Assembly: GCF_000244975.1 (NCBI RefSeq)
Contig: NZ_CM001440.1
Location: 2,526,325 to 2,590,324 of the forward strand
Source: Saccharomonospora cyanea NA-134
GTDB taxonomy: Bacteria; Actinomycetota; Actinomycetes; Mycobacteriales; Pseudonocardiaceae
DNA: 64,000 nt
Reading direction: 5' to 3'
The position numbers were made by a program, and so were the translations under genes. Numbering within the stretch: the stretch's first letter is position 1; every line of letters starts with the position of its first letter. The notes under the pieces were generated by a model that worked only from the letters and a program-made list of their open reading frames with translations, was not told where the DNA came from and searched no databases. This document shows positions 1 to 64,000 of the stretch, piece by piece.

Positions 1-1239
1 CTGATCGCGCCGCCGCTGTTCACGCGGGACGTGTTCTCCTACCTCGGGCAGGGGGCGCAGCTGCTGCACGGGCTCGACCCGTACGACTACGGGCCCGCCG
101 CGCTGGACGTGTTGCCCGACGTGGTGCAGAACGTGCACCCGCTGTGGCAGACCACCCCCGCCCCGTACGGGCCGTTGTTCCTGCTGGTGGCCGAGAACAT
201 CGTCGGCGTCACCGGCAACAACATGATCGCCGGGGTGATCCTGACCCGGGTGGTGCTGCTGCTGGGGCTGGCCGGGATGCTGTGGGCGCTGCCGAAGCTG
301 GTGCGCCACCTCGGCGGGCGGCTGCCGGTGACGATGTGGCTGGCCGTGGCCAGTCCGATGACGGTGATCCACCTGGTCGGTGGCCCGCACAACGACCTGC
401 TGATGCTGGCGTTCCTCACCGTCGGCGTGTGGGCCGCGCTGGAACGCAAACACGCGCTCGCCATCGCGCTCGTCACGGTGGGCATGCTGATCAAGCCGAC
501 CGCGGCGGTGGCGTTGCCGTTTTTGGTGTGGGTGTGGGCCAACCACCTGCCACGCGAGGAGAGTCTGTTCCGGCGGTTCGTCAAGGCGGTCACCCCGTCG
601 TTGGCGATCTTCGCGGTGGTGTTCACGGCGGGCACGTGGGTGTCGCTGGGCTCGTTCAACCTGGGCTGGGTCGCCGGCCTGCAGGCACCCCAGATCATCG
701 CGAACTGGCTGAACTTCCCCACCGGGCTCGGCGAGATCGCGCACACCCTGGTCAACCTCGTGGTCGACGTGCCGGTGTCGCCGTTCGTCACCGTGGCGCG
801 CGGCCTGGCGTGGGTGGCGCTGTCCGCGGTGATGGTGTGGCAGTGGTGGCTGGCCCGCAACGGCGGGAGGGAAGCCATCCTGCGCATGGGTGTCACGCTG
901 CTCGCGGTGGCGGTGTTCTCGCCGCCGACGCTGCCGTGGTACCTGACGTGGGGCTTCGTGATCCTGTCGGCGTTCCCGTGGCGGCGCGTGCACCTCGCCG
1001 TCGTGGTGGCCGTGTCGATGTTCCTGGTGCTGGTGTACTACCCGACCGGGGAGCAGAGCCTCTACGACTGGTGGTTCATCATCGGCGTGATCGCCGCCAG
1101 CCTCTACGGTGCCGCCTCACTGCTCAAGCCCGACCCGCTCGGCCTGATCGGGGTGTGGCGGCGACAGCCGGTCACCGCGGCGAGTGAGACCGATCCGGGA
1201 CAGGCTGAGGGGCCGCCGACCAGCCGCGCCACGTCCTGA
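1..1239 (+). CDS. Polyprenol-phosphate-mannose alpha-1,6-mannosyltransferase, MptB-like (5' truncated by window edge)
   Basis: This is the C-terminal part of a polytopic GT-C type glycosyltransferase. The frame is open from the first base of the window (L-I-A-P-P-L-F-T-R-D-V-F-S-Y), so the start lies outside. The motif around F-T-R-D-V-F-S-Y-L and the many hydrophobic segments match the MptB/MptA family, which uses polyprenyl-phosphomannose to extend the lipomannan core. The charged RDV loop is the expected catalytic region. The 3' end overlaps the convergent PPOX gene by 68 bases. Family assignment is from recalled sequence pattern; the exact linkage formed is inferred. Confidence 0.8.
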   Translation: MIAPPLFTRDVFSYLGQGAQLLHGLDPYDYGPAALDVLPDVVQNVHPLWQTTPAPYGPLFLLVAENIVGVTGNNMIAGVILTRVVLLLGLAGMLWALPKLVRHLGGRLPVTMWLAVASPMTVIHLVGGPHNDLLMLAFLTVGVWAALERKHALAIALVTVGMLIKPTAAVALPFLVWVWANHLPREESLFRRFVKAVTPSLAIFAVVFTAGTWVSLGSFNLGWVAGLQAPQIIANWLNFPTGLGEIAHTLVNLVVDVPVSPFVTVARGLAWVALSAVMVWQWWLARNGGREAILRMGVTLLAVAVFSPPTLPWYLTWGFVILSAFPWRRVHLAVVVAVSMFLVLVYYPTGEQSLYDWWFIIGVIAASLYGAASLLKPDPLGLIGVWRRQPVTAASETDPGQAEGPPTSRATS

Positions 1240-1618
1240 CCCGCACCCGCACCACAGGCCCGCCGGGTGGGGTGCGCGCGTACTGCTCGTACTTCGCCAC
1301 CAGTACCGCCACCGCCGACTCGTCCTCTACGCCAGTGACGGTGGCGTGCCCGTCGACGCGCACCCACCACAACCTCGACCAGTCCTCGTCGTAGTGGTCC
1401 ACCAGCAGCGACACGTTGGGTTGCGCGGCGATGTTGCGCAACCGGCGCAGCGCCGTCGTCGTCTTCGGCTTCGCGTCGACGGCCCACACCACGTCGTCGC
1501 CATCGAGGGCGAACGTCACCGGCACCAGGTGCGGGACCCCGTCGGCGCCCGCGGTGGCCAGGCGAGCCACCCGCGCCGACGCGAACAGCCGCCGCGCCGT
1601 CGCCACGTCCATGCGCAT
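1172..1618 (-). CDS. PPOX-class F420-dependent oxidoreductase
   Basis: A 148-residue split-barrel flavin/deazaflavin-binding protein of the pyridoxamine-phosphate-oxidase-like family found across Actinobacteria. Typical features are the opening A-R-R-L-F-A-S-A-R-V-A-R-L-A-T, then G-V-P-H-L-V-P-V-T-F-A and D-A-K-P-K-T-T. It probably binds F420 and acts in the cytoplasm; the substrate is unknown. The ATG at 1618 (M-R-M-D-V) is preferred to an in-frame site 16 codons upstream because the family starts at this position. It is convergent with the mannosyltransferase and overlaps its end. Confidence 0.8.
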   Translation of the reverse strand: MRMDVATARRLFASARVARLATAGADGVPHLVPVTFALDGDDVVWAVDAKPKTTTALRRLRNIAAQPNVSLLVDHYDEDWSRLWWVRVDGHATVTGVEDESAVAVLVAKYEQYARTPPGGPVVRVRVRTWRGWSAAPQPVPDRSHSPR

Positions 1619-1724
1619 ACCCGCGAGCGTAGGCGGGTCGCCACCAGCGGGGTCGCCCGAACGCACCGGACGGGTCTGCCGTATGGGGTGCGATCAGACA
1701 CCGATGATGGTGGGTCCTTGACGG

Positions 1725-2158
1725 ATGAGGGAGGCTGCGCGGCGCGAGTTGGCGCGGATGCGGGACTCGCCTGCTGTATGGCGTGAGCTGCGCTACGAGC
1801 GGGCCACGGGTGCCGACGGCGACGACGGCGATGACTGCGACGGAAACGCGGTGCGGTGGGCGAAGGTGCTGTGGGCGTTTTGGCCGGGTCCGTAGAGGGC
1901 GAGTTGGCCGAGGCGGTGTTCGTCGAGGCGGACCGTCAGGCACGCGACGTGCCCGGCTTGCCCCTGCTGGTGTTGCGGGCCGCCGCCGAAGCCGCCGGCA
2001 AGGTCGGTGACCAGGCCGTCGCGGAGCACTACCAGAAGCTCCGCGACGCCGAGCGGCAACGGATCGACGCCGCGCTCGCCCGAAAACAGGACGCCAAACC
2101 CCGCAGCCGAGGCGTCCTGCGCTGCCGGAGCCGGAGCGGCCTCACACCCCTGCTGTGA
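1725..2158 (+). pseudogene. Small hypothetical protein split by a frame change
   Basis: Two adjoining reading frames look like one gene. Frame one starts with ATG at 1725 and gives about 56 residues with an acidic G-D-D-G-D-D stretch and ends W-A-F-W-P-G-P-stop at 1895. Frame two is open from about 1835 and continues V-E-G-E-L-A-E-A-V-F-V-E-A-D, then a helical Ala/Glu/Arg-rich tail to 2158. The break is consistent with one inserted or lost base near 1890. No family is recognised. The end overlaps the convergent LD-carboxypeptidase gene by 17 bases. An alternative is two tiny overlapping genes, or none. Confidence 0.4.
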
Positions 2159-3062
2159 CGGTGAGGGTGCCCGTGTCGGCGTCGAGTTCGGAGGGCACCC
2201 CCAACGGCACCGCGAGCGCACCCGGGTGGTGTCCGATGTTCAGCCGCCACACCGTCGGCACCCCGAGCGAGGCCAGCCGGTCGCGCAGCACCTCCCGCAC
2301 GACGTCGCAGTCGACCCCGCAGTCGGTCCACGACCCGAGCGCGAGCCCGGCCACCCCGTCGAACCAGCCCGCGCGCAACAGCTGGGTCAGCATCCGGTCG
2401 ATGCGGTAGGGCTCCTCGCCGATGTCCTCCAGCACCGCGATCGCGCCGCGCGCCGGGCGGAACTCCGGGCTGCCGACACTCGCCGCGAGCACCGTGAGGT
2501 TGCCGCCCACGAGCACGCCACGGGCATGGCCGGAACGCAGCGTCTCCGCCTTCGGACTGGTCAGCTGCCGCGCGCCGGGCGGGTCGAACAACGCCACCCG
2601 CAGGTGTTCGGCGGCCACCGGGTCGAAGTAGGCGGTGGCCGGCATCGACGCCAGGAGTGTCGGGGTGCCCACGTGGGCGGCGATCGCCGCGTGCAGGGCT
2701 GTCGCGTCGCTGGCCCCGGCGAACACGGTGGGTTCCGCGTGGCGCAGCGCGTCCCAGTCCACGAGCTCGATCATGCGCTGGCTGCCGTAGCCGCCGCGGG
2801 CGGCGATCACCGCGGTCACGTCCGGGTCGAGCCAGGCGCGTTCGAAGTCACGGGCGCGGTCGGAGTCGGTGGCCGCGAGGTAGTCCAACGTCGGGTGGCG
2901 GGTGCGCACGGTCGCGCCGAGCCGCACCCGCAGGCCCCAGGACTCGAGTGTCGCGACCCCGCAGCGCAGCGCGTCGGTGTCCACCGGGCCCGCGCACGCC
3001 ACGAGCGCCACGGTGTCCCCCGGCCGCACCGGCCGCACCAGTCCGGGCACGCTCACCTCCAC
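2142..3062 (-). CDS. LD-carboxypeptidase (peptidase family S66)
   Basis: A 306-residue cytoplasmic serine peptidase. Family S66 removes the terminal D-alanine from murein tetrapeptides (LdcA) or cleaves microcin-like peptides (MccF). The nucleophile motif G-A-S-D-A-T sits near residue 115, after R-G-G-Y-G-S-Q-R-M. The acid and base of the Ser-Glu-His triad are plausible in V-L-E-D-I-G-E and I-G-H-H-P-G-A. The GTG start at 3062 has GAGGAGG a few bases upstream. It lies 15 bases downstream of the S9 peptidase gene and is likely co-transcribed with it. Confidence 0.9.
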   Translation of the reverse strand: MEVSVPGLVRPVRPGDTVALVACAGPVDTDALRCGVATLESWGLRVRLGATVRTRHPTLDYLAATDSDRARDFERAWLDPDVTAVIAARGGYGSQRMIELVDWDALRHAEPTVFAGASDATALHAAIAAHVGTPTLLASMPATAYFDPVAAEHLRVALFDPPGARQLTSPKAETLRSGHARGVLVGGNLTVLAASVGSPEFRPARGAIAVLEDIGEEPYRIDRMLTQLLRAGWFDGVAGLALGSWTDCGVDCDVVREVLRDRLASLGVPTVWRLNIGHHPGALAVPLGVPSELDADTGTLTVTAGV

Positions 3063-3077
3063 GTCCGCCTCCTCGTG

Positions 3078-5015
3078 TCAGTGCCGCAGCTCCACAGGCG
3101 GCACCTCCGGGGTGGCAAAGCCGAACACCTGCCCGTAGAAGGCGAGTTCGGTGCGCAGGGCGGTCACGATCGTCTCCGCCTTGCGGAAGCCGTGCTGTTC
3201 GCCTTCGAACGTCACCAGCGCGTGCGGGATGCCGCTGCCGTGCAGGGCGGCCACGAACCGTTCGGCCTGTTCGGGCGGGCAGATCTCGTCCTCCAATCCC
3301 TGGAGCAGCAGGACGGGACCGGCGAGCGAGTCGAGGTTGTGCACAGGTGAGCGGGCCGGGTAGCGGCCGTCGGTGTCCGGCAGCGGCCCCACCAGGCCCT
3401 CGACGTAGCGGGACTCGAAGTCGTGGGTCTCGCCGCCTGCGCTGCTCCAGGGCAGCAGGTCCAGAATGGGGTACCTCGCGGTGGCGGCGCGGTAGGTGCG
3501 CACCGAGGTGATGGAGGCGGCGGCGGTGAACCCGCCCGCGCTGCCGCCCCGGATCGCCAACCGCTGCGCGTCGGCGAGTCCCTCGTCGGCCAGCGCCCGC
3601 GCCACGGCGGCGCAGTCGGCCACGTCGACCACACCCCACCGGCCTCGCAGTCGTTCGCGGTAGCGCCTGCCGTAGCCGGTGGAGCCGCCGTAGTCCACGG
3701 CCACCACACCGATCCCTCGGCTGGTGAAGTAGGCGAAGTCCAGGTCGAGCACCGCGTGGTTGCGCCCGGTGGGACCGCCGTGGACGTGCACCAGGTACGG
3801 CGGTTTCTCCCCGTCGGGGCCGGTGTGGTCGGGATTGTGCGGCGCGTACACGTAGGCGGGGACGCGGCTGCCGTCGTCGGCGGTGAACGATCGCACCTGC
3901 GGCACCGGCAGGTACTGCGCGGGCGGGGTCGGCGGCGGGTCGGTCAGGTCGGCCACCGTGCCGTCGCGCAGATCGACCCGCACCACGGTCGCGCCACGCC
4001 GCGGACCCGCCGCGACCCCCACCACGCCGTCGCCGTGGCGTGCGAGTGTCGGTGTCCACGCGGTGAGTTCCTCCGTCGGCCAGGTGAGCGTTCCGGTGAC
4101 CTCGTCGAGCACCCCGAGGCCGTGCGCGGTGAGCACGGCGTGCCTGCCTCCGCCGAGCGCGGCCGACCACCGCGACCCCAGCTTCCACAGCGGGCCGCCC
4201 ATCTCCGCCTCGACCGTCGTCAACGGTGTCAGGGACGTCCGGTCACCGTCGAGGGTGAGCCGGTGCGGTACCCACCAGCCGTCCGGGTCGGCGATCACCA
4301 GCAGCGCGCCCGGCCCGTCCCAGTCGAGCTGGCACACCGACACCCCGTCGCCGCCCGCCACGACCCGGTGCGGCCCGAACGTGCCGTCAGCGGTCACCTC
4401 GGCCACGCACAACGACGTCGAGTCCCACGGCATGGCGGGGTGGTCCCAGCCCAGCCACGCGGCGTGACGACCGTCGGGGGAGAGCTGCGGCGCGGTGAGG
4501 AAGTGGTGCGACGCGGCCAGCACCCGCGGCTCACCGCCGGACAGCGGCACCGCCACCAGATCGCGTGCCACGTCGGTGCGTCCCGCGCCGGTCACCCGCT
4601 CGCGCACCGCCCACACCTCACCGGCAGGGCCCGGCCGCAGATCGGCGAACCGCACCCCGTGCGGGCGGTCGGGTCGCGGGGTGAGCGCCGTGACGGCACC
4701 GTCACGCAGATCCCGCGCGTACACGCGCTGGTCGTCCCAGTGCGTGAACACCAGCAGGTCACCGACCACCAGCCACGGGCGACCGCCGTACTCGTGCACG
4801 CGGTTGCGGGCGTTCCACGGCGCGGGCAGCACCTCCTCGGTCGCGCCGTCGAGGAAGCGCATCACCGCCACCCGCCCGTTCTCCGCGGGCCGCGACTCCG
4901 CCCACCACACCGCGTCGTCCACGACGTCCACCCAGTGCGGGGTGACACCGGCCGCGGCGACGTCGTGCGCACTGATCGGGGACTTCCAACTGCCGTAGGG
5001 CGCGATCGAAGGCAT
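3078..5015 (-). CDS. S9 family prolyl oligopeptidase-like peptidase
   Basis: A 645-residue serine peptidase. The N-terminal two-thirds is the WD-like beta-propeller (repeated D-G-R-x-A-W-L and E-V-T segments) and the C-terminal third an alpha/beta hydrolase. Near residue 497 is the nucleophile elbow R-G-G-S-A-G-G; the acid follows in L-E-D-E-I-C-P-P, and the His in G-E-Q-H-G-F-R. No signal peptide is seen, so it is cytoplasmic and probably cleaves short peptides. The ATG at 5015 diverges from the DUF3090 gene. Confidence 0.9.
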   Translation of the reverse strand: MPSIAPYGSWKSPISAHDVAAAGVTPHWVDVVDDAVWWAESRPAENGRVAVMRFLDGATEEVLPAPWNARNRVHEYGGRPWLVVGDLLVFTHWDDQRVYARDLRDGAVTALTPRPDRPHGVRFADLRPGPAGEVWAVRERVTGAGRTDVARDLVAVPLSGGEPRVLAASHHFLTAPQLSPDGRHAAWLGWDHPAMPWDSTSLCVAEVTADGTFGPHRVVAGGDGVSVCQLDWDGPGALLVIADPDGWWVPHRLTLDGDRTSLTPLTTVEAEMGGPLWKLGSRWSAALGGGRHAVLTAHGLGVLDEVTGTLTWPTEELTAWTPTLARHGDGVVGVAAGPRRGATVVRVDLRDGTVADLTDPPPTPPAQYLPVPQVRSFTADDGSRVPAYVYAPHNPDHTGPDGEKPPYLVHVHGGPTGRNHAVLDLDFAYFTSRGIGVVAVDYGGSTGYGRRYRERLRGRWGVVDVADCAAVARALADEGLADAQRLAIRGGSAGGFTAAASITSVRTYRAATARYPILDLLPWSSAGGETHDFESRYVEGLVGPLPDTDGRYPARSPVHNLDSLAGPVLLLQGLEDEICPPEQAERFVAALHGSGIPHALVTFEGEQHGFRKAETIVTALRTELAFYGQVFGFATPEVPPVELRH

Positions 5016-5098
5016 TGCGCCAGCCTAGAAGATCTTGCGTGAGACTCCAGCCCCCGAACGCGCTCGATCGGGGGAGTTGGCATAGGGTCGTAGGTGCC

Positions 5099-5677
5099 AT
5101 GGCTCGTGTCATTCACGTTTTCCGTCAACCCGACCGCTTCGTCGCGGGCACCGTCGGGCAACCCGGCGACCGCACGTTCTACCTCCAGGTCCGCGAGGAC
5201 ACGCGCACGATCAGCGTGACGATCGAAAAGCAGCAGGTCGCGGTGCTGGCCGAGCGGTTGACGTCGTTGCTGGAGGAGATCGCCAGCCGGTTCGGAGCCG
5301 ACATCGGCGACGAGGCCGACGACGAGGTCGTCGACAACGACCCCCTCGACGTGCCCGTGGAGGAGGAGTTCCGGGTCGGCACGATGGGGCTCGGCTGGGA
5401 CGCCGAGAGCAAGGCAGTGGTGATCGAACTGCTCGCGATCACCGAGACGGAGATCGACGAGGCCGTCGTGCTCGACGACACCGAGGAAGGACCCGACGCC
5501 GTGCGGGTGTTCCTCACCCCCGTCGCCGCCCGCGCGTTCGCCGTCCGCGCCGACCGTGTCGTCAACGCAGGCCGGAAACCCTGCCCGCTGTGCGGGGAAC
5601 CACTCGACCCGGCCGGGCACATCTGCCCCCGCCAGAACGGATACCGGCGCGGCGCCGAGCTGGCCGACGAGGACTGA
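5099..5677 (+). CDS. DUF3090 domain protein
   Basis: A 192-residue protein starting M-A-R-V-I-H-V-F-R-Q-P, the conserved opening of DUF3090. Near the C-terminus it has a small zinc-ribbon-like C-P-L-C-G-E-P-L-D-P-x-G-H-x-C-P motif, also typical of the family. Its biochemical role is unknown. In actinobacteria DUF3090 genes usually precede a SCO1664-type gene, often near the mycothiol gene mshC, and the pair is present here with an 8-base gap. The ATG at 5099 matches the family start; longer in-frame options are rejected. Confidence 0.9.
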   Translation: MARVIHVFRQPDRFVAGTVGQPGDRTFYLQVREDTRTISVTIEKQQVAVLAERLTSLLEEIASRFGADIGDEADDEVVDNDPLDVPVEEEFRVGTMGLGWDAESKAVVIELLAITETEIDEAVVLDDTEEGPDAVRVFLTPVAARAFAVRADRVVNAGRKPCPLCGEPLDPAGHICPRQNGYRRGAELADED

Positions 5678-5684
5678 CCGCGCG

Positions 5685-6488
5685 TTGGTCGAGCACGTGC
5701 AGGCGAGCGACCCCGCGGCCCTTGAACTGGTCGCGCACGGCACGCTGGACGTGGAGGGGCGGCTCGTGGACGCCTCCAACCTCACCCTGTTCTGCACCGT
5801 CGAACTCGACGGGCTCACCGCGGGCGCCGTGTACAAGCCGGTGGCGGGGGAGCGGCCCCTGTGGGACTTCCCCGACGGCACGCTCGCCGGGCGGGAGACC
5901 GCCACCTACCTGATCTCGGACACCATCGGTCTGGGCCACGTGCCCCCGACCGTGCTGCGGGACGGGCCCTTCGGTGAAGGCATGGTGCAGCTGTGGGTCG
6001 ACACCGCCGACGACGACCTCGTCGAGGTGTGCCCGCTCGACGAGGTGCCCGAAGGGTGGCGGGTCGTCCTGCACGCCCACGACGCCGACGGCAACCCCGC
6101 CGTACTCGCCCACGCCGACCACCCCGGTGTCCGGGAACTCGCCGCGCTCGACGTGGTCGTCAACAACACCGACCGCAAGGGCGGGCACGTGCTGCACGGC
6201 GCCGACGGCCTCGTCTACGGCGTCGACCACGGCGTCTGCCTGCACACCGACCCGAAACTGCGCACGGTGCTGTGGGGCTGGCTCGGCGAACCGCTGCCCG
6301 ACGACATGGTCGACAAACTCCGCAAACTGCGCTTCGCCCTCGACCACGACCTCGGGGCGGCACTCGAGCCGCACCTGACGGCAGCCGAGATCCACGCGGT
6401 CGCCGAGCGGGCCGACGCCCTCCTGGCAGCCGGTGTCTTCCCCGCGCCCGGCCAGGACTGGCGAGCCCTGCCCTGGCCGCTGTTCTAG
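5685..6488 (+). CDS. SCO1664 family protein (phosphatidylinositol-kinase-like fold)
   Basis: About 267 residues. The opening V-E-H-V-Q-A-S-D-P-A-A-L, the A-V-Y-K-P-V-A-G-E-R-P-L-W-D-F-P nucleotide-binding strand, and V-V-N-N-T-D-R-K-G-G-H with Y-G-V-D-H-G-V-C (kinase-like catalytic and metal loops) place it in the SCO1664 family. That family resembles PI3/PI4-kinase or HipA-like phosphotransferases, but no substrate is established. The start is probably TTG 5685, with GTG 5697 as alternative. It follows DUF3090 by 8 bases, and its stop overlaps the convergent hydrolase by 4 bases. Confidence 0.85.
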   Translation: MVEHVQASDPAALELVAHGTLDVEGRLVDASNLTLFCTVELDGLTAGAVYKPVAGERPLWDFPDGTLAGRETATYLISDTIGLGHVPPTVLRDGPFGEGMVQLWVDTADDDLVEVCPLDEVPEGWRVVLHAHDADGNPAVLAHADHPGVRELAALDVVVNNTDRKGGHVLHGADGLVYGVDHGVCLHTDPKLRTVLWGWLGEPLPDDMVDKLRKLRFALDHDLGAALEPHLTAAEIHAVAERADALLAAGVFPAPGQDWRALPWPLF

Positions 6489-7348
6489 CCGTCCACGAGA
6501 GCCGCGACCGCGTCCGGGCGCTCGTCGGTGACGAAGTGCCCGGCGTCGTCCACGACCCTCACCTCCACACCGAGCGCACGGCGCACGTGCGGTGCGAGGC
6601 GGCTCGGTGGGAGGAACACGTCCGCCGCCCCCACCGCGACGGTGCGCCGCACGTCCCGGTCCGGCACCGGCAGCAGCCCCGGATCGGCGCTCGACCGCAC
6701 GTGCCGGGCCACCAGCGTCATCCACTCGACCAGTTCGGCGCGCGGACGGTTGCCGGGGGCGTGCATCACCCGCAGCAACCGCCGGCTGCCGGAGTCCGCT
6801 CGCCGGACCACCCAGCCCGCCGCCGCCAGCGCCACCCCGGGAGTGACCCGCAGCGGCACCACACCGGCGGGGGACAGCAGCACCTGCTGCTCGACCTGCG
6901 GTGCCGGGCACGCCAGCGCGACCGCCGCGCCGAGCGAGTGCCCGAGCACCGTCACCGGGCCGTGGGTGACCTTCTCGATCACCTGCCCCAACCAGCGGCC
7001 GTACCAGGCGAGCCGGTCGGTGGCCGGAGGCCGGTCGCCGCTGCTCAGGCCGGGCTGGCCGGGCAGGTCCACCGCCACCACACGACACCGGCGGCCCAGC
7101 GCCGCGACCAGCGGGTACTGCACGGCCGCGCAGGTGTTCGTGCCCGGAACGACCACCACCGTGCGGTCCCCGTGGCCCGCCGTCACCGCGTGCGTCACCG
7201 CACCGTCGACCGTGATCTCGTGTCGTTCGTGCGTCAGCGGCCACGCGTCGAGCCGATCCCGGCACCAGCGCGCGACCGCGTCACGGCCCACGGATGTGCG
7301 ATAGATCGAGAGATTCCCCGGGGATGAGGCAGTGCGCCGGTGAGGCAT
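6485..7348 (-). CDS. Alpha/beta hydrolase
   Basis: A 287-residue alpha/beta-hydrolase. It has the oxyanion region V-V-V-V-P-G-T-N, V-D-L-P-G-Q-P-G-L-S and the nucleophile elbow G-H-S-L-G-A-A-V near residue 141. A late V-V-D-D-A-G-H-F-V holds the likely acid/His pair. No secretion signal is visible. The substrate cannot be told from sequence. The ATG at 7348 (M-P-H-R-R-T) is chosen over a further-upstream in-frame site because the latter would extend into the divergent DUF3097 promoter region. Confidence 0.8.
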   Translation of the reverse strand: MPHRRTASSPGNLSIYRTSVGRDAVARWCRDRLDAWPLTHERHEITVDGAVTHAVTAGHGDRTVVVVPGTNTCAAVQYPLVAALGRRCRVVAVDLPGQPGLSSGDRPPATDRLAWYGRWLGQVIEKVTHGPVTVLGHSLGAAVALACPAPQVEQQVLLSPAGVVPLRVTPGVALAAAGWVVRRADSGSRRLLRVMHAPGNRPRAELVEWMTLVARHVRSSADPGLLPVPDRDVRRTVAVGAADVFLPPSRLAPHVRRALGVEVRVVDDAGHFVTDERPDAVAALVDG

Positions 7349-7507
7349 GTGCGAGGTCACGTCCGTTCGTGTTGGCTCCGGTATCTCGACGCCGACCAGA
7401 CTTCCCGGCACACCGGTGATCACCGTAGCGCCCCGCCCCCGGACGTGACAGCCCGGCCCGGCGTGGCGGCGAGCGCCCGGCGCCCACGCCGACTACGGTC
7501 ACAGCCC

Positions 7508-8317
7508 GTGCGTTCCCACTCGTATGACGACGTGCTGGCCACGTCGCGCCGCAGGCGGCAGGTTCCCCGGGTGCCCGCCGAGCCCGGGCTCGTGGTCGAG
7601 GAAGCGGCGGGCGGGTTCTGCGGCGCGGTGGTGCGCTGCGAACCCGGCGGTGTCGTGCTCGAGGACCGCCACGGCCGCCACCGGGTGTTCCCGTTCGGGC
7701 CCGCCGCGTTCCTGCTCGACGGTGACCCCGTCACGCTCGTACCGCCCCGCGTGACGGCTCGCGCCGCGCCGTCACGCTCGGCGTCCGGCTCCGTGCGCGT
7801 CGACGGGTTGCGCGCCCGCGTCGCCCGCGGCTGTCGCATCTGGGTGGAGGGCCTGCACGACGCCGAACTCGTCGAGCGCGTGTGGGGCCACGACCTGCGG
7901 GTGGAGGGCGTGGTCGTCGAACCCCTCGACGGTGTGGACGGCCTCGCCGAGCGGATCGCCGCGTTCGACCCGGCTCCGGGCAGGCGACTCGGGGTGCTGG
8001 TCGACCACCTGGTGGAAGACAGCAAGGAGTCCCGGCTCGTGGCCGCGATCGACCACGACCACGTACTCGTCACCGGACACCCCTACGTCGACGTGTGGCA
8101 GGCGGTGAAACCCGCGAGTGTCGGCATCACCGCCTGGCCCACCGTGCCCAGGGGACAGGACTGGAAGACCGGGGTGTGCTCAGTACTCGGCTGGGGCGAA
8201 CCGGGCGAGGGCTGGCGGCGCGTGCTCGCGGGGGTGCGCAGCTTCCGCGATCTGGAAACACCCCTGCTGGGCGCGGTCGAACGGCTGATCGATTTCGTCA
8301 CCGAAGACACGCCGTGA
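7508..8317 (+). CDS. DUF3097 domain protein
   Basis: A 269-residue cytoplasmic protein beginning at GTG 7508 (R-S-H-S-Y-D-D-V-L-A). Family landmarks are E-G-L-H-D-A-E-L-V-E-R-V-W-G-H-D-L-R-V-E-G, a TOPRIM-like acidic strand, and L-V-D-H-L-V-E-D-S-K-E-S-R. The D-W-K-T-G-V-C segment is near the end. The TOPRIM resemblance suggests nucleic-acid handling, but no function is established. It is divergent from the alpha/beta hydrolase and followed by the NfeD/SPFH pair. Confidence 0.85.
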   Translation: MRSHSYDDVLATSRRRRQVPRVPAEPGLVVEEAAGGFCGAVVRCEPGGVVLEDRHGRHRVFPFGPAAFLLDGDPVTLVPPRVTARAAPSRSASGSVRVDGLRARVARGCRIWVEGLHDAELVERVWGHDLRVEGVVVEPLDGVDGLAERIAAFDPAPGRRLGVLVDHLVEDSKESRLVAAIDHDHVLVTGHPYVDVWQAVKPASVGITAWPTVPRGQDWKTGVCSVLGWGEPGEGWRRVLAGVRSFRDLETPLLGAVERLIDFVTEDTP

Positions 8318-8396
8318 CGCCCGCGACGAGATAACGGCTGGGACACGGCCTGCGCGCTACTCGGTGTAGTGATCGCCGATCTGGGAGCATAAGCCC

Positions 8397-8828
8397 ATGA
8401 CAGCGGCCATCATCTGGCTCATCGTCGGACTCGTCCTGGTCGCGGCCGAGGTGCTCTCCGGGGACTTCGTTCTCGTGATGCTCGGCATCGGAGCACTGGC
8501 CGGAGCAGGCTCCGCGGCGCTGAGCGGCAACCCGATCGTCGACGTGCTCGTGTTCGCCGCCTCCTCCGCCGCGCTCCTCATCCTGGCCAGGCCCGCCCTG
8601 AAACGCCGGTTCCTCGCCGGGACGGGCGTGCGCACGAACACCGAGGCGCTGTTGGGCACCAGCGCGGTGACGATCTCCGTGGTGGACAGCGCCGGCGGTC
8701 AGGTCAAACTCGCCGGCGAGGTCTGGTCGGCGCGCAGCCTGACCGAAGCAGAAGTGATCGAGCCCGGGACCACGGTGACGGTCGTGGAGATCTCCGGCGC
8801 GACCGCCGTCGTCTCGGCCGCACCCTGA
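8397..8828 (+). CDS. NfeD family membrane protein
   Basis: A 143-residue protein. Two or three N-terminal transmembrane segments (I-I-W-L-I-V-G-L-V-L-V-A-A-E-V and a second Ala/Gly/Leu-rich pair) are followed by an OB-fold domain with the hallmark L-L-G-T-S-A-V-T, G-Q-V-K-L-A-G-E-V-W-S-A and V-V-E-I-S-G-A-T-A-V-V. NfeD proteins partner SPFH/stomatin proteins in membrane microdomains and, in the long form, carry a ClpP-like protease that is absent here. The SPFH gene follows 49 bases downstream. Confidence 0.92.
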   Translation: MTAAIIWLIVGLVLVAAEVLSGDFVLVMLGIGALAGAGSAALSGNPIVDVLVFAASSAALLILARPALKRRFLAGTGVRTNTEALLGTSAVTISVVDSAGGQVKLAGEVWSARSLTEAEVIEPGTTVTVVEISGATAVVSAAP

Positions 8829-8877
8829 CATCGCCCCCACGCGGTGTCCACAACCGAACGGCAGTTAGGAGAGGGTC

Positions 8878-10230
8878 TTGGAAGACGCGACAACATGGAT
8901 CGTGGTCGCCGTCATCGCCCTGTTCGTGATCATCACGATCGCGAAGGCCTTGATGGTGGTTCCACAGGCACAGTCGGCGGTCATCGAAAGACTCGGCCGG
9001 TTCCGCACGGTCGCCGGCCCAGGACTGAACTTCCTGGTGCCGTTCCTCGACAAGGTGCGCGCCCGCGTGGACCTGCGGGAACAGGTCGTGTCGTTCCCGC
9101 CCCAACCGGTGATCACCCAGGACAACCTCACCGTCTCGATCGACACGGTGGTGTACTTCCAGGTCACCGACTCGCGCGCGGCGGTGTACGAGATCTCGAA
9201 CTACATCGTGGGTGTCGAGCAGTTGACCACCACCACGCTGCGCAACCTGGTCGGCGGCATGTCGCTGGAGGACGCGCTCACCTCGCGTGACCAGATCAAC
9301 AACCAGTTGCGCGGCGTGCTCGACGAGGCCACCGGCCGGTGGGGGATCCGCGTGGCGCGGGTCGAACTGAAGGCGATCGACCCGCCGCCCTCCATCCAGG
9401 ACTCGATGGAGAAGCAGATGCGCGCCGACCGCGAGAAGCGCGCCATGATCCTCACCGCCGAAGGTGAGCGGGAAGCCGCCATCAAGACCGCCGAGGGCCA
9501 GAAGCAGAGCCAGATCCTCGCCGCCGAGGGCTCCAAGCAGGCGGCCATCCTGTCCGCCGAGGCGGAACGGCAGTCCCGCATCCTGCGCGCCCAGGGTGAG
9601 CGCGCCGCCCGTTACCTGCAGGCGCAGGGGCAGGCCAAGGCCATCGAGAAGGTGTTCGCCGCGATCAAGGCCAGCAGGCCCACACCGGAAGCGCTGGCCT
9701 ACCAGTACCTGCAGACCCTGCCGCAGATGGCGCAGGGCGACGCCAACAAGGTGTGGCTGGTGCCCAGCGACTTCGGCAAGGCACTCGAAGGTTTCGCCCG
9801 CCAGTTCGGGGCCAAGGGCGACGACGGCGTGTTCCGCTACGAACCGCCCGCCGAGGAGACCCCCTCACCGTCGATGGACGACGAAGAAGTGTCGGCGTGG
9901 TTCGACACCTCCACCGACCCGAAGGTCGCCGAAGCGGTGCGCGAAGCCGAGGCCGTCGCCCGGCAGGAGGTGCCCAGCCCCCTGAACACCGGTGGCTCCA
10001 CTCCGCCGGCGGTGTCCGCGCTGAAGGGCGACCGACCGGCAGGCCCGCCTCAGGCCCACGACCAGGAGCGGACCACCGAAACCACGCCACCGCAGGCACC
10101 GCCGCCTGCCGCGCCTCCGCAGCCCCCGGCCGGTGGGGCGCCGTTCACAGGCCCGCAGCAGGGCGGCTACCCGCCCCCGCAGCAGGGCGGACCGATGCCG
10201 CCGCAGGGCCCGCCCTTCGGACGGCAGTGA
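8878..10230 (+). CDS. SPFH/Band 7 (stomatin-like) protein with proline-rich tail
   Basis: A 450-residue membrane-anchored protein. One N-terminal helix (W-I-V-V-A-V-I-A-L-F-V-I-I-T-I) precedes the SPFH domain (about 25-200: V-P-Q-A-Q-S-A-V-I-E-R-L-G-R-F, V-D-L-R-E-Q-V, E-Q-L-T-T-T-T-L-R-N). A long Ala/Glu/Gln coiled coil runs to about 260, then an acidic and very Pro/Gln-rich disordered tail. Such proteins scaffold membrane microdomains together with NfeD. The start is TTG 8878 with AGGAGAGG upstream. A hairpin terminator follows at 10240. Confidence 0.92.
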   Translation: MEDATTWIVVAVIALFVIITIAKALMVVPQAQSAVIERLGRFRTVAGPGLNFLVPFLDKVRARVDLREQVVSFPPQPVITQDNLTVSIDTVVYFQVTDSRAAVYEISNYIVGVEQLTTTTLRNLVGGMSLEDALTSRDQINNQLRGVLDEATGRWGIRVARVELKAIDPPPSIQDSMEKQMRADREKRAMILTAEGEREAAIKTAEGQKQSQILAAEGSKQAAILSAEAERQSRILRAQGERAARYLQAQGQAKAIEKVFAAIKASRPTPEALAYQYLQTLPQMAQGDANKVWLVPSDFGKALEGFARQFGAKGDDGVFRYEPPAEETPSPSMDDEEVSAWFDTSTDPKVAEAVREAEAVARQEVPSPLNTGGSTPPAVSALKGDRPAGPPQAHDQERTTETTPPQAPPPAAPPQPPAGGAPFTGPQQGGYPPPQQGGPMPPQGPPFGRQ

Positions 10231-10239
10231 CCCACTGAC

Positions 10240-10279
10240 GTGGTGGTGCGGGCCGGTACGCCGCCGCCCGCACCACCAC
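10240..10279. terminator. Bidirectional hairpin between convergent genes
   Basis: A 14-base perfect inverted repeat, GTGGTGGTGCGGGC (10240-10253) and its complement (10266-10279), with a 12-base loop. It lies between the stop of the SPFH gene and the stop of the convergent hydrolase. There is no U-tract, as is common for actinobacterial terminators. Confidence 0.75.
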
Positions 10280-10283
10280 GCCC

Positions 10284-11156
10284 TCAACCGCGTGCCCGGC
10301 CGAAGAATTCGCTCAGCGCGGCGGCCAGCTGCTGCGGCGCTTCCTCAGCCATGTGATGGCCGGACTCGATACCGTGGCCCCGCACATCAGGCGCCCACGT
10401 TCTCCAGATCTCCACCGGATCGCCGTACAGGTCCTCGAGGTCGTCCCGCAACGACCACAGGATCAGCGCCGGACACCGCACCCGCACCCCGGCTGCCCGG
10501 TCGGCTTCCTCGTGCCGACGATCCACCGTCAGACCTGCCCGGTAGTCCTCCAACATGTCCCGCACCACGTCAGGGTTACGGGTGGCGGCACGCCACTCCT
10601 CGTAGTTCTCGCGGCCCATCCGTTCCGGATCGCCCCGATACCAGCTGTCAGGATCGGCATTGATCACGCGTTCGGGGATCTCCGGCTGGGCGAAGAAGAA
10701 CCAATGCCACCACTGCGTCGCGAACGTCGCATCGACGCGGGACAGGTGCTCACTGAGGGGCAGGCAGTCCAGCAGAGCCACCCGCGACACCGCGTCGTGG
10801 TGATCGAGTACCAGGCGCAGCGCGACCGCCCCACCCCGGTCGTGGCCTGCGACCACGAACCGGTCGTGCCCCAGGGCGCGCATCACCGCCACCAGATCGT
10901 TCGCCACCGCACGTTTGGAGTAGCCGACGTGATCGGGTGTGGGTGCCGGCCCCCGCGAGCGGCCGTAGCCCCGCAGGTCCGGACACACCACCGTGAACCC
11001 CCGATCGACCAGCAGGGGAGCGACCCTGTGCCACGTCGCGGACGTGCGGGGATGGCCGTGCAGCAACAGCACCGCGGGCGAGCCCTGCCCGCCGTGACGG
11101 ACGAAGATCGACGCGTCCTCGACGGGGACGAACGTGGCCTCGAAGTTCTCGAACAC
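10284..11156 (-). CDS. Alpha/beta hydrolase, haloacetate-dehalogenase-like
   Basis: A 290-residue cytoplasmic hydrolase. It has L-L-L-H-G-H-P-R-T, P-D-L-R-G-Y-G-R-S and the nucleophile elbow G-H-D-R-G-G-A-V. The aspartate nucleophile and the W-W-H-W-F-F-F segment in the lid resemble fluoroacetate/haloacetate dehalogenases rather than serine esterases. The late G-H-H-M-A-E-E-A-P supplies the histidine. Whether it dehalogenates or is an epoxide-hydrolase-like relative is not decided by the sequence. Confidence 0.8.
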   Translation of the reverse strand: MFENFEATFVPVEDASIFVRHGGQGSPAVLLLHGHPRTSATWHRVAPLLVDRGFTVVCPDLRGYGRSRGPAPTPDHVGYSKRAVANDLVAVMRALGHDRFVVAGHDRGGAVALRLVLDHHDAVSRVALLDCLPLSEHLSRVDATFATQWWHWFFFAQPEIPERVINADPDSWYRGDPERMGRENYEEWRAATRNPDVVRDMLEDYRAGLTVDRRHEEADRAAGVRVRCPALILWSLRDDLEDLYGDPVEIWRTWAPDVRGHGIESGHHMAEEAPQQLAAALSEFFGRARG

Positions 11157-11201
11157 CGCCCCACGGTGCCACGAAGATCAACGCCTCGCGAGCCGAGCGG
11201 A

Positions 11202-11984
11202 TCAGTTCCGGACCGCGGCCTCCCCGAGAACCACCGGCGCGAGACTCGGCCGTTTCGGCCGCAACCCGTCACCCGAGGACGCACCGCGTAACCGCCTGCC
11301 GATCCACGGCAACGCGTGCTCCCGAGCCCACCGCAGGTTCTGCGCCCGCTGCTGCGCCCGGCTCAACACCACCGCCTCACCCAGCGGGGTGGGGGAGATG
11401 CCGTGCTCGACACCCAGCGTGTCCAGCACCGTCGCCGCGATCAGCACATGCCCGTGGGTGTTGAGGTGGATCCGGTCCGCCGACCACAACCGCCGGTCCC
11501 GTAACGCCCGCAGCGCCCACATGTCCACCACCAGCGCGCCGTGCCGGGCCGCGATCAACCGCACATGCTCGTTGTACACCGCGGTGCGGCCCCGCATCCG
11601 CCGGAAGATCGGGTCCTCCACACCGTCGACCCCGGTGAACAGCACCACCGTGGCTCCCGTGGCCGCCAACCGCTCCACGGCTACGTCGTAGTCGTCGCAC
11701 AACGCGTCGACGTCGACCTTCGGCCGCATCAGATCATTCCCACCCGCATACAACGTCACCAGATCGGGCTTCATCTCCAGTGCGGGCTCCAACTGCTCGG
11801 CCAGCACCTGATGCAACAACCGCCCCCGGATGGCGAGGTTGGCGTAGACGAACCCCTCGTGCGCGTGGGCCAACTGCTCGGCGACCCGGTCAGCCCATCC
11901 GCGCACCGCATTGGGGGAGGAGGGGTCGTCGTCACCGACCCCTTCGGTGAACGAGTCACCCAGAGCAACGAAGCGGGAAAACAT
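11202..11984 (-). CDS. SGNH/GDSL hydrolase
   Basis: A 260-residue esterase-like protein with block I F-V-A-L-G-D-S-F-T-E-G at residues 5-15 (nucleophile Ser), block III Y-A-G-G-N-D-L, and block V D-R-I-H-L-N-T-H-G-H (Asp/His). No signal peptide is present, so it is likely cytoplasmic. The ATG at 11984 places the G-D-S block at the usual distance from the N-terminus; much longer in-frame extensions are antisense to the YCII gene. The substrate is unknown. Confidence 0.88.
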   Translation of the reverse strand: MFSRFVALGDSFTEGVGDDDPSSPNAVRGWADRVAEQLAHAHEGFVYANLAIRGRLLHQVLAEQLEPALEMKPDLVTLYAGGNDLMRPKVDVDALCDDYDVAVERLAATGATVVLFTGVDGVEDPIFRRMRGRTAVYNEHVRLIAARHGALVVDMWALRALRDRRLWSADRIHLNTHGHVLIAATVLDTLGVEHGISPTPLGEAVVLSRAQQRAQNLRWAREHALPWIGRRLRGASSGDGLRPKRPSLAPVVLGEAAVRN

Positions 11985-12137
11985 GAACGAAACTCTAGCG
12001 ACGGGGCGGCTGTGGGCCCGCGCACGCTCAGCCCGGCGAAAAAACTTCGGAGAAGGTGTCGAAAAGACGGGCGCCCGTTCGACGGGAATACGAAAGGACG
12101 GGCACCAAGCCCACCCACAGCGGAAAGGACACCCACC

Positions 12138-12554
12138 ATGCGCTACCTGATGTTCGTCAAGGCGGACGAGCGTTCCGAGGCCGGCGAGATGCCCACCGAG
12201 AAGGAACTGACCGACATGACCGCCTACAACGAAAAGCTCGTGAAGGCAGGTGTGATGCTCGACGGCAACGGCCTGGCGCCCAGCTCCGACGGCGCCCGCG
12301 TCACCTTCGACGAGAACAACACACCCACCGTCATCGACGGCCCCTTCGCCGAGACCAAGGAACTCGTCGCAGGCTACTGGGTCATCGAGGTCTCCTCCCG
12401 CGAAGAAGCCGTCGAGTGGGCCCGCCGCGCCCCGCTCGGCCCCGGCGGCCAGATCGAGATCCGCCGCGTGTTCACCGAGGAGGACTTCGGCGACGCGCTC
12501 ACCCCCGAGGTGAGGGAGGCCGAAGCACGCATGCGGGAGAAGCTGTCGCACTGA
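12138..12554 (+). CDS. YCII-related (DGPF) domain protein
   Basis: A 138-residue protein of the YciI-like fold, opening M-R-Y-L-M-F-V-K-A-D and carrying the signature D-G-P-F-A-E-T-K-E and G-Y-W-V-I-E-V. It lies 48 bases upstream of an ECF-type sigma gene, the usual pairing in ECF42-like systems, where the sigma factor is thought to control its DGPF-domain neighbour. AAAGGA lies upstream of the ATG. Its partner sigma gene is truncated here, so regulation is probably altered. Confidence 0.88.
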   Translation: MRYLMFVKADERSEAGEMPTEKELTDMTAYNEKLVKAGVMLDGNGLAPSSDGARVTFDENNTPTVIDGPFAETKELVAGYWVIEVSSREEAVEWARRAPLGPGGQIEIRRVFTEEDFGDALTPEVREAEARMREKLSH

Positions 12555-12602
12555 CGACGCCGAGCGCCGACCGAAGCGGCGCACCTGGTTGGATACACGA
12601 AC

Positions 12603-13110
12603 GTGGACACAACCGAGGTGCGCCGCACCGTCGACGCGGTGTGGCGAATCGAATCCGCCCGCATCATCGCCTCTCTCGCGAGCTGGACCCACGACCTCGG
12701 AATGGCTGAGGAACTGGCCCAGGACGCCCTCGTCTCCGCCCTGGAACAGTGGCCGAACTCCGGCGTACCGACCAACCCCGCCGCATGGCTGCAGACCGTG
12801 GCCAAACGCCGCGCCATCGACGAACTACGCAGGCGCACACGACTCGAACACAAAATCGACGAACTCGGCCGGGAGACCCCCACCCACACCGAGCCCGAAC
12901 TCCCCGGCCTCGACGGCGACATCACCGACGACATGCTGCGGCTGGTCTTCACCGCCTGCCACCCCGTGCTCTCCACCGAAGCCCGCGTCGCGCTGACCCT
13001 GCGCCTCGTCGGCGGCCTCACCACCGCCGAGATCGCCCACGCCTTCCTCGTCCCCGAACCCACCATGGCCCAGCGCATCACCCGCGCGAAGAAAATGTCC
13101 CGCGTCAAGA
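12603..13110 (+). pseudogene. ECF sigma factor (ECF42-type), truncated by IS insertion
   Basis: GTG start at 12603. The first about 165 residues are intact sigma-70 region 2 (R-I-E-S-A-R-I-I-A-S-L, E-E-L-A-Q-D-A-L-V-S-A-L-E-Q-W, T-V-A-K-R-R-A-I-D-E-L-R) and the start of region 4 (L-R-L-V-G-G-L-T-T-A-E-I-A-H-A-F). The normal continuation after R-I-T-R-A-K-K is lost: the frame runs into the end of the IS3-family element and would add foreign residues to 13214. The family normally has about 250 more residues; no remainder is found beyond the IS. Probably non-functional. Confidence 0.85.
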
Positions 13111-14088
13111 ATCTGGCTCAGTTTTCTTGGATGAAAGTTGTGCTTGTTGATCTTGCTGGTGGATCTCGATCGGTCGTTGCATGCCGAGTGCCTCGTGGGG
13201 GCGGATGTGGTTGAACACGTGCCGGTAGCGCTCGGCCTCGGCGGCGAGGGTCTGCCCGTCGTCGATCTCCATCCGGTAGAGGTGCTCGTACTTCAGCGAT
13301 CCGAATGCCCGTTCCCGCACGCCGTTCTGGCCGGGTGAGCGACGCCGAGTGCGGATGTGGAGCAGCTCGGGGCGAGAGGCGATGAACGCGGCGAACCTGC
13401 TGCCTTTGAAGGCGCCACCGTTGTCGGTGACCACCTTGATCCGCTTGATGTGCCCGGTCTCGGGGTTGGTGAGCTGCTCGGCCAACGGCACGCCACCGGC
13501 CAGCCGCTCGGCCTCGGCGATCGCGATCCGGACGGCGAGCTCGGCATCGGCGGCGTTGCAGGTGGTCGCGAGGTGCCAGCCGAACTCGTACTTCGAGTAG
13601 TAGTCCGCGCACCCGGCGATCCGCCAGATCCCACCACGGGTGGTCTCGAACTCAGAGAAATCCAGCTGCCACACCTGATTCGGCCCCGTAGGCGGCTCGG
13701 CGAACGCAGCCTTACGGGCCTTGGCTAGCTCTCGTCGTTCAGCCTGATATTTCGTGGACTGCAACAGATTCCGCCGCCGCATCGCCCGCTCCACGGTCGA
13801 AACGGACACCTCGTGTCCATCGGCGCGCATCAATGCGTGGATCTTGCGGTGTCCCCACGCCGGCCAGGCCTGGGCATACTTCTCCACGACCGGCTCGAAC
13901 GCCTCGACCGCCGGTGCCGGCCATGGGCCCTTCGGCGGGTTCCCGGCGCGCTGTTTGCTGATCCAGCGGGTATAGGTGCGGCGCGGGATGCCGATCAAGG
14001 CCGTGAACCTCGAGACCGGCATCGCCGCGTCTTGGCGAATCACCTCGAGGTCCTCGAAGGGGCCAGCCGCTCCGCGGAGCGCTTCCAC
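13105..14088 (-). CDS. IS3-family transposase, OrfB (rve integrase core)
   Basis: A DDE transposase of about 327 residues. An HTH_21-like region (A-W-P-A-W-G-H-R-K-I-H-A-L-M) precedes the rve core. The first Asp is in W-Q-L-D-F-S-E-F-E, the second in V-V-T-D-N-G-G-A-F and the Glu in G-V-R-E-R-A-F-G-S-L-K-Y-E. The 5' end overlaps orfA by 49 bases in another frame, so the active product is probably an OrfAB fusion made by programmed -1 frameshifting, as in other IS3 elements. Both frames look intact. Confidence 0.9.
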   Translation of the reverse strand: MEALRGAAGPFEDLEVIRQDAAMPVSRFTALIGIPRRTYTRWISKQRAGNPPKGPWPAPAVEAFEPVVEKYAQAWPAWGHRKIHALMRADGHEVSVSTVERAMRRRNLLQSTKYQAERRELAKARKAAFAEPPTGPNQVWQLDFSEFETTRGGIWRIAGCADYYSKYEFGWHLATTCNAADAELAVRIAIAEAERLAGGVPLAEQLTNPETGHIKRIKVVTDNGGAFKGSRFAAFIASRPELLHIRTRRRSPGQNGVRERAFGSLKYEHLYRMEIDDGQTLAAEAERYRHVFNHIRPHEALGMQRPIEIHQQDQQAQLSSKKTEPDS

Positions 14089-14402
14089 ACCCGCAGCTCG
14101 ACATGCGCCTCGCCCAGTGCCGTGGTCAACTCGTCGATCTGGGCCTGCAACTGCTCCTCACGACTCGAGGGACCGGCCTTACCGCCCTCGGCAACCCCGG
14201 CCCGGCCGCCCTCGAGGAACTGGGCCTTCCACCGCGACACCGACTGCTCCGAGACCTTGTTCCGCCGAGCGGCCTCGGCGATCGTCATCTCCCCGGACAG
14301 CACGCTCAGCACGATCCGGATCTTGTCCTCCACCGGGAACACCGGGGGACGGCTCATCGTCATACCTCCTGCTCAGGAACCTACATAACCCCTGAGCCAC
14401 AA
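13111..14402 (-). mobile_element. IS3-family insertion sequence
   Basis: A roughly 1.3-kb element with the two overlapping transposase frames of IS3 elements. The ends carry the inverted octamer TGGCTCAG (13114-13121; its complement at 14392-14399), with weaker similarity outside it. The exact tips and a target duplication could not be fixed. It interrupts the sigma-factor gene. Confidence 0.8.
14040..14363 (-). CDS. IS3-family transposase, OrfA (helix-turn-helix)
   Basis: A 107-residue protein. The HTH (I-A-E-A-A-R-R-N-K-V-S-E-Q-S-V-S-R-W-K) is followed by a leucine-zipper-like helix (L-Q-A-Q-I-D-E-L-T-T-A-L-G). It binds the IS ends and provides the N-terminal part of the OrfAB transposase. 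An AGGAGG-like site lies upstream of the ATG. Confidence 0.88.
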   Translation of the reverse strand: MTMSRPPVFPVEDKIRIVLSVLSGEMTIAEAARRNKVSEQSVSRWKAQFLEGGRAGVAEGGKAGPSSREEQLQAQIDELTTALGEAHVELRVWKRSAERLAPSRTSR

Positions 14403-14461
14403 AGTCTGACGCGCGACATGGTCGGTCAAGCATTCTGGCCCTACTGGTCCAGCCTGATCGG

Positions 14462-14930
14462 CTAGCGGGGACACAGGATGCGCAGCATGTACGCCCCACC
14501 CCGCCACCACAGCCAGCTCACCTTGCGACTGTGGTCGCCTCCTGTCTGCCGCTGCCAGATCATCCCGGGCTTGACGGCCAGAGTCTCGACAGTGACGGGG
14601 TGGTAGCCGAGCATTCCGTGACGACCGATGCAGGTGCCTCACGGAGTGGCTGACAGATCGTGGCGGTGCGGGCATCGATGTTGGGCAGGCCAAGGTTGCA
14701 CAGCCACAGGCATATTGGTCGCGATGGTCATGTTGGAGCGGTTTCCGAGGTAGTCGAGCAACACGCCGGCAAAGGGCTGCGGAACCGATGTCGGTGGGTC
14801 GCCAAGGTGGATGAGAACCTGGTCCTCGCCGCGCAGTACGTCATCGGTGGTCAGCCGCGCGATCTTCACCAGGGTTGGGCGTAGAGCAAGATCAGCAGCG
14901 CAACCACCCGGCCCGAGGCCGGGATGGTGC
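14462..14930 (-). pseudogene. Tyrosine site-specific recombinase C-terminal remnant, multiply frameshifted
   Basis: No intact ORF, but on the minus strand three frames join into one recognisable product: L-Y-A-Q-P, then I-A-R-L-T-T-D-D-V-L and L-G-D-P-P-T-S-V-P-Q-P-F-A, then A-P-A-S-V-V-T-E and M-L-G-Y-H-P-V-T-V-E-T-L-A, ending at a TAG at 14462-14464. This is the order seen in actinobacterial plasmid-type integrases. At least two frameshifts are needed. It fills most of the gap between the IS3 element and nuoN; nothing recognisable is seen in 14930-15075. Confidence 0.65.
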
Positions 14931-15075
14931 CCTCGGATCCCCTCCTTCTACACCCTGCTCGTCGACAAGGTCGCTGACGACGAGATACGCCGCGACACCC
15001 GCTGACCAGCGCGTGCACGGCTGAGAGTTGTTTTTTCGGCGCCTGCTACCGGGAGGCCAGAGACGTGGGGCATCG

Positions 15076-16494
15076 TCACGGCAGCAGAGTGAGCGGGTGG
15101 CCGAGCGGGGCGAGGACGAGCCCCGCGAGCGGCCCGAGCGCCAGTGACACGGCGGCCGCGACCGCGGCGGCGCCGGCGGCTCCGTGGTTGGTCGGCAGCG
15201 TGAGGGGTTCGGGGCGCACGGCGGGCGCGATCCAGCGCAGGTAGTAGAACAGGCTCGCGACGGTGTTGGCGATGGCGACGGCCACGAGCCAACCGAACCC
15301 CGCGTCGAACGCGGCGGTGAACACGGTGAGCTTGCCGGCGAACACGCCGGTGGGTGGGGTGCCGACGAGCCCGAGCAGGCACACCACGAGGCTGATCGCC
15401 AACCAGGGGTGGCGCCGCACGAGCCCGCGATAGTCGGTCAGGGTCTCGGCGTTGGGCAGTGCCGCCACGACCGCGAACGCGCCCAGGTTCGTCACGGCGT
15501 AGGCGGTGAGGTAGAGCAGCAGGCTCGGCAACGCGAGGGTGGACGCGCCGGCGGCGGCGACCGCCATGAGCAGGTAGCCCACCTGGCTGATCGTCGAGTA
15601 CGCGAGCAGTCTGCGGACGTTGTCCTGGAAGAAGGCGGCGAGGTTGCCCAGCGTCATCGTGGCGGCCGCGACCACGGCCACGAGCAGCGGCCAGTTCAGC
15701 GCCGTCGGCGCGAGCACGGCCGCGACGAGGCGGTACACCGCCACCAGTGCACCGATCTTGGGAATCGTGGTGACGAGCGCCGACACCGGGGGACGGGCGC
15801 CCTGCGTGACGTCGGGTACCCAGAAGTGCACGGGTACCGCGCCCGCCTTGAACATCGGCCCGGCCAGCACCAGGACGGCACCGGCGGCGACGGCTGCGGC
15901 GGGTGTCGTGGGCAGGGTCTCAGCCAGTCGGGCGTAGCCGGTGGAGCCGCCGACGCCGAACACGGCCATCACCCCGAACAGCATCACCGTTCCGGCGAGT
16001 GCGCTCAGGAGGTAGTACTTCATGGTCGCCTCGGTGCCGGGGGAGTCCTTCGCGAACCCGGTGAGCGCGTAGAGGGGCACGCTCGCCAGCAGGAAGGCGG
16101 CGACGAGCAGCAGCAGGTCGTTCGCGCCGGCGAGCACGATGGTGCCGAGCGCGGACAGCAGCAGCAACACCACGAACTCGCTTTTCCGTGCGTGGCCACG
16201 GAACTCGCCCGAGATCGCCAGTACCAGCAGCACCGATACCAGCACCACGATGCGCACCACAGCCGTGGCCACATCGAGCGCGTAGGCGCCCTCGAACACC
16301 GTCGTGCCGCCGTTCGGCCAGCCCACCACGGTGGCGACGACACCGGCGACGCACACCACACCCGCCAACGCGTCCACGAGCCACTGGGAGCGCCGGGGCA
16401 GATACGAGCCCAGCAGCAGCCCGCACACGGCACCGCCGGTGAGGAACAACTCCGGCAGGATCAGACTCAGGTCGGCGAGCATCGTGCGGGGCAT
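15076..16494 (-). CDS. nuoN: NADH-quinone oxidoreductase subunit N-like (antiporter-type membrane subunit)
   Basis: A 472-residue protein with about 14 transmembrane helices of the Mrp-antiporter/complex I family. It has F-K-A-G-A-V-P-V-H-F-W-V-P-D-V, with the conserved lysine helix, and Y-S-T-I-S-Q-V-G-Y-L-L in the discontinuous helix region. It would form one proton channel of the membrane arm. It is the last gene of the operon, 1 base after nuoM. A decayed second copy of its C-terminal part lies at 25925-26300. Confidence 0.92.
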   Translation of the reverse strand: MPRTMLADLSLILPELFLTGGAVCGLLLGSYLPRRSQWLVDALAGVVCVAGVVATVVGWPNGGTTVFEGAYALDVATAVVRIVVLVSVLLVLAISGEFRGHARKSEFVVLLLLSALGTIVLAGANDLLLLVAAFLLASVPLYALTGFAKDSPGTEATMKYYLLSALAGTVMLFGVMAVFGVGGSTGYARLAETLPTTPAAAVAAGAVLVLAGPMFKAGAVPVHFWVPDVTQGARPPVSALVTTIPKIGALVAVYRLVAAVLAPTALNWPLLVAVVAAATMTLGNLAAFFQDNVRRLLAYSTISQVGYLLMAVAAAGASTLALPSLLLYLTAYAVTNLGAFAVVAALPNAETLTDYRGLVRRHPWLAISLVVCLLGLVGTPPTGVFAGKLTVFTAAFDAGFGWLVAVAIANTVASLFYYLRWIAPAVRPEPLTLPTNHGAAGAAAVAAAVSLALGPLAGLVLAPLGHPLTLLP

Positions 16495-16495
16495 G

Positions 16496-17995
16496 TCAGC
16501 GGCTCACCAGCGTTCCGACGACCCGGGCGGCGGGCTCGATCACGTCCAGCAGGAACCGGGGAAATACTCCGATGAGGACGGCCAGTGCCAGCAGCGGCAC
16601 GATGGCGGCCGCCTCGGCGCCCGCGAGGTCGGCCATGTCACCTTTACCGGTTGCACGCGCCGGTCCGAGGAAGACCCGCTGCAGGGCGCGCAGGAACAGG
16701 GCCGCGGTGACAAGGATGCCGACGACAGCCAGTGCCGTGGCGACCGGGACAGGGCCCAACGCGCCCGTGAAGATCTGGAACTCCGCGATGAACCCGGAGA
16801 ATCCGGGCAGTCCGAGGGATGCGAACGCGGCGACGGCGGTGACCCGGGCGAACCAGGGCGTGCGCGCCGCGAGGCCCCCGTAGGCGTCCATGTCGTAGGT
16901 GCGGCCGCGTTCGTAAAGTACCCCGGTGAGCAGGAACAGCGCTCCGGTGATGAGCCCGTGGCTCACCATCTGTGTGACGGCACCGGTCACCGCGAGGTCG
17001 TGTGCCTGCGCGTCCGACGTCGCGACGAGCCCGGCCGCCCCAAAAGCCAGCAGGATGTAGCCCATGTGGTTCACCGACGTGTAGGCGACCATCCGTTTGA
17101 GGTCGTTCTGTCCCAACGCGACGAACGCCCCGTACAGCACACCGGCTACACCGATGGCGACGATGGCCGGTGAGTAGTCGCGCCAGGTGCCCGGCAGGAT
17201 CGGCATTGCGATCCGCACGAACCCGTAGGTGCCGAGCTTCAGCAGCACCCCGGCGAGGATGGCCGAGCCCGCAGCGGGTGCCTCGGTGTGCGCGGGAGGC
17301 AGCCAGGTGTGAAACGGCACCGTCGGTGTCTTCACGGCCAGGCCCACCAGGATCGCCAGCAGCACCAGCACGCTGAAGATTCCTCCGCCCGCGAGCGGAT
17401 TTTGCGCGGTCAGGGCCACGATGTCGAAGGTGTGGGGGTCGGAGGCCACGTACAGGCCGATGAAGCCGAGTAGCAGCGCCAGCGAGCCGAGGAACGTGTA
17501 AAGGAAGAACATCAGTGCTGCGCGCGCCGCACCGCGGTGTCCCCAGAGCGCGATCACGAAGTACATGCCCACGATGGACAGGTCGAAGAAGACGAAGAAC
17601 AGGATGAGATCCAGGGAGACGAACACCCCTAGGCACACCGTCTGCAAGAACAAGAACAGCGCCGCGAATGCCCGCATCCGGTGGGTTTGGCGCAGCGAGT
17701 ACAGCGCGCAGGCGAGAAACAGTACCGCCGTGAGCGCCACCAGCGGCAGACTCAGCCCGTCGACCCCGATGTGGTATCCCGCACTCACGGTCGGAATCCA
17801 GCGCTGGTTCACCTCGTAGGCGAATCCGGATGGCCCCGGCGCGAACCCGATCCACAGCGCCACCACCAACGCGAGATCTGCCGCGGTGGTCGCGATCCAG
17901 ACCGAGCGCACCACCCTGTCACTCACCCGTGGCATGGCCACGAGCCCGGCCGCGACCGCGAGCGGCAGGAACACCACGACGCTGAGCACGTTCAC
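16496..17995 (-). CDS. nuoM: NADH-quinone oxidoreductase subunit M-like
   Basis: A 499-residue polytopic subunit with the family motif V-K-T-P-T-V-P-F-H-T-W-L-P-P-A-H-T-E-A-P and S-V-N-H-M-G-Y-I-L-L. The helix-5 glutamate and helix-7 lysine regions typical of proton-pumping subunits appear to be present. It lies between nuoL and nuoN in the order of canonical nuo operons and is likely translated from the same polycistronic message. Confidence 0.93.
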   Translation of the reverse strand: MNVLSVVVFLPLAVAAGLVAMPRVSDRVVRSVWIATTAADLALVVALWIGFAPGPSGFAYEVNQRWIPTVSAGYHIGVDGLSLPLVALTAVLFLACALYSLRQTHRMRAFAALFLFLQTVCLGVFVSLDLILFFVFFDLSIVGMYFVIALWGHRGAARAALMFFLYTFLGSLALLLGFIGLYVASDPHTFDIVALTAQNPLAGGGIFSVLVLLAILVGLAVKTPTVPFHTWLPPAHTEAPAAGSAILAGVLLKLGTYGFVRIAMPILPGTWRDYSPAIVAIGVAGVLYGAFVALGQNDLKRMVAYTSVNHMGYILLAFGAAGLVATSDAQAHDLAVTGAVTQMVSHGLITGALFLLTGVLYERGRTYDMDAYGGLAARTPWFARVTAVAAFASLGLPGFSGFIAEFQIFTGALGPVPVATALAVVGILVTAALFLRALQRVFLGPARATGKGDMADLAGAEAAAIVPLLALAVLIGVFPRFLLDVIEPAARVVGTLVSR

Positions 17996-18014
17996 CTCAC
18001 CTTCTCGACCCTGG

Positions 18015-19862
18015 TCACAACACGATCAGCAACACGACCAGCGCCGTGAGCAGGACGGCGATCTCGGCGTAGTACTGGTGGAGCTGCCCTGTCTGCGGAC
18101 GGCGCGCGAGGTGGCCGAGCCGCCGAACACCACCGGCGACTCCGCGCACGGCGCCGCCCACCACCGGTTCCCAGCGCAGCGTCGTCATGCGGGCCAGCCG
18201 CAACCCGAGCGCGGCCGTCCCGTGCACGGCACCGGCCACCACCTGGTCGTCGAATCGAGCGAGTACCTGCCCCGTTGCCACGGCGGGACGGGCGATCCGT
18301 TCGCGCGCGAATGCTTCCAGACCCAGCCAGCGCAGCAGCCCGTCCTGTTCCGGCACGTCACCACGGAGGCGGACCACGGCGACGGCGGCAGCGGCGGCGG
18401 CCAGCGCCACGGCGGCGGAGACGGCGGCCTCCCACCATTCCGGGGTGGCTTCCCGGCCGTGGGACACCAGCCTGGCGAACGCCGACCACACGTCGGGCAC
18501 CGCGAGCACGCCGAGCAGCGCGGCCCCGGACGCCAGTGGCGGCAGCACCACGCTCTGCGCCCGTCTGACGTGGCGCGTGCCTGGGTGCTCGGTGTCGAAC
18601 CGCGGTTCCGCCGTGGGCGGCGACCACACCAACGTCACTGCCCGCATCGCGTAGGCGGCACTCAGCGCGGCAGCGGCGAGACCGACGAGATACAGCGCCG
18701 GTGCGGACGGCACTGTGGCCGTGAGCACCTGGTCCTTCGTCGCCCACAACGACAATGGGGGCAGCCCGGCGAGCGTCACCGCGCCCACGGTGAACGTGGT
18801 TCCTACCACCGGGTAGCGCCGTGCCACGCCCGTCAGATCCGGCAGGTGCTTGGTGCCGAGTGCCATCAGCCACGCCCCGGCCGTCAGGAACAGCAAGCTC
18901 TTGGTGAGCGCATGTGCCACGAGCTGCGCGCTGCCAGCCGCCACGCCACCCGTTCCGGCTGCCAGCACCATGAAACCCACCTGCGAACACGTCGACGCGG
19001 CGAGCAACTGCTTGAGGTCGGTCTGCACCACCGCGACTGCACCCAGAGCCAGCGCCGTGACCGCGCCCAACCATGCGACGAGCGGGGACGCCCAGGGGGT
19101 GGCCGCGAGCAGTGGCTCCAGCCGCAGCAGCAGGTACGCCCCAGCCGCCACCATCGTGGCCGAATGCAGCAGCGCCGAGGTGGAACTGGGGCCGTCCATT
19201 GCGCGGGCCAGCCAGAAACTGAACGGCAGTTGTGCCGACTTCCCCGCCGCGGCAAGGATCACGCCCCCGGCCACGACGTCCCGCCAGCCGTCCGGCAGTC
19301 CTGCGAGCGCGTCTAGCGTGAGACCGCTCGCCCCACCCGCGAGCGCGGCGCCCGCCGCCACGTAGAGGCCGAGATCGGCCGCCCGGGTGACGAGGAACGC
19401 CACGGTGCCCGACGCGGCGCGCCGGCGCTGGCGCCAGTGGAACCCGATGAGCGCGTACGACATCGCGCTCATGACCTCCCACGCCATGAGCAGCGTGACG
19501 AGCGTGGTGGCCGTGACTGTCAGCAGCATCGCGCTCGCGAACACGAGCATCAGCCCGTGGTAGCGCGCCTGCGCCTCGCCCGCGCCGAACTCGCCCGCCG
19601 CGAACACGAGCACGGCGAGCGTCACCACCGCGACGGTCACCACGAGGACCGCCGAGAGCCCGTCCACCCGCAGCCCGAACGTGATGCCGCGCAGGTAGGG
19701 CACCGACATCGCCGGGCGGATGATCGCGACCGCGATCGACATCCCCAGCGTCACCACGGACGTCGCGATCGACACCACCGCAGCATGATGGTCGGCCCGA
19801 TGGCCGGCCACCAGCAGCGCGACGCCAACGACGAGTGGCAGCCCGAAGAGTGACCACAGCAT
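18015..19862 (-). CDS. nuoL: NADH-quinone oxidoreductase subunit L-like
   Basis: A 615-residue polytopic subunit. Core motifs are A-G-K-S-A-Q-L-P-F-S-F-W-L-A-R-A-M-D-G-P-S-S-T-S-A and A-A-S-T-C-S-Q-V-G-F-M. The C-terminal extension carries the long lateral helix expected of NuoL (region after about residue 480). It starts at ATG 19862, 5 bases after nuoK. It completes the set of three antiporter-type subunits L, M and N. Confidence 0.93.
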   Translation of the reverse strand: MLWSLFGLPLVVGVALLVAGHRADHHAAVVSIATSVVTLGMSIAVAIIRPAMSVPYLRGITFGLRVDGLSAVLVVTVAVVTLAVLVFAAGEFGAGEAQARYHGLMLVFASAMLLTVTATTLVTLLMAWEVMSAMSYALIGFHWRQRRRAASGTVAFLVTRAADLGLYVAAGAALAGGASGLTLDALAGLPDGWRDVVAGGVILAAAGKSAQLPFSFWLARAMDGPSSTSALLHSATMVAAGAYLLLRLEPLLAATPWASPLVAWLGAVTALALGAVAVVQTDLKQLLAASTCSQVGFMVLAAGTGGVAAGSAQLVAHALTKSLLFLTAGAWLMALGTKHLPDLTGVARRYPVVGTTFTVGAVTLAGLPPLSLWATKDQVLTATVPSAPALYLVGLAAAALSAAYAMRAVTLVWSPPTAEPRFDTEHPGTRHVRRAQSVVLPPLASGAALLGVLAVPDVWSAFARLVSHGREATPEWWEAAVSAAVALAAAAAAVAVVRLRGDVPEQDGLLRWLGLEAFARERIARPAVATGQVLARFDDQVVAGAVHGTAALGLRLARMTTLRWEPVVGGAVRGVAGGVRRLGHLARRPQTGQLHQYYAEIAVLLTALVVLLIVL

Positions 19863-19867
19863 GCCCG

Positions 19868-20173
19868 TCAGTCCTTCAGGTCGGCGGCCATGTCGGTCAT
19901 GTCCACGTCACGGGCCCGCAGCAGCGCCGTGGCCACGGCGAACCCGGCTGCCATCTCGATGGCCATCGCGGTCACCGCGACCGCCACGAGCACCTGGCCG
20001 TCCGGCCGGACCGGCGAGGTGAAGTACCAGAACCCGGCACCGCCGACGAGCACGCCGTTGATCATCAGTTCCAGGCCCATCATCACCATGACGATGGACT
20101 GCTGGGACAGCGCGCCGTACACCCCGACGCTGAACAGCGCCGCCGCCAGCAGCAGGTAGTCCTGCAGCGTCAT
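19868..20173 (-). CDS. nuoK: NADH-quinone oxidoreductase subunit K-like
   Basis: A 101-residue, three-helix subunit. The two buried glutamates that conduct protons in NuoK are present in V-M-M-G-L-E-L-M-I-N and M-A-I-E-M-A-A-G-F. The start codon overlaps the nuoJ stop (ATGA). Slightly methionine-rich, as in its neighbour NuoJ. Confidence 0.93.
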   Translation of the reverse strand: MTLQDYLLLAAALFSVGVYGALSQQSIVMVMMGLELMINGVLVGGAGFWYFTSPVRPDGQVLVAVAVTAMAIEMAAGFAVATALLRARDVDMTDMAADLKD

Positions 20174-20733
20174 CGGCCGACACCTCCCCGCACGGGGTCA
20201 CGCGGTCGAGTGCGGTCCAGCCGGTCGCCGAAGCGGTCGTAGCGTCCCCGGTGGGTCGACAGCACGACGGTGACAACTATCGCGGCGAACAACGCCAGCC
20301 CGAGCACCATCATCACGAGCATCTTCGAGCCCATGAGCGCCTCACCCAGCTGCCTCGTGGTGTCGGGCGGTGGTGAGGCCTGCGACGTGGGCCAGTCGAT
20401 GAGGTAGATGCCCACCACAAGCAAGGCGAACGTACCGACGGCGATCCCCAGTGAGCCCTTCGGGTTGTGCACCATGCTCATGGGCATCAACCCGGCCGGA
20501 TTCATCATGTACATCACCATGAAGACCACCATGATGAGCATTTCCATGATCATCATGAGGATGACGAGCACACCCAGATAGGTCAGGTGGACCAGCAGCA
20601 ACGCCAGTCCCGCGAACACGAACGACGCGAGCAGCGAGAACGTGGCCCTGGCCATGGAATCCACTCGGAACACCAGGATTCCGGTGATGACGGCACCGGC
20701 CGCGCACAGCCAGAACGCGATCTGTGTCCACAT
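20170..20733 (-). CDS. nuoJ: NADH-quinone oxidoreductase subunit J-like with Met-dense helix
   Basis: A 187-residue, five-helix subunit matching NuoJ in position and hydrophobic pattern (A-T-F-S-L-L-A-S-F-V-F-A-G-L-A-L-L, Y-L-G-V-L-V-I-L). The third helix and following loop are unusual: 12 methionines fall within residues 60-87 (M-M-I-M-E-M-L-I-M, F-M-V-M-Y-M-M, L-M-P-M-S-M), together with the conserved Glu. Canonical NuoJ has a Gly/Val/Leu helix there. Such Met clusters are typical of Cu(I)-handling membrane proteins, so a metal-related adaptation is possible but unproven. Confidence 0.88.
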   Translation of the reverse strand: MWTQIAFWLCAAGAVITGILVFRVDSMARATFSLLASFVFAGLALLLVHLTYLGVLVILMMIMEMLIMVVFMVMYMMNPAGLMPMSMVHNPKGSLGIAVGTFALLVVGIYLIDWPTSQASPPPDTTRQLGEALMGSKMLVMMVLGLALFAAIVVTVVLSTHRGRYDRFGDRLDRTRPRDPVRGGVGR

Positions 20734-20750
20734 CGGTCCACCTCCTCATG

Positions 20751-21695
20751 TCACGATGTGCGGGCCAGGACGACCACGGCCACGACCAGAGCCTGCAGCA
20801 GAGTGAGCGGTATCAGGACGATCCACGACAGTTCCTCGAACCGCTCCATGCGGATGGTGGGCAGCCGACGGCTCACCCACACCAGGACCGCGAGTACCGC
20901 CACGGTCTTCACAAGCGACCACAGCCAGCCGGGGAGTACCGGGCCGAGGCCGCCACCGAGGAACAGCGGCACGGACATCGCCGCGCCGGACACGAGCAGC
21001 AGCCAGCGACCGGCGCCGAACACCAGCCGGTCCGCGCCGGACATCTCGACGGCCGCCCCTCCGGCGATGTCACGGCCAAGTGGCGCGTCGAACGGCGGGA
21101 AGAACGCCATCATGAGCACTGAGATGAGGAACACGACGAACGCGACTGGCATCCAGACGGCGAACCACAGGTTCTGCTGTGCCGTCACGATGTCGCTCAC
21201 CCGGAGCGAACCGGCGCCGATCGCCGCGGTGGTGAGCACGAACATGTGCGGCAGTTCGTAGGCCAGTCCCTGCGCCAGGAACCGGTACCCGCCGATGAGC
21301 CCGTACGCGGAGTTGCCGCCCCAGCCCGCCAGCCACACCGCCGCCCAGGCGACGACTTCCATCGCGTTGAACCACACGATGCCGACGGCGCTGTCCCCGA
21401 CAGCCCAATTCCCCAGGGGCGTGACGAGAGACGCGAGCAGGGCCGCCGCGACCAGCGTGACGCCCGCGCCCCGCCACAGCAGTGTGTCAGCTGCCAGGGT
21501 GCGTCGTCGTTGCTGCACGAGCAGGCCCGCTGTCTCCCGCAGTGGCGAGGTGACGGTCGCACTGAACCGGGTCGTATCCGAGGTCCCGGCCGCGCGGGCG
21601 GCAAGGTGCGCGTCGAATGCGGCGGCCGCCAGCGCCAGCACACCCAGCACCACGGGCAGGAGGAACGCGCCGGGCCACCCGATCGCCTCAACCAT
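20751..21695 (-). CDS. nuoH: NADH-quinone oxidoreductase subunit H-like
   Basis: A 314-residue polytopic subunit with eight or so helices. The E-L-P-H-M-F-V-L motif, F-F-P-P-F-D-A-P-L-G-R-D-I-A-G-G and the acidic loop E-M-S-G-A-D-R-L-V are those of NuoH, which forms the quinone tunnel and links peripheral to membrane arm. The first helix region is longer and more divergent than usual. Its start overlaps the end of the BD-like gene by 8 bases. Confidence 0.88.
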   Translation of the reverse strand: MVEAIGWPGAFLLPVVLGVLALAAAAFDAHLAARAAGTSDTTRFSATVTSPLRETAGLLVQQRRRTLAADTLLWRGAGVTLVAAALLASLVTPLGNWAVGDSAVGIVWFNAMEVVAWAAVWLAGWGGNSAYGLIGGYRFLAQGLAYELPHMFVLTTAAIGAGSLRVSDIVTAQQNLWFAVWMPVAFVVFLISVLMMAFFPPFDAPLGRDIAGGAAVEMSGADRLVFGAGRWLLLVSGAAMSVPLFLGGGLGPVLPGWLWSLVKTVAVLAVLVWVSRRLPTIRMERFEELSWIVLIPLTLLQALVVAVVVLARTS

Positions 21696-22926
21696 GAGCG
21701 ACCTCGGCGGTCACGGTATCGAGGTCGGGATCGAGACTGGCCACCAGCAGCCGGGCCAGGGCGAACTCCGTCCCCGTGAGGAGGCCAGGCAGCGCGTCGA
21801 GCGTCCATCTGGCCTCACGCGCACGGTCGTCCTCATCGGACGGCGTAACGGTGCCGGTGAGTGCTCGCTCGGCGTCGTCGAGCCACTGGTGTAACCGGGC
21901 GAGCGTGTCGCCGCGTAGACCCGGCGGGGTCGAGGGCACATCAGGCGTGACGCCGACCCCCGTCAGGGACCAGCGCAGGACACGCGAGCGGCGGACGCGC
22001 CGCGCCCATGCCGAGAGCATCGGGGCTATGTTCTCCGGCCGCACCGACCAGCCGCCGGGCAGTATCTCGTCGCGAAACCGGCGGGCGGTGGCCGCGGCGT
22101 CGGCCCAGCCCGCGACCGACAGGAGGCGGGCGCACGAGTCGAGGCGCCGAGCGGCCATCAGGTAGGTGTCACCGGTCCAGAACGGATGGAGGTACGGGTC
22201 ACGCCCACAGCCCACGGTCTCGACGGTCGCGTCCTGGATGGTGTCACCCTGCAGGGTGCTGTGCACGACGAGCCCGGCGGGCCAGTTCGGCAGCACCGGG
22301 CCGAGCGGCAGATGCACCCGGTCGAGGGTGAGCCCGTCCCGGTCCTCGCCCCGATCGGCCATCGCGACGTTGCCGGGCATGTCCATGCCACCCATGTCGT
22401 GACCCATGTCGTGGTGCTGGTGACCGCCGTCGCCGTTCTCGTCTTTGTTCTGGCTCTCGTTCTCGTGCTGGTGCCCGGCGTGCTGGTGCCCGTTGTCGGC
22501 GCCGGCCTCGTTGTCCTCGTGCCCGCCGTCCTCGTGGCTCTCGTGATTCTGGTGTCCCTGCTGCTCATGGCCGATGTCATGACCCTCGGGCGGTGCGTCG
22601 TCGGCCTGGTGGCGCTGGAGACCGGTGTCCCGGAGGGTGGCGACCACTTCATTCACTGCGGACGGTGCGGCCGCCGCGGAGTCGATCTGTGCCCGCGCGC
22701 GTGGCCGAGGGAGCTGCGCCCACACCGCTTCCACATACGGCCCCAGGTCGTCGTCGAGCGGGCCCGCGATGAGCAGGAGATTCGCCTCGGCGGGACTCGC
22801 CGCCTCGTGCCAGCCGCGCTCACGCAGCACCCGTTCGACGGCGAGCCGGGCAGCGGTGCCGCCCGGTGTGGCCGTCACCAACGGCCGGGGCGGCGTGTGG
22901 CGCAACAACCACCCGGTCAGGCCCAT
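21688..22926 (-). CDS. Fused NuoB/NuoD-like protein with His/Met-rich linker
   Basis: A 412-residue protein in the place of nuoB-C-D. Residues 1-90 resemble NuoB (G-W-L-L-R-H-T-P-P-R-P, A-N-L-L-L-I-A-G-P, Y-V-E-A-V-W-A-Q-L-P-R-P) but lack its cluster N2 cysteines; the whole protein has only two Cys. Residues about 112-185 are a hydrophilic linker with 14 His between 116 and 176, plus M-D-M and D-M-G-G-M. Residues 190-412 are a degenerate NuoD/hydrogenase-large-subunit-like domain (A-R-R-L-D-S-C-A-R-L-L-S-V-A-G-W). It therefore cannot bind N2 and may bind metal ions instead. It overlaps nuoA by 10 bases and nuoH by 8. Confidence 0.75.
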   Translation of the reverse strand: MGLTGWLLRHTPPRPLVTATPGGTAARLAVERVLRERGWHEAASPAEANLLLIAGPLDDDLGPYVEAVWAQLPRPRARAQIDSAAAAPSAVNEVVATLRDTGLQRHQADDAPPEGHDIGHEQQGHQNHESHEDGGHEDNEAGADNGHQHAGHQHENESQNKDENGDGGHQHHDMGHDMGGMDMPGNVAMADRGEDRDGLTLDRVHLPLGPVLPNWPAGLVVHSTLQGDTIQDATVETVGCGRDPYLHPFWTGDTYLMAARRLDSCARLLSVAGWADAAATARRFRDEILPGGWSVRPENIAPMLSAWARRVRRSRVLRWSLTGVGVTPDVPSTPPGLRGDTLARLHQWLDDAERALTGTVTPSDEDDRAREARWTLDALPGLLTGTEFALARLLVASLDPDLDTVTAEVAHG

Positions 22927-23264
22927 CGCAGTGCCCCCTCACGCCACGCGTAGACGACACCCGCGAAAAGGATCGCGAGGAACACGAACATCTCCACGAC
23001 CGCCGACGTGCCCTTCTCCGCGACGACCAGCGTCCACGGGTACATGAACACCATCTCCATGTCGAAGATGAGGTAGATCATCGAGACGGTGTACCAACGG
23101 ACGTGGTACCGCGACACTGCATGCTCGGTAGGCGGGTGTCCGGAGAGGAACGGGTAGACGTCAGCCCTGGTGCCGCTCAGACGGGCGGCGAAAGCGATGC
23201 CGTAGAGACCGGCGACACCCACCAACGTCACAGCCAGCAAGACGAGCGCACCGGTGACGGTCAT
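22917..23264 (-). CDS. nuoA: NADH-quinone oxidoreductase subunit A-like
   Basis: A 115-residue, three-helix subunit, first gene of the operon. It has Y-L-I-F-D-M-E-M-V-F-M-Y-P-W, the acidic helix-2 motif of NuoA, and the preceding loop R-Y-H-V-R-W-Y in place of the usual conserved-cysteine F-x-x-R-F segment. An inverted repeat resembling a CsoR box lies 25 bases upstream. Confidence 0.9.
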   Translation of the reverse strand: MTVTGALVLLAVTLVGVAGLYGIAFAARLSGTRADVYPFLSGHPPTEHAVSRYHVRWYTVSMIYLIFDMEMVFMYPWTLVVAEKGTSAVVEMFVFLAILFAGVVYAWREGALRWA

Positions 23265-23288
23265 GCGCTACTCCCTCGGCCGACATGC

Positions 23289-23307
23289 AATACCAGGCAC
23301 GGGTATT
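23289..23307 (-). promoter_or_regulatory. CsoR-like inverted repeat upstream of nuoA
   Basis: AATACC (23289-23294), 7 bases, GGTATT (23302-23307): a perfect 6+6 inverted repeat centred 34 bases upstream of the nuoA start. It resembles the A-T-A-C-C-C...G-G-G-T-A-T core bound by copper-sensing CsoR repressors. No csoR gene is in the window. Confidence 0.45.
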
Positions 23308-23344
23308 CCCCGTCAGTGGCGGAAGTATTCACGATCCGTGTGTT

Positions 23345-23815
23345 ACCCGTGGCCGCTGCGCAACACCGCGGCCTCACTGTCGGCGAGCCGGAGGAGTCCG
23401 AGTCGGTCACCGGCTCTGGCGTGCATGCCACCGTGTCGGGGCGACCCAGCCTGCTGACCGACGCCAGGGCCGACCTGTCGGCAGTGGCGTCGGCACCGAC
23501 ATCGCCGTCGAACCGGCCGACATCGTGCTGCTGCACGACCAGGTCGGTGCCGTGCTGGATGCCCGCGACATCAGCGACCGCGCCTATCGGCACGCCCGCG
23601 GCAACATTGCCCTGGCGTTTCTGTTCAACGGCATCGGCGTCCCGCTCGCCACGACCGGCCTGGTGTACCCGGTCTGGGCGATGGTCGCCATGGCAGCCTC
23701 GGTCACCACTATCTTCGTCAACTCCGTGGGTACGCGCCCCTCCCTGCTTCTCCAGGCCATCGTCGGTGTCGGACGGCAGCGAATCGAGGACCCGAAGAAT
23801 GCAGTGCGGCAGTAA
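23345..23815 (+). pseudogene. Heavy-metal P-type ATPase remnant (internal deletion, frame change)
   Basis: Up to about 23470 one frame reads the nucleotide-binding domain (A-Q-H-R-G-L-T-V-G-E-P, V-T-G-S-G-V-H-A-T-V-S-G-R-P-S-L-L-T). From about 23485 another frame reads the C-terminal end of a P1B ATPase (G-V-G-T-D-I-A-V-E-P-A-D-I-V-L-L and the last two membrane helices, ending at 23815). The D-K-T-G-T domain, the G-D-G-x-N-D-A-P loop and everything upstream are missing. This is the decayed end of a copper-type exporter gene beside the nuo operon. It occupies most of the 23265-23912 gap. Confidence 0.7.
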
Positions 23816-23912
23816 CGCCGGCAGGCTGCCACCTGGTCTGAGACCGCTCGACGCCGGCCAGTTTGTGCGATGAGTAGCTTGGCATGACTACGCGGTTTGT
23901 GCTCCGTGTGTC

Positions 23913-24509
23913 CTACTGCCCCAGTAGTGCCGTCATCTCTTCGATCTCCTTGCTCTGCCGGTCGACGATGTCTTGGGCGTACATCGACGTCAGGGTGTCG
24001 CTGCCGTTGCGGAGTTGCGCTTGTGCGATGTCGACGGCGCCTTGGTGATGTTCGATCATGGTTTGCAGCCACAGCGTGTCGAATGCCGGGCCCGTGCTCT
24101 GCTGGAGTTGCTGGAATGTCTCCTCGGGCATGAGGTGAGAGTGGTCGTGTTCGCCGCTCGCGCCGCCCGGTGTGACTGTTTCGTCCCACAACTTCAGTTG
24201 TGCCAGCAGTCCGTTCTTTTCGGGGTTCTGAGTGTCCTTGATGCGCTGCGCGAGGTCTTTCACCTCGGGGCTGGCCGCGCGTTCCAGCGCGAGTTCGGCG
24301 ACCACGACGGCCTGTTCGTGGTGCGGGATCATGTCTTGGGCGAACTCGATGTCGCTGCGATTGTGATCGCTGTCGGCTACCGCCGTGGTGGGGGCTGTGC
24401 TCGGCGGGGCAGTCGAGGTGGTGGTGTCGGTCTCGCCTGTGCCACCGCATGCCGCGGTGAGGACGAGGAGCAGAGCCAGCGAGGGCAGGACACGATGTGT
24501 GCGCGGCAA
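23913..24509 (-). CDS. DUF305 lipoprotein 1
   Basis: A 198-residue lipoprotein: signal helix then lipobox L-T-A-A-C at about residue 21, a Thr/Ser/Pro-rich spacer, then two DUF305 halves with M-I-P-H-H-E-Q-A and M-I-E-H-H-Q-G-A. DUF305 proteins (for example CopM of Synechocystis) bind Cu(I)/Ag(I) through such His/Met motifs. It is therefore probably a cell-surface copper-binding protein. It is downstream of the paralogue at 24611, separated by a terminator-like hairpin. Confidence 0.88.
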   Translation of the reverse strand: MPRTHRVLPSLALLLVLTAACGGTGETDTTTSTAPPSTAPTTAVADSDHNRSDIEFAQDMIPHHEQAVVVAELALERAASPEVKDLAQRIKDTQNPEKNGLLAQLKLWDETVTPGGASGEHDHSHLMPEETFQQLQQSTGPAFDTLWLQTMIEHHQGAVDIAQAQLRNGSDTLTSMYAQDIVDRQSKEIEEMTALLGQ

Positions 24510-24544
24510 GGGAGGGTCCTTCGCGTCGGGATGTCGTCGTAAGA

Positions 24545-24587
24545 CCGGGCCTGCGGACTCACCCGGTAGGTGGGTTCGCAGGCCCGG
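24545..24587 (-). terminator. Hairpin between the two DUF305 genes
   Basis: Arms of 19 bases (24545-24563 and 24569-24587, 17 of 19 paired) with a 5-base loop, core CCGGGCCTGCG / CGCAGGCCCGG. It follows the stop of the upstream DUF305 gene and precedes the next, fitting an intrinsic terminator or attenuator. Confidence 0.7.
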
Positions 24588-24610
24588 AAGTGATGTGTTG
24601 TGGAACGCGC

Positions 24611-25216
24611 TCAGCCTTCCAGCAGTGATCGCATCTCGTTGATCTCTGCTTCCTGAGCGTCGATGATCTGCTGGGCGAGTTCCTTCACCTCGGGGTTGCT
24701 GCCCTCGTCCAGCACTGTTTCGGACATGTCAACGGCGCCCTGGTGGTGCTCGATCATCAACTCCAGGAACAGCCGGTCGAACTCGGCGCCGTTGGCCTGT
24801 TCGAGTTTCTTCATGTCCTCGGCACCCATTCCGGGCATCTCATGCCCCATGTCGCCGTGGTCCATCCCGGGCATGTCGTTGTTGACGCCCCAGGCGTCGA
24901 GCCAGCCGTTCAACTGGTCGATCTCGGGTCCCTGTGCTTGTTTGATGCGCTCGGCGAGATCGAGGATGTCGGGGTTGTCGGTGCGGCCCTCAGTGAGGTC
25001 GGCCATCTCGATGGCGCCCTCGTGGTGGGGGATCATTCCCTGGACGAAGGTCACGTCCGCCTGGTTGTGAGTGGCCTGTTCAGCTGACGCGCTTGTGCTG
25101 GGCTGGGAGCCGGCGTTATTGGCGGTGTCCGTGCCGTCGCTGCCTCCAGTGCATCCGGCGGCGAGCGCCGCGGCTACCGCGGTGACGAGGGCAGCGTAAG
25201 TCAAGGACTTCTTCAT
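24611..25216 (-). CDS. DUF305 lipoprotein 2
   Basis: A 201-residue lipoprotein with lipobox L-A-A-G-C near residue 22. The two DUF305 halves show M-I-P-H-H-E-G-A and M-I-E-H-H-Q-G-A, separated by a Met/His/Asp loop (D-M-P-G-M-D-H-G-D-M-G-H-E-M-P-G-M) that is richer in candidate Cu(I) ligands than in the neighbour. It lies 85 bases downstream of the DUF6153 gene and is likely transcribed with it. Confidence 0.9.
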   Translation of the reverse strand: MKKSLTYAALVTAVAAALAAGCTGGSDGTDTANNAGSQPSTSASAEQATHNQADVTFVQGMIPHHEGAIEMADLTEGRTDNPDILDLAERIKQAQGPEIDQLNGWLDAWGVNNDMPGMDHGDMGHEMPGMGAEDMKKLEQANGAEFDRLFLELMIEHHQGAVDMSETVLDEGSNPEVKELAQQIIDAQEAEINEMRSLLEG

Positions 25217-25300
25217 GGTGATTGTTTCCTCTGTGTAGGTAGGTCGATTGTGTTGCCGGGACGCCGCGCGAGCTCGATGAACTCGCCCGACGTGGTGACA

Positions 25301-25699
25301 TCACAGCCGCAGCACACAGAGGTCGTAGGCGAACCCGTCCGGGGTAGGTAGGGGGCTCGGGGGAGCACGCCCACCACCGGTCCGGTCGGCGAGGGGCCTG
25401 GGTCTGGTGACGGTGTCCCGGAATCGGCGGATGAGCCGGACGGTGATCAGCAGGACGATCGAGCCGACGAGCACGGCGAAGCACAGATGGGCCAGTACCG
25501 ATGAGCCTTCGTGCGAGGGTGCTGAGGAGTCATCGTGCCCGGCGGTGTCGTGCTCGGTGGTGACCTGCTGGACAGTGGCCGAGGGGTCGCCGTGCTCGAT
25601 GTGCTGGTTCACGACGTGGTGCATGATGACCAGCCCGAGCAACACGGAACAGACCAGCAACCAGCGCAGTATCGCGCCCCGGCGTCTGGGGTCGGTCAC
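25301..25699 (-). CDS. DUF6153 family membrane protein
   Basis: A 132-residue small membrane protein. Helix one (W-L-L-V-C-S-V-L-L-G-L-V-I) is followed by M-H-H-V-V-N-Q-H-I-E-H, a His/Asp/Ser external loop, helix two, and the typical C-terminal L-C-V-L-R-L. DUF6153 genes are often next to DUF305 genes, as here and again at 36086. A role in periplasmic metal binding is inferred from His content and context; no activity is established. Confidence 0.75.
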   Translation of the reverse strand: MTDPRRRGAILRWLLVCSVLLGLVIMHHVVNQHIEHGDPSATVQQVTTEHDTAGHDDSSAPSHEGSSVLAHLCFAVLVGSIVLLITVRLIRRFRDTVTRPRPLADRTGGGRAPPSPLPTPDGFAYDLCVLRL

Positions 25700-25924
25700 C
25701 GTGACTCTCCATCACCACGATCGTTCGTCGCCATTCGACCAAGCGTACAAGCACGCCGACCCGATTCTCTCTGCCCGTGCTCGGTCGCATGAGCCTGGTC
25801 ACCGGAACTGCGGGCGCACGGTGAAGTTATGGCCACCATCCTGGGACACATGAACGCTGCCTTCGGTGGTGACGTGGGAGATCGGAGGCGCTGTCCGCCG
25901 TGAGCGCTTGAGGAGCCTGGCACT

Positions 25925-26300
25925 TCAGTCGGTGAGGAGGTTCCCGCGCAGCGCCGCGAGGAGGGGACCGGTGAGGAGCCCGACGCCGAGTGACGCGGTG
26001 GCGGCGAGGTAGGCGGTCGCGGTGTTGGTGTGTCGTGCTCCGGGCGCGTATGGCGGGGGAAATCCAGCAGAGGTAGTAGAAGAGGCTGGCGACAGTGTTC
26101 ACGGCGGCGAGCACGACCAAACATGTGAGGCCGGCGTCGAATGCGGCGGTGAACACTGTGAGCTTGCCGGCGAAGACACCCCTCGGTGTGGTGTGCCGAC
26201 CAGCCCGAGCAGACACACCACGAGCGTGAGCAACAACCAGGGATGGTGTCTGTGGAGGCCTGCGTAGTCGGCGAGGGCTCGGCCTGCGGAAACGCGCACA
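25925..26300 (-). pseudogene. Decayed nuoN fragment (C-terminal about 120 residues)
   Basis: Two minus-strand frames together reproduce the end of the NuoN encoded at 15076: L-A-D-Y-A-G-L-H-R-H-H-P-W-L-L-L-T-L-V-V-C-L-L-G-L-V-G-T-P (split by a frameshift near 26195), then G-V-F-A-G-K-L-T-V-F-T-A-A-F-D-A-G and N-T-V-A-S-L-F-Y-Y-L-C-W-I-S-P-A. The rest of nuoN and all other nuo genes are absent. It shows that a second nuo cluster, or a tandem duplication, once lay here. The remaining sequence to 26495 has no recognisable gene. Confidence 0.8.
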
Positions 26301-26504
26301 CGACAGCGAATGCTGGACCCGTTCCCGCTTCGGTGGACACGCAGACCACTGCGGGCGCGGCGTGGCCGTGGCCGTTCGTGCGTCACCACATCACATGCCG
26401 GGCAGGTATTCGTTCTTGGTCCCCATCAAAGGGACGAATGTCTCTAGTTCTGAGGGTCGCGGCGCTGAACGTTAGGTACCGCAGGTTGTCGAAGGGTGGT
26501 CGCG

Positions 26505-26762
26505 ATGATGTGGGGTTACGGGCCCGGCGCGGCGTGGTGGATGATGGTCATGCCGGTGATCTGGCTCGTGCTGATTGGCTTGATCGTCTGGGCCGTTGTT
26601 GCGTTGACCCGGGGCGGATTCCGGGGGCGTGACAACCGAGACCGTCCGGAGACCCCCGAGGACATCCTGCAGCGGCGGTTCGCCGCTGGCGAGATCGATG
26701 CGGACGCCTACCGGCAGGCGCGGGAAACATTGGCCGAACGGCATCGGGAACCCCCGCGATGA
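26505..26762 (+). CDS. SHOCT domain membrane protein
   Basis: An 85-residue protein: a Met/Trp-rich N-terminal helix (M-M-V-M-P-V-I-W-L-V-L-I-G-L-I-V-W-A) then a cytoplasmic C-terminal SHOCT motif (D-I-L-Q-R-R-F-A-A-G-E-I-D-A-D-A-Y). Such proteins accompany copper genes in many actinobacteria, but no function is known. The ATG at 26505 has a GAAGGG site; GTG 26496 is the alternative. The stop overlaps the next start (ATGA). Confidence 0.82.
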   Translation: MMWGYGPGAAWWMMVMPVIWLVLIGLIVWAVVALTRGGFRGRDNRDRPETPEDILQRRFAAGEIDADAYRQARETLAERHREPPR

Positions 26763-27436
26763 CCGTACTGCGCGACCGTTGGCTGCCACTGTCCGTGTTG
26801 GTCCTCGCCATCGCAGCCTTGGTCGCCTCGCTTGTCTGGGTTGTCGGCGGCACGGGCGTGGGTGGGTCGGTCAATGGGCCCGGCTATGGGGGAATGCCGA
26901 TGATGTCTGGTCACGGCGGGATGATGTCAGGCGCACCAGGACACGGACCCGTGCGGTCTCTCGACGATGCGCGCCGCGCCGCCGACCAGTTCGGGCAGCA
27001 ACGCGGACTGCGTACTGGGGAGGTCATGCAGTTCAGCAACGGCTACTACGCCGAGCTCCTGGATTCACAAAGCCGCGGCGCCACCGAGGTCCTGATTGAT
27101 CCTGCCAGTGGTTTCACTCAACTGGAAATGGGCCCGGCAATGATGTGGAACACCGCCTACGGGATGACGCGCACCACGCCGCAATCCAGTCCGCCATCGG
27201 TGACACCCGACCAAGCGCTGCGGATCGCGGATCAATGGCTGACTCAAAACCGCCCCGGGCTCCACGCCGCTGACGCCACCGCATTCCCCGGCTACTACAC
27301 CCTGCACACTCTCCGCGATAACCAGATCGTCGGAATGATCTCGGTGAACGCGCACGCCTCAGCAGCCTGGTATCACACCTGGCACGGGCAGTTCGTGGCC
27401 ATGCAGGAAGCTGCCACATCCGGCATGCCCCGGTAG
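26759..27436 (+). CDS. Membrane-anchored PepSY-like protein with Met/Gly/His stretch
   Basis: A 225-residue protein. A single N-terminal anchor (L-S-V-L-V-L-A-I-A-A-L-V-A-S-L-V-W) is followed by a Gly/Met/His-rich segment (G-G-M-P-M-M-S-G-H-G-G-M-M-S-G) likely to bind metal, then a PepSY-like exported domain (D-D-A-R-R-A-A-D-Q-F, G-Y-Y-A-E-L-L, E-V-L-I-D-P-A-S-G). It is translationally coupled to the SHOCT protein and precedes the P-type ATPase. A role in copper handling at the cell surface is inferred from the Met/His content and context. Confidence 0.65.
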   Translation: MTVLRDRWLPLSVLVLAIAALVASLVWVVGGTGVGGSVNGPGYGGMPMMSGHGGMMSGAPGHGPVRSLDDARRAADQFGQQRGLRTGEVMQFSNGYYAELLDSQSRGATEVLIDPASGFTQLEMGPAMMWNTAYGMTRTTPQSSPPSVTPDQALRIADQWLTQNRPGLHAADATAFPGYYTLHTLRDNQIVGMISVNAHASAAWYHTWHGQFVAMQEAATSGMPR

Positions 27437-27521
27437 AAGCCCTGGCCAGCACAGAGCCTCCCTGGAGGCTTGTCGGAGCGCGCGACCTTCCGGGCCAGGA
27501 ACAGCTACACAGCGAACCCGG

Positions 27522-29471
27522 TTGCTTGCGCTGCCCGAAGTGCGATGGGCGGCTGCGGCGCTGGTGCTGTTCCTGGCCGGGCTGGCAGTCCAGCTGCTCG
27601 GTGGGCCGTCGTGGTTCTGGTGGGCGCTGTACCTGGCCTGCTATGTGACCGGCGGGTGGGAGCCGGCTCTGGCAGGGTTGAAAGCCCTCCGCGAGAAGAC
27701 GCTGGATGTGGACCTGTTGATGGTCGCCGCCGCGGTCGGGGCTGCCTCGATCGGACAGGGGATAGACGGCGGGCTACTGATCGTCATCTTCGCCACCTCG
27801 GGCGCGCTGGAGGCGCTGGCCACCGCGCGGACTGAAGACGCTGTGCGGGGGCTGCTGGGCTTGGCGCCGGACACCGCGACCCGGCTTACCGGCGACGGTG
27901 GCGAGGAGAGCGTGCAGGCCGCTGACCTGGAGGTCGAGGATCTGATTCTGGTCCGGCCGGGCGAGCGGATTGCCGCCGACGGTGCCGTGGTGGCCGGGGC
28001 GAGCGAGGTCGACCAGGCCACGATCACCGGGGAGCCGCTGCCGGTGGACAAGACCACCGGCGACGAAGTGTTCGCCGGCACCTTGAACGGCACGGGGTCG
28101 CTGAGAGTGCGGGTGAACCGGCGCGCCGAGGACTCCGTAGTGGCCCGGATCGCCACCATGGTGGAGCAGGCCAGCCAGACCAAGGCCAAGACCCAGCTGT
28201 TCATCGAGAAGATCGAGCAACGCTACTCGGTGGGCATGGTCGCGGCCACCATTGCCGTGTTCGTGATCCCGCTGTTGCTGGGCGAGGCACTGCAGGAGTC
28301 GCTGCTGCGGGCGATGACGTTCATGATCGTTGCCTCGCCCTGCGCCGTGGTACTGGCCACCATGCCGCCACTCCTGGCGGCCATCGCCAACGCCGGACGC
28401 CATGGTGTGCTGGTCAAGTCCGCAGTGGTGATGGAACAACTGGGCGCCGCCACGCGGGTCGCCTTCGACAAGACCGGCACGCTCACCCACGGCACTCCAG
28501 AACTCACCGAGATCTGCCCGCTGCGCGGTACCCGATTCACCGAAGAGCAGCTGCTGCGGCTGGCCGCCGCCGCTGAACATCCCAGCGAGCATCCGCTCGC
28601 TGCCGCGATCGTGCGTGCTGCGCGTCACCGTGGCCTTGATCTGCCCTCCGCCGACGAGTTTTCCGCCCGGCCCGGCCGGGGGGTCGCCGCTCTGATTGAG
28701 GACCACTTCATCCAGGTCGGCTCTCCCGCCGCGCTGCTCCCCACTATCGACGGCACGGCCGACACCGCGGCGGCCACCGCCGCCGTCGAGGAACTCCAGC
28801 AGCGCGGGCACACCGCCGTGGTCGTGCTCTGCGAGCGCCGCCCGATCGGCGTCCTCGGCATCACCGACCAGGTGCGGGCCGAAGCCGCCCCCACCGTCGC
28901 TGCAGTGACCCGGTTGACCGGCGCCGACCCCGTGCTGCTCACCGGCGACAATGCCGCCGCCGCCGTCCGGCTCGCGCAGCAGGTCGGTATCACCGACGTG
29001 CGCGCCGAGCTGCTGCCCGACGACAAGGTCACCGCCGTCCGCGAACTCGAAACGGATGAGCAGCGAGTGGCCGTGGTCGGTGATGGCATCAACGACGCTC
29101 CGGCCCTGGCCGCCGCGCACACCGGGATCGCGATGGGCGGAGCGGGCTCCGACCTAACCCTGCAGACCGCCGACGCCGTCGTGGTCCGCGACGACCTCAC
29201 CGCCATCCCCACCGTCATCGCCCTGTCCCGCCGCGCCCGCCGTGTCGTGATCGCCAACCTCATCATCGCCGCCACCTTCATCATCGGCCTCGTCCTCTGG
29301 GACCTCATCGGCACCCTTCCACTCGCGCTCGGCGTGGCCGGGCACAAAAGCTCCACCGTCATCGTCGGGCTCAACGGTCTGCGCCTGCTGCGCCGCGCCG
29401 CCTGGGGCCGCGCAAGCCAACCGGTGCAGTCGACCAATGCGGCTGGTAGCCGGTCGCGGAAGGCGGTGTAG
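27522..29471 (+). CDS. Heavy-metal P-type ATPase (P1B-4-like, altered HEGST motif)
   Basis: A 649-residue metal-exporting ATPase. Visible motifs are T-I-T-G-E-P-L-P-V (A domain), S-P-C-A-V (metal site in TM4), phosphorylation D-K-T-G-T-L-T, nucleotide-binding H-P-S-E-H-P-L, and G-D-G-I-N-D-A-P. The S-P-C motif, no N-terminal HMA domain and the last membrane segment L-G-V-A-G-H-K-S-S-T-V-I-V-G-L-N point to the P1B-4 (cobalt/zinc/iron) type, where the usual motif is H-E-G-S-T. Here Glu-Gly is replaced by Lys-Ser. The start is TTG 27522; no ATG or GTG is available upstream. Confidence 0.88.
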   Translation: MLALPEVRWAAAALVLFLAGLAVQLLGGPSWFWWALYLACYVTGGWEPALAGLKALREKTLDVDLLMVAAAVGAASIGQGIDGGLLIVIFATSGALEALATARTEDAVRGLLGLAPDTATRLTGDGGEESVQAADLEVEDLILVRPGERIAADGAVVAGASEVDQATITGEPLPVDKTTGDEVFAGTLNGTGSLRVRVNRRAEDSVVARIATMVEQASQTKAKTQLFIEKIEQRYSVGMVAATIAVFVIPLLLGEALQESLLRAMTFMIVASPCAVVLATMPPLLAAIANAGRHGVLVKSAVVMEQLGAATRVAFDKTGTLTHGTPELTEICPLRGTRFTEEQLLRLAAAAEHPSEHPLAAAIVRAARHRGLDLPSADEFSARPGRGVAALIEDHFIQVGSPAALLPTIDGTADTAAATAAVEELQQRGHTAVVVLCERRPIGVLGITDQVRAEAAPTVAAVTRLTGADPVLLTGDNAAAAVRLAQQVGITDVRAELLPDDKVTAVRELETDEQRVAVVGDGINDAPALAAAHTGIAMGGAGSDLTLQTADAVVVRDDLTAIPTVIALSRRARRVVIANLIIAATFIIGLVLWDLIGTLPLALGVAGHKSSTVIVGLNGLRLLRRAAWGRASQPVQSTNAAGSRSRKAV

Positions 29472-29517
29472 TCGCGACAGGCCGGCGCATCTCGCGCCTG
29501 CCCGGTGGCCGCCGGTG

Positions 29518-29534
29518 TACTATCAACCATAGTA
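29518..29534. promoter_or_regulatory. BlaI/CopY-like operator before CPxC membrane protein
   Basis: TACTAT-CAACC-ATAGTA is a perfect 6+6 inverted repeat 32 bases upstream of the start at 29566. T-A-C-T-A...T-A-G-T-A is the core recognised by BlaI/MecI/CopY-type repressors. A similar site lies upstream of the truncated BlaI-like gene at 35261. Confidence 0.5.
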
Positions 29535-29565
29535 GTTTTGGCCACAGTGAAGATGAGAGGGCGCG

Positions 29566-30051
29566 GTGAGGCAGTTGCAGCACGTCGACAACGCCGCCGA
29601 CGAGCAGGTGCGGGACGCAGCCGACATGCGGTCGTGGCGGTGGGGTAGGGGAGTCGGAGCGGCGCTGCTGAGCGCCGTCGTCGTGGGTGTGCCGACCGAT
29701 GTGATCGACACCGACTGGTTCACCAGGATGACCCCGGTGCGCTGGTGGGAGTACCCTGCTCTGGTCCTGACGGTCTTGCTGACCGGACTGTGGTTCGCGA
29801 TCGTTCCTCAGGTCGCGAACGCCCGTGGCCGGACACGGGTCCTGGGCTCTTCGCTGCTCTCAGCGTTCGCCGTGGGATGCCCGGTCTGCAACAAGCTCGT
29901 CATCGGCGTGCTCGGGGTCTCCGGTGCGCTGGGAGTGTGGGCACCCATCCAGCCGGTCCTCGCGGTGATCTCGCTGTCCGCGCTTCTCGTGGCCGTGGTC
30001 ATACGGTGGCGTGGGCGTATGTGCGCGACCGGAGGTTGCCGGCCTACTTGA
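29566..30051 (+). CDS. Conserved membrane protein with CPVCNK motif
   Basis: A 161-residue protein with four or so helices. Between helices is F-A-V-G-C-P-V-C-N-K-L-V-I-G-V-L-G-V-S-G-A-L, a CxxC motif conserved in an uncharacterised actinobacterial family that also shows D-W-F-T-R-M-x-P-V near the start. A role in thiol or metal handling is suggested by the CxxC motif and neighbours only. The GTG start has GAGAGG 9 bases upstream, and a BlaI-like palindrome lies in its promoter region. Confidence 0.7.
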   Translation: MRQLQHVDNAADEQVRDAADMRSWRWGRGVGAALLSAVVVGVPTDVIDTDWFTRMTPVRWWEYPALVLTVLLTGLWFAIVPQVANARGRTRVLGSSLLSAFAVGCPVCNKLVIGVLGVSGALGVWAPIQPVLAVISLSALLVAVVIRWRGRMCATGGCRPT

Positions 30052-30276
30052 ACGGCCGCGCGTGGATTCACCGCTCCGAAATGTCCACCGCTGCTACACC
30101 TTCTGGGTGCTGGGAGACGTAGCCTGCCGTCCGTGGCGCTGTCATAGACGGTACGGCTGCGCCAGCCGACAGTCTCCGTAGTGACAACGCATTCGAACAG
30201 CCGAAAGTGTGCTGTTTTCCGGCCGTTCCTGTCTGGCGCGCGAGCTGTCATTTCCGAAAAGCCCTCATGTGGACCA

Positions 30277-30304
30277 TTGACTCTATACCCCACCCCGGCA
30301 TAGT
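30277..30304 (+). promoter_or_regulatory. Promoter of the ABC transporter operon
   Basis: A -35-like TTGACT (30277-30282), 16 bases, and CATAGT (30299-30304) match a sigma-70-type promoter. A 26-base palindrome directly follows. The remainder of the 30052-30416 gap shows no gene. Confidence 0.5.
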
Positions 30305-30305
30305 G

Positions 30306-30331
30306 TTCCGTCACTCGATCGAGTGACGGAA
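30306..30331. promoter_or_regulatory. Perfect 26-base palindromic operator candidate
   Basis: TTCCGTCACTCGA followed immediately by its exact reverse complement (13+13, no spacer). It starts 2 bases after the -10-like hexamer, so it would overlap the transcription start and block the promoter when bound. No U-tract follows, so a terminator is less likely. The cognate regulator is not in the window. Confidence 0.65.
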
Positions 30332-30416
30332 AGCACGACCGAACCGGCGAATGAACGGGCGGCCTTCGGGCTGCACCGTCTTGCCGCGGCTTTGCCGCCG
30401 AGAGGGAGGTCAAGGA

Positions 30417-31244
30417 ATGTCACAAGTCGGGCGAATGCGAAGGGGTCTCGCACTCCTGCTCACCACGGCCAGCGCCGTTCTCGTGGGTTGCTCAGGCGGG
30501 GGATCCACCGATGTGTTGGCGGACGTGCGTGACAGTGGCACTTTGCGGGTCGCGCTGACCCAGGCTAACCCGCCGTGGAACTTCTTGGACGACGGCAAGC
30601 CTGCGGGTTACGACGTTGACGTCGCGCATGAGGTGGCCCGCCGGATCGGGGTGGACAACGTCGAATTCGTGGCGTCGAACTTCCAGAGCTTCATCGAGGG
30701 CGTTCGAGCGGGGCGCTTCGACATTGTGATCTCCGGTCAGACGATCACCGAGGAGCGCAAGCAGCAGGTTGGATTCTCCAGGCCGTACCAAGTCAACGGT
30801 GTGGCGATCTTTGTTCCCAACGACGACCGTGGCATCGTTTCACTGTCCGATCTGGAGGGCAAGGTGGTGGCCGTGTCTGCCGGCACCACCCAGGAGCAGT
30901 TCGCCAGGGAGGAGATTCCGGGCGCGCAGGTCAAGACCTACCAAAATGCGACCTTGGGCCTGACCGATCTCGCCCGAGGCAATGCCGATGCGATGTTGGT
31001 CTCCCGCTTTCAGGGCAGCTACCTGGCCGAGCAAAACGACTTGGCGGTCAAGCCGGTGGGCAAGCTGCTGGAAAGCGAAGTCAACGGGATGTCCTTCCGC
31101 AAGGGCTCGCCCGAGTTCAGGAAAGAGGTTGACGCCGCGATCGCGGGCATGATCGCCGACGGCACGTTGAGTCGCATCTCGCGGCAATGGCTCGGGCTGG
31201 ACATGGTGCCGGAGCTGAAAGCCTTACCGTCGGAGCAAGGCTAA
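30417..31244 (+). CDS. Amino-acid ABC transporter substrate-binding lipoprotein (SBP family 3)
   Basis: A 275-residue lipoprotein with lipobox L-V-G-C near residue 22. The bacterial extracellular solute-binding family 3 fold is shown by G-T-L-R-V-A-L-T-Q-A-N-P-P-W-N-F, G-Y-D-V-D-V-A and F-D-I-V-I-S-G-Q-T-I-T-E-E-R. Family 3 binds polar or sulfur amino acids such as cystine, Gln, Glu or Arg; the ligand is not evident. The ATG 30417 has AAGGA upstream. Four-gene operon with permease, ATPase and PLP enzyme. Confidence 0.9.
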   Translation: MSQVGRMRRGLALLLTTASAVLVGCSGGGSTDVLADVRDSGTLRVALTQANPPWNFLDDGKPAGYDVDVAHEVARRIGVDNVEFVASNFQSFIEGVRAGRFDIVISGQTITEERKQQVGFSRPYQVNGVAIFVPNDDRGIVSLSDLEGKVVAVSAGTTQEQFAREEIPGAQVKTYQNATLGLTDLARGNADAMLVSRFQGSYLAEQNDLAVKPVGKLLESEVNGMSFRKGSPEFRKEVDAAIAGMIADGTLSRISRQWLGLDMVPELKALPSEQG

Positions 31245-31252
31245 GGGCAGCC

Positions 31253-31900
31253 ATGGACATGCTGGTCGATTCATTCCCGATGTTGATCAAGGGCTTGGGC
31301 GTGACGCTGCTGCTCGGGGTGGTGTCGTTCGTGCTCGGCTCCGTGCTGGGCGCCCTCGTCGCTCTAGCCCGCATCTCGGATTTCCGAGTGCTCAGGGGTG
31401 TTGCGATCACGTTCGTGTCGGTGTTCCGAGGCACCCCGCTGCTGATCCAAATTATGATCATTTACTTCGGTCTGCCGCAGCTCGGGGTGCAACTCGAACC
31501 GATCCCGTCGGCGATTCTCGCGCTGAGCCTGTTCGCGGGGGCGTACCTCAGCGAGAACTTCCGCGGCGGTATCCTTGGTGTCGACAAAGGACAGTGGGAG
31601 GCCGCTTCCTCGATCGGGATGCCCTACTGGCGGACCTTCCGCCGGATCGTGTTCCCGCAAGCCATCAGGATCGCAACGCCCGCGGTGGGTGGGCGGTTCA
31701 TCGCTTTGATGAAGGACACGTCGCTCGCCTCGGTCGTGACCGTTGTAGAGCTCACGCGAGTGGCGGAGAGCATCGGTAACGCGAACTTCCGGTACATGGA
31801 AGCGTTCCTGATGATCGGGGCGCTCTACTGGCTGATCAACACTTTGCTGTCCGTCGGGCAGGGAATGCTGGAGAGGCGAATGGGAAGGGCATACGCATGA
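31253..31900 (+). CDS. Amino-acid ABC transporter permease
   Basis: A 215-residue, five-helix permease of the HisM/GlnP type. It has V-S-V-F-R-G-T-P-L-L-I-Q-I-M-I-I-Y, the family signature, and the E-A-A-S-S-I-G-M-P-Y-W-R-T-F-R-R-I-V-F-P-Q-A coupling loop. The start at 31253 is 8 bases after the substrate-binding gene, and the stop overlaps the ATPase start (ATGA). Confidence 0.92.
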   Translation: MDMLVDSFPMLIKGLGVTLLLGVVSFVLGSVLGALVALARISDFRVLRGVAITFVSVFRGTPLLIQIMIIYFGLPQLGVQLEPIPSAILALSLFAGAYLSENFRGGILGVDKGQWEAASSIGMPYWRTFRRIVFPQAIRIATPAVGGRFIALMKDTSLASVVTVVELTRVAESIGNANFRYMEAFLMIGALYWLINTLLSVGQGMLERRMGRAYA

Positions 31901-32709
31901 CCGCGGCCACGATCGAACTCACAGGCATCCACAAGGCCTTCGGCGATCTGGAGGTGCTGCGGGGCGTGGACCTCTCGGTGGAGCGCGGCGAGGTCGTCGT
32001 GCTCATGGGCCCGTCCGGGTCGGGCAAGACCACACTGGTGCGCTGCATGAACCTGTTGGAGGAACCTGATGCCGGCCACGTGCGGATCTGCGACTGCGCT
32101 TTCCAGTGCGGTGTGCGGCGGGACCGGCGCGGGCGGGCGAGGCTGATGCAGCAGGCCCGGCAGCGGACGGGCATGGTGTTCCAGCAGTTCAACCTGTTCC
32201 CGCATATGACGGCCCTGGAGAACGTAATCGAGGGGCCCCGGCAGGTGCGGAGGCTGCCGGGCGCCGAGGCCGTGTCCCTCGGCGAGCGGTTGCTCGACCG
32301 GGTCGGGCTGGCCGACAAGCGCGATGTGTATCCCTCACGGCTGTCGGGCGGCCAGAAGCAGCGGGTTGCCATCGCCAGGGCGCTGGCGATGGAGCCGCAG
32401 GTGGTCCTTTTCGACGAGCCGACATCGGCGCTCGACCCGGAACTGCATGCCGAGGTGCTCCAGGTCATCCGGGAGTTGGCCGCTGATGGGATGACGATGG
32501 TGATCGTCACCCACGAGACGCACTTCGCCCGTGACGTCGCCGATCGCATCGTGTTCATGGACGGTGGTGTCGTGGTCGAGGAGGCCGCGCCCGAGACCTT
32601 CTTCACCAGACCTGCCAAGGAACGGGTGCGCTCGTTCCTCCGGCTTGTCGATCATTCAGCACTGCCCACGGACGTTCCGGCCGCGCGGGTCGGTGAGGAG
32701 GTCATATGA
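31897..32709 (+). CDS. Amino-acid ABC transporter ATP-binding protein
   Basis: A 270-residue ATPase. Walker A G-P-S-G-S-G-K-T-T near residue 38, Q-loop F-Q-Q-F-N-L-F-P-H-M-T, signature L-S-G-G-Q-K-Q-R, Walker B V-V-L-F-D-E-P-T-S-A-L-D-P and H-loop V-T-H-E-T are all present. It belongs to the polar amino acid importer class. It overlaps the PLP enzyme start by 4 bases, so transport and the PLP reaction are probably linked. Confidence 0.93.
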   Translation: MTAATIELTGIHKAFGDLEVLRGVDLSVERGEVVVLMGPSGSGKTTLVRCMNLLEEPDAGHVRICDCAFQCGVRRDRRGRARLMQQARQRTGMVFQQFNLFPHMTALENVIEGPRQVRRLPGAEAVSLGERLLDRVGLADKRDVYPSRLSGGQKQRVAIARALAMEPQVVLFDEPTSALDPELHAEVLQVIRELAADGMTMVIVTHETHFARDVADRIVFMDGGVVVEEAAPETFFTRPAKERVRSFLRLVDHSALPTDVPAARVGEEVI

Positions 32710-33908
32710 CGGCGACCGCGGTGCACACTTTCGACGTGGAGCGAGCGCGGCGGGAGACCCCGGGCTGCGAGAACGTCGTCCACCTCAACAACGCCGGTGC
32801 CGCCCTGATGCCGACGCCGGTGCTCGACCGCACCATCACGCACCTGAGGCTTGAGGCTCGTGTCGGCGGTTACGAAGCCGCAACGCTGGTCGCCGAGGAG
32901 ATCAAGGACGTCTACGGTTCGGCGGCACGCCTGCTCGGCTGCCGTACCGACGAGATCGCCGTGGTCGACAGCGCGACCCGGGCGTGGGACATGGCGTTCT
33001 ACTCCGTGCCGTTCCGTGCTGGTGATCGGATCCTGACAAGCGAGGCCGAGTACGCCAGCAACTTCATCGCCTACCTCCAGCTGGCGCAGCGCTACGACCT
33101 GCGGGTCGATGTCGTGCCCAACGACGAGTCCGGGCAGATCTCGGTGCCAAGACTTCGGGACCTGGTCGACGAGCGGGTACGGCTTATCTCGCTGACCCAT
33201 GTCCCGACCAACGGTGGGCTGGTGAACCCCGCCGCCGAGGTGGGCAAGGTCGCCAGGGACACCGGTGTGCTGTACTTGCTGGACGCGTGCCAGTCGGCGG
33301 GACAGATGTCGCTCGATGTCGACGAAATCGGTTGCGACATGGTGTCTGTGACCGGCCGGAAGTACCTGCGCGGCCCCCGCGGCACGGGCCTGCTCTACGT
33401 CCGGCGGGAGGTGCTCGACGAGCTGGCGCCGCCGATGCTCGATCTGCACGCCGCCACATGGGTTGCTCGCGACGAGTACCGGATACGTCCCGATGCCCGT
33501 CGTTTCGAGTCGTGGGAGTGCAACTATGCGGCCAAACTCGGCCTCGGCGCGGCGATCGACTACGCCCTCGGGTGGGGACTGGACCGCATCCGAGGACGCG
33601 TATACGCGCTGGCCGACGAGCTCCGGCTGAGCCTGGCCCGGTTGCCCCAAGTCACGGTTCACGACGCGGGCGTCGAACGGTGCGGGATCGTGTCCTTCAC
33701 GGTCGACGGCATCGCGCCAGCCGACGTGCAGGCCGCGCTCGGCGCACACGGGATCAACGTCAGCGTGTCCAGAACCCCCTCGACGAGACTGGACATGGAG
33801 AATCGCGGGCTCGAGGAGCTCGTGCGCGCGTCAGTGCACTACTACAACACCTGCGAGGAGCTCGCGACGCTCTGCGCCGCGGTACGCGACATCGGCTCCC
33901 GGCGTTAG
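32706..33908 (+). CDS. Class V aminotransferase-fold PLP enzyme (cysteine-desulfurase/lyase-like)
   Basis: A 400-residue fold-type I enzyme. It has H-L-N-N-A-G-A-A-L-M near residue 22, L-T-H-V-P-T-N-G-G, the PLP-anchoring L-L-D-A-C-Q-S-A-G-Q and the Schiff-base lysine in S-V-T-G-R-K-Y-L-R-G-P-R. These fit the cysteine desulfurase/isopenicillin-epimerase/EgtE-like C-S lyase group, but the cysteine-bearing active loop of true desulfurases is not obvious. Coupling to an amino-acid importer by a 4-base overlap suggests it breaks down the imported, perhaps sulfur-containing, compound (inference). Confidence 0.85.
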   Translation: MTATAVHTFDVERARRETPGCENVVHLNNAGAALMPTPVLDRTITHLRLEARVGGYEAATLVAEEIKDVYGSAARLLGCRTDEIAVVDSATRAWDMAFYSVPFRAGDRILTSEAEYASNFIAYLQLAQRYDLRVDVVPNDESGQISVPRLRDLVDERVRLISLTHVPTNGGLVNPAAEVGKVARDTGVLYLLDACQSAGQMSLDVDEIGCDMVSVTGRKYLRGPRGTGLLYVRREVLDELAPPMLDLHAATWVARDEYRIRPDARRFESWECNYAAKLGLGAAIDYALGWGLDRIRGRVYALADELRLSLARLPQVTVHDAGVERCGIVSFTVDGIAPADVQAALGAHGINVSVSRTPSTRLDMENRGLEELVRASVHYYNTCEELATLCAAVRDIGSRR

Positions 33909-34077
33909 CCGGGCTGTGATGGGCGCCGCGGTCCTCGTGCGGCCGCGGACAGACCGGCTCGCACTACGGGGTGAGCCGGTCGAGCCCGAAGGAGTCTTTC
34001 GCCGGTACGGCTCTCGGAGGGGGTATGCCGTTGTGGCTGCCGAGGCCATGGGCAAGGCGAGGTCGAGTCCGGTCGTG

Positions 34078-35031
34078 TCAGCCGCCGACTGGGCAGGCCA
34101 GCACCGCCAGGGCGAGCAGCAGCGACGGGCCGATCACAAACGGGACGGCGGTGGCCAGGGCTCCGGCCGCACCACAGGACAGCACTCTGCGGGCGCCCCC
34201 GGGCGCCTGCGCCACATGCTCCAGGCGAGCGAGCCGCACGCGGACCGTATCGCGTCCCATGGCCAGGGCCACGCTGGGCGCGTCGTGCCCGGAGACAGCC
34301 AGCAGCGCGGCACGGACGGCAGCGGGGCCGCACACTCGAGTTGCCGACATGTCCGCGGCCAGCTCCACGAGCTCGCGGATGGCTGCTGGCGCCTGCCGGA
34401 ATAGCGGAATGAACGGCAGCGTGCGCCGCAGGCTGTCCATAACCGCGATCAATAGGTGATGACGCCCTCTCAGGTGAGCACGCTCGTGCGCCAGCACAGC
34501 GGTAACCGCGTCGGCGGGCAGGTGCCGGGTCAGGCCTTCCGTCGCGATGATCACGCCAGGCCGGCCGAGAAGGCTGAACGCCAGCGGCCGATCGTGCGCC
34601 AGCCAGAGCGTGTTCGGCGTGGCCGCATCCGGCCGCCCGGCCAATCGCAGCACCGAGAGCCGTTTGCGGCTTGCCCGCCGTAGCCGCAGCAGTTCGCGCG
34701 ACGTGACGACAGCGCAGCGCACGACGACACTCCCAAGGAGGGCGGCACTGGTGATACCCAGCAGGTCCTCAAACCGTGGTGGGGAGCCGTGCTGCAAGGC
34801 TGCCAGACATCGGTTCAACGCCCACGTGAGGGAATCGGCAGGCCCGTGGCGAGGCGTCAAGAGGAGGACAACGCCCGCCGTCCCGGCTGCCGCGACACCT
34901 ATGATCGACGCAAGCCAGGCGACGAGCAGGGACCGCGGGTCTCGGCGGCGGAGATCGACGCGTCGTAAGCCCTGGGGCACGAGCCATCCGGCCGTGATGG
35001 TTCCCACCAGCAGGGCCAAAGCCAGCGTCAT
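34078..35031 (-). CDS. M56 family (BlaR1-like) membrane metallopeptidase
   Basis: A 317-residue zinc peptidase with four or so helices and the H-E-R-A-H-L motif near residue 183, with a third ligand plausible in E-L-V-E-L-A-A-D. M56 peptidases sense signals and cut a partner BlaI/MecI-type repressor. The beta-lactam sensor domain of BlaR1 is absent. It starts at ATG 35031, overlapping the stop of the truncated BlaI-like ORF (ATGA). Intergenic 33909-34077 shows nothing. Confidence 0.85.
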   Translation of the reverse strand: MTLALALLVGTITAGWLVPQGLRRVDLRRRDPRSLLVAWLASIIGVAAAGTAGVVLLLTPRHGPADSLTWALNRCLAALQHGSPPRFEDLLGITSAALLGSVVVRCAVVTSRELLRLRRASRKRLSVLRLAGRPDAATPNTLWLAHDRPLAFSLLGRPGVIIATEGLTRHLPADAVTAVLAHERAHLRGRHHLLIAVMDSLRRTLPFIPLFRQAPAAIRELVELAADMSATRVCGPAAVRAALLAVSGHDAPSVALAMGRDTVRVRLARLEHVAQAPGGARRVLSCGAAGALATAVPFVIGPSLLLALAVLACPVGG

Positions 35032-35186
35032 TGCCCGTTGGCCTTCCAGGAGAGCGTGTTACGCATGTGCACGGTGTCGTGCTTGGACGCTGTGTGAAAG
35101 AAGCGCAACAGCGTTCCCTCAGGGCTGCCAGAACAGGTCTCTCCGGCTTCGGCGGGCCCGTCTGCGCCCCACAGCACGTTCATCAT
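35028..35186 (-). pseudogene. Truncated BlaI/CopY-like repressor
   Basis: An intact 52-codon ORF (M-M-N-V-L-W-G-A-D-G-P-A...), whose start matches the BlaI-type winged-helix opening V-M-D-V-L-W. Just upstream, in another frame, M-F-R-L-G-G gives the usual residues before it, so one frameshift and a large internal deletion have removed most of the roughly 120-residue repressor. The stop overlaps the M56 start as in blaI-blaR operons. It probably cannot bind DNA normally. Not in any large ORF; found by translating the gap. Confidence 0.5.
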
Positions 35187-35260
35187 CGGGTGTCCCGCCC
35201 GCCGAGCCTGAACATCGCGCCTCCCGCCATCTTGCTAACGAGATCCCCTGTCAAAACGGC

Positions 35261-35276
35261 CTACTATCGATACTAG
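35261..35276. promoter_or_regulatory. BlaI-like operator upstream of truncated repressor/M56 genes
   Basis: CTACTATCGATACTAG is an imperfect palindrome centred on ATCGAT (14 of 16 positions symmetric), with T-A-C-T-A in the left arm. It resembles the site at 29518 and lies about 75 bases upstream of the repressor remnant. The rest of 35277-35435 shows no gene. Confidence 0.45.
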
Positions 35277-35435
35277 TGGTTTGGAAAGTGGCGACCGAGC
35301 TGTGCCGCCAGAACGGCGTGTGGCGGCCTTCTCCCGGCTGAACAACGGTTCGCAGTGGTAGAGACTTTCCACCCGCGGAAAGCCGACCGTGGGGCGGTAC
35401 GGAAAGGTGTGCTTCCCGCACCGCCCATTGGCCGG

Positions 35436-36011
35436 TCAGTGAGGGAGAAATCCCACCATCTCGCGGATTTCAGCCTCTTGCGTCTCGATGATGCGCTGGG
35501 CGAGTGCCTTGGCGTCGGCGTCGCTGCCTTCCTCCAGCTCTGTCTTGGCCATCTCGATCGCGTCCTGATGATGCTGGACCATCATTTGCAGCCACATGAC
35601 GTCGAACTCGGAGCCGGTCGCCTGTTCCAGTTGCCGCATCTCCTCGCCGCTCATCATCCCCGTCATATCGGACTTATCGCGCGCTGCAGACACGCCCCAC
35701 TTCTTCAGTAACCCGGTCATCTGCTGGATCTCGGGATCCTGCGCGCCTGTGGTCCGCTCAGCGAGACTTTTCACATTCGGGTTGGTGGAGCGTTCCAGCG
35801 CCAGGTCTGCCATCTCGCCCGCCTGCTCGTGGTGCGGGATCATCTGCTGGGCGAAAGCAATGTCGCTGTCGTTGTGACTGCTCTGCTGGGCCTCGCCGGC
35901 CGCAGTCGGTGGCGTGTTCTGGTTCGAGTCCCCGGCGGACGTGTCGCCGGTGCCGCAGGCTGTGAGGGCGAGGAGGGCGGCCGCGCTCGCCCCGATGAGG
36001 TATTTCTTCAT
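35436..36011 (-). CDS. DUF305 lipoprotein 3
   Basis: A 191-residue lipoprotein with lipobox L-T-A-C near residue 19. It has M-I-P-H-H-E-Q-A in the first half and M-V-Q-H-H-Q-D-A in the second, with a Met-containing loop (D-M-T-G-M-M) between. It is the third DUF305 paralogue in the window and again lies downstream of a DUF6153 gene, repeating the arrangement at 24611-25699. Probably a surface Cu(I)-binding protein. Confidence 0.9.
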   Translation of the reverse strand: MKKYLIGASAAALLALTACGTGDTSAGDSNQNTPPTAAGEAQQSSHNDSDIAFAQQMIPHHEQAGEMADLALERSTNPNVKSLAERTTGAQDPEIQQMTGLLKKWGVSAARDKSDMTGMMSGEEMRQLEQATGSEFDVMWLQMMVQHHQDAIEMAKTELEEGSDADAKALAQRIIETQEAEIREMVGFLPH

Positions 36012-36085
36012 CGGTGGTCTTGGTTCCTTCTGTCTGCGTTGTCGGAAGACGATTGTCGTGAGCTCAGGGTGACAAGCCGTGACCT

Positions 36086-36493
36086 CTAAATACGCAGAAT
36101 GCAGACGGATGTGAGCAGAGTTCTCCCCGTGAGCACGGATCTCTCGCGAGTCCGCGGGACCTGGGCGCAGCAGAGTAGGGCCGCTGCCAGACTGCGCGCA
36201 TCCCGGAGTGCGGACCTCAGCCGCGAGGAGAGCAGGAGCAGAGGGCCAGCAGTGAACAGCACGGCGAGGCAGAAATGCAGTGCGTCGTGCGCCGGGTCGC
36301 TCGGCGTCGAGTCGGTGGACGACTGGCTGTGCCCTTCCGCTGCGCCGCCGGAGTGGGTGGTGTCGGCCACGTGGGCCTCTCCGGCTGCGGGCAGGTGGGA
36401 TGTCGAGACGACGTGGTGCATGCCGAGCACTGCGAGAGCGAGTACGCACAACAGCAACCACTGCGGCACACTGCTGCGCGTACTCCTCCTCAT
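36086..36493 (-). CDS. DUF6153 family membrane protein 2
   Basis: A 135-residue protein with a first helix (W-L-L-L-C-V-L-A-L-A-V-L-G-M-H-H-V-V), a His/Ser/Asp loop, a second helix (F-C-L-A-V-L-F-T-A-G-P-L-L-L) and the closing V-C-I-L-R-I. It pairs with the DUF305 gene 74 bases downstream. The second DUF6153/DUF305 pair of the window. Confidence 0.75.
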   Translation of the reverse strand: MRRSTRSSVPQWLLLCVLALAVLGMHHVVSTSHLPAAGEAHVADTTHSGGAAEGHSQSSTDSTPSDPAHDALHFCLAVLFTAGPLLLLSSRLRSALRDARSLAAALLCCAQVPRTRERSVLTGRTLLTSVCILRI

Positions 36494-36542
36494 GCCAGCC
36501 AGGATAGCGACGTCTCGATGCTGTTCTGCCGATGTGGCCCGG

Positions 36543-37805
36543 CTACCTCATCGGTTGCACGGCAGGTTCGACGGTCAGCTGGCGGTTGCGGTGAAGTAGG
36601 TGCAGCGCCAGCACGCAGCCCGCCCCGATGAGTGTCAGCCCGGCCCAGATCAGCTGTGGCCATCCGGCTTGGTGGGCCAGGCCGAACACGGTGCCGGTGA
36701 ACAGGTTGCCCAGCAGGATGCCCACACCGATGACGGTGTTGTAGAAGCCGTAGTGGGTGGCGACGAGGTGGTTGCGGGACAGGCGCACGACCGTGTCCAT
36801 CTCGAACGGGAACACCGCGATCGTGCCGAGCGCGAGCAGGGCCGCCGACAGCAATACGGCCACTCCGGCCAATACGGGCCCAACGGTGGCGGCGCCGGGG
36901 ACGAGCAGGAGCGGGACGAACGCCACGGACAGCAGCATCATCCCGACGACGATGCTGCGGCCGGGCCCCCACCGCTTGCTGAACCACGCGGTCACCCTGA
37001 GCTGACCGGCAATCGCGACCGCGCCGGATACCACGAACAGCGACGTGACCAGGGCGGTGCTGCCTGCCTCGGATTCCACGATCGTCCGTGCCTGCAGCGG
37101 CAGCGCCAGATAGACCTGGAACGACAGTACGTACGAGCCGATCATCGCCAGGGAGAACAGAACGAACTGGCGGTTGGCGACGACCGTTCGCCATTCGGCG
37201 AGGACAGAACGGCGGTCTGGGCCGCGGTCGGCCGGGTGCTGTGGCAGCGCGCGTGCCTGCAGCACTGTCAGCGCGCCGAACACCGCGGCCGCCACGAGGC
37301 ACGTGAGCCGGAAGTCCAGCGCGGTCAGGGACAGGCCGACGAGCGGGCCCAGCAGGATGCCGCCCTGGTAGAAGGCGTTGAACAGGGCGAAGGCCTCCAC
37401 CCGGCGGTCTCCGGCGTCGGCGGCGAGGTAGGCGCGCACCGCGGGATTGAACAGGGCACCCGCGAAGCCGGTGGCCGCGGAGGCGATCACCAGGGCGGGC
37501 AGCGAGCTGACGATAGCCAGGAGCGCGAAACCGCCGGTGCGCAGCACGCACCCGGCGATGATCAGGGGCTTGTAGCCGAACCGGTCGGCGAGTGTTCCTC
37601 CGAGAAGGAACATGCCCTGCTGGGAGAAATTACGCACGCCGAGCACCAGGCCGACCGCCCACGCGGCCAGGCCGAGCGGTCCGGCGAGGTAGCCGGCCAG
37701 ATAGGGCATCAGCATGTAGAAGCCGACGTTGATGCCGAACTGGTTGACCATCAACAGCTTGCTCGGCCGGTCGAACGTGCGGAACTGGCTCACGAGCTGG
37801 CTCAT
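36543..37805 (-). CDS. MFS transporter (exporter coupled to PLP enzyme)
   Basis: A 420-residue, 12-helix major facilitator protein starting M-S-Q-L-V-S-Q-F-R. The region [14 protein letters not shown] holds the MFS A motif after helix 2. Its start overlaps the stop of the upstream PLP-enzyme gene (ATGA), so it likely exports that enzyme's product or related metabolite. The substrate is unknown. Confidence 0.88.
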
Positions 37806-38926
37806 ACGAGGGCCTCCTGCGCTGTCACGGGGTCGACGACGTGAGCGCACCGCGTCCAGTGCCGCACCACCTGTTCTGACGGGGTGCTGATCGTGTCGGG
37901 TTCGGAGGCCGGTGCCGGGCCGAGCAACTCGTGCTTGGCGCAGTAGTCGTCGTTGTAGATGGTGTCGAAGTAGCGGTGTGGGGCGTCGGGGAAGATCGCT
38001 GCGATCCGGGTGTCGGGGTCGTTGGTGCGGGCGGCCCAGCCGGCGACGAGCGCGACCGCTCCCACGCTCCAGCCACCGCTCGCGTAGTGGGTGGAGGCCA
38101 ACCTCCGGCACGCCCACACGGCTTCTCTGGGGGCAACCCAGTGGACCTCGTCGAACGCGGGGTAGTCGACGTTGCGGGGGTAGATGCTGGAGCCGAGCCC
38201 GCGCATCAGCCGTGGGGCGGCCGGCTGACCGAAGATCGTGGAGCCCACGGTGTCGACGCCGACGAGCCGCAGGTGCGGGCAGAACTCCCGCAGCACCCGG
38301 GCGACCCCGGCCGAGTGCCCGCCAGTACCGACCGAGCAGACCAGGACGTCGATGCGGCCGAGCTGGCCGATGAGCTCCGTGGCGAGCGAGGCGTAGGCCT
38401 CGACATTGTCCGGATTCTGGTACTGGTCCGGGCACCACGAACCAGGTTCGGTCTGGAGCAGTTGCCGGACACGCTCACGCCGCGCCTCCTGCCAGCCACC
38501 GGTCGGGTGAGGCTGCGTGACGAGATCCACCCGGGCGTTGTGTGCGGCGAGCATGCGGCGCACGATCGGTTCCATGCCGGGATCGGTGACCAGCGTGACG
38601 GGGTGCCCGTGGACAATCCCGGCGAGGGCCAGGCCAAGGCCAAGAGTGCCGCTGGTCGATTCGACGATCATCGCACCGGGCGCGAGCTCGCCCCGTTCCC
38701 TGGCCCTTTTCACCATGTGCAAGGCGGGGCGGTCCTTCATACCGCCGGGGTTGGCGCCTTCCAACTTGGCCCAGAAACCGCGGCGGGAGCCGGTGAACGG
38801 TTCCCCGATCCACAGCACGGGCGTGTTACCGACGGCGTGCCCTGGTGAATGGCAGCGTGCGGCCGGGCTGAGGAGCTGGGCCGGTGACGAGGTCATCGGC
38901 GGTGTGCTGAGAAGCGTGTGGTTCAT
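37802..38926 (-). CDS. Cysteine-synthase-like PLP enzyme (fold type II)
   Basis: A 374-residue enzyme of the tryptophan-synthase-beta superfamily. G-N-T-P-V-L precedes the PLP lysine in [12 protein letters not shown] (Lys about 64), and [12 protein letters not shown] forms the phosphate/substrate loop. The later [11 protein letters not shown] binds the PLP phosphate. Related enzymes make cysteine, 2,3-diaminopropionate or similar beta-substituted alanines. The ATG 38926 (M-N-H-T-L-L) is preferred to a longer start. Coupled to the MFS gene. Confidence 0.85.
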
Positions 38927-39024
38927 CCCTGTGTCGATCCTTCTCGAAAATGCGGCAAGAAACAGCGGTCTGAGGAGTGCAGCCGGTGGCCGTGCCGAGA
39001 TCGTTCTCGGCACGGCCGGCGCGC

Positions 39025-39462
39025 TCAGGACCGTGCGATGCAGAGATCGAGAAGCAGGGTGCGTCCGGTTCGTCGGTGTGTGCGGTGGCCTACAGACGGC
39101 GAGCCCCGGGGGATGCAGGGACCGGACTGGGTGACGACCGACACCACGATCGCCAGAGCCCCGAGCGCGGCCAAGCCGTCGAGCGTGCCCTCGGAGCGGG
39201 GCAGCGCATGGCCGGTCTCGGTGAGGACGTGTTGCTGGTCGGGATGACCGGGGTGGCAGTCGGTGTTCGCGGAGTGTCCGAGGTGCGCCGAATGCTGCGC
39301 GACAACGGCCGCGCGCCCCGTGTTATGCCCGTGGTGGCTCTCGGTGGGGGAATGGGGCTCGCACAGCAGTACCAGGTGCAGGGCGACGAATGGCACGAGC
39401 ACCGCGAAGGCGGCAGCGACCACCAATACGTGGAAACGGTGCGCGACCAGTCGAAAGCTCAC
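39025..39462 (-). CDS. His-rich small membrane protein (DUF6153-like layout)
   Basis: A 145-residue protein. Helix one ([21 protein letters not shown]) is followed by a loop with several His (S-H-H-G-H-N, H-S-A-H-L-G-H, C-H-P-G-H), then helix two and a closing L-L-D-L-C-I-A-R-S. The layout mirrors DUF6153, but similarity is weak. Metal binding is inferred from His content only. Upstream of the IS5-family element. Confidence 0.5.
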
Positions 39463-39511
39463 AGTGACGAAAACTAACAGCCGCGAGGTGTTGTTGGGGT
39501 AAACGGCCTAA

Positions 39512-40377
39512 GGGTTGTCCCGTAAATGGTCGCTGACGTGCTGGGTGCCTGCTGGTTTCTGTGTCATCCGGTGAGGGTGAGGTTGTGGAGGCGGGCGATG
39601 CCGAGCATGGCGTGGTGAACGCCGTCGCCTTTGAGTCGGCAGTCGCGCAGGATCTTCCAGCCCTTCATCCGGGCGAAGACGTGCTCGACGCGGGCACGGA
39701 CTTTGCGGTGAGAGGCATTGTGTTCCTTCTTCCATGCCGGAAGTTCGGCCTGGCCCTTCTCGCGGCGGTGCGGGATGACCAGGCCGGTGCCCCGGTAGCC
39801 GCCATCGGCGATGACCGTGGTCTTACCGACGGAGTCTTTCGCGCCGGAGGACTCCCACGCCTTGCAGTCGTTGCGGTTGCCGGCGACGGGTCGGCCGACC
39901 GCGATGACGAGTCGGGTGTCGGCGTCGATGACGACCTGGTGGTTGGTGGAGTATCGGTAGTTCTTGGACTGCTCGGCGATGGTGTGGTCTCGGGTGGGGA
40001 CCAGGGTACCGTCCACGATCAGCACGGTGTCGGTACGGAACCGCTTGCGCTGCTGGAGCGCAAGCGCGGGCCCGAGGTGGTCGATGATGCGGTCGGCGGC
40101 CGACTTGGACACCCCGAACAGCGGGGCCAGTTGACGCAAGGTCAGGTTCGTCCGCCAGTAGGTGGCAACCAGCAGCACGCGGTCCTCCAGTGGCAGGCTC
40201 CAGGGCCGCCCCTTGCGCACCGGGTCCGCACCCTCACGCCGCAGAGCGGTGATCAGCTTGCCGAACTGGCGCGGGCTCAGCCCGGTGAACGGGGCTATCC
40301 AGGAGGGCTCAGACGCTGTGATCACACCAGACACGGCAAGATCATCTCACCCGCCACCAGCAGTTACGGGACAGCCC
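39512..40377 (-). mobile_element. Complete IS5-family insertion sequence with TAA target duplication
   Basis: An 866-base element whose ends are near-perfect inverted repeats, GGGTTGTCCCGTAA and GGGCTGTCCCGTAA (right end as complement). TAA flanks it at 39509-39511 and 40378-40380. It encodes one transposase and is intact, so insertion is fairly recent. It cuts the helicase remnant on its right. Confidence 0.9.
39564..40334 (-). CDS. IS5-family transposase
   Basis: A 256-residue DDE transposase. An N-terminal helix-turn-helix (L-A-P-L-F-G-V-S-K-S-A-A-D-R-I) is followed by the DDE_Tnp_4 core: V-L-I-V-D-G-T-L-V-P-T, V-I-A-D-G-G-Y-R-G-T and R-A-R-V-E-H-V-F-A-R-M. The whole frame is intact. It is the only gene of the element. 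Confidence 0.92.
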   Translation of the reverse strand: MSGVITASEPSWIAPFTGLSPRQFGKLITALRREGADPVRKGRPWSLPLEDRVLLVATYWRTNLTLRQLAPLFGVSKSAADRIIDHLGPALALQQRKRFRTDTVLIVDGTLVPTRDHTIAEQSKNYRYSTNHQVVIDADTRLVIAVGRPVAGNRNDCKAWESSGAKDSVGKTTVIADGGYRGTGLVIPHRREKGQAELPAWKKEHNASHRKVRARVEHVFARMKGWKILRDCRLKGDGVHHAMLGIARLHNLTLTG

Positions 40378-40380
40378 TAA

Positions 40381-41505
40381 GGCGGCCGAGATCGGTGACC
40401 GATTCGCCGACTGGATCTGGGAAGACACCAGCCGCGCGGCGAGCGTGATGCGCCGCTACAACGAGCTATTCAACGCCGAGATTCCCGCGGACTTCTCCAG
40501 CGTGGAGCTGTCCCTGCCGGGCCTGTCTCAGACGGCCCCCCCGTTGCGTCCACACCAGAAGGAAGCGGTGGCCCGCATCATCTACCAGCCCGCCACCGGC
40601 CTGGTGCACGACGTCGGCGCCGGCAAGACCCTTGAAATCATCGTCGGGATGATGGAGCGCCGCCGCCGCGGGCTGGTCACCAAGCCGACGGTCGTCGTCC
40701 CCAATGACTCGATCGCCGAGCAGTTCGAACGGCAGTGGTTACAGGCCTACCCCAACGCCCGACTCCTCACCGCAGGCAGTGCCGAGTTGGCCGACGACAA
40801 GAAGAAGGGCCGCAACGGGCGCGCCGAGTTCGTCGCCCGTGTGGCCACCGGCGACTGGGACGCCGTGATCATCACCAAGGAAGCGTTCCAACGTATCCCG
40901 CTGCCCGAGGACGCCCAGGAAGACTTCCTGCGCGCCGAGCTCGACGCGCTCGAGGTCGAGAAGAGAAGCCACATCGACTCCCTCGGCCCATCGATGACCA
41001 AACGCCTGGAAAACGCGATGGAGTCAGCAGAGCAACGCCTCCAGAGTCGGCTGGCCGAGATCGAGCGGGACGTGCAGGGCATGACCCTGGCTGATGCCGG
41101 TGTGGACTACCTGGTGGTCGACGAGGCACAGAACTACAAGAACGGGATGGTCAACAGCGCCATCCCCGATCTCGCGATCGAGGGCGCACATCGCAGTATT
41201 GACCTGGACATGAAGCTGGCGTGGCTGCAGAAGCAGCACGGCAGTGCCCGGGTCGTCCTCGCCACCGCCACACCGTGGACCGGCAAGTTCTCCGAGGTCT
41301 ACCTGTGGCTGCGGCGCCTGGGACACGACCTGCCCCGCTTCGATGCATGGGCCCGCACCTTCGTCACCAGCGCCTCCTACATGGAGATGACCCCCGGGGG
41401 CACGCTCAGACCGAAGACACGCACGCGCGGCACCATCAACGAGCCCGAACTGTGGCGGCAGATCCGGCTGACCAGCGACGTGAAGATGCAAGCCGATCTG
41501 CGGCT
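40381..41505 (+). pseudogene. SNF2-type helicase fragment (both ends lost)
   Basis: An open frame of about 375 residues from the IS5 right end (A-A-E-I-G-D-R-F-A-D-W-I-W-E-D-T) to about 41505. Motif I is V-G-A-G-K-T after L-R-P-H-Q-K-E-A-V, motif II V-V-D-E-A-Q-N-Y-K-N and motif III L-A-T-A-T-P-W-T. It matches the middle of very large plasmid/phage-type methylase-helicase proteins. The N-terminus is removed by the IS and the C-terminus replaced by IS30 sequence. Confidence 0.8.
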
Positions 41506-41800
41506 GGGTGGGTTTTCGGGCGATCTTCGGCCGACGCATGGGACGGGCTGTCCGCAGCCGCTGGGTGAGGCTGCGGTCGATCGTCTGGCGGCGGCGCGGG
41601 TCGTAGAGCGAGAGGTAGATCGCCTCGTGCGAGAGACCTGCATGGAGGCGTCGCCGGGAAGTTGGCGTCGCAGCCAGCCCGCGATCTGCTCGGGCGACCA
41701 GCACAGGGCCAGCTTGGCCTCCACCAGTGCGCGCAGGGCGGGCCGTTGGGCGAGCTTGGCCGGCTTGGGGGACCGCCGGGATACGAGCGAAAGGTGCAAT
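41500..41800 (-). pseudogene. IS30-family transposase fragment, frameshifted
   Basis: Minus-strand frames join A-L-V-E-A-K-L-A-L-C-W-S-P-E-Q-I-A-G-W-L-R-R, then (after a frameshift near 41640) V-S-H-E-A-I-Y-L-S-L-Y-D-P-R and T-A-R-P-M-R-R-P-K. This is the central IS30 transposase region; neither end of the element is present. Confidence 0.75.
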
Positions 41801-41811
41801 GAGTCCGTAAC

Positions 41812-41948
41812 ACTGCTGGCCAGGCGTCGTTGTCGGCGAGGGCGCGGTAGAGCGAGGCGACTGAGGGGTGCTGGCCAGCGTTCTTGCCGGTCTTGGTGAT
41901 CAGCTTCTTCACGATGTCGGGCATCGCCTGTTCCCGAACCCTTGACAT
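41812..41948 (-). pseudogene. Serine resolvase C-terminal fragment
   Basis: About 45 residues, P-D-I-V-K-K-L-I-T-K-T-G-K-N-A-G-Q-H-P-S-V-A-S-L-Y-R-A-L-A, match the DNA-binding tail of the resolvase at 60219 (L-I-I-P-I-G-K-R-K-G-Q-N-P-S-V-A-S-I-Y). The catalytic domain is missing. Confidence 0.7.
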
Positions 41949-41982
41949 CCCTGCTTGGTCGGGCTCGTCGATGCGCGCATGC

Positions 41983-42095
41983 GGCCGGTGGCAGTTCACC
42001 GGCCGGCGCCCTGGTCAACCACGGACCTTCAGAACGCTGAGCGACCACCTCCGCGCGCTCGGCATCCCGCTACGCCTGTCCGCGTCGGCCCACAG
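41983..42095 (+). pseudogene. Tyrosine recombinase fragment
   Basis: One frame reads W-Q-F-T-G-R-R-P-G-Q-P-R-T-F, then L-S-D-H-L-R-A-L-G-I-P-L-R-L-S, a conserved stretch of actinobacterial plasmid integrases. It is the same type as the remnant at 14462. Only about 37 residues survive. Confidence 0.55.
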
Positions 42096-42159
42096 AACGA
42101 CGGAACAAACACGCTGGTGGCCCCTGGAACTGCTACGCGGCGCTCCGAGCGCACCGTCA

Positions 42160-42681
42160 CTAAATACCCGCAGATCCGAGGGTGAGCTGTGCTCGGTGAA
42201 AGGCGAAATGCTTCGCTGGATAGCGGTAGACGTCGGCAAGGGTCATGTGGTCGCGGAAAAACGGGTCCCACCGAGTCGGAAAGTGCATCCCGCGCGCTAG
42301 CTCCGCGTCACTCGCCCGGTCGAGGCTGCGGTGTAACGCGGCGATGATGTGGTCGAACCATGCGTCCATGAGACGCGGGGTGAGCAGACCGCCACCGCAA
42401 GACCCCCAGTAGTTGAGGATGTGGAACAGCCCGGTGGCCGAGTTCAGCGACCAGGCGAATATGCGGCTGATCGGGTCGGGCAGGCGCCCGAAGGCGCGCA
42501 CGAGCACGAGGAGAGCACGCACCACCTGATAACCGAACAGTAGATGGAACAACAGCTGCTGGTTGGTCCACCGGGTGCCACGTGACGGTCGGCGCAGGTC
42601 CTCAACTGTCGCGGCCGTGACCAGCTCGTGGAAGGCGGCGCGATCTTGCTCCCACTGCTCGTGCACGACCTGGCGCTGCAT
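42160..42681 (-). CDS. DinB superfamily protein
   Basis: A 173-residue four-helix-bundle protein. Three metal-ligand His candidates appear in L-L-F-H-L-L-F-G, W-F-D-H-I-I-A and the late F-A-F-H-R-A-Q-L. Actinobacterial members can be mycothiol-dependent transferases or maleylpyruvate-isomerase-like; the exact role is not clear. The only intact gene between the scrap zone and the arsenic island. In 42690-43078 no gene is recognised. Confidence 0.75.
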   Translation of the reverse strand: MQRQVVHEQWEQDRAAFHELVTAATVEDLRRPSRGTRWTNQQLLFHLLFGYQVVRALLVLVRAFGRLPDPISRIFAWSLNSATGLFHILNYWGSCGGGLLTPRLMDAWFDHIIAALHRSLDRASDAELARGMHFPTRWDPFFRDHMTLADVYRYPAKHFAFHRAQLTLGSAGI

Positions 42682-43078
42682 GACCTGTCCTCCCGGTCCC
42701 GCCTATAGGTTGGCACGACCGAACTGAGGCTCGCCTCAGCGCCCGGGCGTGCGTGCGTCGCACGTAGGTCGCGGCGATTAACACGGCGACCACTTCGTCA
42801 CGGCCGAGGCGCTGGCCGCCGAATCCGGAGATGCCTGGGAGCGGTAGGCGGCACCGGTATCGCGGCAGGAAACGGCTGGAGCAGACATGATCTTGGTGTC
42901 GATGCCGTTACTTGGTGGAGCTTGTGTATGTCGGCGTTTTCGCCGCCCGTGTCGCCGATGGCGGCTTTCCGCACCACACGTGAGCTGCTGGCTGGCCTGC
43001 GGGGTGTGGGTGTTCGAGCCGAAGCTGGATGGGTGGCTTGGCGGGGCTTGTCGAGGTTTGTGTTGCTTCGGGTGGGTT

Positions 43079-43966
43079 TCAGCGGACCGGGGATCGGCGT
43101 TCGAGCAGGATGGTGTCGCGCCAGGCTCCGTTGAGCTGGGCGATGCGGTCGCGGATGCCGACTGTGCGGTAGCCGGCTGTGTGGTGCAAGGCGATGCCTG
43201 CCCGGTTCTCGGTGAAAAGGGAGGTTTGCAGCGTCCACAGGTCGGCGGCGTCGGCGGCGGTGACTTGTTTGTGCAGCAGTGCTTTGCCGACGCCGCGGCC
43301 CCGGTGGCCCTCGGCGACGTAGACGGAGGTTTCGGCGACGCCGGAGTAGCAGTCCTGGGTTGAGACGCGGGTGGCGGCGGTCCAGCCGACGACGGTGCCG
43401 TCGATCTCGGCGACCCAGCGGTGGTCGGGCAGCCAGGTGGCGTCGAGGGTCGCGCGGCTGGGCACGGTGGTCTCGAAGGTGGCGAGGCCGGTGGCGATTC
43501 CTTCGCGGTAGATGCGCCGGACGGTCGGCCAATCGCCGGGTCGCAGTGCGCGGACGGTGACGTCGGCGGGGAGGTTGTCGGGGCAGCAGGGCTGCGGTCC
43601 GAGTAGGCCCATGACGGCGTCGGCGGCGTGCGGGAGTCCGGAGCAGCAGGCTTCGTTGATCGTGACGACGCTGGCGGTGCCGTCCTTGCGGACGTGGACG
43701 AAACCGATGTCGGCAAGCTTGCGGACGTGGTGCGAGGTCGTGGACTGACTGGTGCCCAGGATTTCGGTGAGTGCACCGATGGTGATGCCCTGCGGGCTGG
43801 TGGCCACGGCGTGCAGGAGCTTGACGCGCACGGGTTCGGCCAGGCAGGCGAACCAGTCGGCGTAGGTGGTGGCCTGGCTTCTGGGCAGAAGCTGTGCTTG
43901 AGGCAGGGCGATCGGCATACCGCCATTGTATCGATGTGATTCGATGGTTGCCTTCATCGAGTTTGG
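43079..43966 (-). CDS. ArsR-family repressor fused to GNAT acetyltransferase (ArsN-like)
   Basis: A 295-residue fusion. Residues about 25-110 are an ArsR winged helix (L-A-E-P-V-R-V-K-L-L-H-A-V, G-T-S-Q-S-T-T-S-H-H-V-R-K-L). Residues about 130-290 are a GNAT domain resembling phosphinothricin/arsinothricin acetyltransferases (V-R-A-L-R-P-G-D-W, G-H-R-G-R-G-V-G-K-A-L-L). Cys pairs E-A-C-C-S and Q-P-C-C-P-D may sense arsenicals. Start at ATG 43966. It is divergent from the flavoprotein operon with three ArsR-type boxes between, one overlapping its own start. Confidence 0.85.
   Translation of the reverse strand, partial: PNSMKATIESHRYNGGMPIALPQAQLLPRSQATTYADWFACLAEPVRVKLLHAVATSPQGITIGALTEILGTSQSTTSHHVRKLADIGFVHVRKDGTASVVTINEACCSGLPHAADAVMGLLGPQPCCPDNLPADVTVRALRPGDWPTVRRIYREGIATGLATFETTVPSRATLDATWLPDHRWVAEIDGTVVGWTAATRVSTQDCYSGVAETSVYVAEGHRGRGVGKALLHKQVTAADAADLWTLQTSLFTENRAGIALHHTAGYRTVGIRDRIAQLNGAWRDTILLERRSPVR
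43930..43945. promoter_or_regulatory. ArsR-type operator, copy 1
   Basis: ATCGA-N6-TCGAT inverted repeat inside the start region of the ArsR-GNAT gene. The first of three identical-format boxes spaced 26 and 33 bases apart. Confidence 0.65.
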
Positions 43967-43971
43967 TCGAT
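43956..43971. promoter_or_regulatory. ArsR-type operator, copy 2
   Basis: ATCGA-N6-TCGAT, overlapping the ATG of the ArsR-GNAT gene, so binding would block its own expression. Confidence 0.65.
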
Positions 43972-43988
43972 AATGTTCGCCTTGTTCA

Positions 43989-44004
43989 ATCGATCCGAGT
44001 CGAT
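43989..44004. promoter_or_regulatory. ArsR-type operator, copy 3
   Basis: ATCGA-N6-TCGAT, 16 bases upstream of the flavoprotein start at 44020. It would control the rightward operon. Confidence 0.65.
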
Positions 44005-44019
44005 GAAAGGGGCTGTCGT

Positions 44020-45369
44020 ATGACCGGGTCACCGGTGGTGGTTGTGGGAGCGGGGCCGGTCGGGCTGGCCGCGGCGGCGGAGGTGGTCGAGCGCGGGTTG
44101 CCCGCGCTGGTACTGGAACGCGGCCCGCACGCGGGGGCGGCGGTGGCGCAGTGGGGACACGTGCGGTTGTTCTCCCGGTGGGGCGAGCTGGTCGCCCCAC
44201 CGGCGCGGCGGCTGCTGGAGACGCACGGCTGGCAACACCCGGATGAGACGACGTATCCGACGGGGCGTGAGTGGGTGCAGCAGTATCTGCGGCCGCTGGC
44301 GGACGCACTGGGTGAGCGGGTCCGCTTCGGTGCCGAGGTCACCGGTGTCGCCCGCCGGGGCCGGGACCGGGTGGTGGATGCGGGCCGGGAGTCCGAGCCG
44401 CTGACCGTGCACGTCCACACGTCCGACGGCACGCCGGAGCGCATCACCGCGCGGGCGGTGATCGACGCCTCGGGGACGTGGGGGTCACCCAATCCGCTGG
44501 GCGGAGACGGGCTGCCCGCACTGGGTGAGGCAGCGGCCACCGACCGGATCACCTACCTGATGCCCGACCTAGGCGACGACGCGGTGGCCACGCGGTACGC
44601 GGGGCGGCACGTGGTGGTCGCCGGCAGCGGGCACTCGGCGTTGACCGCGCTGGTGGGCTTGGCCGAGCTGGCCGCGCGGCACCCGTCGACGCGGATTACG
44701 TGGTTGCTGCGCCGCGAGGCTGTCGGGTCAGCGTTCGGTGGTGGTGAGGCCGACCAGCTCCCGGCGCGGGGTGCGCTGGGGATGCGTGCGCGGGCGGCGG
44801 TCGAGGCCGGGCGCATCGAGGTCGTACGTGGTTTCCGCACCGAAGCCGTGGAACACGACGCGACGGGCGCCTTGACGCTGCGGTCCTCGACTGGGCAGGT
44901 GGTGGAGGCGGTGGACGAGGTCGTGGTGGCGACCGGGTTCCGCCCGGATCTGTCGTGGCTGTCGGAGCTGCGGTTGGCGCTGGATGCGACGTTGCAGGCG
45001 CCGGTGGCGCTGGCCCCGTTGATCGATCCGAACGTGCACTCATGCGGGACCGTCTACCCCCATGGTGCGAAGGAGTTGGCGCACCCGGAGCCGAACGTGT
45101 TCCTGGCCGGGATGAAGAGCTACGGGCGGGCGCCGACGTTTTTGGCGTTGACCGGCTACGAGCAGGTGCGCTCGATCGCGGCGGCGCTGGCCGGGGACCG
45201 GGAATCGGCCGAGCGGGTGGAGCTGGTGCTGCCCGAGACGGGGGTGTGCAGCGGAGCCGGCCTGAGCGAGCTCGACACTGCGGTCGCCGACGCCGACGCC
45301 GACGCCGGCTGCTGTGGTGCCCCTGCTGAGCCGCAGACGGTGTCGTTGTCGGCGCCGGCTGCCCGCTGA
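44020..45369 (+). CDS. FAD-dependent oxidoreductase in arsenic cluster (flavoprotein 1)
   Basis: A 449-residue flavoprotein. FAD motif V-V-V-G-A-G-P-V-G-L-A-A near residue 6, NADP-binding V-V-V-A-G-S-G-H-S-A-L near 210, and the late V-V-V-A-T-G-F-R-P-D typical of flavin monooxygenase-like enzymes. The C-terminus has T-G-V-C-S-G-A-G and D-A-G-C-C-G-A-P, Cys-rich tails that could bind As(III). Role in arsenical oxidation is inferred from context. It is followed 5 bases later by the MFS gene. Confidence 0.82.
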   Translation: MTGSPVVVVGAGPVGLAAAAEVVERGLPALVLERGPHAGAAVAQWGHVRLFSRWGELVAPPARRLLETHGWQHPDETTYPTGREWVQQYLRPLADALGERVRFGAEVTGVARRGRDRVVDAGRESEPLTVHVHTSDGTPERITARAVIDASGTWGSPNPLGGDGLPALGEAAATDRITYLMPDLGDDAVATRYAGRHVVVAGSGHSALTALVGLAELAARHPSTRITWLLRREAVGSAFGGGEADQLPARGALGMRARAAVEAGRIEVVRGFRTEAVEHDATGALTLRSSTGQVVEAVDEVVVATGFRPDLSWLSELRLALDATLQAPVALAPLIDPNVHSCGTVYPHGAKELAHPEPNVFLAGMKSYGRAPTFLALTGYEQVRSIAAALAGDRESAERVELVLPETGVCSGAGLSELDTAVADADADAGCCGAPAEPQTVSLSAPAAR

Positions 45370-45374
45370 CCGGC

Positions 45375-46604
45375 GTGGGCGGGTCGCCGGCGCCGGTCGA
45401 GGAGGTTGTGCCGACATCCGCGGGATTGCGGCGGGTGCTGGTGGTGTTGTGTGCCACGGAGATCACCAGTTGGGGCGTGTTGTACTACGCGTTCCCGGTG
45501 CTGTCCGGGCAGATCACGGCCGCCACCGGGTGGTCGGCGACGTGGTTGACGGCGGCGTTGTCGGCCAGCCAGCTGGTTGCCGCGCTGGTCGGGATCCCGG
45601 TCGGACGGTGGCTGGACCAACACGGCCCCCGCAGTGCGATGACCGCCGGGTCGGTCTTGGCCGTGGCCGCGATCGTCGCGGTCGCCCTCGCGCCGAACCT
45701 GGCGTGGTTTGTCATCGCCTGGGTGGTGGCGGGGGTGGCGATGGGGGCGGTGCTCTACCCGCCGGCGTTCGCGGCGCTGACCCGCTGGCACGGCCCGAAC
45801 AGGGTCCGGGCGCTGACCGTGCTCACCCTGGTCGCGGGATTGGCCAGCACCGTGTTCGCGCCCTTGGCGGCGGTGGTGTCGGCGCAGCTGGACTGGCGCG
45901 GCACCTACCTGGTGCTGGCCGCGATCCTGGCGGTGATTACCATCCCGGGGCACTGGTTCGGACTTCGGCTGCCGTGGCCGCCGGCGCCACGGCCGGAACC
46001 GCAGCACGCTCACAGTGTGGATCCCGCGCGCGTGGCGCGCAGCCAAGCGTTTGTGTTGTTGGTGGTGTCGCTGAGTGTGGCGGCGTTCGCGACCTTCGCG
46101 GTCGTGATCAACCTCGTGCCGCTGCTGGCTGAACGCGGCATCGGCACCGGCACCGCGGCCATCGCGCTCGGACTCGGCGGCGTTGGTCAGGTCGCCGGTC
46201 GCCTCGGCTACGCCGCCCTGACCCGCCACACCACCGTGCGGACGCGGACCGCGGTGATCCTGGCCGCGATGGCCGCCACCACCGCGCTGCTGGGGATGCT
46301 CACCACGGTGGCGGCGCTGATCGTGGCCTCGGTGCTGGCCGGGATGGCGCGTGGAGTGTTCACGCTGTTGCAGGCCACCGCGGTCACCGACCGGTGGGGA
46401 GCGACCCACTACGGGCGGCTCACAGGCCTGTTGTCGGCGCCGCTGACCGTCACCATGGCGCTGGCTCCGTTCGCCGGGGCGGCCCTGGCGGGGCTGCTCG
46501 GCGGATACTCCGCCACCTTCCTGCTCCTGGGGGCGCTCACCGCCGTGGCGGCGCTGCTGTCCCTCGCTACGGCCCCGACCTCCTCGAAAACCACAGCCAC
46601 CTGA
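45375..46604 (+). CDS. MFS transporter in arsenic cluster
   Basis: A 409-residue, 12-helix transporter starting GTG 45375. It has G-R-W-L-D-Q-H-G-P-R (A motif) and T-S-W-G-V-L-Y-Y-A-F-P-V-L in the first helix. It follows flavoprotein 1 by 5 bases, suggesting it exports that enzyme's organoarsenical or oxidised product (inference). Confidence 0.85.
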   Translation: MGGSPAPVEEVVPTSAGLRRVLVVLCATEITSWGVLYYAFPVLSGQITAATGWSATWLTAALSASQLVAALVGIPVGRWLDQHGPRSAMTAGSVLAVAAIVAVALAPNLAWFVIAWVVAGVAMGAVLYPPAFAALTRWHGPNRVRALTVLTLVAGLASTVFAPLAAVVSAQLDWRGTYLVLAAILAVITIPGHWFGLRLPWPPAPRPEPQHAHSVDPARVARSQAFVLLVVSLSVAAFATFAVVINLVPLLAERGIGTGTAAIALGLGGVGQVAGRLGYAALTRHTTVRTRTAVILAAMAATTALLGMLTTVAALIVASVLAGMARGVFTLLQATAVTDRWGATHYGRLTGLLSAPLTVTMALAPFAGAALAGLLGGYSATFLLLGALTAVAALLSLATAPTSSKTTAT

Positions 46605-46626
46605 CCCCGACCAAACGGACTCGTCG

Positions 46627-46657
46627 TCTCCTCCGCGCCGGGCCGGTGCGGAGGAGA
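46627..46657 (+). terminator. Hairpin after MFS gene
   Basis: TCTCCTCCGC and GCGGAGGAGA (46627-46636 and 46648-46657) pair perfectly round an 11-base loop, 22 bases after the MFS stop. Confidence 0.6.
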
Positions 46658-46731
46658 GATCAGCCTGGCAGCCGTTCATCCAGCGGCTCATCAACAACGG
46701 TCAAATCCCCGAAAGAACTGAGGGAGAACTC

Positions 46732-47796
46732 ATGCACGATGTCATCGTCATCGGTGGCGGCCAGTCCGGGCTCGCCGCAGCCCGCGCCGCCGTGGAGCGC
46801 GGCCTGGCCCCGGTGGTTCTGGAAGCCAGCCCGGAGCCGACCGGGTCGTGGCCGCGCTACTACGACAGCCTCACCTTGTTCTCCCCGGCCGGCTACAGCG
46901 GCCGACCCGACGCTGCCTTCCCCGGCGATCCCGAGCGCTATCCCACCCGGGACGAAGTCGCCGCCCACCTACGCGATTGTGCGGCACGTCTGGACGTGGA
47001 GATCCGCACTAACACGCGGGTCACCGCGGTCACCACCGACGACCACGGCGTGTTTGCCGTGCACACCGAGGCGGGCGACACCCTGCCCGCGGCCGGGGTG
47101 GTCGCCGCCAGCGGGTCGTTCGACAACCCGCACCGTCCCGTGTTCCCGGGCCAGGACGGCTTCACCGGCGAGATTCTGCACGTCGCCGACTACCGCAACC
47201 CCAAGCCGTACACGGGGCAGCGCATCGTCGTGGTTGGCGGCGGCAACTCGGCGGTGCAGGTGGGCTACGAGCTGGCCGAGGTCGCCGAGGTCACGCTGGC
47301 CACCCGGCAGCCTCTCGCGTTCATGCCGCAACGGCACGACGGGCAGGACCTGCACTACTGGCTGCGGCACACCGGATTCGACGACCTGCCACCGGAGTGG
47401 CTGGCGCGCCTGGTGTCCACCACGCTGGTGCTGGACACCGGCGAGTATCGTCACGCCCTCGACACCGGCCGTCTGGACCGCCGCCCGATGTTCACCGCCT
47501 TCGATGGAGACTCGATCGTCTGGGCCGACGGGACCCGGGAGGCGGTAGACACGGTGCTGTTGGCCACCGGCTACCGCCCGCACCTGGACTACCTCGAGCC
47601 ACTCGGGGCCGTGGTCGAGGGGATGCCCCAGCACACCGGCGGCATCTCCACCACGCACCTCGGGCTGGTGTATGTGGGGCTGGAGTTCCAGCGCTCGTTC
47701 GCCTCCAACACCCTGCGGGGAGTGCACCGCGACGCCGAGTACGTCATGGCCGCACTGGCCGCGCACGTCCGCGGAGCCGGTCGCCTGACACCGTAG
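46732..47796 (+). CDS. ArsO-like flavin monooxygenase (flavoprotein 2)
   Basis: A 354-residue flavoprotein. V-I-V-I-G-G-G-Q-S-G-L-A-A (FAD), Y-D-S-L-T-L-F-S-P-A near residue 45, V-V-V-G-G-G-N-S-A-V-Q (NADPH) and L-L-A-T-G-Y-R-P-H are those of ArsO-type proteins of ars operons. Its substrate is unconfirmed. It starts ATG 46732 with GAGGGAG upstream, and ends at a 32-base palindromic terminator shared with arsC. Confidence 0.85.
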   Translation: MHDVIVIGGGQSGLAAARAAVERGLAPVVLEASPEPTGSWPRYYDSLTLFSPAGYSGRPDAAFPGDPERYPTRDEVAAHLRDCAARLDVEIRTNTRVTAVTTDDHGVFAVHTEAGDTLPAAGVVAASGSFDNPHRPVFPGQDGFTGEILHVADYRNPKPYTGQRIVVVGGGNSAVQVGYELAEVAEVTLATRQPLAFMPQRHDGQDLHYWLRHTGFDDLPPEWLARLVSTTLVLDTGEYRHALDTGRLDRRPMFTAFDGDSIVWADGTREAVDTVLLATGYRPHLDYLEPLGAVVEGMPQHTGGISTTHLGLVYVGLEFQRSFASNTLRGVHRDAEYVMAALAAHVRGAGRLTP

Positions 47797-47819
47797 GCGC
47801 GATATGCGGGGGAATCGGG

Positions 47820-47851
47820 GTGTGGGGCCAGCTCGCGAGCTGGCCCCACAC
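47820..47851. terminator. 32-base perfect palindrome between convergent genes
   Basis: GTGTGGGGCCAGCTCG followed at once by its complement, with no loop. It lies between flavoprotein 2 and arsC stops, as expected for a bidirectional terminator. Confidence 0.8.
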
Positions 47852-47853
47852 TG

Positions 47854-48264
47854 TCAGGATCCTGCGGGCACCAGCTCGGCCAGCAGCTCTCGCACACGGC
47901 GGTCAATCTCGTCGCGGATGGGCCGCACCTGCTCGATCGGCTTGCCGGCCGGGTCCTCGAGCTGCCAGTCCAGGTAGCGCTTGCCGGGGAAGATCGGGCA
48001 CGCGTCGCCGCACCCCATGGTGATCACCACGTCGGCGGCCTCGACCGCGTCGGTGGTCAGCGGTTTGGGGAACTCCTGCGACAGGTCCATGCCGAGCTCG
48101 GCCATGATCTCCACCACGGCGGGGTTGACGCTTTCGGCGGGGGCGGATCCGGCGGAGCGAACGGTGACCCGGCCCTGGGCGTGGTGGTGCAGCAGCGCAG
48201 CGGCCATCTGGGAGCGGCCCGCGTTGTGCACGCAGACGAACAGCACTTCGGGGGTCGAGGACAC
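47854..48264 (-). CDS. arsC: Arsenate reductase (LMW-phosphatase/ArsC type)
   Basis: A 136-residue enzyme reducing arsenate to arsenite. The P-loop C-V-H-N-A-G-R-S (Cys 11) is the CX5R phosphatase-type active site; M-G-C-G-D-A-C-P-I gives the further thiols, suiting mycothiol- or thioredoxin-dependent catalysis. GTG 48264 has AAGGAG 5 bases upstream. A frameshifted three-helix-bundle ORF lies just upstream in what would be the same reading frame after repair. Confidence 0.9.
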   Translation of the reverse strand: MSSTPEVLFVCVHNAGRSQMAAALLHHHAQGRVTVRSAGSAPAESVNPAVVEIMAELGMDLSQEFPKPLTTDAVEAADVVITMGCGDACPIFPGKRYLDWQLEDPAGKPIEQVRPIRDEIDRRVRELLAELVPAGS

Positions 48265-48267
48265 GAG

Positions 48268-48529
48268 GTCTCCTTGGTTCTTGGCGATCGCGGTCAGGCG
48301 TTCGCGGGCGAAGCGGGGTCGCCGATGTGGCGAGATGGGTGTGCACCCGAGCGGTGGCGTGGAGCCGCGTGTACGACTCGGCCAGCACCGCGCGGATGGT
48401 TTCCGCGCCGAAGATGCCGCTGAACTGCGGTTGCAGGTCGGCGGCGGCGCGGTCGAGGAGTTCGGTGACGTGTGGATCAGCCAGCCTGTATTCCTCGGTG
48501 TCGTGGTGGTCGTTGGGTGGTGTGGGCAT
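48268..48529 (-). pseudogene. Three-helix-bundle domain normally preceding ArsC, frameshifted
   Basis: ATG 48529 opens L-L-D-R-A-A-A-D-L-Q-P-Q-F-S-G-I-F and A-V-L-A-E-S-Y-T-R-L-H-A-T-A-R-V. Near 48325 the frame leaves the family pattern; the neighbouring frame continues R-F-A-R-E-R-L-T-A-I-A-K-N-Q-G and runs directly into ArsC. Actinobacteria have proteins in which this domain is fused to ArsC. One base change would restore the fusion. ArsC retains its own start. Confidence 0.65.
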
Positions 48530-48627
48530 GGTCGGCCGCCTGGAGTCCAGTGCCGCAAGTGTCGGTTCGCGTGGTGTCTGCCTGAGTGCGCTCCCATCGA
48601 GTGGAGTTGATGGAATCCTGGGGTGGG

Positions 48628-48990
48628 TCAGGGGCAGGGGCGGCGCACCGCTTGGGCCTGGTGTGCCTGCACGGTGAGATCCGCGATACCGGAGGTGAGC
48701 ATGCTCAACGCTTCCGGGCGAAGCCGGTAGTAGGTGTACCGGCCGCGTGGTTCGGCCGCGACGAAGCCCGCTTCGCGAAGAACACGCAGGTGGTAGCTGA
48801 TGGTGGACTGCCGCGCCCCGGTGTCGTCCACGAGGTGACAGGTGCACATCTGCTCGCGTGCGAGCAGGCGCACGATCTCCGCGCGCAGCGGATCCCCGAA
48901 GAGTTTCACCGCGGCGTCGGCGACTCCTCCTGATTGCACGTCCGCAGCGTGGCCACGGACGTCTTGGTCAGCTGCAGCGACAGGAGGCAT
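48628..48990 (-). CDS. arsR: ArsR-family transcriptional regulator
   Basis: A roughly 120-residue repressor. The metal site M-C-T-C-H-L-V-D in the recognition helix region is the classic As(III)-binding pair of ArsR; S-T-I-S-Y-H-L-R-V-L-R is the DNA-reading helix and G-R-Y-T-Y-Y-R-L the wing. The start is probably ATG 48990, with ATG 48996 possible. An ATCAA-N6-TTGAT operator overlaps these start codons. It diverges from arsD'. Confidence 0.88.
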   Translation of the reverse strand: MPPVAAADQDVRGHAADVQSGGVADAAVKLFGDPLRAEIVRLLAREQMCTCHLVDDTGARQSTISYHLRVLREAGFVAAEPRGRYTYYRLRPEALSMLTSGIADLTVQAHQAQAVRRPCP

Positions 48991-49004
48991 CAACATATTT
49001 TGAT
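48989..49004. promoter_or_regulatory. ArsR operator (autoregulatory)
   Basis: A perfect ATCAA-N6-TTGAT inverted repeat covering the arsR start codons, the typical ArsR site. Binding would block arsR expression until arsenite releases it. Confidence 0.75.
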
Positions 49005-49120
49005 GACACCACCATGGCCGGGCCGGTGTCAAGCCTTCCCCGAGGCGCCATAGATCCCATGTGCCCTGCTCTTTTGTGCTCCCCGGCAAGACGGGTCCCT
49101 GCTGTAAGCGAATGCGTCAT

Positions 49121-49136
49121 ATCAGTATGTTTTGAT
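49121..49136. promoter_or_regulatory. ArsR operator upstream of arsD'-arsB
   Basis: ATCAG-N6-TTGAT, one mismatch from the perfect site at 48989, and 64 bases upstream of the chimera start at 49200. Confidence 0.65.
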
Positions 49137-49199
49137 GAATCAGCTGCGGTCGATGTAAGGTCGGCTGCCGCAGTGCTTCCGAAGGCGAAGGGGCCAGTG

Positions 49200-49505
49200 A
49201 TGGCTGCTGTCGAGATTTACGACCCGGCGATGTGCTGTTCGACGGGGATGTGCGGGCCGTCGGTGGACCCGGCGGGAGCACACCTGGACGAGCACGGACG
49301 GGCGCTGCTCGTGGAAGACTTGCGTTCACCGTGCACCGAGGAGATCGCGGTCTTCCACGCCTTCGCCCGCACCGTGGCCGCGGCCAGTAACCGGTTCGTG
49401 GTAGTCGCCACCGACCACGCCGAACGCACCGTCGTGTTGCCCTGGCGTGCCACGGCACCGGTGGGTGCCGAGCAGCTCACGCTGTTGGCCGGCGGCGAAA
49501 ACTGA
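49200..49505 (+). CDS. arsD'-'arsA chimera (ArsD N-terminus fused to ArsA fragment)
   Basis: A 101-residue ORF. Residues 1-20 are ArsD ([18 protein letters not shown], with the three Cys that carry As(III) to ArsA). From about residue 30 the sequence is instead an internal ArsA piece ([31 protein letters not shown]), then an unrelated tail. A deletion appears to have joined the two genes. The ArsA P-loop is absent, so no pump ATPase remains. It may still bind arsenite through the Cys triad. Confidence 0.7.
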
Positions 49506-49509
49506 TCTC

Positions 49510-49547
49510 GCCGGTGGTCGGCGCCCACGTGGGCGCCGACCACCGGC
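49510..49547 (+). terminator. 38-base perfect palindrome between arsD' and arsB
   Basis: 19-base arms (GCCGGTGGTCGGCGCCCAC and complement) with no spacer, starting 5 bases after the stop. It could stop most transcripts or act as a processing/attenuation hairpin upstream of arsB. Confidence 0.7.
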
Positions 49548-49581
49548 TCCAACTCATCAGCACAGGAGAGACGACAACACC

Positions 49582-51048
49582 ATGACGGTGGCAGCAGTCC
49601 TGATCTTCCTCGCCACGCTCACCCTGGTGATCTGGCAGCCCAGAGGCCTGGGCATCGGCTGGAGCGCGCTCGGCGGCGCGGTGGTGGCCCTGGCAACCAC
49701 GGTGGTGCATTTCTCCGACGTGCCCACGGTGGTGGGCATCGTCTGGAACGCCACCCTGGCCTTCGTCGCGGTGATCATCATTTCCCTCATCCTCGACGAG
49801 TGCGGCTTCTTCGAATGGTCCGCGCTGCACGTCGCCCGCTGGGGACGCGGACACGGGCGGCTGCTGTTTGTCCTGATCGTGCTGCTCGGGGCCGCGATCG
49901 CCGCAGTCTTCGCCAACGACGGCGCCGCCTTGATCCTCACCCCCATCGTCATGCAGATCATGCTCGCGCTGCGCTTCTCCCCGAAAGCCACGCTCGGCTT
50001 CGTCATGGCCACCGGGTTCATCGCCGACACCGGCAGCCTGCCGCTGGTGGTGTCCAACCTGGTCAACATCGTCTCGGCGGACTTCTTCGGCATCAGCTTC
50101 GCCCGCTACGCCGCCGTCATGGTCCCGGTGGGAATCGTGTCCGTGCTGGCCAGCCTCGCCATGCTGCTGCTCTACTTCGGCCGTTCCATCCCGAAGACCT
50201 ACGACACCACCGCGCTACGCCACCCAGCCTCGGCGATCAGCGACCAGACGACCTTCCGCGCCGGCTGGGTGGTGCTCGTCCTGCTGCTGATCGGCTACTT
50301 CAGTGCCGAACCACTCGGGATCCCGCTGTCGGTCGTGGCCGGAGCCGCCGCGATCATCCTCATCGCCGTGGCCGCACGCCGGCCCGCCTTCCTGTTCTCC
50401 CAGTCCACTCGGCAGCCGGTGACCGCGACGGTCGGCGCCGGGAAAGCCGGGACCGCGGTGAGCCATCCGGTCGGTGATCCAGGCAACACCGCCGATGCGG
50501 GCGACCTCGCGGCAAGCACGACAATTCCGGATGACGACCGTCCGATCGGGCCGCGGCGGATCCCGGTCGGCAAGGTCATCCGCGAAGCCCCGTGGCAGAT
50601 CGTGCTGTTCAGCATCGGCATGTACCTCGTGGTCTACGGCCTGCGCAACCAGGGTTTGACCGACCAGCTGGCCAAACTGTTCGGGTTCTTCGCCGACCAC
50701 GGCGTGCTCACCGCCGCCCTGGGCGTCGGAATCACCGTCGCCGTGCTGTCGTCGATCATGAACAACATGCCCACCGTGCTCATCGCCGCCCTGGCCATCG
50801 GCGCGGTCGGCGCCACCGGAATGACCCACGAGGTCATGGTCTACGCCAACGTCATCGGCTCCGACCTCGGACCCAAAATCACCCCCATCGGCAGCCTGGC
50901 CACCCTGCTATGGCTGCACGTGCTCGACCGCAAGGGCATGCACATCGGCTGGGGCCGCTACTTCCGCACCGGCATTGTGCTCACCATCCCCGTCCTACTC
51001 ATCACGCTCGCCGCCCTGGCCGGATGGCTCACCCTCATCGGCACCTGA
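49582..51048 (+). CDS. arsB: ArsB arsenite efflux pump
   Basis: A 488-residue ion-transporter-superfamily protein with about 12 helices. It has [34 protein letters not shown] and a second-half [10 protein letters not shown], all ArsB hallmarks. It extrudes As(III)/Sb(III) using the proton gradient. An about 55-residue hydrophilic loop near residues 285-335 is longer than usual. AGGAGAG lies upstream of ATG 49582. Confidence 0.92.
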
Positions 51049-51147
51049 AGCAGGGTTGGCCCACCGCCAAGAAACTGGCCCGCCGCATCAGCATGACAAC
51101 CCATCGCTGACACAACCGCCGGCTTCGCGCCACCTACTTCAAGGTCA

Positions 51148-51194
51148 GCGCGACCCCGGCACGGCGCTCACGCTACGTCGTGCCGGGGTCGCGC
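51148..51194. terminator. Hairpin after arsB, shared with Tn3 remnant
   Basis: Arms GCGCGACCCCGGCACG (51148-51163) and complement (51179-51194), 15-base loop, 100 bases after arsB. It includes the stop region of the convergent transposase remnant. Confidence 0.7.
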
Positions 51195-51700
51195 AGCGGC
51201 CGGAATCCGGTGCGGGTGTACTCGGCTTCGACCGGGAATTCGTAGGTGCCGTACGGGTTGACGTGCTCCATCAGCGCTGGGGAGATGTGCGCGAGCAGGT
51301 CGCGGTCGATCCGTCCGCGGTGTTGGCGAGGTGGGCGAGCGCGAGTTCGAGGTAGGCGGTGTTCCAGATGGTGATCGCGTTGACCACCAGTGATAGGCAC
51401 AGCGCCTGCTCGGTCTGTTGCTCGTGGTGGCGCCGCCGCACCGAACCTTCGTGGGCGAAGAACAGGTCGCGGCGCAGCGAGTGCAGCGCTTCGCCTTTGT
51501 TGAGCTGGTGGGTGATCCGCCGCCGGTAGGCCTCGTCGGCGAGGTAGCGCAGCGCGTAGATGGTGCGCTGCAGGCCGCCGAACTCGACCAGGGCCTGCGC
51601 GATCGCTGAGCGTCGCGAGGCCGCGTGCAGCTTGCCGACCACCAGCGAGGCGGTGGTGTGCCCGTACTTCAGCGACGCGGCCAGGCGCAGCATCTCCTCC
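51173..51700 (-). pseudogene. Tn3-family transposase C-terminal remnant, frameshifted
   Basis: Two minus-strand frames combine: L-V-E-F-G-G-L-Q-R-T-I-Y-A-L-R-Y-L, H-Q-L-N-K-G-E-A-L-H-S-L-R and A-I-T-I-W-N-T-A-Y-L-E-L-A, then (shift near 51320) D-L-L-A-H-I-S-P-A-L-M-E-H-V-N-P-Y-G-T-Y. It is the last sixth of a Tn3 transposase; the catalytic Asp residues are missing. It differs from the intact one at 53954. Confidence 0.8.
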
Positions 51701-51793
51701 CATTGGGAGCGGATTAGACCGGTGTCGACGGTGCTGGCAATAACCGATCCAGCATGGACATCCGCGCCGCCACCGCCTGCTCGCTGGCCTGCG

Positions 51794-52180
51794 TCACGCT
51801 GGCACCCCCACAGCGGACCGCTGCGACTCCGCCAGCAGCAGCAGCGACTCCGCCAGCAGCCGCAGCGCCTCCGGGCGCACCCGGTAGTAGATCCAGGTTC
51901 CGCGCCGCTCTCCTTCGATCAGGTCCGCCTTGCGCAGCACCTTCAGGTGGTGCGAGATCGTTGGCCCGGCCAACTCGAACGACCCGGCCACGTCACACAC
52001 GCACGCCTCACCATCGACATGCGAGGCGATCAGCGACAACAGGCGCAACCGCACCGGATCCCCGATCGCCTTGAACGCCCTGGCCAAATCCACGGCCTGT
52101 TTCGCGGTCAACGGCTCGCCCATCACCTGGGTCACGTAGGGCTCGCCGGTATCCGCGACCGGAAACTGTTGTTTAGACAT
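51794..52180 (-). CDS. arsR: ArsR-family regulator 2
   Basis: A 128-residue repressor with the metal site E-A-C-V-C-D-V and the recognition helix P-T-I-S-H-H-L-K-V-L-R, then R-R-G-T-W-I-Y-Y-R-V. The C-V-C type site suits As(III)/Sb(III) sensing. Start at ATG 52180; it diverges from flavoprotein 3 and probably regulates it. No clear repeat could be assigned in the short spacer. Confidence 0.85.
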   Translation of the reverse strand: MSKQQFPVADTGEPYVTQVMGEPLTAKQAVDLARAFKAIGDPVRLRLLSLIASHVDGEACVCDVAGSFELAGPTISHHLKVLRKADLIEGERRGTWIYYRVRPEALRLLAESLLLLAESQRSAVGVPA

Positions 52181-52369
52181 GACTCTAATTTGACAGGAAT
52201 CGAAGCATTGAGACAAGCTCGGGCAGCGGCATCGGAGCGTGTCGTCGGCCACCCGGGTGCCGAAACGACACGATTGCTTGCGACGGCGCCCCCGACTGCC
52301 GGCCGCCAGCCATGCCGCACCCGACATCACCCCGCACGGCGTGTCGCCACCAAAAACAAGGATGTGTTT

Positions 52370-53485
52370 GTGCCTGCAATGAGACCGTCCACCACGTCGA
52401 CCGAGCCGAACCAGCACTACGACGTCGTGGTGATCGGCGGCGGACAGGCCGGATTGGCCGCAGGCTACTTCCTACGGCGAACCGGCCTGAACTTCGTCAT
52501 CCTCGACGACCAGCAACAACCAGGCGGCGCGTGGCAGCACTACTGGGACTCGCTGCGCCTGTTCTCCCCAGCGGAATACAGCCCCCTGCCGGGATGGTGG
52601 ATGCCCCCACAACCCGGCGAGGACTTCCCCACCGCCGAACACGTCGTGGCCTACCTCACCGCCTACGAACAGCGCTACCAGCTTCCCGTGCACCGGCCGG
52701 TCCGCGTTCAGACCGTGCACCAGGCAGGGAAGTGGCTGGCAGTCCACAGCAGCCAGGGCGTGTTCAACGCCCGGGCCGTGATCAGTGCCACAGGCACCTG
52801 GGCCGCGCCCCACCAACCGTCCCTGCCGGGACAGCAGCGATACACCGGCCAGCAACTGCACACTGTCGACTACCGCTCGCCCCAGCACTTCACCGGACAG
52901 CGAGTGGTCGTCGTGGGCGGCGGGAACTCCGCCGCCCAAATCCTGGCCGACATCTCCACCGTCGCCGACACAACCTGGGTGACCCGCCGCCCACCACGGT
53001 TCATGCCCGACGACGTGGACGGCCGAGTGCTCTTCGACGTCGCCACCCAGCGCGAAGCAGCCCGTCGCGCGGGCATCCCCGACACCGGCGGAGCCAGCAG
53101 TCTCGGCGACATCGTGATGGTGCCCAGCGTGCGCGACGCCCGCGACCGCGGCGTCCTACATGCCCACCCGATGTTCGACTCCCTCACCGAGCACGGGATC
53201 GCCTACAGCGACGGCACCGAACTGGCCTGCGATGCGATCATCTGGTGCACCGGCTTCCGCCCCCACCTCACACACCTCGCGCCCCTCGGCCTCGGCCAGG
53301 ACGGCGATGTCCCGCTCACCGAGGGCACCCGCTCAATCAATGAGCCCCGCCTGCACCTCCTCGGCTACGGAGACTGGACCGGGTGGGCCTCCGCCACCCT
53401 CGTCGGCGCCGGCCGCACCGCCAAAGCCGCCGTCAACCACCTCACCGACCAACTCCACGACCGGCAAACAGTGAATTCGACCTGA
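52370..53485 (+). CDS. ArsO-like flavin monooxygenase (flavoprotein 3)
   Basis: A 371-residue flavoprotein. V-V-V-I-G-G-G-Q-A-G-L-A-A-G-Y (FAD), Y-W-D-S-L-R-L-F-S-P-A, V-V-V-G-G-G-N-S-A-A-Q (NADPH) and I-W-C-T-G-F-R-P-H. It is paralogous to flavoprotein 2 but has extra sequence around G-G-A-S-S-L-G-D-I-V-M-V-P. GTG 52370 has AAGGA 7 bases before it; ATG 52379 is the alternative. Divergent from arsR 2. Confidence 0.85.
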   Translation: MPAMRPSTTSTEPNQHYDVVVIGGGQAGLAAGYFLRRTGLNFVILDDQQQPGGAWQHYWDSLRLFSPAEYSPLPGWWMPPQPGEDFPTAEHVVAYLTAYEQRYQLPVHRPVRVQTVHQAGKWLAVHSSQGVFNARAVISATGTWAAPHQPSLPGQQRYTGQQLHTVDYRSPQHFTGQRVVVVGGGNSAAQILADISTVADTTWVTRRPPRFMPDDVDGRVLFDVATQREAARRAGIPDTGGASSLGDIVMVPSVRDARDRGVLHAHPMFDSLTEHGIAYSDGTELACDAIIWCTGFRPHLTHLAPLGLGQDGDVPLTEGTRSINEPRLHLLGYGDWTGWASATLVGAGRTAKAAVNHLTDQLHDRQTVNST

Positions 53486-53685
53486 CCCCGTCAGTGTTGG
53501 CCCGGGCCGTGCACTGGTACCGCCCGCACGCCGTGAGCGGTTAGGGGCTTAAGGAATATCAGAACTGTAATTCTTTGACCGGTGATCCGGCTGGGTCGGG
53601 TTGCTGCCAGGCTGTCGCTGGCACTTGGGCATAAACCCACATCGGAACTGGCGCTAAGCCCTCGACCACCTGAGCTGCTCGTTGA

Positions 53686-53928
53686 CCGGGGCATGAGCGG
53701 ATTCGGGCGTGGATCGCGGGGCTGCACTGCTCGCTGTGCACCGGCACGATCGAGAAGGCCTTGGGCCGGCTGGAGGGTGTGGGCACGGTGGCGGTGAGCG
53801 AGCAGGTCCTGGTCGACTACGACCCCGACATTGCCGAGCCCGAACAGATCTTGGGCACGCTGCGCGAGATCAGAGCCCTGGCCGCACGGCACGACGTCGC
53901 GCGCCACCATCGCGAACCACCGCGCTGA
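53686..53928 (+). pseudogene. Heavy-metal-associated (HMA) domain remnant
   Basis: A reading frame without any in-frame ATG/GTG/TTG before the domain: I-R-A-W-I-A-G-L-H-C-S-L-C-T-G-T-I-E-K-A-L, then V-L-V-D-Y-D-P and L-G-T-L-R-E-I. C-S-L-C is the CxxC metal site. The start is lost and a few residues seem missing before E-Q-V-L-V, so it is probably a broken metal-binding protein gene. The preceding 53486-53685 has no clear gene. Confidence 0.55.
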
Positions 53929-53953
53929 TCGAACGCGTGCTGGTAGGTGGCCG

Positions 53954-56900
53954 TCAGGAACCTTTCTTCGCGGTGACGCGCTGCCGCACCCGGTGCGGCG
54001 CGGTGACGGTCGGCGCTGCGGCCGCGGTGATGTCGCCGGGGAACAGTGCACCCGGCACCAGGTCGAGCGTGGTGACCGGCATGGCGTCTGGCGGGGACAG
54101 GTCCAGCACCCAGTCGCCGAACCGGCGGATGGTGTGGGTGATGTAGGGGGAGATGGTGGCCAGATCGTCGGGGTCGATCGGGTGCCCGTCGCCAGCGAGG
54201 GCGTTGGCCGCGGCGGTGATGTCGCAGGCGTTGGAGTAGATCACGCAGTTCGCGAGCAGCTCGTTGAACTTGATGATCTTCTCCTGGTAGTCCGGGTCGT
54301 TGCGCCCGATTGCCTCGCCGCCGAAGCGCAGCCACGCGGAGAACCCGTGGAACGCCTCGGCCTTGTTGGTGATCGCGGTGATCTGCTCGCGCAGCTGCGC
54401 GTCGGCGAGGAATCGCAGCAGCGTGATCGTGCGGATCACCCGGCCCAGCTCGCGGAACGCCCGGTAGAGGCGGTTCTTGCGGGAGTTGTTGCCCAATCGG
54501 CGCAGCAGCGTCACCGACGACAGGCGTCCCTCTCTGATCGAGATCGCGGTGCGCAGCAGGTCGGTCCAGTGCGTCTCGATCAGTCCCCAGTCGATCACGT
54601 TGTCGCCGAACAGCGAGTCGATGTGCTCGAAGCGCGCGTCCGCGCTGGGCCGGTAGAAGTTCAGATCCGCCCAGTTGCGGATGCGTGGGAGCAGGTCGAA
54701 TCCCAGCAGCGCCGCGAGTCCGAAGACCGGCAGCGACTGGCCTTGGGTGTCGGCGTGGATCGTGTCGGGCTGGATGTCGGAGTCGTTGCGCAGCAGACCT
54801 TCGATGATGTAGACGGCCTCCCACACCCCACACGGAATGAAGCGCGAGAACAGGGCGATGTAGGTGTCGGAGATGTGCCGGTAGGCGATCCCGCCGTACC
54901 CGCCGTAGCGGATGTGGGACTCGGCGAGGATGTTGTTCTCCCACGTCTCCACCTGCGACCCGTCCACCGCCACCGCCCGGCCGTCCCCCCACATCCCGGC
55001 GACGTCGAGCTTTGCGAACTCGTTGATCACATCGGTGGACGCGGCGTCGATCTTGGCGCAGGTGGTGTGCTTGTTCGCCGCGATCGACAACTCATGCGTC
55101 GACACCTGGCCGCGCATGTGCCGCGCGACCTGCGCTGGGCCGAGCAGCGTGCCGTTGGCGAACACGGTCAACACGTAGCGGGCCATCGCGTCGCGGATCT
55201 TCGGGTCCGAGCCCGATGCCGGCCCGAAGTGTCGGGGCCAGCCGACCAGGTATGCGGTGCGGGCCAGGATGTCCAGCAGGCCGCGTTCGGGCAGCCGCTG
55301 GTGGATCGACTCCTCCAGCGCCAGCGCGGACGGGCGCCGGTCGGCGCCCTTGCGGCGGCGCAGGACCGGGCGGCCGTCGGCGAAGGACAGGTCGGTGTTG
55401 TGCGGGAACCCGGCGTCCACCACCGCGGCGATGTCGCCCAGCGCCGCCCGGTAGTGCGCCGTGAGCTCCTTCGGGTCCGAGGGGATCCCGGCCTGGCCGC
55501 AGAACTGCTCGGCCAGCGGCGCGCACTCGTCCCAGGACATCAGCTGCGCGTGCAGGTTGGCGTAGGAGTTGGCGCCGACCACGGCGATGTCCCCGGAGCG
55601 CAGCTCGGAGGCGAGGTAGGAGAACACGCACACCTCCAGGTGGCGGCGCACCAGCTTGCCCGGCCGGTCCTTGACCACCAGGATCTTGCGCCACGCCTCG
55701 GTGACGAAGTCGATGTCGATCGCCACCGTCACCGCATCCTCCCCGCGGCAGACCGTCACCTTCTCCGGGACGTACTCACCGGTACGACCCCGAATCGCGC
55801 GCAGGAACTCCACCGCGTCGGCCACGCTGTGATCCGCGCTGGTCGCCTCCAATTCCAGCGTGTCGAGCAGGGTGAACAGTGCCGAGCGGTGACTCCTGTA
55901 GAACTGCTCCAGCAGCGGCAGATAATTGTTGCCGTGATGCGCCGACACCACCTCGTGCGCCGCCGACAGCTGCTCCACCCCACCCGCATCCGCCAGCGTC
56001 TTCAGCAGCAGACGCCCGACCCGCTCGGCCACCCCGGCCGCGGGCTCCGGCGAGACCGTGCCGTCTTCGGTCACTGCGGTGGCTTCCCGGGCGCCAGCCA
56101 GGACGTCGCCGAACACGTCCAGCAGCCGCTCGGACTCGGCTCGGTGCTGTTCGTGCAGCTCGACCAGCCGCTCCCTGCCCTTCTTGTGGAGCACGGCCAT
56201 CCGCTTGCAGAACATCGTCGCGACCTCGTCCCGAGCCGTGGTCCGGCACTCGTGGATCAAACTCGCCAACAACGTCAGCCGCTTCGCCTCGCCGATATCC
56301 CGCATGTCCCCGACATCGGTCACCCGAGCCTCACCGGCGAAGTGCGCAAGCTTCGTCGCCGGGATCCCGTCCAGCCACCGTTCGGTCGGACCGAGCGCGT
56401 CCAGCTCCTGCAAGTGGGCCAGACGCAACTTGAACTTGCCCAGCGTCGCCGCCTTCGCCGACGTCTTCAGCCGGTCGAACTCGCTGCGCCGCGACGTCGG
56501 ATCCAGCCACAACAACCGCCCCAGCCGGGCCTTGCCGGCCAAGTCGATCCGCGGCGCGACCATCGCGTACAGCGCGGTGTTCGTCTCCGCCCGGATCGCC
56601 GCGGCCATCCGGTCCAGCGTCGAGAACCCAGGCAGCTCGCACCCTGCCCGGACCAGCTCCTCCAACGCCACATTGATCAGGTCAGCCGGGTTATCCTTCG
56701 TCGTGACCGCCTTGCGGATCGCCTCCCCGGCGACCCGCCGCGCCCTGGCCGCGTCATACTTCACCCCCACGAACGAGCGGACCAGCCCCCGGTGCCACTT
56801 CGCCGTCCGATCCGCATCATGCTCCAGAACCACCTCGGTAGCGAGCTCGAGCACCCCACGCACGTGCTCGACCACCACCGACGGGACCTCATCCAGCTTC

Positions 56901-57085
56901 GGGAAATACCCCAGCCGCTGATACGACTTCAACCACACCAGCAGCGCCAGCAAATGCGGATCGTTCTGCGTCTTCTCCCGCGCCCAAGTGATCTCGCCGA
57001 TCGTCGGCGTGAACGCCTCAGCCAGCTCCCGAGCAGGAACCACCCGCTTGAACCGCGGATACGCGGTGCGATCGATCGCCGCCAA
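53954..57085 (-). CDS. tnpA: Tn3-family transposase
   Basis: A 1043-residue DDE transposase, full length for the family. The catalytic triad is visible in V-A-V-D-G-S-Q near residue 706, H-A-D-T-Q-G-Q-S near 777 and N-K-A-E-A-F-H-G near 907. No resolvase or 38-base ends could be identified beside it; the closest resolvase is at 60219. It borders the arsenic island and may have carried part of it. Confidence 0.92.
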   Translation of the reverse strand: MAAIDRTAYPRFKRVVPARELAEAFTPTIGEITWAREKTQNDPHLLALLVWLKSYQRLGYFPKLDEVPSVVVEHVRGVLELATEVVLEHDADRTAKWHRGLVRSFVGVKYDAARARRVAGEAIRKAVTTKDNPADLINVALEELVRAGCELPGFSTLDRMAAAIRAETNTALYAMVAPRIDLAGKARLGRLLWLDPTSRRSEFDRLKTSAKAATLGKFKLRLAHLQELDALGPTERWLDGIPATKLAHFAGEARVTDVGDMRDIGEAKRLTLLASLIHECRTTARDEVATMFCKRMAVLHKKGRERLVELHEQHRAESERLLDVFGDVLAGAREATAVTEDGTVSPEPAAGVAERVGRLLLKTLADAGGVEQLSAAHEVVSAHHGNNYLPLLEQFYRSHRSALFTLLDTLELEATSADHSVADAVEFLRAIRGRTGEYVPEKVTVCRGEDAVTVAIDIDFVTEAWRKILVVKDRPGKLVRRHLEVCVFSYLASELRSGDIAVVGANSYANLHAQLMSWDECAPLAEQFCGQAGIPSDPKELTAHYRAALGDIAAVVDAGFPHNTDLSFADGRPVLRRRKGADRRPSALALEESIHQRLPERGLLDILARTAYLVGWPRHFGPASGSDPKIRDAMARYVLTVFANGTLLGPAQVARHMRGQVSTHELSIAANKHTTCAKIDAASTDVINEFAKLDVAGMWGDGRAVAVDGSQVETWENNILAESHIRYGGYGGIAYRHISDTYIALFSRFIPCGVWEAVYIIEGLLRNDSDIQPDTIHADTQGQSLPVFGLAALLGFDLLPRIRNWADLNFYRPSADARFEHIDSLFGDNVIDWGLIETHWTDLLRTAISIREGRLSSVTLLRRLGNNSRKNRLYRAFRELGRVIRTITLLRFLADAQLREQITAITNKAEAFHGFSAWLRFGGEAIGRNDPDYQEKIIKFNELLANCVIYSNACDITAAANALAGDGHPIDPDDLATISPYITHTIRRFGDWVLDLSPPDAMPVTTLDLVPGALFPGDITAAAAPTVTAPHRVRQRVTAKKGS

Positions 57086-57303
57086 CGCCCAGACCCCGAA
57101 CCGAAACCAACGTGACCCAGCGCACCCTAGCCAGCACCCACAACACCCGGCCGCCCGGGCTCTCTACCGTTATCTACCCGGCTCTACCGACACGGAGACC
57201 TCGCCCAGTCGCCACGCCCGCTCACTCGACGACCAGCAGGTTCAAAAGCTCATTGCCCCTTTCGCGCGTATCCCGGTGGCACCCCAAGGGGGGGCGGAAG
57301 ACG

Positions 57304-58260
57304 ATGACTCTTCGTCGGTTCGAGTATGCCCTGGCTGTGGCCGACGCCGGATCGGTGACGGCAGCGGCGGAGTTGTTGCATGTCGCCCAACCGTCGGTGT
57401 CCCAGCAGATTCGCGGCCTGGAGCGGGAACTCGGTGTGACGCTGTTCGCCCGCACACCGACCGGGCTGGTGCCCACCGCGGTCGGTCGCGCGTTCCTGCG
57501 GGACGCGGAGGTCGCGGTGAGGGCGGCGCGGCGGGCGAAGGCGACGGCGCAGGCCGGTGCCGACGAGCTGGAGGGCGAGCTGGTGGTCGCGGCGCAGATG
57601 GGCCTGGGCACGCGGCAGCTTCCGGGCGCACTGAGCGCGTTGCGTCGCCGTTTCCCGCGATTGGAGATCACCGTGTTCGAGGAGGCGAATCCCGCCGAGC
57701 TGGAGCGGCTGGCGCGCCGGGGCGTGGTGGACCTGGGACTGATGGCCGGGCCGTGCAAGGGGGATCTGTACGTGGGTCACCACCTGGGCGACGAGGAGTT
57801 CGTCGTGGTGATGAGTCCCGAGCGCGCGCAGCTCGCCGGGGACCGGGTCGAGCTGCGCGTGTTGGAGCGGGAGCCGTGGATCAGGTTCGACCACGACAGT
57901 GCGCTCGACGGTGTGCTTCGGGATGTGTTGTGGGGCAACGCGTTGGCTCCGACCACGGTCGCCCGCGTGTCGCAGACGGCGACGGCGGTGCGCTGGGCCG
58001 CTCACGGCCTGGGGATTACGCTCGTTCCGACCTCGGCGGTGCCTCCCGGGTTCGAACACCTCACTCGTCCCGTTTTCCCCGCCGTCTCCATGCCCACCGT
58101 CGCCGCGGTCCGGCCCGGGGCGGGGCCGGCGGAAACGGCCTTGCTCGAATTCCTGCGTCAAGAGGCCTGGCACTACACCGGATTTTCGAGCAACGGGTCA
58201 GCGCCTACTCACAACTGGGTGGTTCCTCCGTCCACGACCAGCTCGGCGCCCGCGGTGTAA
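57304..58260 (+). CDS. LysR-family transcriptional regulator
   Basis: A 318-residue regulator. Winged helix-turn-helix at residues 5-60 (M-T-L-R-R-F-E-Y-A-L-A-V-A-D-A-G-S-V-T-A-A-A, S-Q-Q-I-R-G-L-E-R-E-L-G), then a periplasmic-binding-fold effector domain. It is convergent with the SDR gene and overlaps it by 52 bases, so its last few residues are unusual. It probably controls the two SDR genes through the palindrome at 59949. Confidence 0.88.
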   Translation: MTLRRFEYALAVADAGSVTAAAELLHVAQPSVSQQIRGLERELGVTLFARTPTGLVPTAVGRAFLRDAEVAVRAARRAKATAQAGADELEGELVVAAQMGLGTRQLPGALSALRRRFPRLEITVFEEANPAELERLARRGVVDLGLMAGPCKGDLYVGHHLGDEEFVVVMSPERAQLAGDRVELRVLEREPWIRFDHDSALDGVLRDVLWGNALAPTTVARVSQTATAVRWAAHGLGITLVPTSAVPPGFEHLTRPVFPAVSMPTVAAVRPGAGPAETALLEFLRQEAWHYTGFSSNGSAPTHNWVVPPSTTSSAPAV

Positions 58261-58955
58261 GTGGCGTCGAAAGCCAAGAACGCTACCGCCTTGGCGACTT
58301 CCTCCGGAGTCCCGAATCGACGCATGGGGTTCTCCGCGACCCGTTCTGCCTTGAACCGGTCTGCCGCCTCTTTGGTCATGGTGTTTTCCAGAATTCCCGT
58401 GTCGACCGGACCGGGGCTGATCGCGTTGACGCGGATTCCGCGCGGAAGAAGCTCGCGGGAGAGGCTGCGGGCGAACGAGCGCAGCGCTGCCTTCCCGGCC
58501 GCGTAGACGCTGGCCTCCGGCATGCCCATGACGTTCGCGGCCGAGGTGGTCAGAACGACGCCGGCGCCCGTGCTCAGCAGCGGGGCGATCTTCTGCACGG
58601 TGAAGAAGGCACCCTTGACGTTGACCGCGAACGACTCGTCGTACACCTCCTCGGTCATCGAGGCGAAAGGCATGGCGCCCGTGATGCCCGCGTTGACGAA
58701 CAGCGCATCCACCGTGCCGAGGTGGTCTCGTACGTGGGCAGCCAGAGCGTCCAGGTCGGGTAGTGAGGCCACGTCGCCCCGGACGGCCAGCGCGTTCTTG
58801 CCGAGTCGCTGTGTGGCGGCGTCGAGTGTGGTCTGGGAACGGCCGGTGATCACCACGCGGGCTCCGGCGTCCACCAGCAGCTTCGCCGTCGCGAAACCTA
58901 TGCCGCTGCTGCCGCCCGTGATCACTGCGTTCTTGCCGCTGTACGTGTCGTTCAT
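58209..58955 (-). CDS. Short-chain dehydrogenase/reductase 1
   Basis: A 248-residue oxidoreductase. The Rossmann motif T-G-G-S-S-G-I-G-F near residue 13, N-A-G-I-T and the catalytic Y-A-A-G-K-A-A-L (Tyr-x-x-x-Lys) are present; R-G-D-V-A-S follows the second strand. It is likely NADP-dependent (V-I-T-G-R-S before the acidic position). The substrate is unknown. It lies 58 bases downstream of SDR 2. Confidence 0.9.
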   Translation of the reverse strand: MNDTYSGKNAVITGGSSGIGFATAKLLVDAGARVVITGRSQTTLDAATQRLGKNALAVRGDVASLPDLDALAAHVRDHLGTVDALFVNAGITGAMPFASMTEEVYDESFAVNVKGAFFTVQKIAPLLSTGAGVVLTTSAANVMGMPEASVYAAGKAALRSFARSLSRELLPRGIRVNAISPGPVDTGILENTMTKEAADRFKAERVAENPMRRFGTPEEVAKAVAFLAFDATYTAGAELVVDGGTTQL

Positions 58956-59013
58956 TTCCGATACCCTCACTTCGTCATTTCCTCGTTCAGCTCCTGCTTT
59001 CACCTCGTCGGCG

Positions 59014-59784
59014 TCACCCCACGGGGAACTCGCCGCCGTCCACGGCAAGGTTCCTCCCGGTCAGCCAGCTCGCCCGGTCCGATACCAGGAACAGCACCGC
59101 GTCGGCGATGTCGTCGGGCCGACCGTCGCGTCCCAGCGGAGGGGACGTGTCGTCCTGGCTCGGTCCCTCGGCCAGGCTCGCCCACTGTTTCCGCGTTGCC
59201 TTCCCGCCGGGGGTGGTGGTCCTGCCGGGAGACACCGCGTTGACCCGGACTCCGAACGGGGCCAGTTCCAGAGCCAGTCCCCGGCTGTAGTTCTGCAGCG
59301 CCGCTTTCGCCGCCGTGTAGTGGAGGAACGCTGGTGCGGAGGTGGGGACGGCGACCGTGGAGACGTGCACGACCGCACCCGAACGCCGCTCACGCATCTC
59401 CGGAGTCAACAGCGCGTCCAGTCGCACCGACGCCAGATAGTTCAGGTCCAGCTGGTCCTGCCACTCCTCGTCGGGGATGTCCCAGGCGTTCCGGAAGGGC
59501 CGCGCTCCACCCGCGTTGTTGACCAGGATGTCCACTCCGCCGAGCGCCTCCTGCGCGGCCTCGGCCACTGCTTTCACGCCGGTCCGTGTCCGCACATCGG
59601 CCTCCACGAAGGCGGCGCCCTCCGGCACCGCGCTCGTCTTCGACCGGGCGGTCGTGAGTACCTCGGCTCCCGCGTCCAGGAACTGGCGCACGATCGCCGC
59701 ACCGATTCCGCGCGAACCGCCCGTGACCAAAACCCGCTTTCCGGTGAATCCTCGCGCTCCTGAATCATTCTCAGCCGTGGCCAT
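59014..59784 (-). CDS. Short-chain dehydrogenase/reductase 2
   Basis: A 256-residue oxidoreductase with T-G-G-S-R-G-I-G near residue 20, N-N-A-G-G-A and Y-T-A-A-K-A-A-L. P-G-R-T-T-T-P follows the active-site helix as in classical SDRs. First gene of the two-gene operon. Start at ATG 59784. Confidence 0.9.
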   Translation of the reverse strand: MATAENDSGARGFTGKRVLVTGGSRGIGAAIVRQFLDAGAEVLTTARSKTSAVPEGAAFVEADVRTRTGVKAVAEAAQEALGGVDILVNNAGGARPFRNAWDIPDEEWQDQLDLNYLASVRLDALLTPEMRERRSGAVVHVSTVAVPTSAPAFLHYTAAKAALQNYSRGLALELAPFGVRVNAVSPGRTTTPGGKATRKQWASLAEGPSQDDTSPPLGRDGRPDDIADAVLFLVSDRASWLTGRNLAVDGGEFPVG

Positions 59785-59948
59785 TTCGCTTTCCCTCTCA
59801 ATTGCCCTGCCGGGCCGCTCGACCGTAAAAGGGCGATGTGCGCGGGGTGTTGGTTCCAGGGAACCGCGGTACACGTCTCGCCTCGTCTAGCTGTTTTCAC
59901 CGTAGGTTCGGGAAGGATTGAGAGGCAAAGACGAAAAATGAGCAGGCG

Positions 59949-59967
59949 CCATAGGGGTTGCCTATGG
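59949..59967. promoter_or_regulatory. LysR-type operator candidate
   Basis: CCATAGG-GGTTG-CCTATGG, a perfect 7+7 inverted repeat containing ATAG-N7-CTAT, which is the T-N11-A format of LysR boxes. It is 165 bases upstream of the SDR operon. The rest of 59785-60218 shows no gene. Confidence 0.55.
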
Positions 59968-60218
59968 AAAGCCGGTGGCCAGGTGGTGCGCAGCAGGACT
60001 GGTCGCGGACGGACCTGTCGTTCGGCTCCAGCAGGCGAGCCGAACGAGGTGGCATCCGGCCGACGTGCGAGGCGAGACCGGAACCTGGTCATACCTGCGG
60101 CATCCGCGTCTTCGGGTGGCACACCGGCGTCCTTGACCAGGGTGTCGCCCATACAGCGGCCTCGGGGAACAACGGAACAGCCGTTAGCGCTAAGTGCTCC
60201 CGAGCCGCCGAAGCCGAG

Positions 60219-61220
60219 TCACTGTACGGGCTGTGACTCGGTCCGGGGTTCGGGAACGTTTTCGGTCTGGAGGGCAGCGAAGTCGGCGTGGGCCTGTTCG
60301 ACGGCTTCTGGGTACGCCTCGCGCTTGGCGTGCTCGGCGAGCGCCCGGTAGATGCTCGCCACCGAGGGGTTCTGTCCCTTGCGCTTGCCGATGGGGATGA
60401 TCAGGTCGGGCTGGATCTGCTCGACGGATTCGCCGCCCGCGCGGCGCCGCAGCACGGTGTGGAGCATGTCGTCGGTGATGACGGGCGGCCGGCCGCCGTG
60501 CTTGCCCTTGCGGGCCGCGGTGTCGAGTCCCTCCAGGGTCGACTCCCGGATGTTCTCCCGCTCGGTCTCCGCCATCGCCGCGAAGAACGCGAACAGCACC
60601 TTCCCCGGCCCGGTGGGGTCGTAGATGCCGGGCAGGGGCCCGGCGAGCATCTCCAGGACCAGGCCGTGCGCGGTGAGGTGGTCGGCGAGCGCGGTCAGCT
60701 CGGCAGCGTCGCGGCCGAGGCGCTTCATCTCGTACACGGTGAAGATGACCCGGCAGTGCGGGGCGTGCGCCTTGACCTCCCGCGCCGTACGGAGGGCCTC
60801 CTCGAACTTCGGGCGGACCCGCACCCGGGTGCTGATCTTCTCGCTGAAAATCTTGTCCCTCGGGATGCCGTGCTTGCTGAGCGCGTCGAGCTGGGAGTCG
60901 AGTTCCTGCCCGAGGGTCGAGCACCTCGCGTACCCGATGCGGATGTCCGCGCTCGGCAGGTCTGGGTCGATCGGCGTCGGCGGTGGGGTGCCCGGCCGCC
61001 AAGGTCGGCCCGGTCTGCGGTCGGCGGGGGTCGGCACCCGCAACGCCTTCTTCAGCCGGGACACCATCGTGAAGCGGCGGGTGTGGTAGGCGGAGGCGAC
61101 CGCGCCACCGCGCGAGCGGCACGGCGAGCCGGGCTGCGCGTCACACTTCGGACAGGCGTGCTGTTCGACGTCGTCCGCGTCCGACCGGTCGGTCGGGGAA
61201 GGCTGCTGAGGGGCCGTCAT
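60219..61220 (-). CDS. Serine recombinase/resolvase with N-terminal zinc finger
   Basis: A 333-residue site-specific recombinase. Residues about 20-45 carry a C-P-K-C...C-R-S-R zinc-finger-like motif; the resolvase domain starts I-G-Y-A-R-C-S-T-L-G-Q-E near residue 92, with the nucleophilic Ser. The C-terminal HTH has P-S-V-A-S-I-Y-R-A-L. It resembles streptomycete transposon resolvases. Start at ATG 61220. A fragment of a relative lies at 41812. Confidence 0.85.
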   Translation of the reverse strand: MTAPQQPSPTDRSDADDVEQHACPKCDAQPGSPCRSRGGAVASAYHTRRFTMVSRLKKALRVPTPADRRPGRPWRPGTPPPTPIDPDLPSADIRIGYARCSTLGQELDSQLDALSKHGIPRDKIFSEKISTRVRVRPKFEEALRTAREVKAHAPHCRVIFTVYEMKRLGRDAAELTALADHLTAHGLVLEMLAGPLPGIYDPTGPGKVLFAFFAAMAETERENIRESTLEGLDTAARKGKHGGRPPVITDDMLHTVLRRRAGGESVEQIQPDLIIPIGKRKGQNPSVASIYRALAEHAKREAYPEAVEQAHADFAALQTENVPEPRTESQPVQ

Positions 61221-61384
61221 GGAACCGGATTTTCGCACAATGCAAGTCTCAGAAGGGGGCCCGTCCCGCTTTTGATTGAGAACGGGTTCTGGGAACGAAT
61301 CCGGGTCCGGCGAGGCTTCGGTGGCCTGCTGTTGATCTTGCTCGCGCAAAGGACCGTTTGTGAGAACAATTGGAGCTGTCCGTG

Positions 61385-61412
61385 TCCTGCCCCGTTAGCG
61401 GCCGGGGCAGGA
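61385..61412 (-). terminator. Hairpin after MFS gene
   Basis: TCCTGCCCCG (61385-61394) pairs with CGGGGCAGGA (61403-61412) round an 8-base loop, just beyond the minus-strand MFS stop. Confidence 0.65.
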
Positions 61413-61419
61413 TGCTCGT

Positions 61420-62703
61420 TCAGCGGGTGTCGGGCCTGTGCTCGGTGATCCAGCGGGCTGCCAGGAGTCCCGAGGCGGCGGTGAGGACGGCGGCGGCGAT
61501 GACGGTTGCGTTCAGGCCGAGGGCGTCGGCGACGATACCGGCGACGAGGGCCCCGGCGGCGTAGCCGATGTCCCGCCAGAACCGGTAGGTGCCCAGGGCG
61601 TTGGCCCGCCAGGCGGGGTGGGCGTGGTCGGAGATGGATGCGATGAGGGCCGGGTAGACCATGGCGGTGCCCAAGCCCAGGAAGACCGCGGACAGGACAC
61701 CCGCGAGCAGCGGCCGGTCCAGCAGGGCGAGGGCGAGGACGAAGCCGACGGCCTGGACGAGCATGCCGTAGACGATGAGGGGTTTGCGGCCGATGCGGTC
61801 GGCGAGGTGGCCGGTGGGGATCTGCCCGAGCCCCCACAGGATCGGGTACAGCCCCTTGATCAGGCCGACGGCGGCGAGTCCGAGGCCGTGGTCGGTGAAC
61901 AGCAGGGGGAAGACGCCCCAGGTGAGACCGTCGTTGAGATTGTTGATCAGCCCGGCCTGGCTGGCGCCGCGCAGGGAGCGGTGGTGCCAGGAAGTGCGGG
62001 TGAAGGTGGCCTTCAGACCGGTGTCCTCATCCGTCGGCAGGGGCTTGGTGTGGTTGGCCAGTTCGAGGGCGACGTGGGCGGCGGTGTCGCGGACGATCAG
62101 GGCGAGGGCGAGGCCGGCGACAACGAAGACGACGCCGATGAGTTCGGGGACGGGGCGCAGACCGTAGCTGGTGGCGAGATAACCGGTGAGCAGGGCGGTG
62201 ACGCCGACCGCGGTGTATCCGGCGGCTTCGTTCAGGCCGGTGGCGAGCCCTCGGCGGGAGGGGCCGACAAGGTCGATCTTCATGTTGACAGTCATCGACC
62301 AGGTCAGGCCCTGGTTCAGGCCGAGCAGCACGTTGGCGGCGACGATCCAGCCCCAGGACGGCGCGTAGGCGAGGGCGAAGGGGACGGGGATGCCGAGCAG
62401 CCAGCCGGCCACCAGCAGCTGCTTGCGGCGGAAACGGGCGGTGAGCGCGCCGGCGGCGAGGTTGGTGAACGCCTTGGTGAGGCCGAAGGCGATGATGAAG
62501 GAGAAGACGGCCAGGTCACTGGTCAGGCCGAAGGCCTCGGAGCCGATGAGCGGGACGGTGGTGCGCTCCAGGCCGACCAGGCCGCCGACGCAGATGTTGA
62601 CAACGACTAGCAGGGTGAACTGAAGCCAGTTCTCCCGTAGCCCGAGCCGTACGGGGCGCCCGGCGGCGTCGGTCGGCGTTGTGGTGGTGGGTGTGGTGTT
62701 CAC
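61420..62703 (-). CDS. MFS transporter coupled to MBL/rhodanese gene
   Basis: A 427-residue, 12-helix transporter. G-H-L-A-D-R-I-G-R-K-P-L is the A-like motif in the second half. The GTG start overlaps the stop of the upstream MBL/rhodanese gene (GTGA), so the two are one operon. The substrate might be a sulfur compound, given its neighbour (inference). Confidence 0.87.
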   Translation of the reverse strand: MNTTPTTTTPTDAAGRPVRLGLRENWLQFTLLVVVNICVGGLVGLERTTVPLIGSEAFGLTSDLAVFSFIIAFGLTKAFTNLAAGALTARFRRKQLLVAGWLLGIPVPFALAYAPSWGWIVAANVLLGLNQGLTWSMTVNMKIDLVGPSRRGLATGLNEAAGYTAVGVTALLTGYLATSYGLRPVPELIGVVFVVAGLALALIVRDTAAHVALELANHTKPLPTDEDTGLKATFTRTSWHHRSLRGASQAGLINNLNDGLTWGVFPLLFTDHGLGLAAVGLIKGLYPILWGLGQIPTGHLADRIGRKPLIVYGMLVQAVGFVLALALLDRPLLAGVLSAVFLGLGTAMVYPALIASISDHAHPAWRANALGTYRFWRDIGYAAGALVAGIVADALGLNATVIAAAVLTAASGLLAARWITEHRPDTR

Positions 62704-64000
62704 GGACGGGTGTCCTCCGTGCCCTGGGCGAGCTGCTGGCCGTGGGCGGCGGTGTAGTCGGCCGGTCCGCCGTCCAGGACGGCGATGTCGGTGTGGCCGG
62801 CGCGCTCCAGGAGGCTGGCGGCGGTCATGGCGCGTTCACCGTGCCCGCAGGCCACGACCGGGCCGGCAGGTGCGTCGGCAGTAGTCTCGACGAGGGCGCC
62901 GAGCTCGATGTGCAGCGAGCCGGGGACGTGTCCGGCGGCGAACTCGGCTTCCTGCCGTACGTCGACGTAGGGACGGCCGGCGGCACGGTCGGCGGTGACG
63001 AACGCGGTGGTGCTCTGGGGATTGCCGTCGGCGAGCCAGGCGTCCATGCCGCCGGCGAGGCGGCCGGCGAGACGCTCGTAGCCGATTTTGTACGCCTGCC
63101 AGACGATCTCGCTCAGGTCCTGGTCGTCGTTGACGACGAACGCGAGTGGCGCGGTGTCGGGCAGGAGCCAGCCGAGCCAGGTGCCGAACTGCTCGCGCAG
63201 CGGGATCGACAGGGATCCGGGAATGTGGCCGGTTGCGTAGTCGGCGGCCGGGCGGACGTCGACGACATGGCCGCCGTCGGCCATCAGGGCCCGTACCTGC
63301 TGCGCGCCCAGGGCGGGCAGCAGCGGCTGGGCGGTCAGCACGGCCGGGCCGCGCCGGTTGATCTCGCCGAGGCGGTCGAAGTACGTCGGGTAGGTGCCCA
63401 GGCTCGCGATCAACTGGGCCACGAAGGTGTCCTCGTCCGGTGCGGCGAGCAGCGGGTTGGCCTGCTTCTGCGCGCCGATGGTGGTGGTGCGCTCGGTGCC
63501 GGGCGGCGCCGAGCAGAAGGATCCGGCACCGTGCGTGGGCCACACCCCGGTGGCATCCGGCAACGCGGTCAGTCGCTTCAGCGACCGGTACTGGGCACGG
63601 GCCAGTTCCTCGGTGCGGTCGGCACCCAGGAGGTCGGTGCGGGCGGCGGAGTTCACGATCAGCGACCCGCCGGTGAACACCCCGAGCTCCCGGGCGCCGT
63701 CGAGGAGGAGGAAGGACAGGTGCTCGTCGGTGTGGCCGGGGGTCGCAAGGGCCCGCAGGGTCAGTCCGCCGAGGTCGACCTCGTCGCCGTCGGCCAGGCG
63801 CTGGTGGTCGAAGGCCCGGCGCCCGGCGGCGGAGGCCAGGATCGTGGCGCCGGTGTCGTGACCGAGCTGAACGGCGCCGGAGAGGAAGTCGGCGTGCAGA
63901 TGCGTGTCCGCCGCGAACGCGATGCGCAGCCCGCGCCGCTCGGCTGCCGCCCGCAAGGTGCGCAGGTCGCGGCTGGCGTCCATGGCCAGGGCGCGTCCGT
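62700..64000 (-). CDS. MBL-fold hydrolase with two rhodanese domains (5' end beyond window)
   Basis: At least 433 residues; the frame stays open at the window edge (G-R-A-L-A-M-D-A-S-R). N-terminal metallo-beta-lactamase domain with T-H-L-H-A-D-F-L-S-G, P-G-H-T-D-E-H and P-T-H-G-A-G-S-F-C. Then two rhodanese domains: the first has no active-site Cys (F-V-V-N-D-D-Q), the second has V-V-A-C-G-H-G-E-R. The layout matches persulfide-dioxygenase/rhodanese-like sulfur enzymes, suggesting sulfide or persulfide handling. Coupled to the MFS gene. Confidence 0.85.
   Translation of the reverse strand, partial: GRALAMDASRDLRTLRAAAERRGLRIAFAADTHLHADFLSGAVQLGHDTGATILASAAGRRAFDHQRLADGDEVDLGGLTLRALATPGHTDEHLSFLLLDGARELGVFTGGSLIVNSAARTDLLGADRTEELARAQYRSLKRLTALPDATGVWPTHGAGSFCSAPPGTERTTTIGAQKQANPLLAAPDEDTFVAQLIASLGTYPTYFDRLGEINRRGPAVLTAQPLLPALGAQQVRALMADGGHVVDVRPAADYATGHIPGSLSIPLREQFGTWLGWLLPDTAPLAFVVNDDQDLSEIVWQAYKIGYERLAGRLAGGMDAWLADGNPQSTTAFVTADRAAGRPYVDVRQEAEFAAGHVPGSLHIELGALVETTADAPAGPVVACGHGERAMTAASLLERAGHTDIAVLDGGPADYTAAHGQQLAQGTEDTRP

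Follow-up and report, generated by a model that had tools for sequence, protein, structure and literature searches.

The window considered here is the whole 64-kb stretch of Saccharomonospora cyanea NA-134 DNA that was analysed. Positions 23264-15076 on its minus strand contain eight contiguous genes that form a nuoA-BD-H-J-K-L-M-N operon. All seven membrane subunits (A, H, J, K, L, M and N) have Pfam matches. The genes, in order of transcription, are:

22917..23264, minus strand: nuoA-like subunit (PF00507, E 9e-27)
21688..22926, minus strand: BD, a NuoB/NuoD-like fusion (no Pfam family matched)
20751..21695, minus strand: nuoH-like subunit (PF00146, E 7e-45)
20170..20733, minus strand: nuoJ-like subunit (PF00499, E 2e-11)
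19868..20173, minus strand: nuoK-like subunit (PF00420)
18015..19862, minus strand: nuoL-like antiporter subunit (PF00361)
16496..17995, minus strand: nuoM-like antiporter subunit (PF00361; TIGR01972 above cut-off)
15076..16494, minus strand: nuoN-like antiporter subunit (PF00361)

The NADH module (E, F and G) and the Fe-S subunit I of respiratory complex I are not part of the operon. The initial annotation had listed nuoA-H-J-K-L-M-N as present and E, F, G, I and C as absent, and both halves are borne out: with NuoC/E/F/G/I of the same genome as queries, tblastn gives no convincing match in the 64 kb (best E 0.035). A canonical complex I cluster is found elsewhere in the genome, from G000:C1:374291 on (nuoN seen in part), and NADH oxidation therefore need not rely on the nuoA-BD-H-J-K-L-M-N operon.

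The BD protein consists of a degenerate NuoB-like part (residues ~1–110), a disordered His/Met-rich linker (~111–190) and a reduced NuoD-like part (~190–410). Its description as a fused, Cys-poor protein with a 14-His linker is correct: 14 His lie within residues 111–183, and the only Cys are C240 and C265. Among 77 BD sequences, no invariant or near-invariant column is a Cys, and the cluster N2 cysteines of NuoB have no counterpart there. BD residues 41–78 align to NuoB of the same genome (hhalign, E 1e-5, probability 82); the alignment with its NuoD is weak and confined to the C-terminus (probability 1, E 0.05). The AF2 model of BD has a pLDDT of 85 and a pTM of 0.83, and a fold search against the PDB places NuoD-sized chains of complex I at the top, with E values of at least 5.5e-4 and TM-scores of 0.27–0.40. 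Given the weak hhalign result, the best fold-search E of 5.5e-4 and the low TM-scores, the NuoD assignment is to be read as a partial fold match. The NuoD motif GPQHPSTHG, the His of which has a role in canonical complex I, corresponds in an alignment made by eye to LGPvLPxWPAGL in BD, without that His. A BD-based search of genome contigs gave 48 stretches that fitted the pattern, of which 0 were confirmed; short BD-profile matches at positions ~45–91 occur in many genomes and are presumably canonical NuoB. As judged from sequence, the electron-transfer side is missing or reduced: the operon has no C/E/F/G/I, BD has no conserved Cys, and the NuoD-like domain is reduced.

In the L, M and N subunits, alignments indicate that most Lys/Glu of the proton paths are retained. 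Conserved channel residues are E129, K208, K321 and K376 in the nuoL-like subunit and D138, K222, K253 and E405 in the nuoM-like subunit. In the nuoN-like subunit one canonical Glu (E174 in the canonical protein of this genome) is replaced by Leu135 in 51 of 51 sequences, and the Lys of the FKxGaVP motif is conserved in 60–90% only; full pumping is doubtful for these two reasons. The A, H, J and K subunits have conserved Met foreign to their canonical counterparts. The nuoA-like protein retains the FD.E Glu between Met residues (FDMEMVFMYPW), with M69-E70-M71, M74 and M92 conserved. The nuoK-like protein likewise retains its Glu with Met nearby (M29, M31, M32, E35, M70 and M74 are conserved at ≥95%). 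An alignment of the nuoH-like subunit with the canonical NuoH of this genome indicates loss of the RPGPNRVGP stretch. Conserved Met at positions where the canonical complex I of this genome has no Met number 22 in A, H, J and K vs 3 in L, M and N (Fisher 5e-9, with NuoN partial), and no majority-Cys column is present in A, H, J or K.

The highest density of Met is in NuoJ, where residues 60–87 of the window protein have 12 Met per 28, as the initial annotation had counted; these are on TM3 and the loop behind it. TM3 is helix 51–77 in the structure model, and pLDDT drops to 56–66 at residues 71–90. According to the available text of PMC10212512, the pi-bulge of NuoJ/ND6 TM3 gates the E-channel. 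The conserved M61 of the NuoJ-like subunit aligns with Y90 of the genome's own NuoJ, which is assumed to correspond to the gating Tyr. The array holds 10–12 Met per 28 residues in all 52 family loci that have nuoJ, and 9–12 Met in each of the 19 nuoJ-bearing loci recovered via BD rather than via Met. The Met-pattern loci were picked by Met, and only columns outside the pattern count as evidence there; of these, M27, M60, M85, M87, H89 and M138 are invariant in 42 sequences.

The region upstream of nuoA contains the following:

23291..23305, minus strand: degenerate CsoR-type operator TACCCGTGCCTGGTA, 41 bp before nuoA
23477..23737, plus strand: remnant of a P1B-type ATPase C-terminus, for copper or another heavy metal (tblastn E 6e-9 to 3e-10)
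23913..24509, minus strand: DUF305/CopM-family lipoprotein (PF03713 E 1e-39; NF049983 CopM 93.3 bits, cut-off 90)
24611..25216, minus strand: DUF305/CopM-family lipoprotein (PF03713 E 3e-53; NF049983 131.7 bits)
25301..25699, minus strand: DUF6153 protein (PF19650 E 8e-9)
26046..26281, minus strand: remnant of a second nuoN copy (tblastn 69–76% to NuoN residues 350–427)

TACCCGTGCCTGGTA is the sole TACC-N7-GGTA within the window. The same site is found in the family loci L033 and L034, and there are relatives with fuller boxes. The CsoR-like repeat previously proposed before nuoA stands as a TACC-N7-GGTA element; it keeps TAC-X9-GTA and is without the G-tract of the operators shown in the accessible part of PMC3902906. 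The proposed P-type ATPase remnant is also present, and its metal is ambiguous, since over positions 23525–23815 the copper-type profile TIGR01511 (30.6 bits) and the general heavy-metal profile TIGR01525 (30.5 bits) tie, both far below cut-off. The intact ATPase at 27540–29471 was considered as a CopA and ruled out; it belongs to the Cd/Zn family. The profile matches agree with the DUF305 lipoproteins and DUF6153 of the initial annotation, and a third DUF305/CopM protein is present at about 35.4–36.0 kb of the window. Two Pseudonocardia plasmids have the order nuoN-DUF6153-DUF305, which the nuoN remnant reproduces together with DUF6153-DUF305.

Relatives of the operon are found in Actinomycetota, Alpha- and Gammaproteobacteria, Chloroflexota MAGs and 20 plasmid records. 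The family comprises 55 fetched loci (L033–L087), two weak hits (G116 and G129) being outside the set. Eight genes in the same order on one strand are present in 49 of the 55; L050, L078, L086 and L087 are partial. The neighbour count covers 53 loci, among them the window, and leaves out the partial loci L078, L086 and L087. Its copper-gene queries were taken from the window, one Roseivivax and three plasmids with annotation. Copper-type genes flank 35/53 loci, in 15/20 genera, vs 2/40 random control regions (p 4e-10), and 34/52 once the window, whose own DUF305 served as query, is excluded. It should be pointed out that the loci are related by descent, and these counts are therefore over non-independent loci. 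CsoR is near 19/53 loci, with 0.41 expected if a 20-kb stretch is drawn at random from each of 50 genomes, and a CsoR-type box lies ≤330 bp from nuoA in 18/51 family loci (0.04 expected); it is present in just 9/74 named loci with sufficient upstream sequence. In L081–L085 the end of copA meets nuoA, and a multicopper oxidase is near 11/53 family loci. The operon is often found beside exporters and regulators of copper excess, the latter being CsoR in Actinomycetota and CueR in the two Alphaproteobacteria viewed. Of the plasmid records, three from M. avium are outside the 17 regions viewed; 12 of these 17 have copper-type neighbours by annotation and five have none. The BD profile yielded 20 fetched loci (9 close ones and 11 of f19, a distant actinobacterial family; G369, G308, G240, G489 and G275 are outside the set), and in f19 copper-type neighbours are found at 11/11 loci, with CsoR in 9. 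The initial proposal of a complex-I-like module tied to copper is supported by the neighbour counts, by f19 and by the constancy of the Met array.

Copper-type genes are absent from the vicinity of 18/53 family loci and of 6/9 close BD-found loci outside f19. Homologous operons without copper neighbours, which the initial annotation had set against its reading if they also lacked enrichment, therefore exist, yet all 17 such family loci with nuoJ still carry 10–12 Met. Many host genera are halophilic or marine, and salt could thus be a common factor of the hosts. The His linker is a less constant feature. Its His count ranges from 0 to 47 across relatives (0 in L054, L076 and L079). With L063 additionally left out and loci classified by blast, the median is 10.5 where copper genes are near (34 loci) vs 4.5 where they are not (18 loci; p 0.07); it is 5 at 19 loci with CsoR near vs 11 at 33 without (p 0.11). 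A coarse motif classifier gives the reverse trend for copper genes, 5.5 at 22 loci beside them vs 11.5 at 30 others. The linker is real; its His count has no clear relation to copper neighbours, and it is a candidate metal signature.

Like respiratory complex I (NDH-1), the operon has A, H, J, K, L, M and N in this order, domains resembling NuoB and NuoD, and most channel Lys/Glu; unlike NDH-1, it is without the N module, NuoC/I and conserved BD Cys, and has a fused B-D with a His/Met linker and the NuoJ Met array. Mrp cation/proton antiporters are also non-redox complexes with antiporter-like subunits, but they are not known to contain NuoH, NuoA, NuoB or NuoD; NuoH, NuoA and BD are present here, and the operon is not of the mrpA-G type. 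CopA and CsoR-CopZ efflux systems have the neighbourhood and operator type in common with it at many loci, whereas the operon has no ATPase domain and encodes a multi-subunit ion-channel complex instead. Compared by order alone, and as far as the available text goes, the 'NDH-1 partial 2' or partial nuo operon of Salinispora, Streptomyces SM17/SM18 and Kocuria flava shares the nuoA-hypothetical-H-J-K-L-M-N order. PMC3314556, PMC6676996 and PMC6002675 present this order as marine adaptation genes, a salinity reading that differs from the copper reading here. In one published passage, a strain from mine fluids rich in copper is noted to carry nuo genes, which are still explained there by osmotic stress. 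A further precedent by description is the NuoADHJKL cassette of Marinobacter atlanticus, likewise among copper resistance genes and co-expressed with them; in the one strain studied it is reportedly without nuoM and nuoN (Eddie et al., 2021; PMC8233155). Eddie et al. noted its link with copper, so the earlier remark that no described metal link was known is not quite accurate. Among the matches listed in literature searches, no report of the NuoJ Met array or of the breadth of the copper link was found.

We favour, with a probability of about 0.45, the reading that the operon encodes a copper-dedicated, non-redox, ion-driven complex, related to the membrane arm of complex I, that exports Cu(I). 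That the family is dedicated to copper is very probable, and the complex is quite probably non-redox. The link to copper is strong; Cu(I) transport is what we infer from the Met array and gene context, and actual translocation by the complex is proposed tentatively. Slightly more tentative is an ion-gradient-driven pump in which the A/H/J/K E-channel, with Met lining it around its Glu residues, is the path, and the NuoB/NuoD cap with its metal-rich tail the cytosolic loading site. CopZ-like chaperones, or else the His/Met-rich tails of BD or NuoJ, would supply Cu(I), which would enter at the side of the former quinone chamber (BD/NuoH) and be bound and passed on along the E-channel with its Met lining. 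Ion flow via L/M/N, as in complex I in reverse, would drive the NuoJ TM3 gate, with net Cu(I) efflux alongside CopA, DUF305 proteins and multicopper oxidase.

The Met residues could gate rather than conduct Cu(I). A proton channel or sensor that copper gates or protects, in which Cu(I) on the NuoJ array locks or opens the E-channel with no copper transport, is consistent with the location of the array on the known gate helix. It is nevertheless unlikely, as the conserved Met in A, H, K and the post-TM3 loop go beyond the needs of a gate. Somewhat less doubtful is that copper merely raises expression because copper stress harms the ion gradient. The halophilic or marine origin of many hosts, the retained Lys/Glu of the antiporter subunits and the published marine adaptation reading all agree with this; it leaves unexplained the Met enrichment of A/H/J/K, and why copper-type genes also lie nearby on plasmids whose hosts come from soil, sediment or the clinic.

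Another possibility, quite improbable in our judgement, is an ion pump that, in place of NADH, would draw its energy from oxidising Cu(I) or reducing Cu(II) at the former quinone site. The idea is shared by the initial annotation and the available text of Eddie et al. (2021). The metal-rich linker does join the B- and D-like domains, and the same text (PMC8233155) reports higher expression of the Marinobacter cassette together with copper genes; but conserved Cys are missing from A/H/J/K and BD alike, the operon has no redox partner subunit and some members have no His-rich linker. The initial annotation had tied the energy or signal of the module to copper; a tie of the module to copper is supported, and the analysis turned up nothing in favour of copper-redox energy. 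Copper import or delivery to multicopper oxidases and other cuproenzymes might be suggested by the multicopper oxidases near some loci, yet CsoR, CueR and CopA beside the operon are regulators and neighbours of copper excess, which makes delivery very improbable. Least credible is a functionless, decaying complex I leftover: the second nuoN copy of the window is a remnant and some family loci are partial, but the great majority are complete and the array is strictly conserved across phyla.

If Cu(I) export by this relative of complex I is true, copper would be exported by a power source other than that of P-type ATPases and RND pumps, and the operon, which occurs in different phyla and on plasmids, would stand for a mechanistically new type of metal exporter. 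The published 'marine adaptation' operon would need reinterpretation. The complex would also offer a natural form of complex I that works without electron flow and whose debated gate on NuoJ TM3 has been remade with metal-binding residues, and the coupling of E-channel and antiporter subunits would become open to study without redox chemistry.

The operon comprises eight close-packed genes, called with a custom script, that run from window position 23264 to 15076 on the minus strand and encode NuoA, a fused NuoB/NuoD-like protein (BD), NuoH, NuoJ, NuoK, NuoL, NuoM and NuoN. Searches of the window with the NuoC, NuoE, NuoF, NuoG and NuoI of the host's own complex I gave no convincing relative (best E 0.035). 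The canonical nuo cluster is found elsewhere in the genome, starting at G000:C1:374291, with its nuoN seen in part.

BD matches no Pfam family. Residues 41–78 align to the host's own NuoB (hhalign, E 1e-5, probability 82), and the relation to NuoD is weak by profile comparison. A single-chain AlphaFold2 model built from 77 sequences has a pLDDT of 85 and a pTM of 0.83, with low confidence at about 111–190. The best 50 of 388 fold matches up to E 10 are complex I or NDH chains and one MBS chain; they are partial matches (best E 5.5e-4, probability 1.00, TM-scores 0.27–0.40). The lengths of the matched solved-structure chains suit NuoD, NuoCD or the 49-kDa subunit. There is no near-invariant Cys across the 77 sequences, and therefore cluster N2 should be absent from BD. 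The initial annotation of a fused, Cys-poor B/D protein is borne out.

A constant property of the operon is a methionine array in NuoJ. The best 28-residue stretch contains 10–12 Met in all 52 related loci of the host's family that have nuoJ, which is missing from 4 of 56 (window included). Among 20 further loci, selected by BD and not by Met, 19 have nuoJ and all 19 show 9–12 Met. The array lies in TM3 and the following loop, TM3 being helix 51–77 in a single-chain model (pLDDT 80 overall, lower at 71–90). In complex I, a pi-bulge in NuoJ TM3 opens and closes the E-channel (PMC10212512). The residue mapping, at about 30% identity, aligns Met61 with a Tyr of the host's own NuoJ, which would be the gating Tyr. 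Conserved Met (at least 95%) that are not Met in the host's complex I number 22 in NuoA, H, J and K vs. 3 in NuoL, M and N (Fisher 5e-9), the reference being one canonical genome with NuoN in part. Several of those in NuoA, H and K are within four residues of a retained Glu. Median Met content is raised relative to the host's own subunits in NuoJ (10.2 vs. 3.0%), NuoK (8.9 vs. 6.1%) and NuoA (5.2 vs. 3.6%), is near equal in NuoH, and is lower in NuoL and NuoM.

The His-rich linker of BD is variable: 44–208 residues with 0–47 His in 52 sequences, the maximum being at L040, a family locus. Linker His stands at 10.5 in loci with any copper gene vs. 4.5 in those without (p 0.07), and at 5 with CsoR nearby vs. 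11 without (p 0.11), i.e. the direction changes with how neighbours are counted. At L262, L263 and L266, the three loci viewed from Proteobacteria, a His-rich tail ends NuoJ instead of lying in the BD linker. The His-rich stretch can be read as an optional metal collector. Of the family loci, 18 lack a copper gene nearby, and all 17 of these that have nuoJ retain the Met array.

Copper-type genes were sought across roughly 19 kb flanking each locus, with annotated copper-type proteins from plasmids and the window DUF305 as queries. At least one is present at 35 of 53 loci (34 of 52 excluding the window) vs. 2 of 40 control regions, 20 kb each, drawn at random from those genomes (p 4e-10; this and the other p-values are overstated because the loci share ancestry); both positive control regions have P-type ATPases only. 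By genus the count is 15 of 20. CsoR is near 19 of 53 loci, with 0.41 expected in 50 genomes from their CsoR-family counts. The CsoR-type box TACC-N7-GGTA is found within 330 bp upstream of nuoA at 18 of 51 loci vs. 0.04 expected (800 kb control), and at 9 of 74 named loci of all groups. Four boxes (L066, L067, L069, L077) match exactly the copZA operator core given in PMC3902906. At some loci the box may act on the divergent csoR. At L081–L085, nuoA begins straight after copA.

A match to BD occurs in 53 of the 200 genomes sampled within the family (2 matches weak), and all eight genes are ordered on one strand in 49 of 55 fetched loci. The DNA pattern of the Met array matches at least 120 stretches in Actinomycetota, Rhodobacterales, Halomonadaceae, sphingomonads, Chloroflexi MAGs and others. 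Plasmid records number 18 via NuoJ and 15 via BD (union 20). By annotation, 12 of 17 plasmid regions viewed have copper-type genes and five have none (L311–L313, L316, L317).

Copper-type genes annotated in plasmid regions
Roseivivax, Acuticoccus: CueR and P-type ATPase
Halomonas: multicopper oxidase and CopB
Curtobacterium, Pseudonocardia: CsoR, HMA protein, P-type ATPase
Arthrobacter FB24: DUF305 and multicopper oxidase
One further region: DUF305 only

Plasmid regions from Pseudonocardia and Rhodococcus (L308, L309, L316) have a BlaI/CopY-type regulator with an M56 metallopeptidase close to the operon.

Loci of a distant actinobacterial family (L328–L338) have a strongly diverged BD in long open frames (best stretch 24–33% identity) and the same Met array. 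A copper-type gene is present at 11 of 11, with CsoR in 9, a count without random control; among the nine other loci of the BD-chosen sample it is 3 of 9, two of the nine being on short contigs.

Incomplete operon copies are present in genomes (L050, L078, L086, L087) and on a plasmid (L314), a sign of gain and loss. The surroundings of the window's operon, whose nuoA operator is degenerate, are as follows.

Upstream of nuoA: P1B ATPase remnant, metal uncertain
Upstream of nuoA: two DUF305/CopM proteins, then DUF6153
26046–26281, minus: second nuoN remnant, 69–76% identity to residues 350–427 of intact NuoN
27540–29471, plus: intact heavy-metal P-type ATPase, Cd/Zn family, SPC motif, not CPC
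35445–35957, minus: third DUF305/CopM-type protein, outside the operon cluster
14040–14363, minus: transposase-type helix-turn-helix protein directly downstream of nuoN; best NCBIfam match IS3, below cut-off

The order nuoN-DUF6153-DUF305 recurs on two Pseudonocardia plasmids, and therefore the window most likely carries the end of a second, decayed island copy. The transposase-type gene is consistent with a mobile island.

Earlier papers (PMC3314556, PMC6676996, PMC6002675) describe this gene order under the name of a partial nuo operon, or call the genes ‘marine adaptation genes’, and account for it by sodium or proton pumping and osmotic stress; the nuo genes of a Streptomyces from copper-rich mine fluids are likewise put down to osmotic stress (PMC6676996). 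Eddie et al. (2021) describe a NuoADHJKL cassette within, and co-expressed with, a Marinobacter copper operon, and propose copper redox as its energy source (PMC8233155). The NuoJ Met array and the family-wide copper link were not found reported in the literature covered, subscription journals being mostly outside its scope.

The rival readings are a salt or pH pump, along the lines of the osmotic stress account, and a copper-redox pump, as in the proposal of Eddie et al.; a channel gated by copper and a supply of copper to cuproenzymes are further candidates. The redox parts are lost, most ion-channel residues are kept, Met residues surround the E-channel and the neighbourhood is one of copper excess, and because of this combination the handling of Cu(I) in the membrane by the operon's complex fits best. 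Such handling would most likely be efflux powered by the ion gradient, which would drive Cu(I) outward.
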